Assembly: GCA_024516155.1 (NCBI GenBank)
Contig: JAJJXM010000004.1
Coordinates: 1 to 64,000, forward strand
Origin: Pyronema omphalodes
Taxonomy: Eukaryota; Ascomycota; Pezizomycetes; Pezizales; Pyronemataceae
Direction: 5' to 3'
DNA length: 64,000 bases
The notes beneath the pieces were generated by a model. It did no database searches. It worked only from the letters and a program-made list of their open reading frames with translations, and was not told the DNA's origin. This document shows, in pieces, positions 1 to 64,000 of the stretch. The translations under genes and the position numbers were made by a program. Within the stretch, counting starts at the first letter, position 1, and each line of letters opens with the position of its first letter.

Positions 1-75
1 ACTTGATTGCGTGAAGAAATAAACTACATACAAATTTCCTCCTCTTATACTTGTTCCTTCATGACTCGTGACTCA

Positions 76-99
76 GCATTCTCCGCCTGCGGAGAATGC
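76..99. promoter_or_regulatory. LTR palindrome with CCG-N4-CGG core
   Basis: Two perfect 11-bp arms (GCATTCTCCGC and its complement) are separated by CT. The centre is CCG-N4-CGG, a spacing resembling sites of fungal Zn2Cys6 dimers. It recurs in all LTR copies, for example 46470-46493, about 27 bp upstream of the putative TATA element on the minus strand. The regulatory role is inferred. Confidence 0.5.
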
Positions 100-181
100 T
101 TCCAATGCTAACCGCCGTGATACTACATACATGACCAACATTCCCCAACATTTGCCAACCGCCGTAATTCCAAATAAGAAA

Positions 182-376
182 GCAAGATAACTAACCGCCA
201 TAATTCCAAATAATAATAACAAGGAAAGAGTACATACCAAAAGAGATAACTACCGGCTAACCGCCGTGATTCCAAATAGCAAAGAAAGAGTACATACCGA
301 AAGAGATAACTTCCTGGCTAACCGCCGTGATTCCAAATAGTAAAGAAAGAGTACATACCAAAAGAGAGAAGTAAAA
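182..376. repeat. Tandem repeats in the U3 of the Gypsy-1 LTR
   Basis: Two units of 61 bp start at 255 and 316, each with TAACCGCCGTGATTCCAAAT followed by an AAAGAAAGAGTACATACC-like part. A degenerate third unit lies before them from about 182. The same array occurs in the LTRs at 35758, 39335 and 46201. Repeats in U3 often act as enhancer modules; that role is inference here. Confidence 0.7.
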
Positions 377-434
377 GATTCCAACAATTTCCTAGCCGCC
401 GTAATACCTAAAAGAAATCCAGATAAGAAATAAC

Positions 435-457
435 GCCCCAAGCACTGCCCCTGCTGA
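435..457 (+). other. 23-bp LINE-C ORF1 prefix at the 5' end of LINE-A1
   Basis: These 23 bp equal 16918-16940 inside the LINE-C1 gene and sit directly before the LINE-A 5' leader. A short foreign prefix at a LINE 5' end is what template jumping by the reverse transcriptase leaves. LINE-A2 has a comparable 24-bp prefix. Confidence 0.6.
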
Positions 458-502
458 ACACCACACAGCAACCGCTGACCCCCCCCTGCATTTGCGACAA
501 CA
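458..502 (+). promoter_or_regulatory. Conserved LINE 5' leader box
   Basis: The first about 45 nt (ACACCACACAGCAACCG, then TGACCCCCCCC, TGCATTT and CGACAAC) recur at the 5' ends of LINE-A2, B1-B3, C1, C2, D4 and D7, although sequences further downstream differ between families. It may be an internal promoter or a structured 5' RNA end; the role is unknown. Confidence 0.6.
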
Positions 503-860
503 ACAACAGTTTCCCCGATTTTCGAATCGGCAATCGATTTCTTACCTCCGAATTACCCCGAATCTCGATTTTCGGAACCCAGCTACCGTTTACCGTTGAG
601 ATTCAGCGGAAAAACGCGATTCTGGGACCTCCGGGCCGGATTCCGGGCACTTTCATCAACGCCGCCCCACCACCCGCCCCCCAATCATCAAACCGACCTC
701 ATTTTCGGTTTCGGCATACCGAAATCCCCCCCCCCCCAAATTCCCCCCCCACCAGCAGCACTGGTTGTGGTGATACCCCAAATTTCCCCCCCTCCGGACC
801 CCCTTCCTCGCGAGAAATTTTCGCGCTCGCTTAGCAAGAGCCTCCTCACGTGACTCTTCA

Positions 861-893
861 CCATCGCTTACCGTACCACCGGTTAAGCGATGG
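861..893 (+). promoter_or_regulatory. Hairpin enclosing the ORF1 start codon of LINE-A1
   Basis: CCATCGCTTA (861-870) pairs perfectly with TAAGCGATGG (884-893) across a 13-nt loop. The ORF1 ATG (890-892) lies in the 3' arm. LINE-B has the same stem with a compensatory T-A to C-G change and a different 13-nt loop, which supports a conserved RNA structure. Confidence 0.75.
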
Positions 894-2601
894 ACGCTAA
901 CGCACCCATCCCCGCCACGCCCTCGCGTATGCAGGTACCCGAGAATATTTTTAGCCCCGACGAGCTTTCCCGAGTCAACGCCCCGCACGCTGGCTCCTCC
1001 GCCATCGCGACCTCTAAGAAATTAACGACCGTCTCAGCAAAAATCACCAAACCCCCCGCCAAAAAATCCGCCTCTAGACGTGACCTCGACCTCCTCCGCA
1101 AAAATGTCACCCGACCGAAAACAAACACCCACGTGAACCTCGATGGGACCCCCGTCGAAACAATGCCGACCGCCATGGACACTGACAGTTGCCCCGACAC
1201 CGACTCCGAATCCGACTCCGAACTAAACCTCAATGATAGCCAACACGCAATAACTGCTTCCGATGTCAACCCCAACCCCCAGCCTCAGCCCGACAACAAC
1301 CTCCTCTCAGCCATCGCCGCTATGATTTCGAAAAACACCAACGACGCGCTCCGACCTATCGTCCGTTCCATCGACACCATCAACAAAAGACTCGACAAAA
1401 TCGCAAAACCCAGCCCGCCCCCTCCGACACAGCCCCAACGTCAACCCCACCCCGAACAAACGACCACCGCCAACTCACCCCCCGACGACCTCCAGTACTG
1501 GAAAGAACGGTGCAGACTCCTGGAAAACGCCCTTCGCCACCACAACATCGCCATACCGACCTCCGCCACTACTCGCCGCCCCAACCCCCCCACGACCACT
1601 CACCAACCGTGGACCTCCGGCACAACCGTCGCTGACCTCTCCTTCCCCGCCCACGCCCCCAAAAGCAACCCCCCCCGCAAAACCGCACCCCCGACGCCAA
1701 CGCACCCCCCCCCCAGTCCATCATGATACCCATCCCACACCCTGCGGAAATCGACGTCAATACAAAGGCCCAACTGGGACGGGCGATCAACGCTGCACTC
1801 ACCCAGACGCAGGCGCCGCCTCACATGGCTGTTGCCACGATCAGACAAGCCCAATCAGGAAACCTCATCGTGACCATGACAGACGGCACCACTGAATCCG
1901 AGCTGACCAAGAGCCTAGGGACCATACACACAGCGACGCAACAAGTCAATACCTCCATCGCCGCACCCCGCCTGAACGAGCGGTGGTATAAGCTCGCAGT
2001 CCATGGAATCCCCACGAGCCAATACCCCGACTCCCCCGACGGAATGCGCCTCCTCCAAGAGGAGATCGAACGCAGCAACGGACATGTCACCCTGGCGCAA
2101 CCCCCCCGATATATGACGACCGCGGAGAAACGTGTGGGCAAGGAAGCGTCCAGTGTGGTTATTGCGGTACGTACCGCCGAAGAGCTCGCACTCCTGAAGC
2201 GCAAACGAGTCATGGTACTCTTCGAGCCCCGAAGAGTCACCGAGTACCACTCTGCCCGACGGACCGACCAGTGTCGGCGCTGCCTGCTCTTTGGCCACCA
2301 CTACACCAACTGCACTGGACCGCAAGGCCCCACCTGCGGCTTCTGCGGCCAGAACCACCCCACGGACGACCATGCCTGCAACGACTGCCCCCAACGCAAA
2401 GGTAAGAGTTGTGAACACACTAAATACCATTGCAAAAACTGCGCGGACGCCAACCTCCCCGACCTCGACCACCCAGGCTTCAGCAAGCAGTGCCCCGTAC
2501 GCATCCGCATATTCAAAGAAGCCTGGACAGCGTCACAAAACCCCACCGCCGCCCCACCCAACCCAGCCGACAGAGACACTGAGATGAACGCCCATGTCTA
2601 G
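890..2601 (+). pseudogene. LINE-A1 ORF1 (CCHC RNA-binding protein), frameshifted
   Basis: ORF1 of this LINE class encodes the RNA-binding partner of the retrotransposition RNP. The start at 890 (MDANAPIPATPSRMQV) is shared with LINE-A2 and sits in a start-codon hairpin. The N-terminal half is Pro/Thr/Ser-rich and low in complexity. The C-terminal half has a CCHC knuckle (C-x2-C-x4-H-x4-C, about 2272-2315) followed by further Cys/His pairs up to the end. An extra C in a C-run near 1670, compared with LINE-A2, shifts the frame. The N-terminal frame then stops at 1726 and the C-terminal frame is open from 1723 to 2601. Without the shift the protein would be about 570 residues. The C-run indel could be a sequencing error. 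Confidence 0.8.
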
Positions 2602-5600
2602 CTACAACAGACTGGCAGCAACCATACGGATCGTCTCCCACAACGTGAACCGACAACGATCAGCACTCGATGCGCTGCTGAATAGCGCACACAACACAAG
2701 CCGACATAATCCTAATACAAGAAATTCACATAACCGACATAACATACGCCACCACACACCCCTCTTTCACACTGGTCTTACCACCGCGTGGAGATAGAAC
2801 CACCAACAGAACAGCCGCCTATGTGACCAGGAACAAACCCATACCTCAGGGTTTCTCAACGCACCGATATATGCGCGGATCCTGACCTCCAGGTCCTTGA
2901 GGTAGGTACCGACTTGATTCCTTCTTTCTTTCTTTTAATATATACAACGAAAAACACCCCGAAAGCAACATTTATACCATCCCGAGAGCCCTCACCCCCC
3001 TCCCCCTCCCCCGCAGGTGCATCATCACAGGTGACCTCAACGCTCACCATGCCCTGTGGAACTCCTCCACACGTTCCCCCACCCGCGCCACCGAAATAGT
3101 TGACCTCATCGAACAACGAGACTGGACCCTCGTGTCCGTCCCTGACATTCCCACCTACTACTACAACCAAGGCCGCAGTTCCTCCGTCCTCGACCTGACC
3201 CTAGCATCGCCCCACATGGCAGAGGAAACAACCAACTGGGCAATTGACGACGACAACGCTACGGGATCTGACCACGAAGTCATACGTTTCGAAGTGCACA
3301 CAACCCACCCAGACGTTGAACCAACCCCCCCAACAGACCGACTGAACTGGAAAAAGACGGATTGGGAGCTCTTCGCCGAAACCCTCCGTGCCTCGTGCTC
3401 AGCCCTCACACCATCATGGACACAATACCGCAACCACCCTACCACAGACAACCTCGATAGCGTGGGCGGAGTCAATACGTGACGCCATCCTCAATGCCGC
3501 GACTACGTCCACCCCCGTACTACAAGTGACCCCACAATCGAAAAGATGGTGGACCGCAGAAGTCACCGAGGCAAGGAAAAAGATGACCAAAGCAAGACGT
3601 AAGTGGAAACGCAAACGTGACGATAGATCCCACTTAAACTACAAACAACACCGAAACGAATACCACAGGACCATTCGAACGGCGAAAGATGCAAAGTGGA
3701 AGGAATATCTTTCCCAAGCCGAAGGACCCGATGTGTGGCAGGCGTTTAGGTACACCAACCCTCGGCGTGCTCAGCTAACACCAAACCTCCGCGCAATGAT
3801 AAACGGCCAAGAAACAATCTGCAGCTCCTTCGACGCAAAGGTAGAGGCCTTCCAAAAGTTGTTTCCCCCGCCGCCGCCACCACCGCCTCCGTCCGTCCTC
3901 CCCCCGCGCCGCGAGTTGCAGTGGGCAACCTTTACACCGACAGAGGTAGAAACAGCGATATTCTCCTCCTCGCCGAAGAAAGCGCCCGGACCCGATGGGC
4001 TCACATTCGCCTGCCTACGCCAAGCATACCTTGCCATCCCGGAACACATGAACAACCTCTACGCCACATTAGGGACGGTAGGCTACCATCCGCGATGCTG
4101 GCGCCAGGCCACCACAGTCATTATCGCCAAACCCAACAAGCCGGATTACAGCAATCCAAAGGCATACCGTCCGATTGCGCTCCTAAACTGCCTTGGGAAG
4201 ACCCTCGAAAAACTAATGGCCACTCGCCTAGGCACGATGGCAGACTCTCACGACTTACTACATAGAGACCAAATAGGTGGACGCCCGCAGAGATCAGCAA
4301 TTGACGCGGCGATGGCGCTGGTGCACGACGTCGAGATTGGGAAATCTCACGGAATGCTAACCTCTGCCCTCTTCCTCGATGTTCGTGGAGCGTTCGACAA
4401 CGTCTCTGCTGACCGCCTCCAACAAACATTACGACAACTCGGGTGCCCGAGACCAATAGTATCGTGGTGCCAGTCTTTCCTCGCAGATCGCACGATCGCT
4501 CTGGCGTTCGATGGGCGAACTGACACGCAACGCCCAGTGCAAACAGGCATCCCACAAGGTTCCCCTGCATCCCCCATACTTTTCTTATTGTACCTCCGCC
4601 CATTATTCGACGAACTAGCGAAGACACACCCGTACGCCTGGACACCTAGCTACATTGACGACGTAGCGATCGTCGTCCAGGGACGCACCAGAAAAGCGAA
4701 CGCCCGCGCACTTGAGAACATTACGAAAACAGCCTTTCGGTGGGCCGACGCAAACGCCGTTGCATTTGACGATGCCAAATCAGAGCTCCTGCATTTCCAC
4801 TGGGCACGCACCGACAATATCACTGAGGAGGAAAAAGTTAAGTTACCAAACGGTACAGTTATCACACCGGGAACACAAGGAGGAGAGAAGGATGTTGTGA
4901 GGTGGATAGGCCTGTATTTAGATAGGAAACTTAACTTTAGAAAACATGTAGCTAGACGAGTAACCGCCGCGCAAAGAACTCTGAACGCACTGTGCAGGTT
5001 AGCACGGTACGAAACAGGTCTGTCCCCCGCTGCTACGAGACTAATCTACCAGGCGTGTGTCCAGTCGAGAGCAGACTACGGCGCAGAGATATGGTGGAAC
5101 CAACAAAAAGACCTTGCCCGCACCCTCCAGAATCAACAGAACACCGCCCTCCGCAGGATTCTCAACGCCTTCGCCTCTACTCCGATCCTGGCCCTCCACA
5201 ATGAATCCGCACTCCCTCCCGTCACAATACGTCTTGACAATCGCCAGCGGAAATACGCCCTACGCACCCTCACCCTACCCGCTTCGCACCCTGTCATCAC
5301 ACGCTGCCCCGTCTCGTTTCCCGCCCCGAGTATCGATGATGCCTCCATCAACCCGGACACCGAGTACGACCACCCGTGGCACGTCCCAGGACAAGCCCCG
5401 TCCCGCCTCCTGCACGTCATCAGTACCCTCTCCCCGTGGATCCAACCAAACGCCGAAATCGAAGACACCTCCCAAAACATCCCCGACGATGAGCTCGCCC
5501 CTACATTAACGATCGACATCTCCTCCTCCCCGAAGGCTGACGCTGCCGACGACCACCTCCTCCTCCTCCACGCCCTTCGCCAACGATCGGATACTATCCT

Positions 5601-6516
5601 ACTGTACACGGACGGCTCTCAACTTGACGGCATAACAGGCGCGGGATACACCATCCCCCATGGGCTGCCACGACCTGTAGACTCCATAGTGCCCATGGGC
5701 GACAGAACGGAAGTCTTCGACGCGGAAGTTATGGCCATTCACGAAGGCCTCCGGACATGCCTGAGACATATTCGACGCAACGACCTATACGACAAACACA
5801 TCCACGTTTTCACAGACAACCAGGCCGCTATACATCGAGCCTCTCACCTCCGTCGAGGCCCCGGCCAGGAGCTCGCCTGGGCCATCCACAACACCGCTCA
5901 CGACCTTCACACTTACGGTACCTCAATTACCATCCACTGGGTCCCAGGACACACCAGCGTCCCCGGAAACGAAGCCGCCGACGAACTGGCCCGACAGGCG
6001 ACAACAGTACCGCCACGCCGACGAATACCGATATCCCTCACTTGGCTGCGCCGCCGCGCTCGAGAAAGGTACACCGAAGACTGGGCTACCTGGTTCACCT
6101 CTTCCCCCCGACCGCGCACGTACGCCGCCACTCACCGCCGCAAAATGGACACTGCGTACACCGAAAACCCCCGCTGGATATCAACTGCAATCCTGGGTCT
6201 TCGCACCGGCCACGGGTACTTCCTCAACTGCTTGGCCCACCCTCCATCCGACGCATACCCCTCCCGCAGCTGCAGCTGCCCAATCCACCCACCGCAGACG
6301 CCTCGACACCTCCTCCTGAGCTGCCCGGAATTCCAGGCCGCCCGCTCCACACTCAGGAAGGACCTCAAACTCAGACAACACTCCCGGATCAACCTAAACA
6401 CCATTCTGGACACCCCCTCCGGCACCAAGGCTCTTTCCACCTTTATCTCTGCAACCAAGGTTGCTACCTCGACCTGGGCACACTCCCGGCTAGAGAAGCC
6501 CCGCAGAAGGGGATAG
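2594..6516 (+). pseudogene. LINE-A1 ORF2 (APE endonuclease-RT-RNase H), frameshifted
   Basis: ORF2 starts inside the ORF1 stop (ATGTCTAG), so reinitiation is likely. The N-terminal apurinic-like endonuclease (RIVSHNVNRQ, then GDLNAHH and SDHEVIRF in LINE-A2) is broken here by 1-nt insertions near 2697, 2830 and 3461. From about 3462 to 6516 the frame is open. It holds RT (PKKAPGPDGL, GIPQGSPASP, catalytic SYIDDVAIVV near 4650), RNase H (YTDGSQ, E in DAEVMAIHEG, TDNQAA, and HWVPGHTSVPGNEAADELA, about 5600-6000) and a C-terminal C-x-C-x7-H-x4-C motif near 6265-6330. The RT/RNase H half is the best preserved in the window. The family would use nick-primed reverse transcription in the nucleus. 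Confidence 0.85.
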
Positions 6517-7395
6517 ACCCCTACCGCTGACTACACTGACCGCAGTACCTTAGGACCTTTCGCGCGCGCTGATTTCGCAGTGCTTTCTTACTTAGGATTT
6601 TTGTTTTGTAAAAAAAAAAAAAAAAAAAGGGGACAAGTAGAAGGGGAAGGTAGAAGGGGGATAGGCGGAGAGAAAGGGAACGGGCACGCGGTGACGGGAT
6701 CGGGCTGGGGTCGTTGCTTGGGTCTGCTTGGGGTTCGGGTGTTTTGAGTCTTGCTTTCTTCTTGATTTCTGTTGTTTTTCTTTTCTTTGTCTTTCAATTG
6801 TTTGTCTTACGGGTTGGAGTTGTTTACGGTGCGACGGATGAGAAGGGAACGGAGGGTGGAATGGTGCACAGGAAGGGAGATGAAGGGGACGGAAGGCGAG
6901 GAAGGGCAGACGAGTTTCTTTTGTACTTTCCTTTGTTTGGGTGCGACGATGTTTTTCTTATGTTCGAAGGGCGGGAGGAGTGCGAGGCGCTGCGAAGGGA
7001 GAGTGAGGGGCACGGGGAAGGAGCAGAGGAGGGCAGCGGGAGTTTTTCTTTTTTCTTTTTCTTTCTTTTTCTTTTGTACGCGGAGGAAACAAAGGCGGTT
7101 AAATGGCTAAACATGGGAAGGGGAAGGGAGGAGGAAAGGGAGGAGCCCGGCGAGGCGGCCTCTGTGCAAGCAGGGCACTTGGAACATCAGACGCGCTTGG
7201 ACAAGAAACCCCCGAAGTATACAGTGGGGACAGACCCCACAACCACAACGATCAAGAGGAGGAGACTGGTAGAGGTGGAGACGAGGTTTTTGCTTTTACA
7301 TTTCTTTCTTCTTCTCTTTTGTATTTATCTGTCCCTTGTCATAACCTTCGGGTTGCAAACAAGTAATGAGAGAACAAACAAACAAACAAACAAAC
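6517..7395 (+). other. LINE-A1 3' UTR and (CAAA)n tail
   Basis: No gene is present. The order is a short unique part, A18-19 at 6610-6628, a G/A-rich stretch with T-rich interludes, a block nearly identical to the LINE-C 3' end (from about 7080), the terminal hairpin AACC-TTCG-GGTT at 7343-7354 and the microsatellite tail up to 7395. A C(UUCG)G loop is formed in the RNA. Confidence 0.8.
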
Positions 7396-7396
7396 C

Positions 7397-8410
7397 CGAC
7401 ATTTCGTGAAGTGGGGTAAGCCAAAACTCGTGAAAACTCTGATTTTGCGACAAAAGTCAACAAAAACAACGTAGAATTCCCTGAAAACTCAGAGAATAAC
7501 GTAACAGAGTGCTGCGAATCCGAATCCGATGAGGATCACGTCGACCGAAGCGACACCGGAACCTCACCCTGACAGTCCATCTGCTCAGGACACACCTCTA
7601 CCCGACGCCCCAAGCACTGCCCCTGCTGAGACGAACGGATGGAAGACTGTGGAGGCGAAGGCTACACAGAGGAAGAAGCAGAAAGCGAAGGAGACGACAC
7701 ATACGGCAGCGCCACCCAGCAAGACCCCTACAACAAAGAATGGTGGCCGGGGAAAGAATACCCACCAACCCAGAACGACAACCTCCTCTGCAAAGAAGAC
7801 TTGGGCAGAAGTCGTCAAGAGCGGAGGCATCAACGTCCAGATTGTGCTAGGGAATGGCAATCTTGGACTGACAACACCACCGACAAGAAGGGGAGAGAGG
7901 CGAGGGGGAGCAGCGAGAAGGCTGAGAAAGAAGGAAGAAGAAGGGGAGAGAGGGGAGGAGAAGAGGGGCAGGGCAGGCCCGGGTGTCTCAGAGGGCAAAG
8001 AGTCAGGAGACACCGGCGGAGGAGGTGAGAGAGGGGAGGAGAGCGGGGGCACGGGTGGCCCGGAGGCTGTTTAACTTTGCTTTGGTTTCGTTTTTGCTTT
8101 GTGGAGGAAATAAAGGAGGACAAATGGTTAAAAATGGGAGGGGAAGGGAGGAGGAAAGGGAGGAGCCCGGCGAGGCGGCCTCTGTGCAAGCAGGGCACTT
8201 GGAACATCAGACGCGCTTGGACAAGAAACACCCGTAGTAACAGTGGGGACAGACCCCACAACCACAACGATCAAGAGGAGGAGACTGGTAGAGGTGGAGA
8301 CTGGGTTTTTGCTTTTACATTTCTTTCTTCTTCTCTTTTGTATTTATCTGTCCCTTGTCATAACCTTCGGGTTGCAAACAAGTAATGAGAGAACAAACAA
8401 CAAACAAACA
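7397..8410 (+). mobile_element. LINE-C3, 5'-inverted and internally deleted copy
   Basis: Positions 7397-7533 are the reverse complement of the LINE-C 5' UTR just upstream of its start codon (compare 14769-14905). At 7533/7534 the sequence switches to the forward strand in the 3' third of the LINE-C gene and runs to the hairpin (8362-8373) and (CAAA)n tail. An inverted 5' piece joined to a direct 3' piece, with the part between them lost, matches the twin-priming product known from L1 elements. Confidence 0.8.
7534..8074 (+). pseudogene. LINE-C3 ORF1-like gene, C-terminal fragment
   Basis: This is the last about 180 codons of the LINE-C protein, from TSTEATPEPHPDSP through TWAEVVKSGGINVQIVLGNG to a Gly/Glu/Arg-rich end. 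It matches 16849-17385 of LINE-C1. The start codon and the coiled-coil half are missing because of the 5' inversion, so no product is expected. The Arg/Glu/Gly tail reads a purine-rich stretch like that in the 3' UTRs of other LINEs here. Confidence 0.8.
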
Positions 8411-9789
8411 TATCCCCCCGGTTTCAGTCCGCCTACACCACCGCACTCGCAAATACGTTCTCCGCCTCCTCTCTCTTCCCCCCAACCACCCCGTCGTCAG
8501 ACGCTGCCCCTCCTCCTTCCCCGTTCCCGATCACTTGCACTCCTCCATCTGCAGCCCATACGAATATGACTATCGGTGGCAGTCACCAGGCACGGCCCCC
8601 TCTCCTCTCGTCACCATGCTCCGCTCCGTCAGCAAGTGGGTACTACCTGACGACACTATCGAAAACACATCGCAGCCCAACCCCACCCCATGGGAGCGCC
8701 CCCGCCTCAACATCAACATCACCTCCCTCCCGAAGCCAGAAGCGGCCACAGCACACATAACATTGCTCCAGACCCTCCGCACAGACCCCCGCAACATCAT
8801 CGCATATACCGACGGTTCACAACTAAACGGAAGAACCGGAGCGGGATACTGCATCACCGACGGCTTACCTCGCCGGGTGGAAGAATTCATCCCCATGGGC
8901 GACACAACCGAAGTATTCCACGCTGAGCTTAGAGCGATACACGACTGCCTCACCACTTGCCACAGGACCATCACCCTCAACTGACACACCCGCCGCAAAA
9001 TACACATTTTCACAGACAATCAAGCAGCCATCCTCCGCGCCTCCCGCTCCTACGGCCCCGGCCAAGAACAGGCCCTCTCGATCCTCACGACGGTGTCTGC
9101 TCTTCGGCGATCCGGATCATCCGTTACTCTACATTGGGTCCCCGGACACACAGACATCCCCGGGAACGACACAGCCGACCTCCTGGCAAAAACAGCCACC
9201 TCCCTTACTCCAACCGCGCCTCCCCCGATCTCCCTCTCCTGGGTTAGACGCCAGGTACGAGAGCAATATATCACCGACTGGGTAGACTGGTACTCTTCAT
9301 CACCGAAGCCCAAGACGTACGACGCCCCCCACCTCAAAAGACTAGACAACGCATATAACAGTCCCGCGTAAGATATCGACGGCCATACTGGGACTTCGCA
9401 CAGGCCATGGATATTTCTTGGACTGCCTAGCACACCCCTCCACCGCCAAATACCCCTCCCGCTCATGTCACTGCCCGCTACATCCCCCACAGACCCCCAA
9501 ACACCTAATCCTCTCATGCCCGTACTTCAACACACAGCGGACTGAACTACGCCGTACACTACACATCCCCCGACGACGCCAACTGACACTCCCCACGATC
9601 TTGTATACGACCGCCGGCACAAAAGCTCTGTCTACCATGATCTCGGACACCAAGGTGGCGACCGCCGAATGGGCACACGAGAAGTTGAGTACTCACCCCG
9701 CAGAGGAGGACACCCCTCGTACACTGACGAGAGGCTGGGGGACGCTGCTGGACCTAACGGACGAGCACGCAGAAACCCACGATAACTAA
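8411..9789 (+). pseudogene. LINE-D1 ORF2 remnant (RNase H and C-terminal domain)
   Basis: The fragment reads SVRLHHRTRKYVLRLLSLPP, then RNase H (AYTDGSQLNG, DTTEVFHAELRAIHDC, HWVPGHTDIPGNDTADLLAK) and a C-terminal CHCPLHPPQTPKHLILSCP motif, ending at TAA near 9787. Compared with D2, D4 and D6 it has a TGA in place of a sense codon near 8982, indels in the codons after TDNQAAILRAS, and an in-frame TAA near 9370. RT and endonuclease are absent through 5' truncation, so it is dead. Confidence 0.85.
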
Positions 9790-10546
9790 TGAAAAAAAAA
9801 AAAAAAAATAAAAAAAAAAAAAAAAAACAAAAAAAAAAAAAAAAACAATAAGAATGACGACGGGAGGAAGGGCAGGAGGGAGGGAGGAGACACAGGGGAC
9901 GAGGAGCGAGGCAAAGGGGGCAGGAGGAGCAACGGGGGGACGAGGAGGGTTACTTTTCCTGTTTTTCTTTTGTTTCTTTAGAGAAGGTCAAGAGGGACGT
10001 GAGATGGGTGGAAAGGCGAAGATGTAAGGTGCGGGGGAAAGGAGATAGGAGACAGCGGCGAGTGAGAGGTGATGATGCGGGGCGATAGAGAAGGGGAAGA
10101 GGCGCGGACGGGAGGGAGCAGCGGAGAGGGATGAGAGAGGGAGAGCAGAGGAGTTGAGAACACGGACGGAGAGAGGGGAGAGAGGGGAGGCGCGGGGGCG
10201 GTGGCCCGGAGGAGTTACTTTTTCTTTTTTGTTCTGTTTTTGCTTTGTGGAGGAAATAAAGGCGGGAAAATGGTTAAAAATGGGAGGGGAAGGGTGGAGG
10301 AAATGGGGGATCGACCCGGCGAGGTGGCCTCCGAGCGCACAGGGCTCCTTGGATCTGACGACGCGAGATGAAAAACTGCATGACGAGACTTGGGAGACTA
10401 CACTCCCACCCACATTGACAGCTCTGGGGCTTACCCAGTGAGGACCTGGCATCACGCCCAGGTTCTTAACATTGTATTTAATTTGTTTATTCCGCCATAA
10501 CCTTACGGTTGGATGCGTGTATGAATAAATGAATAAATAAATAAAT
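9790..10546 (+). other. LINE-D1 3' UTR: A-run, polypurine tract, hairpin and (AAAT)n tail
   Basis: An A-rich run (9792-9845) follows the stop. Then come about 350 nt dominated by G and A with many GGG/GGA blocks, a T-rich block with GGAAATAAAGG (AATAAA poly(A)-type signal near 10254), a unique block and the terminal hairpin and tail. No gene is seen. The same order occurs in D2, D4 and D6. Confidence 0.8.
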
Positions 10547-12984
10547 CCTCCACAATGCAAAAACGGAACAAAAGAAAGAAAAAGTAACTCCTCCGGGCCA
10601 CCGTCGCCTCGCCTCCCCTCTCTCCCCGCTCTCCGTCCGCGTCCTCAACCCCTCTGCTCTCCCCCGCTCACCCCCCTCCGCTGCTCCCTCCCGTCCGCGC
10701 CTCCTCTCCTTCTCTACCTCCGCGCATCATCACCCCTCACTCGTCACCGTCTCCGTTCTCCTTTCCCGCACGCCATTTCATCTTCGCCTCCCCGCCCATC
10801 TCACGTTCCCCTTGACCTCCTCCAAAGAAACAAAACAAAACAGGAAAAGTAACCCCTCCTCGTCCCGCCGTTGCTCCTCCTGCTCCCTTTGCCTCGCTCC
10901 TCCTCCCCTGTGTCTCCTCTCTCTCGCATTCTCTTCCTCCCATCCTCGTTCCTCTCCTTCCGACAGCGTCCCCGCTTCCACTCGACCCCCATTCCCCCTA
11001 CTCGTCGTCTATATATATATATATTATTATTTTTTTTTTTACTTTTTTTTTTTGTTTTTTTTTTTTTTTTTTTTTTCAGTAGTTATCGTGGGTTTCCGCG
11101 TGCTCGTCCGTTAGGTCCAGCAGCGTCCCCCAGCCAGTCGTCAGTGTATGAGGGGTGTCCTCTTCTGCGGGGTGAGTACTCAACTTCGCGTGTGCCCATT
11201 CGGCAGTCGCCACCTTGGTGTCCGAGATCATGGTGGACAGAGCTTTCGTGCCGGCAGTCGTATACAAGATCGTGGGGAGAGTCAGTTGGCGGCGTCGGGG
11301 GATGTGCAGTGTGTGGCGTAGTTCAGTCCGCTGTTTGTTAAAGTTTGGGCATGAGAGGATTAGGTGCTTGGGGGTTTGTGGGGGGTGCAGTGGGCAATGA
11401 CAGGAGCGGGAGGGGTATTTGGCGGTGGGCGGGTGTGCTAGGCAGTCCAGAAAATAGCCATGGCCCGTGCGGAGTCCCAGTATGGCCGGCGATATCTTTC
11501 GCGGGACGGTAGTGTATGCGCTGTCGAGTCTTTTGCGGTGGGGGGCGTCGTACGTCTTGGGTTTTGGTGATGAAGAGTACCAGTCCACCCAGTCGGTAAC
11601 ATACTGCTCTCGTACCTGACGTCTAATCCAGGAGAGGGAAATTGGGGGTGGCGCGGTGGGGTTAATGGAGGTAGCTGTTTTTGCCAGGAGGTCGGCGGTG
11701 TCGTTCCCGGGGATGTCTGTGTGGCCGGGGACCCAATGTTGAGTTGCGGATGATCCGGAGCGGTGAAGGGCGGATGCCGTGGTGAGAATCGAGAGGGCGA
11801 GTTCCTGGCCGGGACCGTAGGAGGAGAGGGAGGCGCGAAGGATGGCTGCTTGATTGTCGGTAAATATGTGTATTTTGCGGCGGGTGTGTCTGTTGAGGGT
11901 GATGGTTTTTTGGCAGGTCGTGAGGCAGTCGTGTATCGCTCTAAGCTCAGCGTCAAATACTTCGGTTGTATCGCCGATTGGGATAAGTCCTTCCACTCGG
12001 CGAGGTAGGCCGTCGGTGATGCAATATCCCGCTCCGGTTCTTCCGCTGAGTTGCGAACCGTCAGTGTATGCGATAATGTTGCGGGGTTCTGCGCGGAGGG
12101 TCTGGAGCAGTGTGGTGTGTGCTGTAGCTGCCTCTGGCTTCGGGAGGGGGTGATGTTGATTTTGAGGCAGGGGCGTTGCCATGGGGCGGGATTGGGTTGC
12201 GATGTGTTTTCAATGTTGTCGTCAGGTAGCACCCACTTGCTGACGGAGCGGAGCATAGTGACGAGACGAGAGGGGGCCTTGCCTGGTGACTGCCATTGAT
12301 AGTCATATTCGTATGGGCTGCAGATGGAGGAGTGGAAGTGATCGGGGATGGGGAAGGAGGAGGGGCAGCGTTTGACGACGGGGTGATTGGGGGGAAGAGA
12401 AAGGAGACGAAGGACGTATTTGCGAGTGCGGTGGTGTAGGCGGACTGAAACCGGGGCGATAGCTGCTTCGTTGTGTAGAGCTATGATTGGTGTCGAGGTG
12501 AAGGCGTTTAGAATTCGGCGGAGGGCAGAGTTTTGTTGTGTTTGTATTAAGTTGCCGAGGCTTTTTCGCCCCGTCCACCAGATCTCAGAACCAAAGTCGG
12601 ACCTAGATACCACACACGCTATGTAAAGTGTTCTCTTCGCAGACGGGGACAAACCTGTTTCGTGACGTACAAGGCTGCGGAGGGCGTGGAGGGACCTAGC
12701 AGCGGCCGCCAGTCTTGTTTTTACATGATATGAGAAGGAGAGTTTTCTGTCAAAATATATTCCAATCCACCGAACCACGTCCTTCCGTCCTCCTTTCGTC
12801 CCTGGGATAATGATGGTTCCGTTTGGCAAGCGTACGTTTATGGCGTCGGTGAGTGTGTCAGTGCGGGAGCGGTGAAAGTGCAGCAGCTCCGATTTCGAAT
12901 CATCAAATGCTACGGCATTTGCTTGGGCCCAGTCGAAGGTGGTGCGAGCCGCGGCTTCCAATTCGCCAGCATTCTCTTCCCTGG
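10547..12984 (-). mobile_element. LINE-D2, truncated at both ends, tail-to-tail with D1
   Basis: On the minus strand this is ORF2 from the RT/RNase H connection to the stop, plus a 3' UTR cut off at about its AATAAA signal, so the terminal hairpin and tail are missing. The cut end (CCTCCACAATGC, 10547) abuts the (AAAT)n tail of D1. The 5' end stops at CCCTGGT (12984), where the (CAAA)n tail of LINE-C2 begins. Confidence 0.8.
11076..12984 (-). pseudogene. LINE-D2 ORF2 remnant (post-RT, RNase H, C-terminal domain)
   Basis: Minus-strand reading begins at REENAGELEAAARTTFDW just after the RT YxDD box. It passes through a thumb-like connection and then RNase H (AYTDGSQLSGRTGAGYC, DTTEVFDAELRAIHDC, FTDNQAAILR, HWVPGHTDIPGNDTADLLAK) to a CHCPLHPPQTPKHLILSCP motif and the stop at 11076. 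One frameshift near 12150, in a G-run, separates the first and second halves. Each half is otherwise open, suggesting a recent insertion or a sequencing error in the homopolymer. It lacks the endonuclease and RT palm. Confidence 0.85.
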
Positions 12985-14975
12985 TTTGTTTGTTTGTTTG
13001 TTTATTCATTACTCGTATGCAACCTTATTGGTTATGACGAGGGTACAGGTTTATAGTACATGGAAAGTCAAAAGCAAAAACAAAACAAAGTCCCGTCTCT
13101 ACCTCCGCTGATCCTCCCTTAGGCTGTGATTTTGTGGTCCTGTCCCCACTATTACTTCGTTGGTCCTGTTGTCCAACCGCGTCTGCTGTTCCAGTGCCCT
13201 GTTCGCACAGAGGCCACCGCGCAGGGTGTCCCCTCTATCCTCCACCCTTCCCCTCCCACTTTTAACCATTTTTCCGCCTTTATTTCCTCCACAAAGCAAA
13301 AACGTAACCAAAGCAAAGTTAAACAGCCGCCGGGCCACCTGCGCCCCCACTCTCCTCTCCTCTCTCAACTCCTCCGCTGGTGTCTCCTGGCTCTTTGCCC
13401 TTTGAGACACCCGGGCCAGCCCTGCCCCTCTTCTCCTCCCCTCTCTCCCCTTCTCCCGCCTTCTTCCTCAGCCTTCTCGCTGCCCCGCCTCGCCTCTCTC
13501 CCCTTCTTGTCGGTGGTGTTGTAAGTCCAAGATTGCCATTCCCAAGCACAATCTGGACGTTGATGCCTCCGCTCTTGACGACTTCTGCCCAAGTCTTCTT
13601 TGCGGAGGGGGTTGTCTGTCTGGGTTGGTGGGTATTCTTTCCCCCTCCACCATTCTTCGTTGTAGGGGTCTGTTTGGGTGTCGCTGCCGTAGATCTCGTC
13701 TCCTTCGCTTTCATCTTGTTCTTCTGTGTAGCCTTTGCCTCCACAGTCCTCCATCCGTTGGTCTCAGCAGGGGCAGTGCTTGGGGCGTCGGGTGGAGGTG
13801 TGTCCTGAGCAGATGAACTGTCAGGGTGAGGTTCCAGTGTCGCTTCGGTCGACGTGATTGCGAGGAGAGGTAGGGGGGACGTAAGCTTGAGAGCATCAAG
13901 CTTGTCCTGGGCGGCGGTAGTTGCATATTTCGAGTGCATCAGGCTTCGCACCGGTGATGCAGCTCTCGGTTTGTGGTTGACCGGTGCTCTGGTCGTTGGT
14001 GAGGTGGGTTCGGTGTTCTGGTCGCTTCCCCTTCGCTTTCTCTTGCGAGGAGGGTTGGAGACAGCGTCCAGGACATCCTGAATGTCATGTTGGACGACAG
14101 ACAGTTGCATAGTCATCTCTTCCATCGCTCAGGAAGAGGCCGTAAGGTTCGGTGAGAGGGGCGCCGAGATGACTTGTTGCTGTTCGTCGATTTTCTTCGT
14201 CAGGGCGTCCACAGCAGCCTTGAGAGCTGCTGTTTCTGCCTGTGTAGAGTCGTATGCTGCGCGCAGCTTCGTGTTTTCGCCGGTCAGAATGTCGAAGTTC
14301 GTCATCATGACGTCGAATGTGTGGCGCATCTCATCGCTGTTGTTGCGTATGGTGTCATCGAGGGTATTGAAGCGTCGCTGTGTATCCCGGTGGATCTGTT
14401 GTATCCCCAGGAAGCTTGCTCTTGTGAAAAGCGGTTCATGTTCACAGAACAGGGCGCTCAAGCTGCTATCGTTGTCGTCTTTTTCGATAGCGTCTCGCAT
14501 AGCAATAACCAGATCGCGGCGAAATTCTCTGAATCGGTTGTGCTCAGGTGTCGCTTGCTGCTGGTGTGTTGAAGCCGAAGGAACTGGTGATCCTGCCAAG
14601 ACCACGCTCTGGAAGGGCTTTTCAGCGACATTTCCATCAACTTCATCAACTTTTCCATCTCTTTCATCAAATGTAGGACTAGATCCATCATGAGGAAGGT
14701 CGGCTAGAACATTGTACGCGTTTTCGGACCGTTTCGATCGTCTGGCGTTGTTCTGTCGTTGTTTTGGCGACATTTCGTGAGGTGGGGTAAGCCAAAACTC
14801 GTGAAAACTCTGATTTTGCGACAAAAGTCAACAAAAACAACGTAGAATTCCCTGACAATTCAGAGAATAACGTAACAGAGTGCTGCGAATCCGAATCCGA
14901 TGAGAAAACCGGGGGTTTCGGTGCTCGTTGTTGAGAATGCAGGGGGGGGTCGCCGTTGCCGTGTGGTGTGCTGAG
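12985..14975 (-). mobile_element. LINE-C2, full-length ORF1-only element with one nonsense codon
   Basis: Minus-strand order: the conserved 5' leader (CACACCACACGGCAACGG at about 14975), the 5' UTR, an ORF1-like gene, a 3' end with GGAAATAAAGG, a terminal hairpin with an altered loop (AACC-AATAA-GGTT, 13021-13033) and a (CAAA)n tail. Length is about 2.0 kb, like LINE-C1. No RT or endonuclease is present. At its 5' end it carries a further LINE-C fragment (14976-15183) and then meets LINE-B1 head-to-head. Confidence 0.85.
13319..14773 (-). pseudogene. LINE-C2 ORF1-like coiled-coil protein gene, one premature stop
   Basis: The start is the ATG at 14773 (MSPKQRQNNARRSKRSEN), shared with LINE-C1. 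The protein has a variable N-terminal cassette (NRFREFRRDLVIAMRDAIEK), a heptad-like region (IQQIHRDTQRRFNTLDDTIR through TKLRAAYDSTQ and ALTKKIDEQQQ) that is probably coiled coil, then a basic KRKRRGS stretch, a linker and TWAEVVKSGGINVQ. One TGA at about 14126-14128 replaces the TCA serine of LINE-C1, so the copy is broken by a single base change. An RNA-binding ORF1p role is inferred from position and composition. Confidence 0.8.
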
Positions 14976-15183
14976 CTTTCTCTGTTGTCCTGGTTCACAC
15001 CTAACAACGTGAGGGCACTAATGCGTGAGTGGTTCACTGCCAGTGATCGGTCCAGGCGCGCTTCATTACATGCTCCATATTTTTCAATGATGAACTGGAT
15101 CATTTCGCGGCGCCACATATGCAGCGATCGGGTAGTTGTTGCTTGTTGCGGGTCTGTTGAAGCCGAAGGGACTGGTGATCCTA
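14976..15183 (-). pseudogene. LINE-C ORF1 fragment fused to the LINE-C2 5' end
   Basis: Minus-strand codons SPVPSAS through RSLHMWRREMIQFIIEKYG to LLGVNQDNRE match the N-terminal cassette of LINE-C4 (35514 start). They then run directly into the LINE-C2 leader. The piece contains the empty Gypsy-1 target site GTGAG at 15009-15013. The same junction recurs at 36548-36723 and 46991-47163, where an LTR sits at that site. Confidence 0.8.
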
Positions 15184-15585
15184 AACACACCACACAGCAA
15201 CCGCTGAGCCCCCCCTGCATTTTCGACAACAACCTCAAATTTCCCGGCTCTGCCGACGGAAATGGCTTTATCGTGCTCAGTTTACCCCAGTCCCGATTTC
15301 CAGGCCCGAATTCCCGTTTACTGTTGAGTTTCAGCGGAAAAACGCGATTCTGGGACCTCCGGACCGGTCAACGGGCCTTTCCAGCAACGCCGCCTCACCA
15401 CCCGCCCTCCGATCATCATACAAACCTCATTGTCAGTTTCGGCATACCGAATTCCCCCCCTCCCCGACTTCCCCTTTCGCCAGCAGCACTGGTTGTGGTG
15501 GACCCCAAAATGTCCCCCCTATCGGACCCCCTCTCCTCGCGAAAATTTTCTGTCGCTGAAACAGAGCCTCTCACGTCACCCGTAG

Positions 15586-15618
15586 CCATCGCTCACGCAG
15601 ATCCCGATTGAGCGATGG
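15586..15618 (+). promoter_or_regulatory. ORF1 start-codon hairpin of LINE-B1
   Basis: The 10-bp stem CCATCGCTCA / TGAGCGATGG with a 13-nt loop encloses the ATG at 15615. Relative to LINE-A one pair has changed on both sides (T-A to C-G) and the loop sequence differs. Identical stems occur at 37126-37158 and 47568-47600. Confidence 0.75.
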
Positions 15619-15731
15619 ACGCTAACTCGTCCCTCCCGCCGACCCCCTCGCTTATGCAGGTACCAGTTGACACCTGCAGCCCTGCCACCCAAGTTCCGAC
15701 AACCCCAACCCACCAAATCATAGCCATCGAT
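15615..15731 (+). pseudogene. LINE-B1 ORF1, exon-like first piece
   Basis: Codons MDANSSLPPTPSLMQVPVDT and onward, up to the insertion of LINE-C1. The remainder of the gene lies at 17730-18321 and 25240-26144. The start is identical to that of LINE-B2 and B3. Confidence 0.8.
15719..15731. repeat. Target-site duplication of LINE-C1 (left copy)
   Basis: CATAGCCATCGAT is repeated exactly at 17717-17729 right after the LINE-C1 tail. The uninterrupted sequence is seen in LINE-B2 and B3. The 13-bp length is typical of APE-type LINE insertion. Confidence 0.9.
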
Positions 15732-17716
15732 ATCCTCCACACAACACATCACACGGCAACGGCGACCCCCCCCCTGCATTCTCAACAACGAGCACCGAAA
15801 CCCCCGGTTTTCTCATCGGATTCGGATTCGCAGCACTCTGTTACGTTATTCTCTGAATTTTCAGGGAATTCTACGTTGTTTTTGTTGACTTTTGTCGCAA
15901 AATCAGAGTTTTCACGAGTTTTGGCTTACCCCACCTCACGAAATGTCGCCAAAACAACGACAGAACAACGCCCAACGATCGAAACGGTCCGAAAACGCGT
16001 ACAATGTTCTAGCCGACCTTCCTCATGATGGATCTACTCCTACTTTTGATGGAAGAGATGGAAAAGTTGATGAAGTTGATGGAAACTTCGCTGGAAAACC
16101 CTTCCAGAGCGTGGTCTTGGCACGATCACCAGTTCCTTCGGCTTCAACATCGCAGCAACAGGCGACAACTGAACACAGCCGGTTTAGTAACTACCGTCGC
16201 TTAATGGTATCTGCAATTAATAAGGCAGTCGCAGTTGACGACAACTATGCCACCCTAGATCAACTGTTTATAGACAACTACGCCGAATTCACTGGAGCCA
16301 GCTTCCTGGGGATACAACAGATCCACCAGGACACACAGCGCCGCTTCAATACCCTCGATGACACCATACGCAACAACAGCGATGCGATGCGCCTCAGATT
16401 CGACGTCATGATGACGAAATTCAACATTCTGACCGACGACAACACGAAGCTGCGCGCAGCCTACGACTCTACACAGGCAGTCAAGGCTGCTGTGGACGCC
16501 CTGACGAGGAAAATCGACGAACAGCAACAAGTCATCTCGGCGCCCCCCTCACCGAACCTCACGGCCTCTTCCTCAGCGATGGAAGAGATGACTATGCAAC
16601 TGTCCGTCGTCCAACATGACATTCAGGATGTCCTGGACGCTGTTCGCAACCCTCCTGGCAAGAGAAAGCGAAGGGGAAGCGACCAGAACACCGAACCCAC
16701 CTCACCGACAAACAGAAGACCGGTGAACCACAACCCGAGAGCGGCATCACCGGTGCGAAGCCTGATGCACTCAAAACATGCGACTACCGCCGCCCAGGAC
16801 AAGCTTGATGCCCTCAAGCCTATGTCCCCCCTACCTCTCCTCGCGATCACGTCGACCGAAGCGACACCGGAACCTCACCCTGACAGTCCATCTGCTCAGG
16901 ACACACCTCTACCCGACGCCCCAAGCACTGCCCCTGCTGAGAGCGACGGATGGAAGACTGTGGAGGCAAAGGCTAAACAGAGGAAGAAGCCGAAAGCGAA
17001 GGGGACGACACCTACGGCAGCGACACCCAGCAAGACCCCTACAACAAAGAATGGTGGCCGGGGAAAGAATACCCACCAACCCAGAACGACAACCTCCTCT
17101 GCAAAGAAGACTTGGGCAGAAGTCGTCAAGAGCGGAGGCATCAACGTCCAGATTGTGCTTGGGAATGGCAATCTTGGACTGACAACACCACCGACAAGAA
17201 GGGGAGAGAGGCGAGGGGGAGCAGCGAGAAGGATGAGGAAGAAGGAAGGAGAAGGGGAGAGAGGGGAGGAGAAGAGGGGCAGGGCGGGCCCGGGTGTCCC
17301 AAAGGGCAAAGAGTCAGGAGACACCAGCGGAGGAGGTGAGAGAGGAGAGGAGAGTGGGGGCACGGGTGGCCCGGCGGATGTTTAACTTTGCTTGAGTTTC
17401 GTTTTTGCTTTGTGGAGGAAATAAAGGAGGAAAAATGGTTAAAAATGGGAGGGGAAGGGAGGAGGAAAGGGAGGAGCCCGGCGAGGCGGCCTCTGTGCAA
17501 GCAGGGCACTTGGAACATCAGACGCGCTTGGACAAGAAACCCCCGTAGTAACAGTGGGGACAGACCCCACAACCACAACGATCAAGAGGAGGAGACTGGT
17601 AGAGGTGGAGACTGGGTTTTTGCTTTTACATTTCTTTCTTCTTCTCTTTTGTATTTATCTGTCCCTTGTCATAACCTTTGGGTTGCAAACAAGTAATGAG
17701 AGAACAAACAAACAAA
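15732..17716 (+). mobile_element. LINE-C1, complete ORF1-only non-autonomous LINE
   Basis: This 1,985-bp element is flanked by 13-bp target-site duplications, so both ends are certain. It has the common 5' leader, a 5' UTR, one open gene without RT or endonuclease, and a 3' end. The last about 300 bp nearly match the LINE-A 3' UTR, including GGAAATAAAGG, the hairpin AACC-TTTG-GGTT (17673-17684) and a (CAAA)n tail. The shared 3' end suggests it is mobilised by LINE-A enzymes, as HAL1-type or SINE elements use a partner LINE. Four other LINE-C copies or fragments lie in the window. Confidence 0.9.
15943..17385 (+). CDS. LINE-C1 ORF1-like coiled-coil basic protein (480 aa), intact
   Basis: The ATG at 15943 (MSPKQRQNNAQRSKR) was chosen because it aligns with the ATGs of LINE-C2 and C4; the frame is open a further 17 codons upstream without ATG. 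Order: a basic start, an acidic segment, a variable cassette (SRFSNYRRLMVSAINKAVAV), a likely coiled coil (about residues 110-190), the basic KRKRRGS, a second basic segment rich in K/T, TWAEVVKSGGINVQIVLGNG, and an Arg/Gly/Glu-rich tail. The tail seems to be translated 3' UTR-like polypurine sequence, as if ORF1 had been joined to a 3' UTR by deletion of ORF2. It has no CCHC knuckle, unlike ORF1 of A, B and D. Function as an RNA-packaging ORF1p is inferred. Confidence 0.8.
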   Translation: MSPKQRQNNAQRSKRSENAYNVLADLPHDGSTPTFDGRDGKVDEVDGNFAGKPFQSVVLARSPVPSASTSQQQATTEHSRFSNYRRLMVSAINKAVAVDDNYATLDQLFIDNYAEFTGASFLGIQQIHQDTQRRFNTLDDTIRNNSDAMRLRFDVMMTKFNILTDDNTKLRAAYDSTQAVKAAVDALTRKIDEQQQVISAPPSPNLTASSSAMEEMTMQLSVVQHDIQDVLDAVRNPPGKRKRRGSDQNTEPTSPTNRRPVNHNPRAASPVRSLMHSKHATTAAQDKLDALKPMSPLPLLAITSTEATPEPHPDSPSAQDTPLPDAPSTAPAESDGWKTVEAKAKQRKKPKAKGTTPTAATPSKTPTTKNGGRGKNTHQPRTTTSSAKKTWAEVVKSGGINVQIVLGNGNLGLTTPPTRRGERRGGAARRMRKKEGEGERGEEKRGRAGPGVPKGKESGDTSGGGERGEESGGTGGPADV

Positions 17717-17729
17717 CATAGCCATCGAT

Positions 17730-18321
17730 CCCACCTCTGCCATGTCCACCGACCCCCTCGCCCGCGCAGACGCCCCTCACGCAGGCACATCCTCCATCAT
17801 CGCCCCCTCCCGCAGAAAGCCCACCTCCTCTTCTACCCGCAACACCGGCCGCCTCAGCAGAATCTGCATATCCGAAATCAACCTCCTCCGACGCACTGCC
17901 GGGGAAATGAGACGTGCCATCATCGCACACCTCGATAACATCCCCGCCATGCGCAACCCCGACAACACTCCTGCCCTGCCAGACCCCATCGACATCGACT
18001 CCGACACCGACCTTGACAACGAAGAGGAATACGAATCAACACTCCAGCCAAGAGGCGAATTCCTCACCACCATTGCCACCATGATCTCGAGAACCACCAA
18101 CGACGCCCTCCACCCTATAGTACAATCCATCGATACCATCAACAGACGACTCGACAAAATCACCAAACCCAGCCAACTTCCATCGCAACAGCCCCAGCAA
18201 CAGCCCCACCCCGGACCGACAACCAATGCCACCCCACCCCCCGACGATCTCCAGCATTGGAAGAAGCGATGCCGAATGCTGGAAGCCACCCTCCGACACC
18301 ATAATATCCCCCTACCGACCT
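17730..18321 (+). pseudogene. LINE-B1 ORF1, second piece
   Basis: It resumes LINE-B ORF1 (PTSAMSTDPLARADAPHAGT) and runs to PTDL..., where LINE-A2 interrupts it. The region is Pro/Arg/Ser-rich with an acidic DIDSDTDLDNEEEYE patch and a short helical ISRTTNDALHPIVQSIDTIN stretch that is also present in LINE-A ORF1. It matches LINE-B2 and B3 closely. Confidence 0.8.
18308..18321. repeat. Target-site duplication of LINE-A2 (left copy)
   Basis: CCCCCTACCGACCT recurs at 25226-25239 immediately after the LINE-A2 tail. LINE-B2 and B3 have the uninterrupted site with one base difference. Confidence 0.88.
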
Positions 18322-18751
18322 ACCGCAAGTGACCCCACAATCGAAGAGACACAGCGACCGCTGACCCCCCCCCTGCATTTGCGACAACAACAACAATTTC
18401 CCCGATTTTCGAATCGGCAACCGATTTCTTACCTCGGAATTACCCCGAATCTCGATTTTCGGAACCCAGCTACCGTTTACCGTTGAGATTCAGCGGAAAA
18501 ACGCGATTCTGGGACCTCCGGGCCGGATTCCGGGCACTTTCATCAACGCCGCTCCACCACCCGCCCCCCAATCATCAAACCGACCTTATTTTCGGTTTCG
18601 GCATACCGAAATCCCCCCCCCCCCCCCAAATCCCCCCCCCCACCAGCAGCACTGGTTGTGGTGATCCCCCAAATTTCCCCCCCTCCGGACCCCTTTCCTC
18701 GCGAGAAATTTTCGTGCTCGCTTAGCAAGAGCCTCCTCACGTGACTCTTCG

Positions 18752-18784
18752 CCATCGCTTACCTCACCACCGGTTAAGCGATGG
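18752..18784 (+). promoter_or_regulatory. ORF1 start-codon hairpin of LINE-A2
   Basis: The arms CCATCGCTTA (18752-18761) and TAAGCGATGG (18775-18784) are intact while the 13-nt loop differs from LINE-A1 at several positions. The ATG is at 18781. Confidence 0.75.
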
Positions 18785-20490
18785 ACGCTAACGCACCCAT
18801 CCCCGCCACGCCCTCGCGTATGCAGGTACCCGAGAATATTTTTAGCCCCGACGAGCTTTCCCAAATCAACGCCCCGCACGCTGGCTCCTCCTCCATCGCG
18901 ACCTCTAAGAAATCAACGACCGTCTCCGGAAAAGTCACCAAACCCCCCGCCAAAAAATCCGCCTCTAGACGTGACCTCGACCTCCTCCGCAAAAATGTCA
19001 CCCGACCGAAAACAAACACCCACGTGAACCTCGATGGGACCCCCGTCGAAACAATGCTGACCGCCATGGACACTGACAGCTGCCCCGACACCGACTCCGA
19101 ATCCGACTCTGACCTGAACCTCAACGACAGCCAGCACGCAATAACTGCTTCCGACGTCAACCCCAACCCCCAGCCTCAGCCCGACAACGACCTCCTCTCA
19201 GCCATCGCCACCATGATTTCGAAAAACACCAACGACGCGCTCCGACCTATTGTCCATTCCATCGCCACCATCAACAAAAGACTCGACAAAATCACAAAAC
19301 CCAACCCGCCCCCTCCGACACAGCCCCAACGTCAACCCCACCCCGAACAAACGACCACCGCCAACTCACCCCCCGACGACCTCCAATACTGAAAAGAACG
19401 ATGCCGACTCCTGGAAAACGCCCTTCGCCACCACAACATCGCCATACCGAACTCCACCACTACTCGCCGCCACAACCCCCCCACGACCACTCACCAGCCG
19501 TGGACCTCCGGCACAACCGTCGCTGACCTCTCCTTCCCCGCCCACGCCCCCAAAAGCAACCCCCCCGCAAAACCGCACCCCCGACGCCAACGCACCCGCC
19601 CCCAGGAAATCCTCCTGCCCTGCCCCAACCCTGCGGAAATCGACGTCAATACCAAAGCCCAACTGGGAAGGGCGATCAACGCTGCACTCACCCAGACGCA
19701 GGCGCCGCCTCACATGGCTGTCGCCACGATCAGACAAGCCTCATCAGGAAACCTCATCGTGACCATGACAGACGGCACCACTGAATCCGAGCTGACCAAG
19801 AACCTAGGGACCATACACACAGCGACGCAACAGGTCAACACCTCCATCGCCGCACCCCGCCTGAACGAGCGGTGGTATAAGCTCGCAGTTCATGGAATCC
19901 CCACGAGCCAATACCCCGACTCCCCCGACGGAATGCGCCTCCTCCAAGAGGAGATCGAACGCAGCAACGGACATGTCACCCTGGCGCAGCCCCCGCGATA
20001 TATGACGACCGCGGAGAAACGTGTGGGCAAGGAAGCGTCCAGTGTGGTTATTGCGGTACGTACCGCCGAAGAGCTCGCACTCCTGAAGCGCAAACGAGTC
20101 ATGGTACTCTTCGAGCCCCGAAGAGTCACCGAGTACCACTCTGCCCGACGGACCGACCAGTGTCGGCGCTGCTTGCTCTTTGGCCACCACTACACCAACT
20201 GCACTGGACCGCAAGGCCCCACCTGCGGCATCTGCGGCCAGAACCACCCCACAGACGACCACGCCTGCAACGACTGCCCCCAAAGCAAAGGTAAGAGTTG
20301 TGAACACACTAGATACCATTGCAAAAACTGCGCGGACGCCAACCTCCCCGACCTCGACCACCCAGGCTTCAGCAAGCAATGCCCCGTACGCATCCGCATA
20401 TTCAAAGAAGCCTGGACAGCGTCACAAAACCCCGACGCCGCCCCACCCAACCCAGCCGACAGAGACACTGAGATGAACGCCCATGTCTAG
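18781..20490 (+). pseudogene. LINE-A2 ORF1 (CCHC protein), one nonsense codon
   Basis: This copy shows that LINE-A ORF1 is one reading frame of about 570 codons. Apart from TGA at 19390-19392 (TGG in LINE-A1) the frame appears to run from 18781 to the stop at 20490. The C-terminal part from about 19714 has IDVNTKAQLG before it and the CRRCLLFGHHYTNC knuckle, followed by CGICGQNHPTDDH and CNDCP pairs. The N-terminal half is Pro-rich. The last 8 nt overlap ORF2. It binds element RNA by family analogy. Confidence 0.8.
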
Positions 20491-23400
20491 CTACAACAGA
20501 CTGGCGGCAACCATACGGATCGTCTCCCACAACGTGAACCGACAACGAACAGCACTCGATGCGCTGCTGAATAGCGCACACAACACAGCCGACAAAATCC
20601 TAATACAAGAAATTCACATAACCGACATAACATACGCCACCACACACCCATCTTTCACACTGGTCTTGCCACCGCGTGGAGATAGAACCACCAACAGAAC
20701 AGCCGCCTATGTGACCAGGACAAACCCATACCTCAGGGTTTCTCAGCGCACCGATATATGCGCGGATCCTGACCTCCAGGTCCTTGAGGTAGGCACCGAC
20801 TTAATTCCTTCTTTCTTTCTTTTTAATATATACAACGAAAAACACCCCGAAGGCAATATTTATACCATCCCGAGAGCCCTCACCCCCCTCCCCCTCCCCC
20901 GCAGGTGCATCATCACAGGTGACCTCAACGCTCACCATGCCCTGTGGAACTCCTCCACACGTTCCCCCACCCGCGCCACCGAAATAGTTGACCTCATCGA
21001 ACAACGAGACTGGACCCTCGTGTCCGTCCCTGACGTTCCCACCTACTACTACAACCAAGGCCGCAGTTCTTCCGTCCTCGACCTGACCCTAGCATCGCCC
21101 CACATGGCAGAGGAAACAATCAACTGGGCAATTGACGACGACAACGCTACGGGATCTGACCATGAAGTCATACGTTTCGAAGTGCACACAACCCACCCAG
21201 ACGCTGAAACAACCCCCCCAACAAACCGACTGAACTGGAAAAAGACGGATTGGGAGCTCTTCGCCGAAACCCTCCGTGCCTCGTGCTTAGCCCTCACACC
21301 ATCATGGACACAATACCGCAACCACCCTACCACAGACAACCTCGATGCGTGGGCGGAGTCAATACGTGATGCCATCCTTAATGCCGCGACTACGTCCACC
21401 CCCGTACTACAAGTGACCCCACAATCGAAGAGATGGTGGACCGCAGAAGTCACCGAGGCGAGGAAAAAGATGACCAAAGCAAGACGTAAGTGGAAACGCA
21501 AACGTGACGATAGATCCCACCTAAACTACAAACAACACCGAAACGAATACCACAGGACCATTCGAACGGCGAAAGACGCAAAGTGGAAGGAATATCTTTC
21601 CCAAGCCGAAGGACCCGATGTGTGGCAGGCGTTTAGGTACACCAACCCTCGGCGTGCTCAGCTAACACCAAACCTCCGCGCAATGATAAACGGCCAAGAA
21701 ACAATCTGCAGCTCCTTCGACGCAAAGGTAGAGGCCTTCCAAAAGTTGTTTCCCCCCGCCGCCGCCACCACCCGCCTCCGTCCGTCCTCCCCCCGCGCCG
21801 CGAGTTGCTGTGGACAACCTTTACACCGACAGAGGTAGAAACAGCGATATTCTCCTCCTCGCCGAAGAAGGCGCCCGGACCCGATGGGCTCACATTCGCC
21901 TGCCTACGCCAAGCATACCTTGCCATCCCCGAACACATGAACAACCTCTGCGCCACATGAGGGACGGTAGGCTACCATCCGCGATGCTGGCGCCAGGCCA
22001 CCACAGTCATTATCGCCAAACCTAACAAGCCGGATTACAGCAATCCAAAGGCATACCGTCCGATTCCGCTCCTAAACTTCCTTGGGAAGACCCTCGAAAA
22101 ACTAATGGCCACTCGCCTAGGCACGATGGCAGACTCTCACGACTTACTACATAGGGACCAAATAGGTGGACGCCCGCAGAGATCAGCAATTGACGCGGCG
22201 ATGGCGCTGGTGCACGACGTCGAGATTGGGAAATCTCACGGAATGCTAACCTCTGCCCTCTTCCTCGATGTTTGTGGAGCGTTCGACAACGTCTCTGCTG
22301 ACCGCCTCCAACAAACATGACGACAGCTTGGGTGCCCGCGACCAGTAGTATCGTGGTGCCAGTCTTTCCTCGCAGATCGCACGATCGCTCTAGCGTTCGA
22401 TGGGCGAACTGACACGCAACGCCCAGTGCAAACAGGCATCCCACAAGGTTCCCCTGCATCCCCCATACTTTTCTTATTATACCTCCGCCCATTCTCGACG
22501 AACTAGCGCAGGTACACCCGTACGCCTGGACACCTAGCTACATTGACGACGTAGCGATCGTCGTCCAGGGACGCACCAGAAAAGCGAACGCCCGCGCACT
22601 TGAGAACATTACGACAACAGCCTTTCGGTGGGCCGACGCAAACGCCGTTGCATTTGACGATGCCAAGTCAGAGCTCCTGCATTTCCACTGGGCACGCACC
22701 GACAGCATCACTGAGGAGGAAAAAGTTAAGTTACCAAACGGTACAGTTATCACACCGGGAACACGAGGAGGAGAGAAGGATGTTGTGAGGTGGATAGGCC
22801 TGTATTTAGATAGAAAACTTAACTTTAGAAAACATGTAGCTAGACGAGTAACCGCCGCGCAAAGAACTCTGAACGCACTGTGTAGGTTAGCACGGTACGA
22901 AACAGGTCTGTCCCCCGCTGCTACAAGACTAATCTACCAGGCGTGCGTCCAGTCGAGAGCAGACTACGGCGCAGAGATATGGTGGAACCAACAAAAAGGA
23001 CTTGCCCGCACCCTCCAGAATCAACAGAACACCGCCCTCCGCAGGATTCTCAACGCTTTCACCTCTACTCCGATCCTGGCCCTCCACAATGAATCCGCAC
23101 TCCCCCCCGTCACAATAGGTCTTGACAACCGCCAGCGGAAATACGCCCTGCGCACCCTCACTCTACCCGCTTCGCATCCTATCATCACACGCTGCCCCGT
23201 CTCGTTTCCTGCCCCGAGTATCGAGGAAGCCTCCATCAACCCGGACACCGAGTACGACCACCCGTGGCACGTCCCAGGACAAGCCCCGTCCCGCCTCCTG
23301 CACGTCATCAGCACCCTCTCCCCGTGGGTCCAACCAAACGCCGAAATCGAGAACACCTCCCAAAACATCCCCGATGACGACCTCGCCCCTACATTAACGA

Positions 23401-24404
23401 TCGACATCTCCTCCTCCCCGAAGGCTGTAGCTGCCGACGACCACCTCCTCCTCCTCCACGCCCTTCGCCAACGATCGGATACTATCCTACTGTACACGGA
23501 CGGCTCCCAACTTGACGGCATAACAGGCGCAGGATACACCATCCCCCACGGGCTGCCACGTCCTGTCGACTCCATAGTGCCCATGGGCGACAGAACAGAA
23601 GTCTTCGACGCGGAAGTTATGGCCATCCACGAAGGACTCCGGACATGCCTGACACATATTCGACGCAACGACCTATACGACAAACACATCCACGTTTTTA
23701 CCGACAACCAATCCGCGATACGTCGAGCCTCTCACCTCCGTCGAGGCCCCGGCCAGGAGCTCGCCTGGGCCATCCACAACACCGCTCACGACCTTCACAC
23801 CTACGGTACCTCAATTACCATCCACTGGGTCCCAGGACACACTAGCGTCCCCGGAAACGAAGCCGCCGACGAACTGGCCCGACAGGCGACAACAGTACCG
23901 CCACGCCGACAACTACCGATATCCCTCACTTGGCTGCGCCGCCGCGCTCGAGAGAGGTACACCGAAGACTGGGCTACCTGGTTCACCTCTTTCCCCCGAC
24001 CGCGCACATACGCCGGCACACACCGCCGCAAAATGGACACTGCGTACACCGAAAACCCCCGCTGGATATCAACTGCAATCCTGGGTCTTCGCACCGGCCA
24101 CGGGTACTTCCTCAACTGCTTGGCCCACCCTCCATCCGACGCATACCCCTCCCGCAGCTGCAGCTGCCCAATCCATCCACCGCAGACGCCTCGACACCTC
24201 CTCCTGAGCTGCCCCGACTTCCAGGCCGCTCGCTCCACACTCAGGAAGGACCTCAAACTCAGACAACACTCCCGGATCAACCTAAACACCATTCTGGACA
24301 CCCCCTCCGGCACCAAGGCTCTTTCCACCTTTATCTCTGCAACCAAGGTTGCCACCTCGACCTGGGCACACTCCCGGCTAGAGAAGCCTCGCAGAAGGGG
24401 ATAG
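20483..24404 (+). pseudogene. LINE-A2 ORF2 (APE endonuclease-RT-RNase H), broken in RT
   Basis: The endonuclease is intact here (20483 to about 21200: RIVSHNVNRQ, IQEIHITD, TGDLNAHHALW, SVLDLTLASP, GSDHEVIRF). The frame is lost by an extra C near 21755. The RT segment has TGA codons at about 21958 and 22318, where LINE-A1 has TTA, and a 2-nt loss near 22493. From 22785 to 24404 the frame is open again and covers the region after the YIDD box, RNase H and the C-terminal CSCPIHPPQTPRHLLLSCP motif. Lesions lie in different places from LINE-A1. Confidence 0.85.
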
Positions 24405-25225
24405 ACCCCCACCGCTGACTACACTGACCGCAGTACCTTAGGAACTTTCGCGCGCGCTGATTTTGCAGTGCTTTCTTACTTAGGATTTCTGTTTTGTAAA
24501 AAAAAAAAAAAAGGGGACAAGCAAAAGGGGAAGGTAGAAGAGGGATAGGCGGAGGGAAAGGGAACGGGCACGCGGTGACGGGATCGGGCTGGGGTCGTCG
24601 CTTGGGTCTGCTTGGGGTTCGGGTGTTTTGAGTTTTCTTTTCTTTGTCTTTGAATTGTTTGTCTTACGGGTTGGAGTTGTTTTATGGTACGGCGGGTGGG
24701 AAGGGAACGGATGGTGGAATGGTGCACAGGCAGGGAGATGACGTGGACGGCAGGCGAGAGAGGGCAGACGAGTTTCTTTTGTACTTTCCTTTGTTTGGGT
24801 GCAATGATGTTTTTCTTATGTTCGAAGGGCGGGAGGAGTGCGAGACGCTGCGAAAGGAGAGAGAGGGGCGCGGGGAAGGGGCAGAGGAGGACGACGGGAG
24901 TTACCTTTTCTTTTGTACGCGGAGGAAACAAAGGCGGTAAAATGGCTAAACATGGGAAGGGGAAGGGAGGAGGAAAGGGAGGAGCCCGGCCAGGCGGCCT
25001 CTGTGCAAGCAGGGCACTTGGAACATCAGACGCGCTTGGACAAGAAACCCCCGTAGTATACAGTGGGGACAGACCCCACAACCACAACGATCAAGAGGAG
25101 GAGACTGGTAGAGGTGGAGACTGGGTTTTTGCTTTTACATTTCTTTCTTCTTCTCTTTTGTATTTATCTGTCCCTTGTCATAACCTTCGGGTTGCAAACA
25201 AGTAATGAGAGAACAAACAAACAAA
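24405..25225 (+). other. LINE-A2 3' UTR and tail
   Basis: No gene is seen. The stretch holds an A14 run, purine-rich blocks, a block nearly identical to the LINE-C 3' end from about 24905, the terminal hairpin (25182-25193) and (CAAA)n. It aligns along its whole length with 6517-7395, with several short deletions. Confidence 0.8.
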
Positions 25226-25239
25226 CCCCCTACCGACCT

Positions 25240-26144
25240 CCACCACCCCCCGCCGCCAGAACCCACCAGCAACGAACAACCCAGCAGCACCTGAGACCAG
25301 CAGAAACGCAGCAAACGACCTCCTCTCCTCCGACCACGCCCCTCGACGCACCCCGAATGCACGCCCAACCCCACCACCATCCTGACCGCGCCCCCAATCC
25401 ATCATCATACCGTGCACCAACCCCTCTGAACTCAACGTGAACACCAGGGTCAGCGTAGGACTCGCCGTCAACACCGCTTTGGCTAAGACCCGGGCTCCAC
25501 CTCACATGGGGGTAACTATGTTAAGACAAACTGCGAACGGGAACCTTATGCTAACCATGTCGGACAACACAACTGAGGCGGAGCTGACGGAGAACTTAGC
25601 TACGATACAGGAAGCCACAAAGACAGTCCACACCTCCCTATCCGAACCCCTCCTGAACGAGCATTGCTACAAGCTCGCCGTTCACGGCATCCCCACAGAA
25701 CTAAACCCCGACACCCCTGAGGGCATGCGCCTCCTACAGGAGGAAATGGAACACAACAACAGCCCGGTGACCCTGACGCATCCTCCCCGCTACATGACCA
25801 GTCCAGAGAAACGTGCAGGTAAGAGCGCATCGAGTGTGGTAATCGCAGTGAGAACAACCGAAGAGCTGGCATTTCTGAAGCGCAGAAAGGTCATGGTACT
25901 CTTCGAACCCCGAAGAATCACAGAATTCCACTGCGCGAGGAAGACCGACCAGTGTCGGCGGTGCCTGCTCTTCGGCCACCACCCCTCCAACTGCACAGGA
26001 GCTCGAGGACCCGTATGCGCCCTCTGCGACCAGGACCCCTCCACGGACGCCCACACATGCTCCGAATGCCCCCAGAAAAGATGTAAAAGCAGCGAACACA
26101 CCCAATATCAATGGAAGAACTCGCGTAGACTGAGGCCTCACTGA
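25240..26144 (+). pseudogene. LINE-B1 ORF1, third piece (CCHC half)
   Basis: It continues LINE-B ORF1 after LINE-A2. An in-frame TGA lies near 25385, at the same place as in LINE-B2 and B3, then SVGLAVNTALAKTRAPPHMG leads to the knuckle CRRCLLFGHHPSNC and further Cys/His pairs (CALCDQDPSTDAHTC). A frameshift after SSEHTQYQWKN ends the frame at 26144 although homologous codons (EHDHPG) continue in another frame up to the LINE-D3 insertion. No LINE-B ORF2 is present. Confidence 0.8.
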
Positions 26145-26159
26145 ACACGACCACCCCGG

Positions 26160-27466
26160 TTTATTTATTTATTTATTTATCTATTCATACACGCATCCAA
26201 CCGTGAGGTTATGGCGGAATAAACAAATTAAATACAATGTTAAGAACCTGGGGGTGATGCCAGGTCCTCACTGGGTAAGCCCCAGAGCTGTCAATGTGGG
26301 TGGGAGTGTAGTCTCCCAAGTCTCGCCGTGCAGTTTTTCATCGGGCGTCGTCGGATCCAAGGAGTCCTGTGCGCTCGGAGGCCACCTTGCCGGGTCGATC
26401 CCCCATTTCCTCCACCCTTCCCCTCCCATTTTTAACAATTTTTCCGCCTTTATTTCCTCCACAAAGCAAAAACGGAACAAAAGAAAATGTAACTCCTCCG
26501 TGCGCCCGCCCCCTTGCCCCCCCCTCTCTCCCCTCTCTCCGTCCGCCTCCTCAACTTCTCTGCTCTCCCCCACGCACCCCCCTCCACTCCTCCCTTCCGT
26601 CCGCGCCTCTTCTCCTTCTCTACCTCCTCGCATCATCACGTCTCACTCGTCACCGTCTCCGTTCTCCTTTCCCTCACGCCTTTCATCTTCGCCTCCCCGC
26701 TCATCTCGCGTTCCCCTTGACCTCCTCCAAAGAAACAAGAGAACACAGGAAAAGTAACCCCTCCTCGCCCCCCCCCTTGCTCCTCCTGCTGCGTTTGCCT
26801 CGCTCCTCATCCCCTGTGTCTCCTCCCTCCCGCCTTCTCCTCCTCCGGTCCTTGTTCCTCTCCTTCCGTCATCGTCCCCGCTTCTACTCGACCCCTACTC
26901 GCCCTACTCATCTTCTATATACATATATATTATTTTGTTTGATTTTCTTTTTTTTTTTTTTATTAGTAATTGTGGGTTTCCGCGTGCTCGTCCGTTAGGT
27001 CCAGCAGCGTCCCCCAGCCAGTCATCAGTGTATCAGGTGTGTCCTCTTCTGCGGGTGAGTACTTAACTTCGCGTGTGTCCATTCGGCGGTCGCCACCTTG
27101 GTGTCCGAGATCATGGTGGACAGAGCTTTCGTGCCGGCAGTCGTATAAAAGATCGTTGGGAGAGTTAGTCGGCGTCGTCGGGGAATGTGGAGGGTGTGTC
27201 GCAGTTCAGTCCGCTGTGTGATAAAGTTTGGGCATGAGAGGATTAGGTGTTTGGGGGTTTGTGTGGGGTGCAATGGGCAATGACAGGAGTGGGAGGGGTA
27301 TTTAGCGGTGGGTGGGTGTGCGAGGCAGTCCAAAAAGAAGCCATGGCCTGTGCGGATTCCTAGTATGGCCGTCGATATCTTTCGCGGGATGGTAGTGTAT
27401 GCGCTATCTAGTCTTTTGCGGTGGGGGGCGTCGTACGTTTTGGGTTTTGGTGATGAAGAGTACCAG
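26160..27466 (-). mobile_element. LINE-D3, 5'-truncated copy inserted in LINE-B1
   Basis: The minus-strand element has an (AAAT)n tail at its left end, hairpin AACC-TCAC-GGTT (26196-26207), a full 3' UTR and only the last part of ORF2. It stops at CTGGTACTCTTC (27466), where the (AAAT)n tail of LINE-D4 starts. The same composite occurs at 49226-50530, so it was duplicated as a block. Confidence 0.85.
27025..27466 (-). pseudogene. LINE-D3 ORF2, C-terminal remnant
   Basis: Minus-strand codons from WYSSSPKPKTYDAPHRKRLD through CHCPLHPTQTPKHLILSCPN to TALSTMISDTKVATAEW are recognisable, with frame changes near 27330 and 27050. It lies after the RNase H domain of the intact family and has no catalytic residues. 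Confidence 0.75.
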
Positions 27467-27539
27467 TTTTATTTATTTATTTATTTATTCATACACGCAT
27501 CCAACCGTAAGGTTATGGCGGAATCTACAATTCAAATAC

Positions 27540-28261
27540 AATGTTAAGGACCTGGGGGTGACGCCAGGTACCCACTGGGTAAGCCCCAGAGCTGTCAATG
27601 TGGGTGGGAGTGTAGTCTCCCAAGTCTCGCCGTGCAGTTTTTCATCTAGCGTCGTCAGATCCAAGGAGCCCTGTGCGCTCGGAGGCCACCTCGCCGGGTA
27701 GATCCCCCATTTCCTCCACCCTTCCCCTCCCGTTTTTAACCATTTTTCCGCCTTTATTTCCTCCACAAAGCAAAAACAGAACAAAAGAAAGAGTAACTCC
27801 TCCGGGCCACCGTCCCCTCGCCTCCCCTCTCTCCCCGCTCTCCGTCCGCGTCCTCAACTCCTCTGCTCTCCCCCACTCTCCCACCTCCGCTGCTCCCTCC
27901 CGTGCGCGCCTCCTCTCCTTCTCTACCTGCGCGCATCATCACCCCTCACTCGTCACCGTCTCCGTTCTCCGTTCCCGCACGCCGTTTCATCTTCGCCTCC
28001 CCGCCCATCTCACGTTCCCCTTGACCTCCTCCAAAGAAACAAAAGAAAACAGGAAAAGTAACCCCTCCTCGTCCCCCCATTGCTCCTCCTGCCCCCTTTG
28101 CCTCGCTCCTCATCTCCTGCGTCTCCTCTCTCTCGCATTCTCTTCCTCCCGTCCTCGTTCCTCTCCTTCCGACAGCGTCCCCGCTTCTACTCGACCCCCA
28201 TTCGCCCTACTCGTCGTCTATATACATATATATTATTATATTTTTTTTTTTTTTACATTTT

Positions 28262-28294
<33 letters not shown>

Positions 28295-28296
28295 CA
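27540..28296 (-). other. LINE-D4 3' UTR
   Basis: No gene on either strand is credible; long plus-strand frames here are C/T-rich low-complexity reading of a polypurine tract. Minus-strand order from ORF2: A-rich run (28230-28293, interrupted), purine-rich tract, AATAAA near 27757, a unique block and then the terminal hairpin. Confidence 0.75.
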
Positions 28297-31200
28297 TTAG
28301 TTATTGTGGGTTTCCGCGTGCTCGTCCGTTAGGTCCAGCAGCGTCCCCCAGCCAGTCGTCAGTGTATGAGGGATGTCCTCTTCTGCGGGGTGAGTACTCA
28401 ACTTCGCGTGTGCCCATTCGGCGGACGCCACCTTGGTGTCCGAGATCATGGTGGACAGAGCTTTCGTGCCGGCAGTCGTATACAAGATCGTGGGGAGAGT
28501 CAGTTGGCGTCGTCGGGGGATGTGCAGTGTGTGGCGTAGTTCAGTCCGCTGATTGTTAAAGTTTGGGCATGAGAGGATTAGGTGCTTGGGGGTTTGTGGG
28601 GGGTGCAGTGGGCAATGACAGGAGCGGGAGGGGTATTTGGTGGTGGGGGGGTGTGCTAGGCAGTCCAGAAAATAGCCATGGCCCGTGCGGAGTCCCAGTA
28701 TGGCCGTCGATATCTTTCGCGGGACGGTAGTGTATGCGCCGTCGAGTCTTTTGCGGTGGGGGGCGTCGTACGTCTTGGGTTTTGGTGATGAAGAGTACCA
28801 GTCCACCCAGTCGGTAACATAGTGCTCTGGTACCTGGCGTCTAATCCAGGAGAGGGAAATCGGGGGTGGCGCGGTGGGGTTAATGGAGGTAGCTGTTTTT
28901 GCCAGGAGGTCGGCGGTGTCGTTCCCGGGGATGTCTGTGTGGCCGGGGACCCAATGTAGAGTTGCGGATGATCCGGAGCGGTGAAGGGCGGACGCCGTGG
29001 TGAGAATCGAGAGGGCGAGTTCCTGGCCGGGACCGTAGGAGGAGAGGGAGGCGCGAAGGATGGCTGTCTGATTGTCGGTAAATATGTGTATTTTGCGGCG
29101 GGTGTGTCTGTTGAGGGTGATGGTTTTTTGGCAGGTCGTGAGGCAGTCGTCTATCGCTCTAAGCTCAGCGTCAAATACTTCGGTTGTATCGCCGATTGGG
29201 ATAAGTCCTTCCAGTCGGCGAGGTAGGCCGTCGGTGATGCAATATCCCGCTCCGGTTCTTCCGCTGAGTTGCGAACCGTCAGTGTATGCAATAATGTTGC
29301 GGGGGTCTGCGCGGAGGGTCTGGAGCAGTGTGGTGTGTGCTGTAGCTGCCTCTGGCTTCGGGAGGGGGGTGATGTGGATTTTGAGACAGGGGTGTTCCCA
29401 TGGGGCGGGATTGGGTTGCGATGTGTTTTCAATGTTGTCGTCAGGTAGCACCCACTTGCTGACGGAGCGGAGCATAGTGACGAGACGAGAGGGGGCCTTG
29501 CCTGGTGACTGCCATTGATAGTCATATTCGTATGGGCTGCAGATGGAGGAGTGGAAGTGATCGGGGATGGGGAAGGAGGCGGGGCAGCGTTCGACGACGG
29601 GGTGATTGGGGGGAAGAGAAAGGAGACGAAGGACGTATTTGCGAGTGCGGTGGTGTAGGCAGACTGAAGCCGGGGGGATAGCTGCTTCGTTGTGTAGAGC
29701 TATGATTGGTGTCGAGGTGAAGGCATTTAGAATTCGGCGGAGGGCAGAGTTTTGTTGTGTTTGTATTAAGTTGGCGAGGCTTTTTTGCCCCGTCCACCAG
29801 ATCTCAGAATCAAAGTCGGACCTAGATACCACACACGCTATGTAAAGTGTTCTTGTTGCAGACAGGGACAAACCTGTTTCCTGACGTATGAGGCTGCGGA
29901 GGGCGTTGAGGGACCTAGCAGTGGCCGTCAGTCTTGTTTTTACATGATATGAGAAGGAGAGTTTTCTGTCAAAATATATTCCAATCCACCGAACCACGTC
30001 CTTCCGTCCTCCTTTCGTCCCTGGGATAATGATGGTTCCGTTTGGCAAGCGTACGTTTATGGCGTCGGTGAGTGTGACAGTGCGGGAGCGGTGAAAGTGC
30101 AGCAGCTCCGATTTCGAATCATCAAATGCTACGGCATTTGCTTGGGCCCAGTCGAAGGTGGTGCGAGCCGCGGCTTCCAGTTCGCGAGCATTCTCTTCCC
30201 TGGTACGTCTATGTGCGACGAGAGCTACATCGTCCATGTAGCTAGGGGTCTATAATGTGGGGTGAGTCGTTTGTAGTTTGTCGAATAGAGGGTGTAGGTA
30301 GATGAGGAATAGAATGGGCGACGCCGGGGAACCTCGGGGGATGCCCGTCCTAATAGGTCGTTGTATATCTGTTCGTCCGTCGAATGATAGGGCTGTTGTC
30401 CTTTCACTTAGGAAAATCGAACACCAGGAGATAACTGCAGTTGGGCAGCCCAGTGTGCGCATTGTCGTGAGGAGGCGCGCGGAGGAGACATTGTCAAAGG
30501 CCCCTCGCACATCTAAAAATAGCGCGGAGGTTACCATGCGGCGCCCCGCATTCGCTTCGACCTCGTGCGTTAGGGCCATGGCAGCGTCGATAGCCGAGCG
30601 TTTAGGGCGCCCGCCTATCTGGTCTGCATGCAATATGTTGTGTGACTCCGCCATAAGGCTGAGCCGGGTCGCCATAAGTTCTTCTAAGATTTTTCCCATG
30701 CAGTTCAGCAACGCGATGGGTCGATAGGCCTTAACTGCGCTAGAGTCAGGTTTATTCGGTTTCGGGATAACCACCGTCGTTGTTTCACGCCAGCACCTCG
30801 GGTGGTACCCTTTGTCACCTAACCTTGCATACAGCGCATCGAACACCTTGGGGATTGCATCGTAGGCTCTCCTTACGCATGCGAACGTTATCATGTCGGG
30901 ACCGGGGGCTTTCTTGGGGGAGGAGGAGTAAATAGCGTGGCGTATTTCTTCGGGGGTGAATGTGTGCCAGGGGATAATGGGGTGCGTGGGGGGGATTTGA
31001 GTCGGAGGGGCAGTGGGGGGGGGGGGGGGGGGTGGGAAAAGCGCCTGAAAGGCGTTTACTTTGCCTTCGAAATCAACGTGTACCCTGTCTACCCCACCTA
31101 CCTGGGTTTTTATTGGGGGGGTCAGTTGGGCGCGTCAGGGGTTTGTGTATCTGAAGGCGGCTCAGACATCAGGGCCTTCTGCGGCGGCCAAGTATTCTTT

Positions 31201-32308
31201 CCATAATGAGGCCTTTGCATGTCGTACTCTGCGGTAATGGGTGTTTCGGTGGCGTTTGTACTCTATATGATGGACCGGCAGGCGAGTTGATTTCCACCTC
31301 ATTCTTGCGCTCTGCATGTCCCGGCGTGTCGTGCGTAGTTCCTCCGTGCACCACCTCTTCGAGCGAGGAGTTGGTGTGAGGGTGGGTGTCGCCCTTTGGG
31401 CAGCCGTTTGAATGGAGTCCCGAAGGAGGGCGGCCCATTCGTCCAGGTTACTCGCGGAAGGGTTTGCGCGGAGGTATGTCCAGTATGGGTGACTGGCCTC
31501 GGCGAGGGTCTGTAGCTCCCTGGAAAAGGTGTCCCAGACCGTTTTTTGCCAGTTGAGTCGCTGGGTGGTGGGGGGCAGCGGTGGTATGGTCTGGTTGGAG
31601 AGATGTCAGTTGAAAGCGGATGACCTCGTGGTCTGAACCCGTAGCCAAGTCGTCATCGACTGCCCAGTTTGTGAGTTCCCTTGTCATTGCGGGGGATGTC
31701 AGGGTTAGGTCCAGAACCGACGAGCCAGAGCCGTCCTTGTACTGGTGGGTCGGGACGTCGGGGACGTTCGCCAGACTCCAGTGGTGGGTTTCGATTAGTT
31801 TCACGAGCTCGTCTGCTCGGGCTCTCCTGCGAGTGTTGGAATCCCACAATGGATGGTGCGCGTTGAGGTCATCCGTGATTACACATCGGCGAGGGAGGAC
31901 GAGGGGGGTGAGGGCTCGGGGCAGGGTGTATAGTTTGGAGATCGGGTCACGTTCGTTATATATGTTAAGTAAATAGAAGGGGGGTCTTAAAAGTGTGCGG
32001 ACCTCGAGGACTTGTAGCTCCGGGTCTCCGGTAACATCTGGTCCAGGAGTGACGCTGATTTCGGGGTTGAAACGAGAGACGTAAGCGGCGGTCCGGTTGA
32101 CTTTGTGGTAGCCGCGGGGGGGGAGCAAAAGAATGAAGTTGGGGTGGGTTATAGCAAATTTGGGGTCCTTGACGTTTACCTCTTGGACAAGAATGATGTC
32201 GGTGGAAGCGCTTGCTGTGTTCAGCAGCGTCGTGAGGGCGGTGGTGCTGCGATTCGTGTTGTGGGACACGATGCGGAGGGTCGCCGCTGATGAATGTTGT
32301 CTATTCAT
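28297..32308 (-). pseudogene. LINE-D4 ORF2 (APE endonuclease-RT-RNase H), broken
   Basis: The start at 32308 (MNRQHSSAATLRIVSHNTNR) overlaps the ORF1 stop. The endonuclease is open to about 31600 (VQEVNVKD, TDDLNAHHPLW, SVLDLTLTSP, GSDHEVIRF). D6 has TGDLNAHHP where this copy has TDD. Frames change near 31570, 31440 and in the G-run at 31018-31032. RT is open from about 31000 to a TAG at 30250-30252 (TGG in D6), just before SYMDDVALV. After it 646 codons are open to 28297, covering RNase H (AYTDGSQLSG, HWVPGHTDIPGNDTADLLAK) and the CHCPLHPPQTPKHLILSCP motif. Confidence 0.85.
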
Positions 32309-33123
32309 CGGCGGTCATGGTGGTATCAGCGATGGGGTTGGTTTCGGCAGGAATGTTGTCGTAGGTGGTGTCCGGGCGGGTTTTCTGCCATGCCTCTCTG
32401 ACTATTCCTAGCTTTACTCGGTATATCGTGCTGTACGCGGCGCGTTGGGTGTCAGCTTGTCCTGCGGCTACGCAGTTCGAGCATCTGTAAACGGTGTGGA
32501 TTCACTTCCTGCCCTTCTGTTTGGGGCATTCTCCACAGAAGTGGTATTCCGTTGGGTGTACGGCGGCGCATATAGCGCAGGTAGGGCCGTTGTCGGCCGC
32601 GCACGTTGCGTGGTGGTGGCCAAACTTCTGGCACCCGCGGCACTGGTCGATGGGCGTGGCGGAGAAGAACTCGGTGACCTTCTGTGGTTCGAATAGGACG
32701 ACGACCTTCATGCGCTTCAAGGTGTTGTAGTCGTTGATGGAGCTGAGGGCGATCATGACGCTCGATGCCGACTTACCGGCCCGTTTGTGGGGGGTGACAT
32801 ATGTATCGCGGTGGTTGGGTTAATCGGACGGAGTGGTTACGTTCGATTTCGGCTTGCAGGCTTCGCATGCCTTCCTCGGAGTCTGGGTAGTAATCAGTTG
32901 GTACTCCGTGGACTGCCAGTTTGTACCATTTCTCATTTATGCGGGGGGGCAGCAACGCAGGGTGCACTTTGCGGGCGGCCTCGAGTATGAGGTGCAGATG
33001 GGGGGTGATATCAGCGGGTGTAGTCTGGGGGGGGGGGGGGGGATCAGAACAAGATTTCCTTCCACGTTCTTCTTCACCATTGAGATAGAAACGCTCTCAG
33101 GAGCATTTGCTTTGCGCAAGGCG
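32301..33123 (-). pseudogene. LINE-D4 ORF1, C-terminal CCHC part
   Basis: Minus-strand segments RINEKWYKLAVHGVPTDYYP, RNHSVRLTQPPRY, VVVLFEPQKVTEF and the knuckle CRGCQKFGHHHATC with CAICAAVHPTEYHFCGECP are homologous to ORF1 of A and B. They lie in several frames because of indels in the G-runs near 33030 and 33205 and elsewhere. The frame ends at TAG overlapping the ORF2 ATG (32301-32308). Confidence 0.75.
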
Positions 33124-35514
33124 TCACTGACGGCGACTCCGATTGCTATTTTGGAGCTCTCTGGGAAGGAACGGGGGTCTGGGCCTGGGATAATAATGTC
33201 GTTGGGGGGGGGGGGGGGGGGGATTCTTTCTTTTAGGCTTTGGCAGGCTTAGGGGTCTGTTTTGGAGGCGTGGGGGCAGCAGCGGGGAATGACCTTTTCG
33301 TTGCGGGTCCTTCTTCTTGCCATGGGGTGGAGGTGTTTGGATCGGGGCGGGGGGCATGGACGGGGAGGGGGATCTTGTGTTTCTTGAGCTCGTTTTTGGC
33401 TTCGAGACAGCGTTTTTTCCAGTAGGCAAGTTCCTTGGGGGAGGGGGCAGCGGGGGAGGGTGCATGGATAGAGGGGAGTTCGTTGGATTCGGGGGGGGGG
33501 GGGGTGGAGCGGGGATAGTTGAGTTCTTGGGGGTGGAGGATTCGACGGGGGAAAGGAGGGCTGAGATGTCTTCATTGGGGAGTATGACGGGGGCAATGCG
33601 GGACAGAAGATCGTGAACGGCACGAATTGTGGACTGGTATTTGTGGATAGATCGGAACGCCTGAGAGACTCTGTCGTTCGTGGCTCTGTCTGCGTGTCGG
33701 AACATGTCCGTGGCGGTGTTGAGGTTGTCGTTAAGTTGATTGATGGATGTCGCGAGACTGTCGGTGGTGAGGGTGGTAGGTAGGGGGTTGTCGGTGTCAC
33801 CGCGGAGGCGTTGGACTCCAGCGGGGACTGGGGTGGAGTCGGCGTCGATGTGGGTGATAGTGTGGGCGGTGGAGGCAGCGGAGTGTTTTTTCGATTTTTC
33901 GGTGTTGCGTTGAACGGTGTACTTGGGGTCGGGGTTGGTCAATACGTCGGGGGTTTCGTTGTTATCAGGGAGGGTTTTCTTATTGTGGGGGGTCTTGGGG
34001 GGAGCGTTGCTGGTGTTGCGTGCAACGGGGGTGGGGGAGCTCTCGCGGGAAGACGCGTCTTCGTCGCTAGAGTCGTCGCTGACGTCAGAGCACGTGTCTT
34101 CGTGCATTTCCGTGTCAGACGCGTTGGACCCTTGCGGCTCTGCGTTAGCGCGTTTTTCTTTCGCGGGCGCTCGAGGGGGGTGCTTTGTCGGGGGGGAGGG
34201 GCTGTTTCTCAACAGCGGAGCATCGGGTAGGCATCGGAAGCTCGGAATAAGTTGTTTTTGCGGTAGCGACAAGGAATCCGCCATTAAAATGATGGTTTTT
34301 GATGTGGGTGGGGTGCGGTGTCGATGGATCCGGTTCGCGGGGCTTTTCTCAGGGGCCCGAAAACTCTTTTTCGATGAAAGCTCAGCGAAAAAAGTGAGAG
34401 CCTCATCTGGAAAGGCTGCGAATAGGTAATTCGGGGCTGCTGAACAATAATCCATGATAAAATCTTGCGATTTCGGCATGGTTGTTGAAAAGGCAGGGGG
34501 GGGTCGCACTTTGCTGGGACGTTTTTTTTTGGCGTCGGGTAGAGGTTTGTCCTGGGCAGATGAACTGACAGGGTGAGGTTCCGGTGTCGCTTCTTTCGAC
34601 GTGATTGCGAGGAGAGGTAGGGGGGACGTAAGCTTGAGGGCATCAAGCTTGTCCTGGGCGGCGGTAGTCGCATGTTTCGAGTGCATCAGGCTTCGTACCG
34701 GTGATGTCGCTCTCCGTTTGTTGTTCACCGGTTTTCTGTGAGTCGGTGAGGTGGGTTTGGTGTTCTGGTGGCTTCCCCTTCGCTTTCTCTTGCCAGGAGG
34801 GTTGCGAACAGCGTCCACGACATCCTGAATGTCATGTTGGACGACTGACAGTTGCATAGTCATCCCTTCCATCGCTGAGGAAGAGGCCGTGAGGTTTGTT
34901 GAAGGGGGCACCGAAATGACTTGTTGCTGTTCGTCGATTTTCTTCGTCAGGGCGGCTACAGCAGCCTTGAGAGCTGCTATTCCTGCCTGTGTAGAGTCGT
35001 ATGCTGCACGCAGCTTCGCATTTTCGCCGTGCAGGTCGTTGAGTTTCGCCAGAACGGCGTCAAACCTGTCGTTGATGTGGTCGCTTATGTAGTACATCTT
35101 CTCTTCGACTGTATCGAAGCGGCGGTGAGTCTCTTTGTTGTCCTGGTTCACACCTAACAAGGTGAGGGTACTGATCCGTGAGCGGTTCATTTGCAATGAT
35201 CTGTCCAGGAGTCCTTCGTGACATTCCCCGTATGCTTCAAGGATGAACTTGATCATTTCGCGGCGCCATATATACAGCGATCGGGTAGTTGTCGCTTGTT
35301 GCTGGTCTATTGAAGCCGAAGGAACAGGTGATCTTGCCAAGACCACGTTCTGGAGGGGTTCTCCAGCACTGTTTCCATCAACTTCATCAACTATTCCATC
35401 GCTTCCATGAAAAGTAGAGTTAGATCCATCATCAGGAAGGTCGGCTAGAACATTGAACGCGTTTTCGGACCGTTTCGATCGTTGGGCGTTGTTCTGTCGT
35501 TGTTTTGGCGGCAT
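33124..35514 (-). CDS. Chimeric LINE-C/LINE-D ORF1 fusion (796 codons, open)
   Basis: This is one uninterrupted frame from the LINE-C start ATG (MPPKQRQNNAQRSKRSENAF). Residues 1-328 are the LINE-C protein: a cassette with IWRREMIKFILEAYG, a coiled-coil stretch about 125-200, and the basic KRKRRGS. Nine A residues at the junction (34522-34530) encode KKK. About residues 332-430 are the LINE-D 5' UTR read as protein, and the rest is the LINE-D ORF1 N-terminal half (acidic DVSDDSSDEDASSRESSP, then Pro-rich). It lacks the CCHC half, which lies downstream after frameshifts. Whether it is translated is unknown; the intact frame across two elements may be chance. No second copy of this junction is in the window. 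Confidence 0.55.
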   Translation of the reverse strand: MPPKQRQNNAQRSKRSENAFNVLADLPDDGSNSTFHGSDGIVDEVDGNSAGEPLQNVVLARSPVPSASIDQQQATTTRSLYIWRREMIKFILEAYGECHEGLLDRSLQMNRSRISTLTLLGVNQDNKETHRRFDTVEEKMYYISDHINDRFDAVLAKLNDLHGENAKLRAAYDSTQAGIAALKAAVAALTKKIDEQQQVISVPPSTNLTASSSAMEGMTMQLSVVQHDIQDVVDAVRNPPGKRKRRGSHQNTKPTSPTHRKPVNNKRRATSPVRSLMHSKHATTAAQDKLDALKLTSPLPLLAITSKEATPEPHPVSSSAQDKPLPDAKKKRPSKVRPPPAFSTTMPKSQDFIMDYCSAAPNYLFAAFPDEALTFFAELSSKKSFRAPEKSPANRIHRHRTPPTSKTIILMADSLSLPQKQLIPSFRCLPDAPLLRNSPSPPTKHPPRAPAKEKRANAEPQGSNASDTEMHEDTCSDVSDDSSDEDASSRESSPTPVARNTSNAPPKTPHNKKTLPDNNETPDVLTNPDPKYTVQRNTEKSKKHSAASTAHTITHIDADSTPVPAGVQRLRGDTDNPLPTTLTTDSLATSINQLNDNLNTATDMFRHADRATNDRVSQAFRSIHKYQSTIRAVHDLLSRIAPVILPNEDISALLSPVESSTPKNSTIPAPPPPPPNPTNSPLSMHPPPLPPPPRNLPTGKNAVSKPKTSSRNTRSPSPSMPPAPIQTPPPHGKKKDPQRKGHSPLLPPRLQNRPLSLPKPKRKNPPPPPPQRHYYPRPRPPFLPRELQNSNRSRRQ
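34201..34216 (-). promoter_or_regulatory. GNRA-capped hairpin near the LINE-D ORF1 start
   Basis: GCTGTT-GAGA-AACAGC (minus strand) has a perfect 6-bp stem and a GNRA-type loop. The same hairpin lies at 56249-56264 in LINE-D7, 18 nt after the ORF1 ATG. Confidence 0.45.
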
Positions 35515-35757
35515 TTCGTGAGGTGGGGTAAGCCAAAACTAGTGAAAACGTTGATTTTGCGACAAAACTCAACAAAAACAACGTAGAATTCCCTGAAAAT
35601 ACAGAGAATAACGTAACAGAGGGCTGCGACTCCGAATCCGAAGAGAAAACCGGGGGTTTCGGTGTTTTTTGTTGAGAATGCAGGGGGGGGGGGTCGCCGT
35701 TGCCGTGTGGTGTGCTGAGCTTTCTCTGTTGTCCTGGTTCACACCTAACAACGTGAG
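34531..35757 (-). mobile_element. LINE-C4, 5' half with a chimeric 5' extension
   Basis: Minus-strand 5' UTR and the first 328 codons of a LINE-C gene, cut after CCCGACGCC by the LINE-D4 5' end. Its leader near 35690-35715 is preceded by the start of a LINE-C fragment (LLGVNQDNRE codons), which continues beyond the solo LTR at 36548. The 3' half of this LINE-C is not found next to LINE-D4's other end. Confidence 0.75.
35753..35757. repeat. Target-site duplication of the solo LTR (left copy)
   Basis: GTGAG here and at 36548-36552 flank the solo LTR. The unoccupied site with a single GTGAG is preserved at 15009-15013 in the duplicated LINE-C fragment, which confirms it. Confidence 0.9.
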
Positions 35758-36547
35758 TATCAGAATCCGTATCCACGGTTACTGACGACAGGCAGCGCGG
35801 GGGTTTCGGCGGCGAGGAGAGCGGCGGCGGGTTAGGTAAGGCTGGTAAGTTGGGAATGGGCAAGGGTTTGTGGGCTGGGAAATCACAGGTGAGTTTGGAG
35901 AGATGGGAAATCACAAGGGAACTTTTGTAGATAGGATTGTGGTAAATAGAAACTTGATTGCGTGAAGAAATAAACTACATACAAATTTCCTCCTCTTATA
36001 CTTGTTCCTTCATGACTCGTGACTCAGCATTCTCCGCCTGCGGAGAATGCTTCCAATGCTAACCGCCGTGATACTACATACATGACCAACATTCCCCAAC
36101 ATTTGCCAACCGCCGTAATTCCAAATAAGAAAGCAAGATAACTAACCGCCATAATTCCAAATAATAATAACAAGGAAAGAGTACATACCAAAAGAGATAA
36201 CTACCGGCTAACCGCCGTGATTCCAAATAGCAAAGAAAGAGTACATACCGAAAGAGATAACTTCCTGGCTAACCGCCGTGATTCCAAATAGTAAAGAAAG
36301 AGTACATACCAAAAGAGAGAAGTAAAAGATTCCAACAATTTCCTAGCCGCCGTAATACCTAAAAGAAATCCAAATAAGAAATAACTCCGAACATATGAAA
36401 ATCCTCGGCAAGGGGCCCAGCCCCTTGCCCTAACCCTATCCCTTTACTTCATGACAGCGTAACAGGTTGCTAGGGTGATGACGATCACCCATAGCCCTGC
36501 GGTGGTGACGGCGGAGGCCAGGAGCATGTCACGGGAGCGTTGTGACA
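35758..36547 (-). repeat. Solo LTR of Gypsy-1 (790 bp)
   Basis: The plus strand runs from TATCAG to TGACA; on the element strand it is TGTCAC...CTGATA, with imperfect terminal inverted repeats. Flanking GTGAG duplications and no internal region indicate LTR-LTR recombination. It is nearly identical to the LTRs at 39335-40124 and 46201-46990 and has the same length. It contains the last 104 bp of ORF3, as the full element does. Confidence 0.92.
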
Positions 36548-36723
36548 GTGAGGGCATTGATGCGTGAGTGGTTCACTGCCAGTGATCGGTCCAGGCGCGC
36601 TTCATTACATGCTCCATATTTTTCAATGATGAACTGGATTATTTCGCGGCGCCACATATGCAGCGATCGGGTAGTTGTTGCTTGTTGCGGGTCTGTTGAA
36701 GCCAAAGGGACTGGTGATCCTAA
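36548..36723 (-). pseudogene. LINE-C ORF1 fragment (right of the solo LTR)
   Basis: Minus-strand SPVPLAS through RSLHMWRREIIQFIIEKYGA to AVNHSRINALT continue the fragment interrupted by the LTR. It matches 15009-15183 and 46991-47163 and ends where the LINE-B2 leader starts. Confidence 0.8.
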
Positions 36724-38398
36724 ACACACCACACAGCAACCGCTGAGCCCCCCCTGCATTTTCGACAACAACCTCAAATTTCCCGACTCTGCCGACGGAA
36801 ATGGCTTTATCGTGCTCAGTTTACCCCAGTCCCGATATCCAGGCCCGAATTCCCGTTTACTGTTGAGTTTCAGCGGAAAAAACGCGATTCTGGGACCTCC
36901 AGACCGGTCAACGGGCCTTTCCAGCAACGCCGCCTCACCACCCGCCCTCCGATCATCATACAAACCTCATTGTCAGTTTCGGCATACCGAATTCCCCCCC
37001 TCCCCGACTTCCCCTTTCGCCAGCAGCACTGGTTGTGGTGGACCCCAAAATGTCCCCCCTTTCGGACCCCCTCTCCTCGCGAGAATTTTCTGTCGCTGAA
37101 ACAGAGCCTCTCACGTGACCCGTAGCCATCGCTCACGCAGATCCCGATTGAGCGATGGACGCTAACTCGTCCCTCCCGCCGACCCCCTCGCTTATGCAGG
37201 TACCAGTTGACACCTGCAGCCCTGCCACCCAAGTTCCGACAACCCCAACCCACCAAATCATAGCCATCGATCCCACCTCTGCCATGTCCACCGACCCCCT
37301 CGCCCGCGCAGACGCCCCTCACGCAGGCACATCCTCCATCATCGCCCCCTCCCGCAGAAAGCCCACCTCCTCTTCTACCCGCAACACCGGCCGCCTCAGC
37401 AGAATCTGCAAATCCGAAATCAACCTCCTCCGACGCACTGCCGGGGAAATGAGACGTGCCATCATCGCACACCTCGATAACATCCCCGCCATGCCCAACC
37501 CCGACAACACTCCTGCCCTGCCAGACCCCATCGACATCGACTCCGACACCGACCTTGACAACGAAGAGGAATACGAATCATCACTCCAGCCAAGAGGCGA
37601 ATTCCTCACCACCATCGCCACCATGATCTCGAGAACCACCAACGACGCCCTCCACCCTATAGTACAATCCATCGATACCATCAACAGACGACTCGACAAA
37701 ATCACCAAACCCAGCCAACTTCCATCGCAACAGCACCAGCAACAGCCCCACCCCGGACCGACAACCAATGCCACCCCACCCCCCCACGATCTCCAGCATT
37801 GGAAGACGCGATGCCGAATGCTGGAAGCCACCCTCCGACACCATAATATCCCCCAACCGACCTCCACCACCCCCCGCCGCCAGAACCCACCAGCAACAAA
37901 CAACCCAGCAGCACCTTGGACCAGCGGAAACGCAGCAAACAACCTCCTCTCCTCCGACCACGCCCCTCGACGCACCCCGAATGCACGCCCAACCCCACGA
38001 CCATCCTGACCGCGCCCCCAATCCATCATCATACCGTGCACCAACCCCTCTGAACTCAACGTGTACACCAGGGTCAGCGTAGGACTCGCCGTCAACACCG
38101 CTTTGGCTAAGACCCGGGCTCCACCTCACATGGGGGTAACTATGTTAAGACAAACTGCGAACGGGAACCTTATGCTAACCATGTCGGACAACACAACTGA
38201 GGCGGAGCTGACGGAGAACGTAGCTACGATACAGGAAGCCACAAAGACAGTCCACACCTCCCTATCCGAACCCCTCCTGAACGAGCATTGCTACAAGCTC
38301 GCCGTTCACGGCATCCCCACAGAACTAAACCCCGACACCCCTGAGGGCATGCGCCTCCTACAGGAGGAAATGGAACACAACAACAGCCCGGTGACCCT
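36724..38398 (+). mobile_element. LINE-B2, 3'-truncated copy
   Basis: Leader, 5' UTR, start-codon hairpin (37126-37158) and ORF1 are colinear with LINE-B3 until GTGACCCTA. At 38398/38399 it changes to a Gypsy-1-like gag sequence with at most 1-2 bp of shared bases. An extra A in the A-run near 36880 distinguishes it from B1 and B3. Confidence 0.85.
37155..38398 (+). pseudogene. LINE-B2 ORF1, truncated
   Basis: It starts MDANSSLPPTPSLMQVPVDT. It is open for 284 codons to TGA at about 38007-38009, then the same frame continues SELNVYTRVSVGLAVNTALA up to MEHNNSPVTL, where the gypsy fragment replaces the CCHC half. The TGA is shared with LINE-B1 and B3, so it predates the duplication. RNA-binding residues are lost. 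Confidence 0.8.
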
Positions 38399-39037
38399 AT
38401 CGAGCCGTCCATCAAGGAGGGGAAAAGCGTATACACGACCTGGGAGACCTTTAAGACTGCTGTCAGTAGGGCTTTCGGGGAAGCCGACTCAAAAGAAGTA
38501 GCAAGAAGAAAGTTTAAGATGATCAGGCAGGGCGCGCGATCCGCCGCTGCATATTGGGCCGAATTTCAAAGGATCAAATCCGATTTAAGATATAATGACG
38601 AGACCTACATCGATCAATTCAGTGATGGACTAAACACAGATGTCCAACGACAGTTGGCACTCCTTGACGAACGACCAACGGATCTCACGGAGTTCGCCAA
38701 CAAGGCCATAGCGTTAGACAACCGACTATTCAACTTCCGAACCCTGAGGACTCGGTATGAACCTCAATTCTATCACCACCCCCATCTTAAGGGGCAGGGA
38801 CACGACTCTCGACTCTCCGACCCCGAACCAATGGAATTAGATTCCACTCGTCGACCGAAACCAAGGGATAGGACGGAGGAGGATAGGCGGAAGCGGAATA
38901 ACGAATGTTTTAACTGTGAGAAGGTGGGACACTACGCTGCGAAGTGCCCAAGTAAGAAATTATTCAGAGCAGCGGAAACTACATTGGTAGACGAGGGACT
39001 GGGTGAGACGTCGGGAAAAGAGAATCCCCAGGAATAA
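38399..39037 (+). pseudogene. gag fragment with zinc knuckle
   Basis: The C-terminal two thirds of a Gypsy-1-type Gag: a capsid-like helical part (EVARRKFKMIRQGARSAAAY, YIDQFSDGLNTDVQRQLALL), then the CCHC knuckle CFNCEKVGHYAAKC and the Gag stop at 39037. The start is missing. Gag would form the particle and bind genomic RNA. Confidence 0.8.
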
Positions 39038-39060
39038 AAGGAAAAGGTGGATTCCTGGGG
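39013..39060 (+). promoter_or_regulatory. -1 frameshift signal in the gag/pol fragment
   Basis: The slippery heptamer G-GGA-AAA (39013-39019) is in the Gag frame. A 6-nt spacer follows, then a 10-bp perfect stem: CCCCAGGAAT (39026-39035) with ATTCCTGGGG (39051-39060), loop 15 nt. It is conserved with Gypsy-1. Confidence 0.75.
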
Positions 39061-39334
39061 CAACTGTCGCCCACCAGTTCAACCACGGCAGGACCGGCGG
39101 ATAGAATCTCGAGTGTAGGACCATACGGAAGAAACGAAAAAATCATCCTGCGAGTAAAATTAATCGGACGAAATAAGAAAGAATACCACACAACGGCCAT
39201 GATCGACTGCGGGGCCACGGAGAATTTTATAGATCGAAATTATGTGAAACAGCAGGGATTGCCCTGCGCGAAAAAATTAACCCCACGAAAGGTTCTCGCT
39301 GTAGACGGACGGGAATTGGATGGGGGCCCAGTGA
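39020..39334 (+). pseudogene. pol fragment (protease start)
   Basis: The -1 frame is open from the slippery site through the aspartic-protease motif MIDCGATENFIDR (ATG at 39199) to DGRELDGGPV, where the Gypsy-1 LTR cuts it. RT and integrase are absent. Confidence 0.75.
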
Positions 39335-40124
39335 TATCAGAATCCGTATCCACGGTTACTGACGACAGGCAGCGCGGGGGTTTCGGCGGCGAGGAGAGCG
39401 GCGGCGGGTTAGGTAAGGCTGGTAAGTTGGGAATGGGCAAGGGTTTGTGGGCTGGGAAATCACAGGTGAGTTTGGAGAGATGGGAAATCACAAGGGAACT
39501 TTTGTAGATAGGATTGTGGTAAATAGAAACTTGATTGCGTGAAGAAATAAACTACATACAAATTTCCTCCTCTTATACTTGTTCCTTCATGACTCGTGAC
39601 TCAGCATTCTCCGCCTGCGGAGAATGCTTCCAATGCTAACCGCCGTGATACTACATACATGACCAACATTCCCCAACATTTGCCAACCGCCGTAATTCCA
39701 AATAAGAAAGCAAGATAACTAACCGCCATAATTCCAAATAATAATAACAAGGAAAGAGTACATACCAAAAGAGATAACTACCGGCTAACCGCCGTGATTC
39801 CAAATAGCAAAGAAAGAGTACATACCGAAAGAGATAACTTCCTGGCTAACCGCCGTGATTCCAAATAGTAAAGAAAGAGTACATACCAAAAGAGAGAAGT
39901 AAAAGATTCCAACAATTTCCTAGCCGCCGTAATACCTAAAAGAAATCCAAATAAGAAATAAGTCCGAACATATGAAAATCCTCGGCAAGGGGCCCAGCCC
40001 CTTGCCCTAACCCTATCCCTTTACTTCATGACAGCGTAACAGGTTGCTAGGGTGATGACGATCACCCATAGCCCTGCGGTGGTGACGGCGGAGGCCAGGA
40101 GCATGTCACGGGAGCGTTGTGACA
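39335..40124 (-). repeat. Gypsy-1 3' LTR
   Basis: 790 bp; it is the 3' LTR in element sense. It overlaps the last 104 bp of ORF3 (stop at 40021). It contains the GGCAAGGGG/CCCCTTGCC hairpin, the 61-bp repeats, the palindrome and the TATA region described for the other LTRs. Confidence 0.92.
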
Positions 40125-41088
40125 TAAGCCCCCCCCTCCAGGCCGAGACTCCGGCGAGGCCGTAGGCAGTCCTCAACGCGGGCCTCCGGATGGGGGACCG
40201 TCCCCGGTACTGCCTTCCCCGACGTCGGCGACGTACGACGTCCTGGGTGATGTCCTCGAGGACATAAGGCGGTATTTGCTCTTGTTGGTGTCCTAAAGGG
40301 GGCGCCGTTATTTGTTCTTGTTGGTGCCCTGAGGAGAACGGGGGTATTTGATCTTGTTGGTGCCCTGAGGCGGGGGGCTCCGGGGGATCCGAACAAGGGG
40401 CGGATGTCAGGTCGTTGGTTGGTCGGTAGTCGACGGTGGGGAGATGCTGTTCCGGCTCCGCTGTCTGATAGAAAGACAGGTTGATCGCCACCTTCTCGTG
40501 GTCCGAAGGTCCCGTCATCATAATTACTGGGAGTTGGTGTCGGATCGTATGGAGGGTGGAGTCCTCCGATTCCAGTTCGCGGGGACGGGGTGGTTCGTTT
40601 TCCTGATTTTCCGTAGGGACGGGAGGTTCCTTTCCTGTCCCGGGCTCGTCCTTGCAGGGTGGTATCGTTGCCGGGGTTTCCGTGGGGGGTTTCCATCCTC
40701 TGATACCGCATCTCTGGTCGTGTCCGTCTTTGTTGACCAGGAATTTACACACATTGCAGAGTCTCTTTCCTTTCTGCCATGCCTTGCAGGCCTTTTGCGG
40801 GTCCATCCTTCGGTGTCGGATCACCCATTCTAACTCGGGGTCATGTAGCTGCCCGCAGCTACATGATCTTTTTATGCGTGCCGCAATTGCTTGCGCCACC
40901 GCTGGGAAATGATTGTTGTTTAATTTCGATTGGAGGTGAATGGAGCAGGAGTCGTTGTTGCAGAACGACCAGTGTAGTTCTGCGTGCGGGATCGTGGGGT
41001 GGGGGGATTTCTTTTCTGCCGGGGGAGTAGGGGTTCGGTACCAGCCCAAAGAGGACGGGGGGTCCTCGGAGTCCGTTCTATCGTCCAT
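40021..41088 (-). CDS. Gypsy-1 ORF3: Cys/His-rich protein with C-terminal membrane segment (355 aa)
   Basis: I do not recognise the family. The ATG (41088) overlaps the Pol stop as TAATG, so termination-reinitiation is likely. Residues about 40-130 are Cys/His-rich (CNNDSC, RSCSCGQLHD, and CNVCKFLVNKDGHDQRC with C-x2-C-x8-H-x3-C spacing), a possible zinc fold. A Pro-rich linker contains three imperfect GHQQEQIPP repeats. An Arg-rich stretch (RRRRRGRQYRGRSPIRR) precedes a hydrophobic segment ending the protein (LLASAVTTAGLWVIVITLAT). There is no obvious signal peptide. It lies where env sits in errantiviruses, but the topology resembles a tail-anchored protein. Its 3' end lies in the LTR. The function is unknown. 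Confidence 0.75.
   Translation of the reverse strand: MDDRTDSEDPPSSLGWYRTPTPPAEKKSPHPTIPHAELHWSFCNNDSCSIHLQSKLNNNHFPAVAQAIAARIKRSCSCGQLHDPELEWVIRHRRMDPQKACKAWQKGKRLCNVCKFLVNKDGHDQRCGIRGWKPPTETPATIPPCKDEPGTGKEPPVPTENQENEPPRPRELESEDSTLHTIRHQLPVIMMTGPSDHEKVAINLSFYQTAEPEQHLPTVDYRPTNDLTSAPCSDPPEPPASGHQQDQIPPFSSGHQQEQITAPPLGHQQEQIPPYVLEDITQDVVRRRRRGRQYRGRSPIRRPALRTAYGLAGVSAWRGGLMSQRSRDMLLASAVTTAGLWVIVITLATCYAVMK
40125..40139 (-). other. Polypurine tract of Gypsy-1
   Basis: Directly upstream of the 3' LTR on the element strand is a GGAGGGGGG-type run followed by CTTA and then the LTR start TGTCAC. Such tracts prime plus-strand synthesis in LTR elements. It lies within the ORF3 coding sequence. Confidence 0.7.
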
Positions 41089-44000
41089 TACAGCTGTGGG
41101 GCAGGTTTATTAGGGTACCTGCGGTGGAATTGGGTGATGGCGTCGGGGGAGTTTTGGAAATTGTCGGCGGGGTACCAGGTCGTATCGGGGTCGTGGAAAC
41201 CCGTCCACTTAACTCGATATTGTATCTGACCCCGGTGGCGTCGAGAATCCACTATCTCCTCAACTTCCCACTCTTCCTCGTCGTCGAGGACAATCGGTAG
41301 CGGAGGGGGCTGAATATGGCCTGGGATGGTGGTCGAAGTGGGTTGAGACGGTTCTAGAAGGGAGATGTGAAATACTGGATGGATCTTTGCGTTTGGGGGG
41401 AGGTCCAGTTTATAAGCTCGCGACCCTACCTTAGACAAGATAGTGTAGGGCCCCAATAGCTTGTAATCGAGCTTGTTGGAGGGTCGGGTGGTTTTCACAT
41501 TCTTCCTCTTCAGCCAGACCCGATCTCCCACTCGAAGGACCGGATCCGGGTGTCGATGCCGGTTCGCCTGTTCTGCATGAGCAGTCTGGGCATAGTGGAC
41601 CTCTGTCTTCAGATCCTCGTGAAGTCGGTTGAGGGCGCCAACATATCTGGAGACCTCGGGGTTTCCTTCCGCGACTTCACCCAGCGGCTGGGTAAAACGG
41701 GGATGATATCCGTAATTCGCGAAGAAGGGGGACACCTTGGTCGTTCCTGAGCGGGAGTTGTTGTAGCAGAACTCCGCCATAGGAAGGAGTTGGTTCCAAT
41801 TGTCCTGTTGATAGTTACAATACGCCCTGAGGTATTGTTCGAGGATCGCATTGACCCTCTCTGTCTGTCCGACGGACTCTGGGTGAAACGCCGTACTCAG
41901 GTTCCTCGTGGTTCCCATTGCCTCCATAACCCTTTTCCAGAACTGAGAGGTGAATAGAGACCCCCGATCCGAGATGATGCTGCTCGGGAGTCCGTGGGCC
42001 CGTACCACATGTGTGAGAAACCCGTCCGCAAGTTCCCTGGTTCCCATAGTGTCCCTACATGCTACAAAGTGCGCCATCTTCGTCAAGCGGTCCACAATCA
42101 CCCATATCGCATTCATTCCCCCATCTTCCGGAAGACCTGTGATAAAATCCATGGAGATGGATTCCCATGGTCTTTCTGGAATCTGTAACGGTCGTAAGAG
42201 GCCGAAGGGGGCGTGCTTAATGGGCTTGATACGTTTACAGGTGTCACAGTAGTCGACATATCGAGTCACATACTGTCGTTGTTGTGGCCAATAAAAATTC
42301 CGGCTGACCAACTCCAAGGTCCTTGCCCTTCCCGGATGCCCCGCGGCCTGGGAGTCGTGATGCTGTCGTAAAATTTGTAACCTCAGGTCGTCGTCGTCAG
42401 GGACCCATATCAATCCCTCGTATAGGAGTAACCCATCCTTTTCCTCGCATAACCCCAAGGGGACCCTATTGTCTCGGGCTATCCCTTCCCGAAGTTTGCG
42501 GATTACCTCCTGGAGTTCCGTATCGGTCCTCGTTTTTTCCCGAATTTTGGTAAGGAGGGGGGTGTCCGGGGTGAGTTTTATCAATTGTGTCTCGTTCACA
42601 TGAAAGACTTCCTGGGGAAGGAGGACGCGGCTTCGGTTCTGCCGGTGCTTCATCTCCCCTTCCCAGGGAGAGTCTCCTGACTCTCGGGACAATATGTCGG
42701 GTTTTCCTGCCAACTTCCCCGGACGATACGTGATCGTGAAGTCATAGTTAGCCAGTTGTTCCGCCCATCGGGCCTGTCGGAGGTTGAGGTCCCTCTTTGT
42801 TTGCCAATATTCTAGGTTTTTATGGTCTGACAGTATCCGGATACTGTGTCTCGTCGATTTGCAGTACGTCGACCACTTGTCCAATGCCTCCACTATTGCC
42901 AGGAGCTCCTTATCGTGGATGTCGTAATTGAGCTCCGCTTCTTTTAATTTTCTTGAAAAATAGGCAAGGGGGTGCAGTACGTTGGAGTCGTCGGGTTGGG
43001 AGCAGACTGCCCCGATGGCATAGTCTGAGGCGTCTGTCTCCAGGGTGAGTGGCCGATCCGGGTCGAAATGTTGCAGGATCGGCTGGGATATCATTGCCGT
43101 CTTCAGTTGCTCAAAGGCCCGTTGTGCCTCGTCGTTCGATTCCCAGGGTACCTGTTTTTTCGTCAATCGTGTCAATGGCGTGGTGATCTTGCTGAAATCC
43201 CGGATGAATCGACGGTGAAAGTTGGCGAATCCCAGGAAACTTTGGACTCCCTTCACATTTACCGGTTCCTTCCATTCCTTAACCGCCCTAATTTTCTCGG
43301 GGTCCATCTGCAACCCTGTGGGGGAGATGATGTATCCCAGGTATTCCGTCTTTTTTGTGTGGAATTCACATTTCGAGGGTTTCAGGGTCAGTCCTACGTC
43401 CCTTAACCTTTCCAGGACCATGCGTACGTGTCTCTGATGCTCCGCCAGATCATCCGAGTAGATCAATATGTCGTCGAGATAGGCGATGCAAAAGATGTCA
43501 AGGTAATCACTTAAGACTTCGTTCATCCATCGTTGAAACGAAGCTGGAGCATTTGTCAAACCAAATGGCATCACCAAATACTCGTATAGACCGTACTTGG
43601 TACGGAACGCAGTTTTCCATTCATCTCCTGTGGCTATTCGGAGGTTATGGTATGCATCTCGCACATCTAATTTGGTATAGATCTTGGCGTTGGAAAGTCT
43701 ATCCAACGCTTCCCCTATCAGCGGGAGTGGGGTGCGATCCTTGATTGTGATTTCGTTGAGTCGTCGGTAGTCGACGCATAACCGTAGGGTACCATCCTTT
43801 TTCTTAACGAAATGGATTGGGGCTCCCGCTGGAGACGTCGACCGTCGGACCCAACCCCTCTTTTCATTCTCTTCCAAGTAATCCCTTAGTACTCGCAGGC
43901 GTTCCTCATCGAGGGCTCGCAGGGGTTCGAACGGCGGAACCTTTCCGTCCATCAAGGGGTTCCTGTGGTCATGATGTCGGTGCGGAGGCAACCCTACCGC

Positions 44001-45055
44001 CTCTTTTTCCCTAAATACGGAGAGGTAATCTGCATATTCCGGTGGTACTATCTCTTCCAGGGAGTCAGGTTTTTCTTTTCCCGCTCGGATTATGGTACTC
44101 GCGAGTTCCAATTCCCCGGAAGTGGCAATTGATTTGGCGGGAGCGGTTTCCCAGTTCCCCGGCTCTTCCTGGTTGGTTGGCGCAGTAGCGGTTGATTTTG
44201 CGGGAGCGGTTTCCCAGTTCCCCGGTCCCTTCTGGTTGGCTGGCGCTTGCGGGGGTTGCCGCGAAGCGCACTGAGTCGAGTCGGGATCGACCTCGGTGGA
44301 TTCCGCGCGCCTAGATCCCTGTACGCTTTCCATATCCTCGTCCTCCGACTCTTCCACTTCTTCTCCTTCTTCATCCTCTTCTATACTTTCTCCCCAGATC
44401 TCTTGGATGCGAAGCTCATCTTCCTCATCCATCTGGAGCATCTCCTTCGGCCCTTCCATACCATAGGCGTGCTCCGCTTCCTCGTGTATTCGTTGATTAT
44501 ATTCTTTTTCTGCCCCCCGTTCCGACACGGTTGTGGCATGGGGCGAGGTAGGAAGGCAGTTCTTTCCGCATTTCTCGGAGTTGAAGACAATTCTTCCTTC
44601 TTTCCAGTCGATGCTGGGGTTGTGTTTCCGCAACCAAGGCAGTCCCAGGATAATGGGTGCGTTGCCAATGGTAATACAGTGGAGCCGAATATCTTCCCTA
44701 TGGTCGTTGATCACCATGGTCACCATGGCATCGTGGGTTACTGGGCCCCCATCCAATTCCCGTCCGTCTACAGCGAGAACCTTTCGTGGGGTTAATTTTT
44801 TCGCGCAGGGCAATCCCTGCTGTTTCACATATTTTCGATCTATAAAATTCTCCGTGGCCCCGCAGTCGATCATGGCCGTTGTGTGGTATTCTTTCTTATT
44901 TCGTCCGATTAATTTTACTCGCAGGATGATTTTTTCGTTTCTTCCGTATGGTCCTACACTCGAGATTCTATCCGCCGGTCCTGCCGTGGTTGAACTGGTG
45001 GGCGACAGTTGCCCCAGGAATCCACCTTTTCCTTTTATTCCTGGGGATTCTCTTT
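41088..45055 (-). CDS. Gypsy-1 Pol: protease-RT-RNase H-integrase-chromodomain
   Basis: The frame is open from the -1 slip site near 45055; the first ATG is 44873, from which 1,261 residues are counted. Aspartic protease: MIDCGATENFID at the start and ILGLPWL near 80. An acidic linker follows with a duplicated NWETAPAKS unit. RT is at about 330-500 with YLDD at 465-468. RNase H is at about 605-735 (LETDASD, ELLAIVEAL, SDHKNLE). The integrase has an HHCC finger (HHDSQAAGHPG to CDTC, 838-879) and core D909, D969 and E about 1005 (SMDF, SDRG, QTERVN). GPYTIL is near 1141, and a chromodomain (EEWEVEEIVDSR to WYPADNF) at about 1200-1250 probably targets heterochromatin. All catalytic residues are present. 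Confidence 0.92.
44121..44246 (-). repeat. Direct repeat of about 63 bp in pol linker
   Basis: Two in-frame copies encode NWETAPAKS-containing units (NQKGPGNWETAPAKSTATAP and NQEEPGNWETAPAKSIATS). They lie in the non-catalytic linker between protease and RT, so they are tolerated length variation. Confidence 0.75.
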
Positions 45056-45059
45056 TCCC
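45012..45059 (-). promoter_or_regulatory. -1 ribosomal frameshift signal between gag and pol (Gypsy-1)
   Basis: On the element strand: heptamer G-GGA-AAA in the Gag frame (45059-45053), spacer of 6 nt, then a perfect 10-bp stem CCCCAGGAAT (45046-45037) with ATTCCTGGGG (45021-45012) and a 15-nt loop. The Gag stop (45037-45035) begins at the end of the stem's 5' arm. The Pol frame is -1 and open across the site. Confidence 0.8.
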
Positions 45060-45943
45060 GACGTCTCACCGAGTCCCTCGTCTACCAATGTAGTTTCCGC
45101 TGCTCTGAATAATTTCTTACTTGGGCACTTCGCGGCGTAGTGTCCCACCTTCCCACAGTTAAAACATTCGTTATTCCGCTTCCGCCTATCCTCCTCCGTC
45201 CTATCCCTTGGTTTCGGTCGACGAGTGGAATCTAATTCCATTGGTTCGGGGTCGGAGAGTCGAGAGTCGTGTCCCTGCCCCTTAAGATGGGGGTTGTGAT
45301 AGAATTGAGGTTCATATCGAGTCCTCAGGGTTCGGAAGTTGAATAGTCGGTTGTCTAACGCTATGGCCTTGTTGGCGAACTCCGTGAGATCCGTTGGTCG
45401 TTCGTCAAGGAGTGCCAACTGTCGTTGGACGTCTGTGTTTAGTCCATCACTGAATTGATCGATGTAGGTCTCGTCGTTATAGCTTAAATCGGATTTGATC
45501 CTTTGAAATTCGGCCCAATATGCAGCGGCGGATCGCGCGCCCTGCCTGATCATCTTAAACTTTCTTCTTGCTACTTCTTTTGAGTCGGCTTCCCCGAAAG
45601 CCCTACTGACAGCAGTCTTAAAGGTCTCCCAGGTCGTGTAGACGCTTTTCCCCTCCTTGATGGACGGCTCGATCCATGCCCAAGCGTTACCTCTACAGCG
45701 GGAGCTCGCATAGTTCACCTTTTTCTGTTCGGTGTCGAATCTATTCCCTTCACAATTGAACTTCAGTTCGCATTGCGTCAGGAATGCCCTCAGCTTGGTC
45801 CGTTCACCGTAGTACAGCTCCGGGTCCTCCACCTTGGGGTTACTGGTTGTCGTGGGGCGATGGAGTTGAATGAGGATCTGGTTCAACTGCTCCTGGGTCA
45901 TCGTGACCGGAGTGACAAGTCCCAATCCTGCCGGGGTCGCCAT
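45035..45943 (-). CDS. Gypsy-1 Gag (capsid and CCHC nucleocapsid)
   Basis: The proposed start is the first ATG, 45943 (MATPAGLGLVTPVTMTQEQ). The frame is open upstream to near the primer-binding site but without ATG; that stretch includes a KTQ repeat. The product is about 302 residues. It has a capsid-like helical region (TKLRAFLTQCELKFNCEG, WAWIEPSIKEGKSVYTTWET, YIDQFSDGLNTDVQRQLALL), a basic linker and one knuckle CFNCGKVGHYAAKC, then a short tail in which the frameshift heptamer lies. Gag assembles the particle and packages RNA. The frame is intact. Confidence 0.85.
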   Translation of the reverse strand: MATPAGLGLVTPVTMTQEQLNQILIQLHRPTTTSNPKVEDPELYYGERTKLRAFLTQCELKFNCEGNRFDTEQKKVNYASSRCRGNAWAWIEPSIKEGKSVYTTWETFKTAVSRAFGEADSKEVARRKFKMIRQGARSAAAYWAEFQRIKSDLSYNDETYIDQFSDGLNTDVQRQLALLDERPTDLTEFANKAIALDNRLFNFRTLRTRYEPQFYHNPHLKGQGHDSRLSDPEPMELDSTRRPKPRDRTEEDRRKRNNECFNCGKVGHYAAKCPSKKLFRAAETTLVDEGLGETSGKENPQE

Positions 45944-46104
45944 TTCCGCAGGGTCGTCGGTAGAGGTATGGGGGAGTTCGGGTGATTCGGGGGTCTGTGG
46001 TCTGGATGGTTGTTCGGGGGTCACTGGGCTTGCCGATCCGGTCGGTTCTTGTTCGATATGTTCTCCGAGCTCCTTTAGCTGAAAGGACGCCACTGTGTGC
46101 GCCT

Positions 46105-46162
46105 TCTTCTGGGTTTTCTGGGTCTTCTGGGTTTTCTGGGTCTTCTGGGTTTTCTGGGTCCT
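46105..46162 (-). repeat. Short tandem repeats (9-bp, KTQ-coding) before Gag
   Basis: The plus strand repeats TTTTCTGGG and TCTTCTGGG units, which the element strand reads as Lys-Thr-Gln. It lies between the primer-binding site and the first Gag ATG, so it may be untranslated leader. Confidence 0.7.
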
Positions 46163-46189
46163 CGCTCCGCGTTGGGTGTCGTACACAGG

Positions 46190-46200
46190 ACGCAATCAAA
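46190..46200 (-). other. Primer-binding site of Gypsy-1, complementary to its own LTR
   Basis: Directly next to the 5' LTR the element strand reads TTTGATTGCGT. It does not begin with TGG, as tRNA-primed sites do. Ten bases pair perfectly, and an eleventh by G-U, with ACGCAATCAAG in the LTR (46406-46396). This is the arrangement of Tf1/sushi self-priming. Confidence 0.75.
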
Positions 46201-46990
46201 TATCAGAATCCGTATCCACGGTTACTGACGACAGGCAGCGGGGGGGTTTCGGCGGCGAGGAGAGCGGCGGCGGGTTAGGTAAGGCTGGTAAGTTGGGAAT
46301 GGGCAAGGGTTTGTGGGCTGGGAAATCACAGGTGAGTTTGGAGAGATGGGAAATCACAAGGGAACTTTTGTAGATAGGATTGTGGTAAATAGAAACTTGA
46401 TTGCGTGAAGAAATAAACTACATACAAATTTCCTCCTCTTATACTTGTTCCTTCATGACTCGTGACTCAGCATTCTCCGCCTGCGGAGAATGCTTCCAAT
46501 GCTAACCGCCGTGATACTACATACATGACCAACATTCCCCAACATTTGCCAACCGCCGTAATTCCAAATAAGAAAGCAAGATAACTAACCGCCATAATTC
46601 CAAATAATAATAACAAGGAAAGAGTACATACCAAAAGAGATAACTACCGGCTAACCGCCGTGATTCCAAATAGCAAAGAAAGAGTACATACCGAAAGAGA
46701 TAACTTCCTGGCTAACCGCCGTGATTCCAAATAGTAAAGAAAGAGTACATACCAAAAGAGAGAAGTAAAAGATTCCAACAATTTCCTAGCCGCCGTAATA
46801 CCTAAAAGAAATCCAAATAAGAAATAACTCCGAACATATGAAAATCCTCGGCAAGGGGCCCAGCCCCTTGCCCTAACCCTATCCCTTTACTTCATGACAG
46901 CGTAACAGGTTGCTAGGGTGATGACGATCACCCATAGCCCTGCGGTGGTGACGGCGGAGGCCAGGAGCATGTCACGGGAGCGTTGTGACA
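46201..46990 (-). repeat. Gypsy-1 5' LTR
   Basis: 790 bp from TATCAG to TGACA on the plus strand, followed by GTGAG and a LINE-C fragment as at the solo LTR. It contains all U3 repeats, the palindrome (46470-46493), the TATA element and the presumed transcript start. Confidence 0.92.
46396..46443 (-). promoter_or_regulatory. Gypsy-1 promoter: TATA element and presumed transcript start
   Basis: TATAAGAG on the element strand (46443-46436) lies 37 nt before ACGCAATCAAG (46406-46396), which is the sequence complementary to the primer-binding site. If transcription starts there, the RNA 5' end can prime its own reverse transcription. Confidence 0.6.
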
Positions 46991-47163
46991 GTGAGGGCAT
47001 TGATGCGTGAGTGGTTCACTGCCAGTGATCGGTCCAGGCGCGCTTCATTACATGCTCCATATTTTTCAATGATGAACTGGATTATTTCGCGGCGCCACAT
47101 ATGCAGCGATCGGGTAGTTGTTGCTTGTTGCGGGTCTGTTGAAGCCAAAGGGACTGGTGATCC
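46991..47163 (-). pseudogene. LINE-C ORF1 fragment (third copy)
   Basis: Minus-strand SPVPLAS through RSLHMWRREIIQFIIEKYGA to AVNHSRINALT, identical in layout to 36548-36723. It lies between the Gypsy-1 5' LTR and the LINE-B3 leader. Confidence 0.8.
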
Positions 47164-47164
47164 T

Positions 47165-49225
47165 AAACACACCACACAGCAACCGCTGAGCCCCCCCTGC
47201 ATTTTCGACAACAACCTCAAATTTCCCGACTCTGCCGACGGAAATGGCTTTATCGTGCTCAGTTTACCCCAGTCCCGATATCCAGGCCCGAATTCCCGTT
47301 TACTGTTGAGTTTCAGCGGAAAAACGCGATTCTGGGACCTCCGGACCGGTCAACGGGCCTTTCCAGCAACGCCGCCTCACCACCCGCCCTCCGATCATCA
47401 TACAAACCTCATTGTCAGTTTCGGCATACCGAATTCCCCCCCTCCCCGACTTCCCCTTTCGCCAGCAGCACTGGTTGTGGTGGACCCCAAAATGTCCCCC
47501 CTTTCGGACCCCCTCTCCTCGCGAGAATTTTCTGTCGCTGAAACAGAGCCTCTCACGTGACCCGTAGCCATCGCTCACGCAGATCCCGATTGAGCGATGG
47601 ACGCTAACTCGTCCCTCCCGCCGACCCCCTCGCTTATGCAGGTACCAGTTGACACCTGCAGCCCTGCCACCCAAGTTCCGACAACCCCAACCCACCAAAT
47701 CATAGCCATCGATCCCACCTCTGCCATGTCCACCGACCCCCTCGCCCGCGCAGACGCCCCTCACGCAGGCACATCCTCCATCATCGCCCCCTCCCGCAGA
47801 AAGCCCACCTCCTCTTCTACCCGCAACACCGGCCGCCTCAGCAGAATCTGCAAATCCGAAATCAACCTCCTCCGACGCACTGCCGGGGAAATGAGACGTG
47901 CCATCATCGCACACCTCGATAACATCCCCGCCATGCCCAACCCCGACAACACTCCTGCCCTGCCAGACCCCATCGACATCGACTCCGACACCGACCTTGA
48001 CAACGAAGAGGAATACGAATCAACACTCCAGCCAAGAGGCGAATTCCTCACCACCATCGCCACCATGATCTCGAGAACCACCAACGACGCCCTCCACCCT
48101 ATAGTACAATCCATCGATACCATCAACAGACGACTCGACAAAATCACCAAACCCAGCCAACTTCCATCGCAACAGCACCAGCAACAGCCCCACCCCGGAC
48201 CGACAACCAATGCCACCCCACCCCCCCACGATCTCCAGCATTGGAAGACGCGATGCCGAATGCTGGAAGCCACCCTCCGACACCATAATATCCCCCAACC
48301 GACCTCCACCACCCCCCGCCGCCAGAACCCACCAGCAACAAACAACCCAGCAGCACCTTGGACCAGCGGAAACGCAGCAAACGACCTCCTCTCCTCCGAC
48401 CACGCCCCTCGACGCACCCCGAATGCACGCCCAACCCCACGACCATCCTGACCGCGCCCCCAATCCATCATCATACCGTGCACCAACCCCTCTGAACTCA
48501 ACGTGTACACCAGGGTCAGCGTAGGACTCGCCGTCAACACCGCTTTGGCTAAGACCCGGGCTCCACCTCACATGGGGGTAACTATGTTAAGACAAACTGC
48601 GAACGGGAACCTTATGCTAACCATGTCGGACAACACAACTGAGGCGGAGCTGACGGAGAACGTAGCTACGATACAGGAAGCCACAAAGACAGTCCACACC
48701 TCCCTATCCGAACCCCTCCTGAACGAGCATTGCTACAAGCTCGCCGTTCACGGCATCCCCACAGAACTAAACCCCGACACCCCTGAGGGCATGCGCCTCC
48801 TACAGGAGGAAATGGAACACAACAACAGCCCGGTGACCCTAACGCATCCTCCCCGCTACATGACCAGTCCAGAGAAACGTGCAGGTAAGAGCGCATCGAG
48901 TGTGGTAATCGCAGTGAGAACAACCGAAGAGCTGGCATTTCTGAAGCGCAGAAAGGTCATGGTACTCTTCGAACCCCGAAGAATCACAGAATTCCACTGC
49001 GTGAGGAAGACCGACCAGTGTTGGCGGTGCCTGCTCTTCGGCCACCACCCCTCCAACTGCACAGGAGCTCGAGGACCCGTATGCGCCCTCTGCGACCCGG
49101 ACCCCTCCACGGACGCCCACACATGCTCCGAATGCCCCCAGAAAAGATGTAAAAGCTGCGAACACACCCAATATCAATGGAAGAACTCGGGTAGACTGAG
49201 GCCTCACTGAACACGACCACCCCGG
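47165..49225 (+). mobile_element. LINE-B3, leader and ORF1 only
   Basis: It is colinear with LINE-B1 without the two insertions and with LINE-B2 to its break. It stops at ACCACCCCGG (49225), where the (AAAT)n tail of LINE-D5 begins. The start-codon hairpin is at 47568-47600. Confidence 0.88.
47597..49210 (+). pseudogene. LINE-B3 ORF1 (CCHC protein), one internal TGA and 3' frameshift
   Basis: This is the most complete LINE-B ORF1. The frame from 47597 is open to TGA at 48449-48451, then continues in the same frame to 49210. The N-terminal half is Pro/Arg-rich with an acidic DIDSDTDLDNEEEYE patch. The C-terminal half has GLAVNTALAKTRAPPHMG, VLFEPRRITEFH, a damaged knuckle CWRCLLFGHHPSNC and CALCDPDPSTDAHTCSECP pairs. 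It ends early (GRLRPH) through a frameshift before the expected last Cys motif. No ORF2 follows because LINE-D5 interrupts. Confidence 0.8.
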
Positions 49226-50530
49226 TTTATTTATTTATTTATTTATTTATTCATACACGCATCCAACCGTAAGGTTATGGCGGAATAAACAAATTAAATA
49301 CAATGTTAAGAACCTGGGGGTGCTGCCAGGTCCTCACTGGGTAAGCCCCAGAGCTGTCAATGTGGGTGGGAGTGTAGTCTCCCAAGTCTCGCCGTGCAGT
49401 TTTTCATCGGGCGTCGTCGGATCCAAGGAGTCCTGTGCGCTCGGAGGCCACCTTGCCGGGTCGATCCCCCATTTCCTCCACCCTTCCCCTCCCATTTTTA
49501 ACAATTTTTCCGCCTTTATTTCCTCCACAAAGCAAAAACGGAACAAAAGAAAATGTAACTCCTCTGTGCGCCCGCCCCCTTGCCCCCCCTCTCTCCCCTC
49601 TCTCCGTCCGCCTCCTCAACTTCTCTGCTCTCCCCCACGCACCCCCCTCCACTCCTCCCTTCCGTCCGCGCCTCTTCTCCTTCTCTACCTCCTCGCATCA
49701 TCACGTCTCACTCGTCACCGTCTCCGTTCTCCTTTCCCTCACGCCTTTCATCTTCGCCTCCCCGCTCATCTCGCGTTCCCCTTGACCTCCTCCAAAGAAA
49801 CAAGAGAACACAGGAAAAGTAACCCCTCCTCGCCCCCCCCCTTGCTCCTCCTGCTGCGTTTGCCTCGCTCCTCATCCCCTGTGTCTCCTCCCTCCCGCCT
49901 TCTCCTCCTCCGGTCCTTGTTCCTCTCCTTCCGTCATCGTCCCCGCTTCTACTCGACCCCTACTCGCCCTACTCATCTTCTATATACATATATATTATTT
50001 TGTTTGATTTTTTTTTTTTTTTTTTTATTAGTAATTGTGGGTTTCCGCGTGCTCGTCCGTTAGGTCCAGCAGCGTCCCCCAGCCAGTCATCAGTGTATCA
50101 GGTGTGTCCTCTTCTGCGGGTGAGTACTTAACTTCGCGTGTGTCCATTCGGCGGTCGCCACCTTGGTGTCCGAGATCATGGTGGACAGAGCTTTCGTGCC
50201 GGCAGTCGTATAAAAGATCGTTGGGAGAGTTAGTCGGCGTCGTCGGGGAATGTGGAGGGTGTGTCGCAGTTCAGTCCGCTGTGTGATAAAGTTTGGGCAT
50301 GAGAGGATTAGGTGTTTGGGGGTTGTGTGGGGTGCAATGGGCAATGACAGGAGTGGGAGGGGTATTTAACGGTGGGTGGGTGTGCGAGGCAGTCCAAAAA
50401 GAAGCCATGGCCTGTGCGGATTCCTAGTATGGCCGTCGATATCTTTCGCGGGATGGTAGTGTATGCGCTATCTAGTCTTTTGCGGTGGGGGGCGTCGTAC
50501 GTTTTGGGTTTTGGTGATGAAGAGTACCAG
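49226..50530 (-). mobile_element. LINE-D5, duplicate of LINE-D3
   Basis: The same 5'-truncated element in the same LINE-B target with the same right junction as D3. Hairpin AACC-TTAC-GGTT is at 49265-49276; its loop differs from D3. The ORF2 C-terminal remnant on the minus strand lies at about 50090-50530 with one more base missing near 50323 than D3. Confidence 0.85.
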
Positions 50531-50639
50531 TTTTATTTATTTATTTATTTATTCATACACGCATGCAACCGTAAGGTTATGGCGGAATCTACAATTCAAA
50601 TACAATGTTAAGGACCTGGGGGTGACGCCAGGTACCCAC

Positions 50640-51325
50640 TGGGTAAGCCCCAGAGCTGTCAATGTGGGTGGGAGTGTAGTCTCCCAAGTCTCGCCGTGCA
50701 GTTTTTCATCTAGCGTCGTCAGATCCAAGGAGCCCTGTGCGCTCGGAGGCCACCTCGCCGGGTAGATCCCCCATTTCCTCCACCCTTCCCCTCCCGTTTT
50801 TAACCATTTTTCCGCCTTTATTTCCTCCACAAAGCAAAAACAGAACAAAAGAAAGAGTAACTCCTCCGGGCCACCGTCCCCTCGCCTCCCCTCTCTCCCC
50901 GCTCTCCATCCGCGTCCTCAACTCCTCTGCTCTCCCCCACTCTCCCACCTGCGCTGCTCCCTCCCGTGCGCGCCTCCTCTCCTTCTCTACCTGCGCGCAT
51001 CATCACCCCTCACTCGTCACCGTCTCCGTTCTCCGTTCCCGCACGCCGTTTCATCTTCGCCTCCCCGCCCATCTCACGTTCCCCTTGACCTCCTCCAAAG
51101 AAACAAAAGAAAACAGGAAAAGTAACCCCTCCTCGTCCCCCCATTGCTCCTCCTGCCCCCTTTGCCTCGCTCCTCATCTCCTGCGTCTCCTCTCTCTCGC
51201 ATTCTCTTCCTCCCGTCCTCGTTCCTCTCCTTCCGACAGCGTCCCCGCTTCTACTCGACCCCCATTCGCCCTACTCGTCGTCTATATACATATATATTAT
51301 TATATTTTTTTTTTTTTTACATTTT

Positions 51326-51359
<34 letters not shown>

Positions 51360-51378
51360 CATTAGTTATTGTGGGTTT
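50640..51378 (-). other. LINE-D6 3' UTR
   Basis: No credible gene. On the element strand: A-rich runs (51304-51360), polypurine tract (about 50860-51240), AATAAA near 50820 and the unique block before the terminal hairpin. It matches 27570-28320. Confidence 0.75.
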
Positions 51379-54300
51379 CCGCGTGCTCGTCCGTTAGGTC
51401 CAGCAGCGTCCCCCAGCCAGTCGTCAGTGTATGAGGGATGTCCTCTTCTGCGGGGTGAGTACTCAACTTCGCGTGTGCCTATTCGGCGGACGCCACCTTG
51501 GTGTCCGAGATCATGGTGGACAGAGCTTTCGTGCCGGCAGTCGTATACAAGATCGTGGGGAGAGTCAGTTGGCGTCGTCGGGGGATGTGCAGTGTGTGGC
51601 GTAGTTCAGTCCGCTGATTGTTAAAGTTTGGGCATGAGAGGATTAGGTGCTTGGGGGTTTGTGGGGGGTGCAGTGGGCAATGACAGGAGCGGGAGGGGTA
51701 TTTGGTGGTGGGGGGGTGTGCTAGGCAGTCCAGAAAATAGCCATGGCCCGTGCGGAGTCCCAGTATGGCCATCGATATCTTTCGCGGGACGGTAGTGTAT
51801 GCGCTGTCGAGTCTTTTGCGGTGGGGGGCGTCGTACGTCTTGGGCTTCGGTGATGAAGAGTACCAGTCTACCCAGTCGGTAACATAGTGCTCTCGTACCT
51901 GGTGTCTAATCCAGGAGAGGGAAATCGGGGGTGGCGCGGTGGGGTTAATGGAGGTAGCTGTTTTTGCCAGGAGGTCGGCGGTGTCGTTCCCGGGGATGTC
52001 TGTGTGGCCGGGGACCCAATGTAGAGTTGCGGATGATCCGGAGCGGTGAAGGGCGGACGCCGTGGTGAGAATCGAGAGGGCGAGTTCCTGGCCGGGACCG
52101 TAGGAGGAGAGGGAGGCGCGAAGGATGGCTGCTTGATTGTCGGTAAATATGTGTATTTTGCGGCGGGTGTGTCTGTTGAGGGTGATGGTTTTTTGGCAGG
52201 TCGTGAGGCAGTCGTGTATCGCTCTAAGCTCAGCGTCAAATACTTCGGTTGTATCGCCGATTGGGATAAGTCCTTCCACTCGGCGAGGTAGGCCTTCGGT
52301 GATGCAATATCCTGCTCCTGTTCTTCCGTTTACTTGTGAACCGTCAGTGTATGCGATAATGTTGCAGGGGTCTGCGCGGAGGGTCTGGAGCAGTGTGGTG
52401 TGTGCTGTAGCCGCCTCTGGCTTCGGGAGGGAGGTGATGTTGATTTTGAGGCGGGGGCGTTCCCATGGGGCGGGATTGGGTTGCAATGTGTTTTCAATGG
52501 TGTCGTCAGGTAGCACCCACTTGCTGACGGAGCGGAGCATAGTGACGAGACGACAGGGGGCCGTGCCTGGTGACTGCCATTGATAGTCACATTCGTATGG
52601 GCTGCAGATGCAGCAGTGGAAATGATCGGGGATGGGGAAGGAGGAGGGGCAGCGTTTGACGACGGGGTGATTGGGGGGAAGAGAGAGGAGACGAAGGACA
52701 TATTTGCGAGTGCGGTGGTGTAGGCGGACTGAAACCGGGGGGATACCTGCTTCGTTGTGTAGAGCTACGATTGGTGTCGAGGCGAAAGCGTTCAGAATTC
52801 GGCGGAGGGCAGAGTTTTGTTGTGTTTGTAGTAAGTTGGCGAGGCTTTTTTGCCCCGTCCACCAGATCTCAGAACCAAAGTCGGACCTAGATATCACACA
52901 CGCTATGTAAAGTGTTCTCGTCGCAGACGGGGACAAACCTGTTTCGTGACGTACAAGGCTGCGGAGGGCGTTGAGGGACCTAGCGGCGGCCATCAGTCTT
53001 GTTTTTACATGATATGAGACGGAGAGTTTTCTGTCAAAATATATTCCAATCCACCGAACCACGTCCCTCCGTCCTCCTTTCGTCCCTGGGACAATGATGG
53101 TTCCGTTTGGCAAGCGTACGTTCACAGCGTCGGTGAGTGTGTCTGTGCGGGATCGGTGAAAGTGCAGCAGCTCCGATTTCGAATCGTCGAATGCTATAGC
53201 ATTTGCTTGGGCCCAGTCGAAGGCGGTGCGAGCCGTGACTTCCAGTTCGCGGGCATTCTCTTCTCTGGTACGCCCGTGTGCAACGAGAGGTACGTCGTCC
53301 ATGTAGCTCGGGGTCCATACCGTGGGGTGAGTCGTTTGTAGTGTGTCGAATAGAGGGCGCAGGTAGATGAGGAACAGAATGGGCGACGCCGGAGAACCTT
53401 GGGGGATGCCCGTCCTAATAGGTCGCTGTATATCTGTTCGTCCGTCGAATGATAGGGCTGTTGTCCTTTCACTTAGGAAAGTCGAACACCAGGAGACAAC
53501 TGCAGTTGGGCAGCCCAGTGTACGCATTGTCGTGAGGAGGCGCGCGGAGGAGACATTGTCGAAGGCTCCTCAAACATCTGAAAATAGCGCGGAGGTTACC
53601 ATACGGCGCCCCGCATTCGCTTCGACCTCGTGCGTTAGGGCCATCGCAGCGTCGATAGCCGAGCATTCAGGGCGCCGGCCTATCTGGTCTGCATGCAATA
53701 TGTTGTATGACTCCGCCATAAGGCTGAGCCGGGTCGCCATAAGTTTTTCTAGGATTTTTCCCATGCAGTCCAGCAACGCGATGGGTCGATAGGCCTTAAC
53801 TGCGCTGTAGTCAGGTTTATTCGGTTTCGGGATAACCACCGTCGTTGCTTCGCGCCAGCATCTTGGGTGGTATCCTTTGTCACCTAACCTTGCGTACAGC
53901 GCATCGAACACCTTGGGGATTGCATCGTAGGCTTTCGTTAGGCATGCGAACGTTATCATGTCGGGACCGGGGGCTTTCTTCGGGGAGGAGGAGTAAATAG
54001 CGTGGCGTATTTCTTCGGGGGTGAAGGTGTGCCAGGGGATAATGGGGTGCGTGGGGGGGATTTGAGTCGGAGGGGCAGCGGGGGGGGGGGGGGGGTGGGA
54101 AAAGCGCCTGAAAGGCGTTTACTTTGCTGTCGAAGTCAACGTGTACCTTATCCACCCCACCTACCTGGGTTTTAATTGGGGGGGTCAGTTGGGCGCGTCG
54201 GGGGTTTGTGTATCTGAAGGCTGCCCAGACATCAGGGCCTTCTGCGGCGGCCAGGTATTCTTTCCATAATGAGTCCTTTGCATGTCGTACTCTGCGGTAA

Positions 54301-55370
54301 TGGGTGTTTCGGAGGTGTTTGTACTCTGTATGATGGGCCGGCAGGCGAGTTGATTTCCACCTCTTTCTTGCGCTCTTCATGTTCCGTCGAGTCGTGCGTA
54401 GTTCCTCCGTCCACCACCTCTTCGAGCGAGGAGTTGGTGTGAGGGTGGGTGTCGCCTTTCGGGCAGCAGTTTGAATGGAGTCGCGAAGGAGGGCGGCCCA
54501 TTCGTCCAGGTTACTCGCGGAAGGGTTTGCGCGCAGGTATGTCCAGTATGGGTGACTGGCCTCGGCGAGGGTTTGTAGCTCCCTGGAAACGGTGTCCCAG
54601 TCCGTTTTTTGCCAGTTGAGTCACAGGGTGGTGGGGGTAACGGTGGTATGGTCTGGGTGGAGAGATGTCAGTTGAAAGCGGATGAACTCGTGGTCTGAAC
54701 CCGTAACTACGTCGTCATCGACTGCCCAGTTTGTGAGTTCCCATGTCATCGCTGGGGATGTCAGGGTCAGGTCCAGAACCGGCGAGCCAGAGCCGTTTTT
54801 GTACAGGTGGGTCGGGACGTCGGGGACGTTCCCCAGATTCCAGTGGTGGGTTTCGATTGGTTCCACGAGCTCGTCAGCTCGGGCTCTCCTGCGAGTGTTG
54901 GAATCCCACAACGGATGATGCGCGTTGAGGTCACCCGTGATGACACATCGGCGAGGGGGGACGAGGGGGGTGAGGGCTCGGGGCAGGGTGTATAGTTTGG
55001 AGATTGGGTCACATTCGATATATATGTTAAGTAAGTAAAAGGGGGGTATTAGGGGTGTGCGGACCTCAAGGACTTGTAGGTCTGGGTCTTCGGTAACATC
55101 TGGTCGAGGAGTGACGCTGATGTGGGGGTTCAAACGAGAGACGTAAGCGGCGGTCCGGTTGACTTTGTGGTAACCGCAGGGGGGGAGCAAAAGAATGAAG
55201 TTGGGGTGAGTTATAGCAAATTTGGGGTCCTTGACGTTTACCTCTTGGACAAGAATGATCTCGGTGGAAGCGCTTGCTGTGTTTAGCAGCGTCGTGAGGG
55301 CGGTGGTGCTGCGATTCGTGTTGTCGGACACGATGCGGAGGGTCGCCGCTGATGGATGTTGTCTATTCAT
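51379..55370 (-). pseudogene. LINE-D6 ORF2 (APE endonuclease-RT-RNase H), broken
   Basis: It starts at 55370 (MNRQHPSAATLRIVSDNTNR) in the ORF1 stop (ATGAATAG). The endonuclease is open to about 54621 (TGDLNAHHPLW, SPVLDLTLTSP, TGSDHEFIRF). After indels near 54620, 54380 and the G-run at 54080-54094, RT resumes (PKKAPGPDMITFAC, GIPQGSPASP, SYMDDVPLV). One frame is open from 53527 to TAG at 51479-51481 (TGG in D4), covering RNase H (AYTDGSQVNG, HWVPGHTDIPGNDTADLLAK) and the CHCPLHPPQTPKHLILSCP motif. Near 53570 a frame change splits the RT fingers from the palm. Confidence 0.85.
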
Positions 55371-55940
55371 CGGCGGTTATGGTGGCATCAGCGATGGGGT
55401 TGGTCTCGGCGGGAATATTGTCGTAGGTGGTGTCCGCACGGGTTTTCTGCCATGCCTCTCTCACTATTCCTACTTTTAATGGGCATTTCGTGCTGTACGC
55501 TGCTTGTTGGGTGTCAGCATGTCCTGCGGCTACGCAGTTCGAGCATCTGTAAACGGTGTGGATGCACTTCCTGCCCTTCTGTTTGGGGCATTCTCCACAG
55601 AAGTGGTATTCCGTTGGGTGTACGGCGGCGCATAGAGCAGGTAGGGCCGTTGTCGGCGGCGCACGTTGCGTGGTGGTGGCCAAACTTCTGGCACCTACGG
55701 CACTGGTCAATGGGCCTGGCGGAGAAGAACTCGGTGACCTCCCGTCGTTCGAATAGGACGACAACTTTCGTGTGCTTCAATGTGTTGTAGTCGTTGACGG
55801 AGCTGAGGGCGATCATGACGCTCGACGCCCACTTACCGGCCCGTTTGTCGGGGTGAGATATGTATCGCGGTGGTTGGGTTAATCGAACGGAGTGGTTACG
55901 TTGGATTTCGGCTTGCAGGTTGTGCATGCCTTCCACGGAG
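55363..55940 (-). pseudogene. LINE-D6 ORF1, C-terminal CCHC part
   Basis: Minus-strand NLQAEIQRNHSVRLTQPPRY, KRAGKWASSVMIALSS, FERREVTEFFSARPIDQ and the knuckle CRRCQKFGHHHATC, then in a shifted frame CAAVHPTEYHFCGECPKQKG and CIHTVYRCSNC to the stop at 55363, overlapping ORF2. The break between the two frames is near 55635, where bases are missing relative to LINE-D4. Confidence 0.78.
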
Positions 55941-56230
55941 TACACCACCCAGCAAAGAGCGACCCCCCCCTGGCTTTTCAACAACCACGCCGAAATCGCA
56001 AGATTTTATCGCGGATTATTGTTCGGCAGCCCCGAATTACCTATTCGCAGCCTTTCCAGATCAGGCCCTCTCTTTTTCGTTGAGTTTTCATCGAAAAAGA
56101 GTTTTCGGGCCCCTGAGAAAAGCCCCGCGAACCTGTTCCATCAACACCACCCTCCACCCACATCAAAAACCATCATCTTAATCGCGGATTCCTTGTCGCT
56201 ACCGCAGAAACAACTTATTCCGAGCTTCCG

Positions 56231-57188
56231 ATGCCTACCCGATCCTCCGCTGTTGAGAAACAGCCCCTCCCCCCCGACAAAGCACCCCCTCGAGCGCTCG
56301 CAAAAGAAAAACGCGCTGACGCGGAGCCGCAAGGGTCCGACGCGTCAGACACGGAAATGCACGTAGACACGTGCTCTGACGTCAGCGATGACTCTAGCGA
56401 CGAAGACGCGTCTTCCCGCGAGAGCTCCCCCACCCACGTCGCGCGCAACACCGACAACGCTCCCCCCAAAACCCCCCACAATAAGAAAACCCTCCCTGAT
56501 AACAACGACACCCCCGACGTATTGACCAACCCCGACCCCAAATACACCGTTCAACGCAACACCGACAAATCGAAGAAACGCCCAGCTGCCCCCACCGCCC
56601 ACTCCATCACCCACATCGCCGCCGACTCCACGCCAGTCCCTGCCAAAGTCCAACGCCTCCGCCGTGACACCGACAACCCCCTGTCTACCGACCCCGCCAC
56701 CGACAGCCTCGCGACATCCATCAACCAACTTAACGACAATCTCAACACCGCAACGGACATGTTCCGACACGCCGACAGAGCCACGAACGACAGAGTCTCT
56801 CAGGCGTTCCGATCTATCCACAAATACCAGTCTACAATCCGTGCCGTCCACAATCTCTTGTCCCGCATTGCCCACGTCATACTCCCCAACGAAGACATCT
56901 CAGCCCTCCTTTCCCCCGTCGAATCCTCCACCCCCGAGAACCCCACTATCCCCGCCCCACCCCCCCCCCCCCCGAATCCAACGATCTCCCCTCTGTTCAC
57001 GCCCCCACCCCCGCTGCCCCCTCCCATAAGGAACTTGCCTACTGGAAAAAACGCTCTCTTGAAGCCGAGAACGAGCTCAGGAAACACAAGATCCCCCTCC
57101 CCGTCCATGCCCCACGCCCCGATCCGAACCCCTCCACCCCATGGCAAGAGGAAGGACCCGCAACGAAGAAGTGATTCCCCGCTGCTAC
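56231..57188 (+). pseudogene. LINE-D7 ORF1, first part (interrupted by Gypsy-2)
   Basis: The ATG at 56231 (MPTRSSAVEKQPLPPDKAPP) is followed 18 nt on by a GNRA hairpin. The frame is open to the Gypsy-2 insertion. It has an acidic stretch DVSDDSSDEDASSRESSP, a basic TVQRNTDKSKKRPAA, a helical region INQLNDNLNTATDMFRHADR to VHNLLSRIAHVILPNEDISA that may form a coiled coil, then Pro-rich sequence. The reading is interrupted, not mutated. The protein is homologous to the last part of the LINE-C/D fusion at 33124-34300. Confidence 0.8.
57184..57188. repeat. Target-site duplication of Gypsy-2 (left copy)
   Basis: GCTAC here and at 63572-63576 flank Gypsy-2; LINE-D4 shows an undivided, slightly diverged site (CGCTGCTGCCCCC). 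Confidence 0.88.
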
Positions 57189-57694
57189 CGTCAGGGAATT
57201 AGGAACGGACGTTCAAAGAACACACTGAACACTACCGGCAAGGGGGACTAGGCGGGTTCCAGGACGGGGAACGGAAAGACAAGGACCGAAGTGCACATCA
57301 GACGGACTGCACACGAAACAGGAACAGGGACAAGGACAAGAATGACGTGGGACTGAAAGGAGAAGTCTTTATTAAGGACAAGGGAAAGACACAAGACGTT
57401 CGATGGAGAACTCGACAACGGGGAGGCGAGCCTCCTTATGTACAAAGGGGCGGCCAGCACTCTTGCTGGGCCGTCATCCAACATCGCTACATGACAGCTT
57501 CCGTTCTCCATCATTTCTCCTGCGACGCCACAGCTCTCCAGCTCATGGTACGTCATCCATCATCATTCAGTCTATCAACAACAACGGCACGGCACACACA
57601 ACAACACAACAACACAACACAACACGGAAAGACAACAACAACAACACAATGATGACGCAACAACACAACGGCTCGTCAGCCGTGTGCCGTGTCA
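57189..57694 (-). repeat. Gypsy-2 3' LTR (506 bp)
   Basis: On the plus strand it runs from CGTCAGGG (first base T in the other LTR) to GTGTCA. It contains the Pol stop region (57676) and AATAAA on the element strand at 57373-57368. The microsatellite (ACAAC)n near 57600-57650 is shorter than in the 5' LTR. Confidence 0.9.
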
Positions 57695-60600
57695 GTACCC
57701 CCCCGTGAGGCTCGAGTTCCTACGAGAGCAGAAGGTTTGTCTGGGTATAACTGGTGGAATTTCTCAGCGGCCTCAGTTTCGGATAGGTTCGTTTCCGGTT
57801 CCCAGGTTGGGGAGTCATGGCCGGTCCACTTGACGAGGTACTGCAGGTTTCCTCTTGACCAACGGCTATCCAGAATTTCATCCACGAACCATTCTTCTTC
57901 GCCGTCTACTACTACCGGTAGGGGCGGTGGGATAATCTGGCCAGGGAGGGGGTCCGAAGGGGCTGGGTTTAGTAGGGACACGGGGAAGGTCCTATGATGT
58001 TTCATTGTCTCCGGTATATCCAACTCATAGGCGTGGGATCCAATGGGCCGTATCACGGTGAAGGGGCCTAGGTGTTTGTTTTCTAGTTTCTTTGAGGGGC
58101 GGCGGGTTCTGAGGTTGCGGGCGTCCAGCCATACCAGGTCTCCTGGTTTAAAGATCGGCGCGGGGAGTCGGGAATTGTCGGCGGCTTCTATGTGGCGGGC
58201 TTGGGCGTATTTCATTTCAGAACGTAAGACGTCATGGATGTGCGACATCCTTTCCGCTACCTCGTTCGCTTTCACTTCTTCAGGATTGTCTGTCCTGATA
58301 TCCAATTCGAAGGAGCATTTGGGGTGTCGGCCGTATACGGCGTAGAACGAGGACAGCGACGTTGTATCCGATACTTGGTTATTTGCAGCAAATTCTGCCA
58401 GTGGTAAGAATTTCTTCCAGTCGTCGTGTAGGTAACAGACGTACGCGCGGAGATATTGTTCCGTAACCGCATTGATTCTTGCTGTTTGGCCATCGGTCTG
58501 GGGGTGGAAGGCCGTGCTCGTGACAATCTCGATACCCATGCAATTTCCCAGGTGTTTCCAAAAGTGGGCAACAAATTGCGGACCGCGGTCGGACACTACT
58601 GTGTCTGGCAGACCGTGTAGTTTGAATATGTTTTCCAGGAAGAGTTGCGCGAAGCCTTCTGCGTCTATCGTGGAGTGACAGGGCACCAAGTGTCGCTGTT
58701 TCGTGAGTCGGCAAACGATCGCACATATTGCGTCGCAGCCTTCTGATGTTGGTAGTCCAGGAACAAAGTCCACAGATATATTCTGCCACGGGTGGTGCGG
58801 GACCGGTAGGGGTTTCAAGGTTCCATAGGGTGCGTGGCGGGTAGCTTTTGTTCTTTTACAAGTGTGGCAATTTCGGACGAATTGGTCCACATCTTTTCTC
58901 ATCGACGGCCAGTAATAATTCCTGGTGAGGAGTTCGAAAGTCTTTGCACGGCCCGGGTGTCCCATGGTGGGGGGGTTGTGGTGATCTTGTAGTAGTTTCA
59001 ATCGTAGTTTGTCCAGCGCGGGGACATACAGACAGTCTCGGTAGTACAATCTGTTTTCCAACACGGAGCAATCGGCGAGTGATATGTCCTTACAGATTTG
59101 TGTACCGTCTTCCAGCATTCCCAACACTCGGTTGGGGAATGAATCTGTCTTGTAGCCTTCTTTAAACAGGAGGTCCACTTCGGAGGGTGCAAGTTTCATG
59201 GGCGGGGTCATGCACAACTGGAAGTTTTGTGGCTTTACAACAGCTTGCTGATTCCCTAGTATGCGTTCGACTCCCTCTCCCGGGAGGTCAGCGGCTTGTC
59301 TTGTCAGGGCATCCGGTTTTCCTCCCAACGTTCCCGGTCGATAGGTGATCACAAAGTTGAACCGAGACAAGAATTCGGACCAGCGTGCTTGTCGTCTGTT
59401 TAGTAGCTTTGTCGTCATAAAGTATTCGAGATTCTTGTGGTCTGTCAATACTTTTATAGGGAAGGCGGAGCCCTTCAAGTGGGGACGCCATTCCTCGAAA
59501 CAACGAACTATTGCCAGTAGTTCTTTGTCATAGATCTCATGGTTGCATTCTGCCGGGGAATGCTTTTTGGAATGAAACGCGACGGGGTGTAACACGTTAT
59601 CGTCGTCGTATTGTGATAAAACTCCAGCAGACACATAGTCAGATGCGTCTGTTTCTACTACAATCGGTTTCTCGTAGTCGAAGTGCTTGAGAATCGGTGC
59701 TGATTTAAATGCGTCCTTCAGTCGGTCGAAGGCGCTTTGCTGATCTTTACCCCAGGTGAAGGGGATTGCTTTACCATCTTTCTTTTTGGTCAGAGCCGTC
59801 AGAGGGGAGACCACTTTTGAGTAGTCTTTGATAAATCTTCGGTAGAAATTCGCGAAACCCAGGAACTCTTGGACCTGTTTCAAATTGGCTGGTTCCTTCC
59901 AATCTCTGACTGTGGCTACTTTGGAATCCATCATGCGAGCGCCGTCGCGGCCAATGTTGTAGCCCAGGTACTGTACTTCTGCCTTGGCAAACTTACACTT
60001 CTCTGGTTTCAAGTGCAGTTTTTCTTGCTTAAGTCGTTCCAAGATCTTTCGGACGTGTGAGGTGTGATCGGGCTTTGTTTCAGAGAATACGAGGATATCG
60101 TCCAAGTATGCTGTACAAAACTGGTCCAGGTATGGTCTCAGGACATCATTTATGAATGCCTTGAAATCAGCAGGCGCGTTGGTGAGCCCGAAGGGCATCA
60201 CTTTCGACTCGAATAGACCGTACCTTGTGCGGAAGGCCGTCTTCCATTCTTCGCCTTCTGCCATTCTGATAAGGTTATAAGCGCTGCGGACATCCAGGGT
60301 CGTAAAATATTGAGCTTTGGAAAGATTCATCATCGTTTCCTGTATCAATGGCAGCGGGTACCGATTCTTCTCGGTACCTTCATTCAGTCTTCGGTAATCG
60401 ACGCATAGGCGTGGGGATCCGTCTGATTTTTTCACGAATAATATCGGCGAGGTGGCTGATGATTGGGAGCGTTGTATAAATCCTTTCTCCAAATTCTCTT
60501 CAAGCCACGCTTTCAGCGTCTGCAACTCGTTGCGTGACAGCGAGTATAACGGGCCAAAGGGGGGGACGAATCCCTCTTTCAGTGGGATCTTGTGGTCGTA

Positions 60601-61430
60601 GGGTCGATGTGGGGGGCGTTCCTTCGCGTTAACCTCCTTGAATAAATCGAGGTAGTCATGGTACTCTTCGGGGATCATGTCTTTCAGTTCCTCATCCGTG
60701 AGGGGGGGCTTGTCTTGTAGGGCGACGGTGATTTCGTCCAACGATAGCGAGAACACTGTCAGGCTTTCGTCTTCTACCATTTCTTTGAAGTCGGAGATGG
60801 TTAGACTTGAGATCGCTATCGGGGGTTCGTCCGGAGGGTCGGGGACCGAGTCTTCTAACTCCGGCATGGGGTTTGTGTCGGGCTCGTGGACAGCGGGAGG
60901 GGGGCCCGGGTCCAGGACCTCGACACCGGTTGTGCTTACAGGCAACGGGGTGCAGTTCCTTAGGCAGTATTGTGAGTCGAAGCTTACAGTGTTGGAACTG
61001 AAGCTTATTGTTACGTCGTGTTTCTTCAACCAGGGGATGCCCAACACCACAGGGTAGTGACCCAACTTGGTGACGAACATGGGAAGGGTTGCCGAGTGAC
61101 CATTGATGGTACACTCTACTTGGGCGAGGTGTGTGATTTTCCCTGAGGATATGGGTCGTCCGTCGATAACTTCGACCGTTCGGGCGGTGGGTAGGGGGGT
61201 TAGAGGGAGTTTGTGATGGCGGGCGAAATTGCGGTCAACAAAGGCGATACCAGTGGCGCCGCAGTCAACGAGCGCTACTGTTTTCACGGAGCGGTTATTG
61301 GAAAACAAGGAGCAAGAGAGAACAAGGTGTTTGCATTCTAACTTTCCAGTAAAACTTGCGCCCGATAATAGCAATGTATCAGCAATAATTTTCCCACCAG
61401 CGGCAGAGCCATCTTCTTGCAGCTGGTTTA
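57676..61430 (-). CDS. Gypsy-2 Pol: protease-RT-RNase H-integrase-chromodomain
   Basis: The frame is open from the -1 slip site near 61434 to 57676. Counting from residue 1 at 61374 (not an ATG): protease ALVDCGATGIAFVD at about 34 and VVLGIPWL near 110; RT about 290-450 with YLDD at 423-426; RNase H (VETDASDY, ELLAIVRCFE, TDHKNLEYF); integrase finger HHNPPTMGHPG to CHTC; core SVDF and VVSDRG; then QTARIN where QTERVN is usual, so the third catalytic residue (Glu) is Ala; GPFTVI; and a chromodomain (EEEWFVDEILDSRWS to WEPETNL) near the end. The last codons lie in the LTR. Integrase is expected to be impaired. Confidence 0.9.
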
Positions 61431-61440
61431 ATCTTTTCCC
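61396..61440 (-). promoter_or_regulatory. -1 frameshift signal between gag and pol (Gypsy-2)
   Basis: The heptamer G-GGA-AAA in the Gag frame (61440-61434) is followed three nt later by the Gag stop (61430-61428) and a 6-bp stem ACCAGC (61427-61422) with GCTGGT (61401-61396), loop 20 nt. Pol is in the -1 frame. The stem is weaker than in Gypsy-1. Confidence 0.65.
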
Positions 61441-63007
61441 GACACCTCTTCTTCATTATCCAATAATCCCACGCTCGCCACTTTAACATTCGTCTTGGCG
61501 GGGCACGACGCAGCCATGTGGCCGAGGCTACCGCAGTAGAGGCAACGTCCTTCTGACAGGCGGGTCGCGCGTTCCTGTGCCGACAGTTTCTGACGGGGTC
61601 CCTGGTCAGGGGTTTGCTTGCTGGAGGAGGCGGTGGTGGCTTGGGTAGCGGGGGTGGGGCGATTGGTGGCGGGGGTGGCGGCGGTAGTGGGTTTAACTTG
61701 GCCGCGGTTGGTACGCAGCTTGCGGAGGCTCTCAAGTGCTCTCAATTGGGAGTCCAATTTTTGGCACTGGTCAACAAATTCGTGCATCGTAGCGGTGGGA
61801 GGGGCGCCAACCAACTTTTCGTGCAACTCGAGGGACAGGCCGTTACGCAGAGCATACATGGTGGCGGCTTCATCCCAGCCTAATTCTGCGACCAGGCGGG
61901 AGAACTCTGCATAATAGTCTGAAAATTCGCGGTTGTTTTGTCGGAGATTTTGTAGTTTGAAACGAGCCGTTGCGCGCTGGTCCGATTCTCCAAAGGTACG
62001 CTGCAGGATCCTAATGACGTCCTCGACGTCGTTGAGGGCCCAGCGGTTGCCATTTTCCTTGATATAAGGAAGAATCTGATCCTAGGCGCGTCGGCGGAGG
62101 CGGCCCATGGCATAAGAAATCCGCTTGTGAGGGGTTGGGAAGCGTAGTTCGTCGCTCACCAACTTGATGAGAAGCAAGGAGACAAAGCGGCGGAGGTCCT
62201 CCCTGTTGGACCCATCGAAGGTTGGCGGATCCGAAATTTTGTCTCCGGTAACGCGGATGCCAGGGGAGGCGAGTAGCGCGTTGATCAGTTCACGCTGGCG
62301 GGTGAGCTCCTTCTCGTAGTAGTGAATTTCATTCGTATCTGGTTGTTCCTCCGGGGTTAGGAGGATTTCGGGGTCTCGGGGGGGGAAGTCTTGGAACTGG
62401 TGCGATTATAGCTGGGGCGGGGGCTGCGGCTGCGGCTGTGGTAGGGGGTGCGGCGGTTCGCGGCACTGTTTCTGGGCCATTTGGATAAACCTGGACGGAG
62501 CCAGTCTGAATAAGGACAGGGGGAATGGGGGCAGGGGTGGGAGCTTCCGGAGCGCGGGAGGCGACAGGGCTGGAGACTCGAGTGCTGTTACGGGAGCCGG
62601 GGGTCTCCGCGAGATCGTTTAAGAGGTAGCCCGTGGGGTGGTCTTGGGCGTCTAGGATTGATTGCGCGAGTTGTTTGGTGAAAGTAAGCGGTTCATGGCC
62701 GTCAGGGAACTGGGTCACGGAGGCAGCGTTAACGATTTGCTGCAAATGTCCTTCGTCGATAAGTTTAACGTGCATTCTGGCGGGCTCGGAGGATTGGCTT
62801 GAGTCGGATGGTGTGGCGGACGTGCTCCTGGTAAGTGTAATCCTGGAGTTCCCAACGGACCACAAGGTAGCAGTGATTTTCTGCTCTTCGGATGGTTCGT
62901 CGCACTGCGCCAGCAAATCGGTCGGAAATCCCGAAGGTCTCGTTTAGGGTGTGAGTTTCCAGGGCTTGTTTTAAGGCGTGTGTCCAAGCAGAACCGGTGG
63001 GGTTCAT
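61428..63007 (-). pseudogene. Gypsy-2 gag, frameshifted and with a TAG
   Basis: It starts at ATG 63007 (MNPTGSAWTHALKQALET). The frame changes in the first 100 codons (near 62920-62765) and again at a G8 run near 62378. An in-frame TAG near 62083 interrupts the capsid region (MGRLRRRA, then DQILPYIKENGNRWAL). Downstream the frame is restored by about 61990 for FGESDQRATARFKLQN, YYAEFSRLVAELGWDEAATM and the knuckle CLYCGSLGHMAASC, ending at 61428. Gag would form the particle; with these lesions none is expected, unless the homopolymer indels are assembly errors. Confidence 0.8.
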
Positions 63008-63031
63008 GCGTGTTGGTTGAATAATTATTAA

Positions 63032-63042
63032 ATCGAACGTAA
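63032..63042 (-). other. Primer-binding site of Gypsy-2, complementary to its own LTR
   Basis: Starting two bases inside the 5' LTR boundary, the element strand reads ACGTTCGAT (63040-63032), the complement of ATCGAACGT in the LTR (63258-63250). A TATA-like TACATAAGG starts 38 nt upstream of that LTR site. There is no TGG typical of tRNA priming. Confidence 0.6.
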
Positions 63043-63571
63043 TGTCAGGGAACTAGGAACGGACGTTCAAAGAACACACTGAACACTACCGGCAAGGGGG
63101 ACTAGGCGGGTTCCAGGACGGGGAACGGAAAGACAAGGACCGAAGTGCACGGCAGACGGACGGCACACGAAACAGGGACAGGGACAAGGACAAGAATGAC
63201 GTGGGACTGAAAGGAGAAGTCTTTATTAAGGACAAGGGAAAGACACAAGACGTTCGATGGAGAACTCTACAACGGGGAGGCGAGCCTCCTTATGTACAAA
63301 GGGGCGGCCAGCACTCTTGCTGGGCCGTCATCCAACATCGCTACATGACAGCTTCCGTTCTCCAGCATTTCTCCTGCGACGCCACAGCTCTCCAGCTCAT
63401 GGTACGTCATCCATCATCAGTCAGTCTATCAACAACAACGGCACGGCACACACAACAACACAACGACAACACAACACAGCACGGCAAGACAACGGCACGA
63501 TGTCGACAACAACAACGACAACACAATGATGACGCAACAACACAACGGCTCGTCAGCCGTGTGCCGTGACA
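63043..63571 (-). repeat. Gypsy-2 5' LTR (529 bp)
   Basis: From TGTCAGGG to GTGACA on the plus strand. It has the presumed promoter (63250-63296) and a longer ACAAC-type microsatellite than the other LTR (63450-63545). Confidence 0.9.
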
Positions 63572-64000
63572 GCTACCCCCACGCCTCCTAAACAAACCAC
63601 TAAACCCGCCAAAGCCCAAAAGAAAGAATCCCCCCCCCCCCCCCCACCGATAGTATTATCCCATGCCCAGACCCCCGTGCCTTCCCAGAGAGCTCCAAAA
63701 TAGCAATCGGAGTCGCCGTCAACGAAGCCTTGCGCAAAGCAAATGCTCCTGAGAGCGTCTCTATCTCAATGGTAAAGAAGAACGTGAAAGGAAATCTTAT
63801 TTTGAACCCCCCCCCCCCCCAGACTACACCCGCCGATATCGCCCCCCACCTGCCCCTCATACTCGAAGCCGCCCGCAAAGTACACCCTGCGTTGCTGCCC
63901 CCCCGGATAAACGAGAAGTGGTACAAACTGGCGGTCCACGGCGTACCAACCGAGTACGACCCAGACTCCGAAGAAGGCATGCAAAAATTGCAAGCCAAAA
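63572..64000 (+). pseudogene. LINE-D7 ORF1, continuation to the window end
   Basis: It resumes the ORF1 Pro-rich region and continues with homologues of SVSISMVKKNVKGNLIL and RINEKWYKLAVHGVPTEYDP, the part before the CCHC motif. C-runs at 63632-63647 and 63809-63821 shift the frame relative to other copies. The gene runs off the window. Confidence 0.78.

Follow-up and report, generated by a model that had tools for sequence, protein, structure and literature searches.

LINE-C of Pyronema omphalodes, a protein-coding element without reverse transcriptase whose copies end in the 3' sequences of three or more LINEs

Judged from its sequence, LINE-C of Pyronema omphalodes is a complete and amplified element that encodes a protein, lacks a reverse transcriptase (RT) and, by its tails, has at least three partner LINEs. 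It was recognised in a stretch of 64,000 nucleotides (the window), and the assembly searched for its copies comprises 60.8 Mb in 232 contigs. The open-licence PMC texts searched held no description of LINE-C, or of a protein-coding LINE with the tails of several partners. The LINEs of the window that carry RT and RNase H belong, we presume, to the Tad1-like clade. LINE-B is used here for the LINE that hosts the copy C1 (in another copy its ORF1 lies at 37155-38009) and LINE-D for the minus-strand LINE ending at about 27468 and about 50532; these two letters may differ from those of the first-pass annotation of the window. A gypsy-type element also lies within the window.

The complete copy C1

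Copy C1 (15732..17716, plus strand) is a complete element with an A-type tail, delimited by target-site duplications and empty sites. Read directly from the sequence, it is 1,985 bp long and is flanked by a 13-bp duplication, CATAGCCATCGAT, present on the plus strand as the left copy (15719..15731) and as the same 13-mer on the right (17717..17729). The leading C of the duplication is ambiguous with the tail. By reading and alignment, the 13-mer occurs once, as an empty target site, in another LINE-B copy (37259..37271, plus strand), and a second empty site holds it in single copy near 47701-47713 of the same window.

The layout of C1 is simple, and all of its parts lie on the plus strand. A 5' end segment (15746..15819) resembles the 5' ends of LINEs, with 73-81% identity over 47-74 bp to sites at 458, 15184, 18349, 36723 and 47166. 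It is followed by a single ORF of 480 codons, from the ATG at 15943 to the stop at 17385 (15943..17385), and by a purine-rich hinge, GTGGAGGAAATAAAGG..ATGGTTAAAAATGGGAGGGGAAGGG (17410..17459), which can also be recognised in LINEs A, D, E and F. The junction of tail exchange lies in or just after this hinge, which in C1 is itself a mosaic, E/D-like up to ATGGG and A-like after it. The A-type tail (17446..17716) is near-identical to the 3' end of LINE-A and contains a terminal two-tier hairpin, CUUGU..AACC[UUUG]GGUU..ACAAG (17665..17693). The last 300 bp or so of C1 are 97% identical to the LINE-A copy A2 (1683-1985 of the element) and 94% identical to A1 (1666-1985).

These results bear out the first-pass annotation, which had described C1 as complete, with 13-bp duplications, a length of 1,985 bp, an intact 480-aa gene and no RT, and its 3' end of about 300 bp as close to LINE-A, including the hairpin and the (CAAA)n tail. 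An origin of C1 as a deletion product of LINE-A was considered and rejected, since the alignment with A1 covers just about 75 bp at the 5' end and about 300 bp at the 3' end. A further 25-bp match falls in the flank of A1, and shorter matches have E values above 0.01.

Copy A1 of LINE-A (458..7386, plus strand) encodes RT and RNase H at 3388-6516 and an ORF1 with a CCHC motif at 1723-2601. Copy A2 (18349..25225, plus strand) is 96% identical to A1 and has an endonuclease frame at 20483-21838. From the sequence match we infer that LINE-A is the partner for the A-type tail.

Family size and insertion

The relatives of C1 that had been reported in the window were located by sequence match. C2 (7397..8404, plus strand) consists of an inverted 5' piece (7397-7533, minus strand) joined to 7534-8404 on the plus strand, and has an A-type tail. 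C3 (12989..14973, minus strand) has an F-type tail at 12989-13250 and an ORF broken at codon 214, and C4 (34531..35717, minus strand) is 83% identical and lacks its 3' part.

In the assembly, a DNA search with C1 gave at least 34 copies, C1 included, that span the query from position 21 or earlier to 1984 or later among the best 40 of 847 candidates (77 pieces), and in a protein search 79 of 89 matches had no stop in the matched stretch (best 89 of 933 candidates). A 22-base body marker, allowed up to two mismatches, was found at 452 sites genome-wide and a second marker at 425, counts that take in pieces as well as full copies; reversed controls gave 0. The family thus extends well beyond the window, and with about 450 body-marker sites C1 is not a one-off deletion. 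The beta subfamily, one of two deep subfamilies (alpha and beta), contributes at least 12 near-complete ORFs at 96% identity or more among the 88 matches listed for P0008.

LINE-C shows the target duplications, (CAAA)n tails and empty sites by which insertion of the LINE type is recognised. Duplications, already evident in C1, were counted across the family: exact flanking repeats of 9-18 bp occur in 14 of 31 full-length copies, against a chance level of 4.6%, the rate at which mismatched flank pairs reach 9 bp, and a clear duplication is absent in the other 17. Insertion junctions are made ambiguous by the A/C-rich tail. Truncation and inversion at the 5' end are also seen, in the inverted piece of C2 and in L085, which consists of the last 349 bp alone. 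Two consecutive telomere repeats were found neither in the window nor in any of 30 LINE-C loci (flanks of about 1.3-1.5 kb, fewer at contig ends).

The ORF2 with RT in cis that marks an autonomous LINE is missing from the LINE-C bodies readable downstream. An ORF2 between the gene and the tail, named beforehand as the result that would make C1 a deletion product of an autonomous element, was present in none of these 41 bodies. Forty of these pass directly into a tail (33 A, 5 F and 2 E, with 8 bodies, all E-tailed, left out as their locus ends within 330 nt), and the remaining one is cut by a LINE-E insertion. The alignment runs unbroken from the 5' end to the tail in 34 rows with C1 as query and in 34 with L029, a second full copy (best 40 each).

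Three tails on one body

LINE-C bodies end in three types of tail, A, E and F, each of which matches its LINE at 94-100% along the final 250 bp. L029 combines the body of C1 with a (TAAA)n tail of the E type. With the whole of L029 as query, at least 34 rows span from position 8 or earlier to 1976 or later (best 40), and the last 301 bases matched at 98-100% in all 40 scored places (best 40 of 929 candidates). A match to the L029-type tail starts 35-36 nt past the matched end of the ORF in 10 of 12 beta ORFs, and of the A-type and E-type ends it is the E-type that occurs on both deep subfamilies. The F tail is carried by L018 and L035, where it forms an A/F mosaic, by one copy each in L004 and L034, and by C3 of the window.

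Tail markers, at one mismatch or fewer, occur genome-wide at 330 (A), 200 (E) and 104 (F) sites, with 0 in controls. Among the first 100 alpha bodies listed, the A marker lies 975-991 nt downstream in 37, the E marker 1003-1004 nt downstream in 11 and the F marker 1085-1088 nt downstream in 6; in the other 46 no marker from the three tail lists is seen, lists that for A and E are restricted to exact matches. Each combination of body and tail recurs at constant spacing in several contigs. The first-pass annotation had taken LINE-C for a parasite of LINE-A. The A-type 3' end of C1 supports this in part, but the partnership is not tied to LINE-A, as LINE-E and LINE-F ends occur as well.

Linkage of the tails to RT-bearing LINEs

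RTs were classed by identity, with a 160-aa piece of the LINE-D RT as query (best 150 of 747 candidates), and linkage to tails was counted for RTs within the listed contig range. Of 43 E-class RTs (the 77-81% class), 29 are followed at 2,336-2,365 nt by the E tail, and many of these RTs lie in open frames of 1,335 codons (the longest 1,341). The E tail was found near none of 31 D-class RTs, neither of 2 RTs of the 73-76% class and 1 of 15 A-class RTs; this one is 2,923 nt away and stands beside a LINE-C ORF. Of 11 A-class RTs, 6 are followed by the A tail at 2,302-2,347 nt; it stands near none of 28 E-class or 17 D-class RTs. For LINE-F, the C-terminus of an ORF2 is followed by the F tail in L034 (98.1%), and one RT lies 2,204 nt upstream of an F marker. 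A separate RVT_1 family search listed at least 150 matches, and 30 loci from it contained no LINE ORF2 piece of at least 60 aa.

A random 20 of the first 100 E-tail sites listed comprised 8 on LINE-C and 12 on LINE-E. Upstream of the tail, LINE-E is 70-78% like the ORF2 end and UTR of LINE-D, and coding sequence for the ORF2 C-terminus, 78-81% identical to LINE-D, was present at 11 of the 12 LINE-E sites. LINE-D itself was tried as the owner of the (TAAA)n tail and rejected: five LINE-D tails of the window are 81-84% identical to it, and the D-class RTs lack the E marker, as given above.

The terminal hairpin

All tail types can fold into a terminal hairpin with a shared inner stem. The predicted fold is CUUGU..AACC[loop]GGUU..ACAAG for A tails, CUCGU..AACC..GGUU..ACGAG for the F tail and CGC..AACC..GGUU..GCG for D and E tails. 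The outer stems of A and F covary, one pair being changed on both sides. LINEs and LINE-C have the same loops. All 37 A tails show UUCG or UUUG, all 24 E tails UUAC, and 5 of the 6 F tails AAUAA; in the remaining F tail, that of L004, a stem base is changed, and at L034 the tail of LINE-F has GGUC in place of GGUU. The E loop UUAC also occurs in 4 of 5 LINE-D tails, so the loop alone cannot tell these two LINEs apart. Fold z-scores are modest, from -0.98 to -2.55, with -0.50 for the E tail.

In zebrafish, the cognate ORF2 of LINEs recognises the stem generally and the loop specifically (PMC4176376). As in the elements ZfL2-1 and ZfL2-2 described there, the LINE tails of P. omphalodes have a common stem and loops that differ between A, E and F. 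They differ from the zebrafish pair in that LINE-D and LINE-E have a loop in common, and in that the LINEs here carry RT and RNase H and belong to another clade.

Junctions and the exchange of tails

Identity was profiled inwards from the 3' end in steps of 50 nt. Between LINE-C and the matching LINE it was 94-100% over five steps, 84-92% over the sixth and 16-60% beyond (six pairs). For LINE-C copies with unlike tails the pattern is the reverse, with 26-82% in the five steps nearest the end and 84-100% farther in (two pairs). The drop in identity sits at the hinge common to LINEs A, D, E and F. A tree of 44 bodies (maximum likelihood, from a quick search, several rows being partial) needs six or more changes of tail type; the E tail occurs on deep branches, and a clade of 34 rows has the A tail throughout except for one E and three F.

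The E tails of alpha and beta are 97-98% identical (six pairs; three alpha and two beta rows) and the bodies upstream 57-78%, and beta E tails are 98-99% identical to the tail of one alpha copy. The tail has therefore not aged with its body and was renewed, with either the LINE or another copy as the source. The last 600 bp or so, too, are 92-100% identical between alpha and beta, so exchange has not been confined to the hinge.

On tail identity and linkage, which are what argue for borrowing from three LINEs, LINE-C is probably an amplified non-autonomous non-LTR retrotransposon with one conserved protein that is copied by the ORF2 of at least three LINEs (A, E and F). Its RNA would be copied by target-primed reverse transcription with the ORF2 of LINE-A, LINE-E and LINE-F, each ORF2 recognising the 3' end of its own LINE family, and LINE-C would reach a new LINE by acquiring the last 250-300 nt or so of that LINE. 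The simplest route of capture would be an RT that starts at the 3' end of a LINE RNA and jumps at the hinge to LINE-C RNA. Such template switching is preferred here because target-primed synthesis begins at the 3' end.

Tails might instead be exchanged at the DNA level, through recombination or gene conversion between neighbouring copies in nested clusters. Copies are indeed densely nested and the hinge is common to the repeats, and both the alpha and beta copies, alike at 92-100% in the last 600 bp or so and unlike upstream, and the A/F mosaic of L018 and L035 might also arise by conversion. However, the junctions fall time and again at one hinge close to the 3' terminus, from which target-primed synthesis sets out; the A and E forms have each been amplified, and target duplications surround 14 of 31 copies, of which nearly all have the A tail. 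Conversion could satisfy these points as well. We regard DNA exchange as a serious though less than even prospect, and template switching as the preferred route.

The LINE-C protein and the origin of the element

Among 30 distinct full-length bodies, 25 have an intact frame of 484 codons, C1 has its intact 480 and 4 are broken (L005, L008, L028 and C3); loci L009-L038 were chosen by protein score, which favours intact frames. The ORF of C1 lacks 12 nt, in frame, relative to the other copies. The protein has a pI of 9.7 and no cysteine. Its helices are predicted at about residues 69-97, 102-197 and 210-235, and the rest, with the basic C-terminal half, is predicted to be mostly disordered (mean pLDDT of the model 53). 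Coiled coil and basic region together are a common layout of LINE ORF1 proteins.

A Pfam search with the C1 protein gave no match at 0.1, the best being one weak match with an E value of 0.21. Pfam and PDB matches of the family, weak and largely to coiled-coil proteins, were rejected, since they name nothing. No RRM or knuckle appeared among the best 25 of 45 weak families for 39 aligned members, and the predicted model consists of helices and disorder. The CCHC motif (CX2CX4HX4C) matched none of the 39, in agreement with the earlier statement that LINE-C lacks this knuckle. A search of a plasmid collection with the protein gave no match. Its best 120 of 171 relatives were P. omphalodes proteins or JGI proteins, the latter at 44-71% identity. 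RNA binding by the LINE-C protein may be inferred from its charge and the predicted model.

Sequence comparison indicates that the protein is under purifying selection: omega between one alpha copy (L037) and fragments of beta (L015 and L079) is 0.43 over 295 codons and 0.33 over 239. Constraint is uneven, with an omega of 0.06 at residues 205-250 (where dS, at 2.2, is near saturation) and of 1.0 at residues 55-150. Within alpha, 269 nonsynonymous and 155 synonymous changes lie below the expected ratio of 2.55:1 (p = 0.0002), and shared variants give 77:48 (p = 0.018). The ratio is similar in shared and singleton variants (Fisher p = 0.66), so the signal of selection within alpha is weak, and regions 60-115 and 300-484 show no visible constraint there.

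From this selection a role of the protein in cis is proposed. It may oligomerise by its rod and coat its own RNA by its basic tail, and such a coat may help LINE-C RNA to compete for ORF2. A bolder possibility, held at a little short of even confidence, is that LINE-C is an independent protein-coding lineage that does not derive from its helpers, that time after time recaptures the 3' recognition ends of active LINEs and that wins ORF2 from the RNAs of those LINEs through an RNA-coat protein of its own acting in cis. If it is true, residues 55-150, unconstrained and specific to each subfamily, would be where conflict with helpers or host is played out.

A different origin would be a remnant of the HAL1 kind, in which LINE-C is the ORF1 of a LINE that lost its ORF2, the parent being extinct or unsampled and the tails present by descent or conversion. 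This would account for the LINE-like 5' end, for a hinge and 3' UTR that have homologues in LINEs A, D, E and F, and for the layout of coiled coil and basic region. Against it, neither tblastn nor profile comparison detected similarity of the protein to the ORF1 pieces of LINE-A and LINE-B, and no RT-bearing parent appeared among the 41 bodies readable downstream. On balance we think such a remnant unlikely, if not strikingly so. It concerns origin and is compatible with the borrowing of an enzyme.

LINE-C could also be a SINE-like passenger whose protein serves a role outside mobility, for example in countering host silencing, or nothing current. A protein without a known domain and an omega of 1.0 over residues 55-150, where no constraint is visible, would be in keeping with this. 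Frames are nevertheless intact in 26 of 30 full bodies (partly chosen by protein score), and residues 205-250 and the C-terminus are constrained between subfamilies, in an element with hundreds of copies. This combination is best explained by selection in each round of copying, and hence by an effect of the protein on the RNA that encodes it, which makes a passenger improbable. That the chimaeras are an artefact of nesting or of misjoined repeats in a repeat-rich assembly of 232 contigs is very hard to credit beside 200, 330 and 104 tail sites genome-wide against 0 in reversed controls, constant body-tail spacings (975-991, 1003-1004 and 1085-1088 nt) in several contigs, and the flanking duplications and empty sites.

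Comparison with known systems

HAL1 elements use the ORF2 of L1. HAL1 of mammals is a non-autonomous LINE derivative with an ORF1-type protein alone, which arose several times (PMC5753468). LINE-C resembles it in having no RT and the 3' end of a helper LINE. It differs in that HAL1 encodes the ORF1p of L1, whereas the LINE-C protein matches neither ORF1 compared (LINE-A and LINE-B), and in having ends from no fewer than three LINEs where HAL1 has those of one.

In MoTeR2 of Magnaporthe oryzae, the RT region is replaced by unrelated sequence, and 860 bp at the 5' end and 77 bp at the 3' end are those of MoTeR1 (PMC7367193). MoTeR2 is likewise a fungal non-LTR element with terminal sequence in common with an RT-bearing element. 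It is embedded in telomeres, however, with a single partner whose RT is like SLACS/CRE1 and a middle without obvious function; LINE-C lies outside telomere repeats in the loci examined, its ORF is conserved and its partners number three. The HeT-A element of Drosophila has Gag and no RT, and collaboration with TART is given as the most parsimonious explanation (PMC5537684). Like LINE-C it brings a protein of its own without RT, but its Gag is close to that of TAHRE and it is targeted to telomeres, whereas LINE-C insertions lie elsewhere, bear target duplications and end in the 3' sequences of several LINEs.

Borrowed tails are familiar from SINEs, which are short and encode no enzymes (PMC7983390). 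CORE-SINEs join one core to unlike LINE tails, with Ther-1 paired with L2, Ther-2 with L3 and Mar-1 with RTE; HpaI is likewise paired with RSg-1 and UnaSINE with UnaL2, and Ther-1 and Ther-2 have common hosts (PMC3747384). LINE-C resembles a SINE in a 3' end near-identical to that of its partner LINE, and differs in its length of 2 kb, its conserved protein and the occurrence, within a single genome, of three tails on bodies that are about 90% or more identical. By analogy, LINE-C would work like a half-LINE in having its own protein and a borrowed enzyme, and like a SINE in its borrowed tail, with no established place in either class.

Implications

The RT-less relatives compared here (HAL1, HeT-A and MoTeR2) are each tied to one helper system. 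LINE-C unites two features, the lack of RT and the tails of several LINEs, the latter known before from SINEs without protein. A consequence for annotation is that a tail match does not identify the origin of an element. Near-identical LINE-C bodies with three tails, alongside matching LINEs with long open ORF2 frames, amount to a natural swap experiment, which bears on how ORF2 chooses its RNA and on how new helper relations may arise through a template jump at the hinge. LINE-C bears as well on whether an ORF1-like protein can uncouple from the LINE that supplies the enzyme.

Variation within LINE-C copies

Residues 55-150 of the protein encoded by LINE-C, a family lacking reverse transcriptase, have an omega of 1.0 and only 17% identity between subfamilies alpha and beta, which makes them almost unalignable. 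They vary even inside alpha, where a P0001 type and a C1 type are found, named after a LINE-C protein and the copy C1. The 3′ tails are also variable. Those of the copies at loci L018 and L035 are mosaics, resembling LINE-A in their initial part and LINE-F from mid-tail onward, so exchange points also occur outside the hinge, the purine-rich exchange junction. At loci L001-L038, in most copies with target duplications, up to 20 additional bases separate the duplication from the 5′ end that the copies have in common. At window 7386-8404, copy C2, which has a 5′ inversion of the twin-primed type, begins directly where LINE-A copy A1 ends at its 3′ side.

Nesting, clustering and target sites

LINE-B has probably inserted into LINE-C at three sites, because antisense relics encoding the P0001-type variable segment of the LINE-C protein (window 14975-15193, 36544-36732 and 46987-47214, all on the minus strand) adjoin the 5′ ends of LINE-B copies there. 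The 25 bp immediately 5′ of A1 (window 433-457) match LINE-C 1185-1209 at 100%, so a LINE-C fragment may have been the insertion site of A1, or A1 may have acquired this piece at its 5′ junction.

Across the assembly, LINE-C copies are crowded into a small number of repeat clusters, where they are nested, frequently copy within copy (contig C189:1145763-1198931; also C193, C208, C211 and C220). Speculatively, these clusters could be centromeric or otherwise silenced regions.

LINE-A copy A2 (flanks and ends at window 18309-18349 and 25220-25245) and the LINE-C copy at L038 have inserted at the same target sequence, CCCCCTACCGACC. Though a single coincidence, this is the outcome that would be expected if LINE-A and LINE-C had an endonuclease in common.
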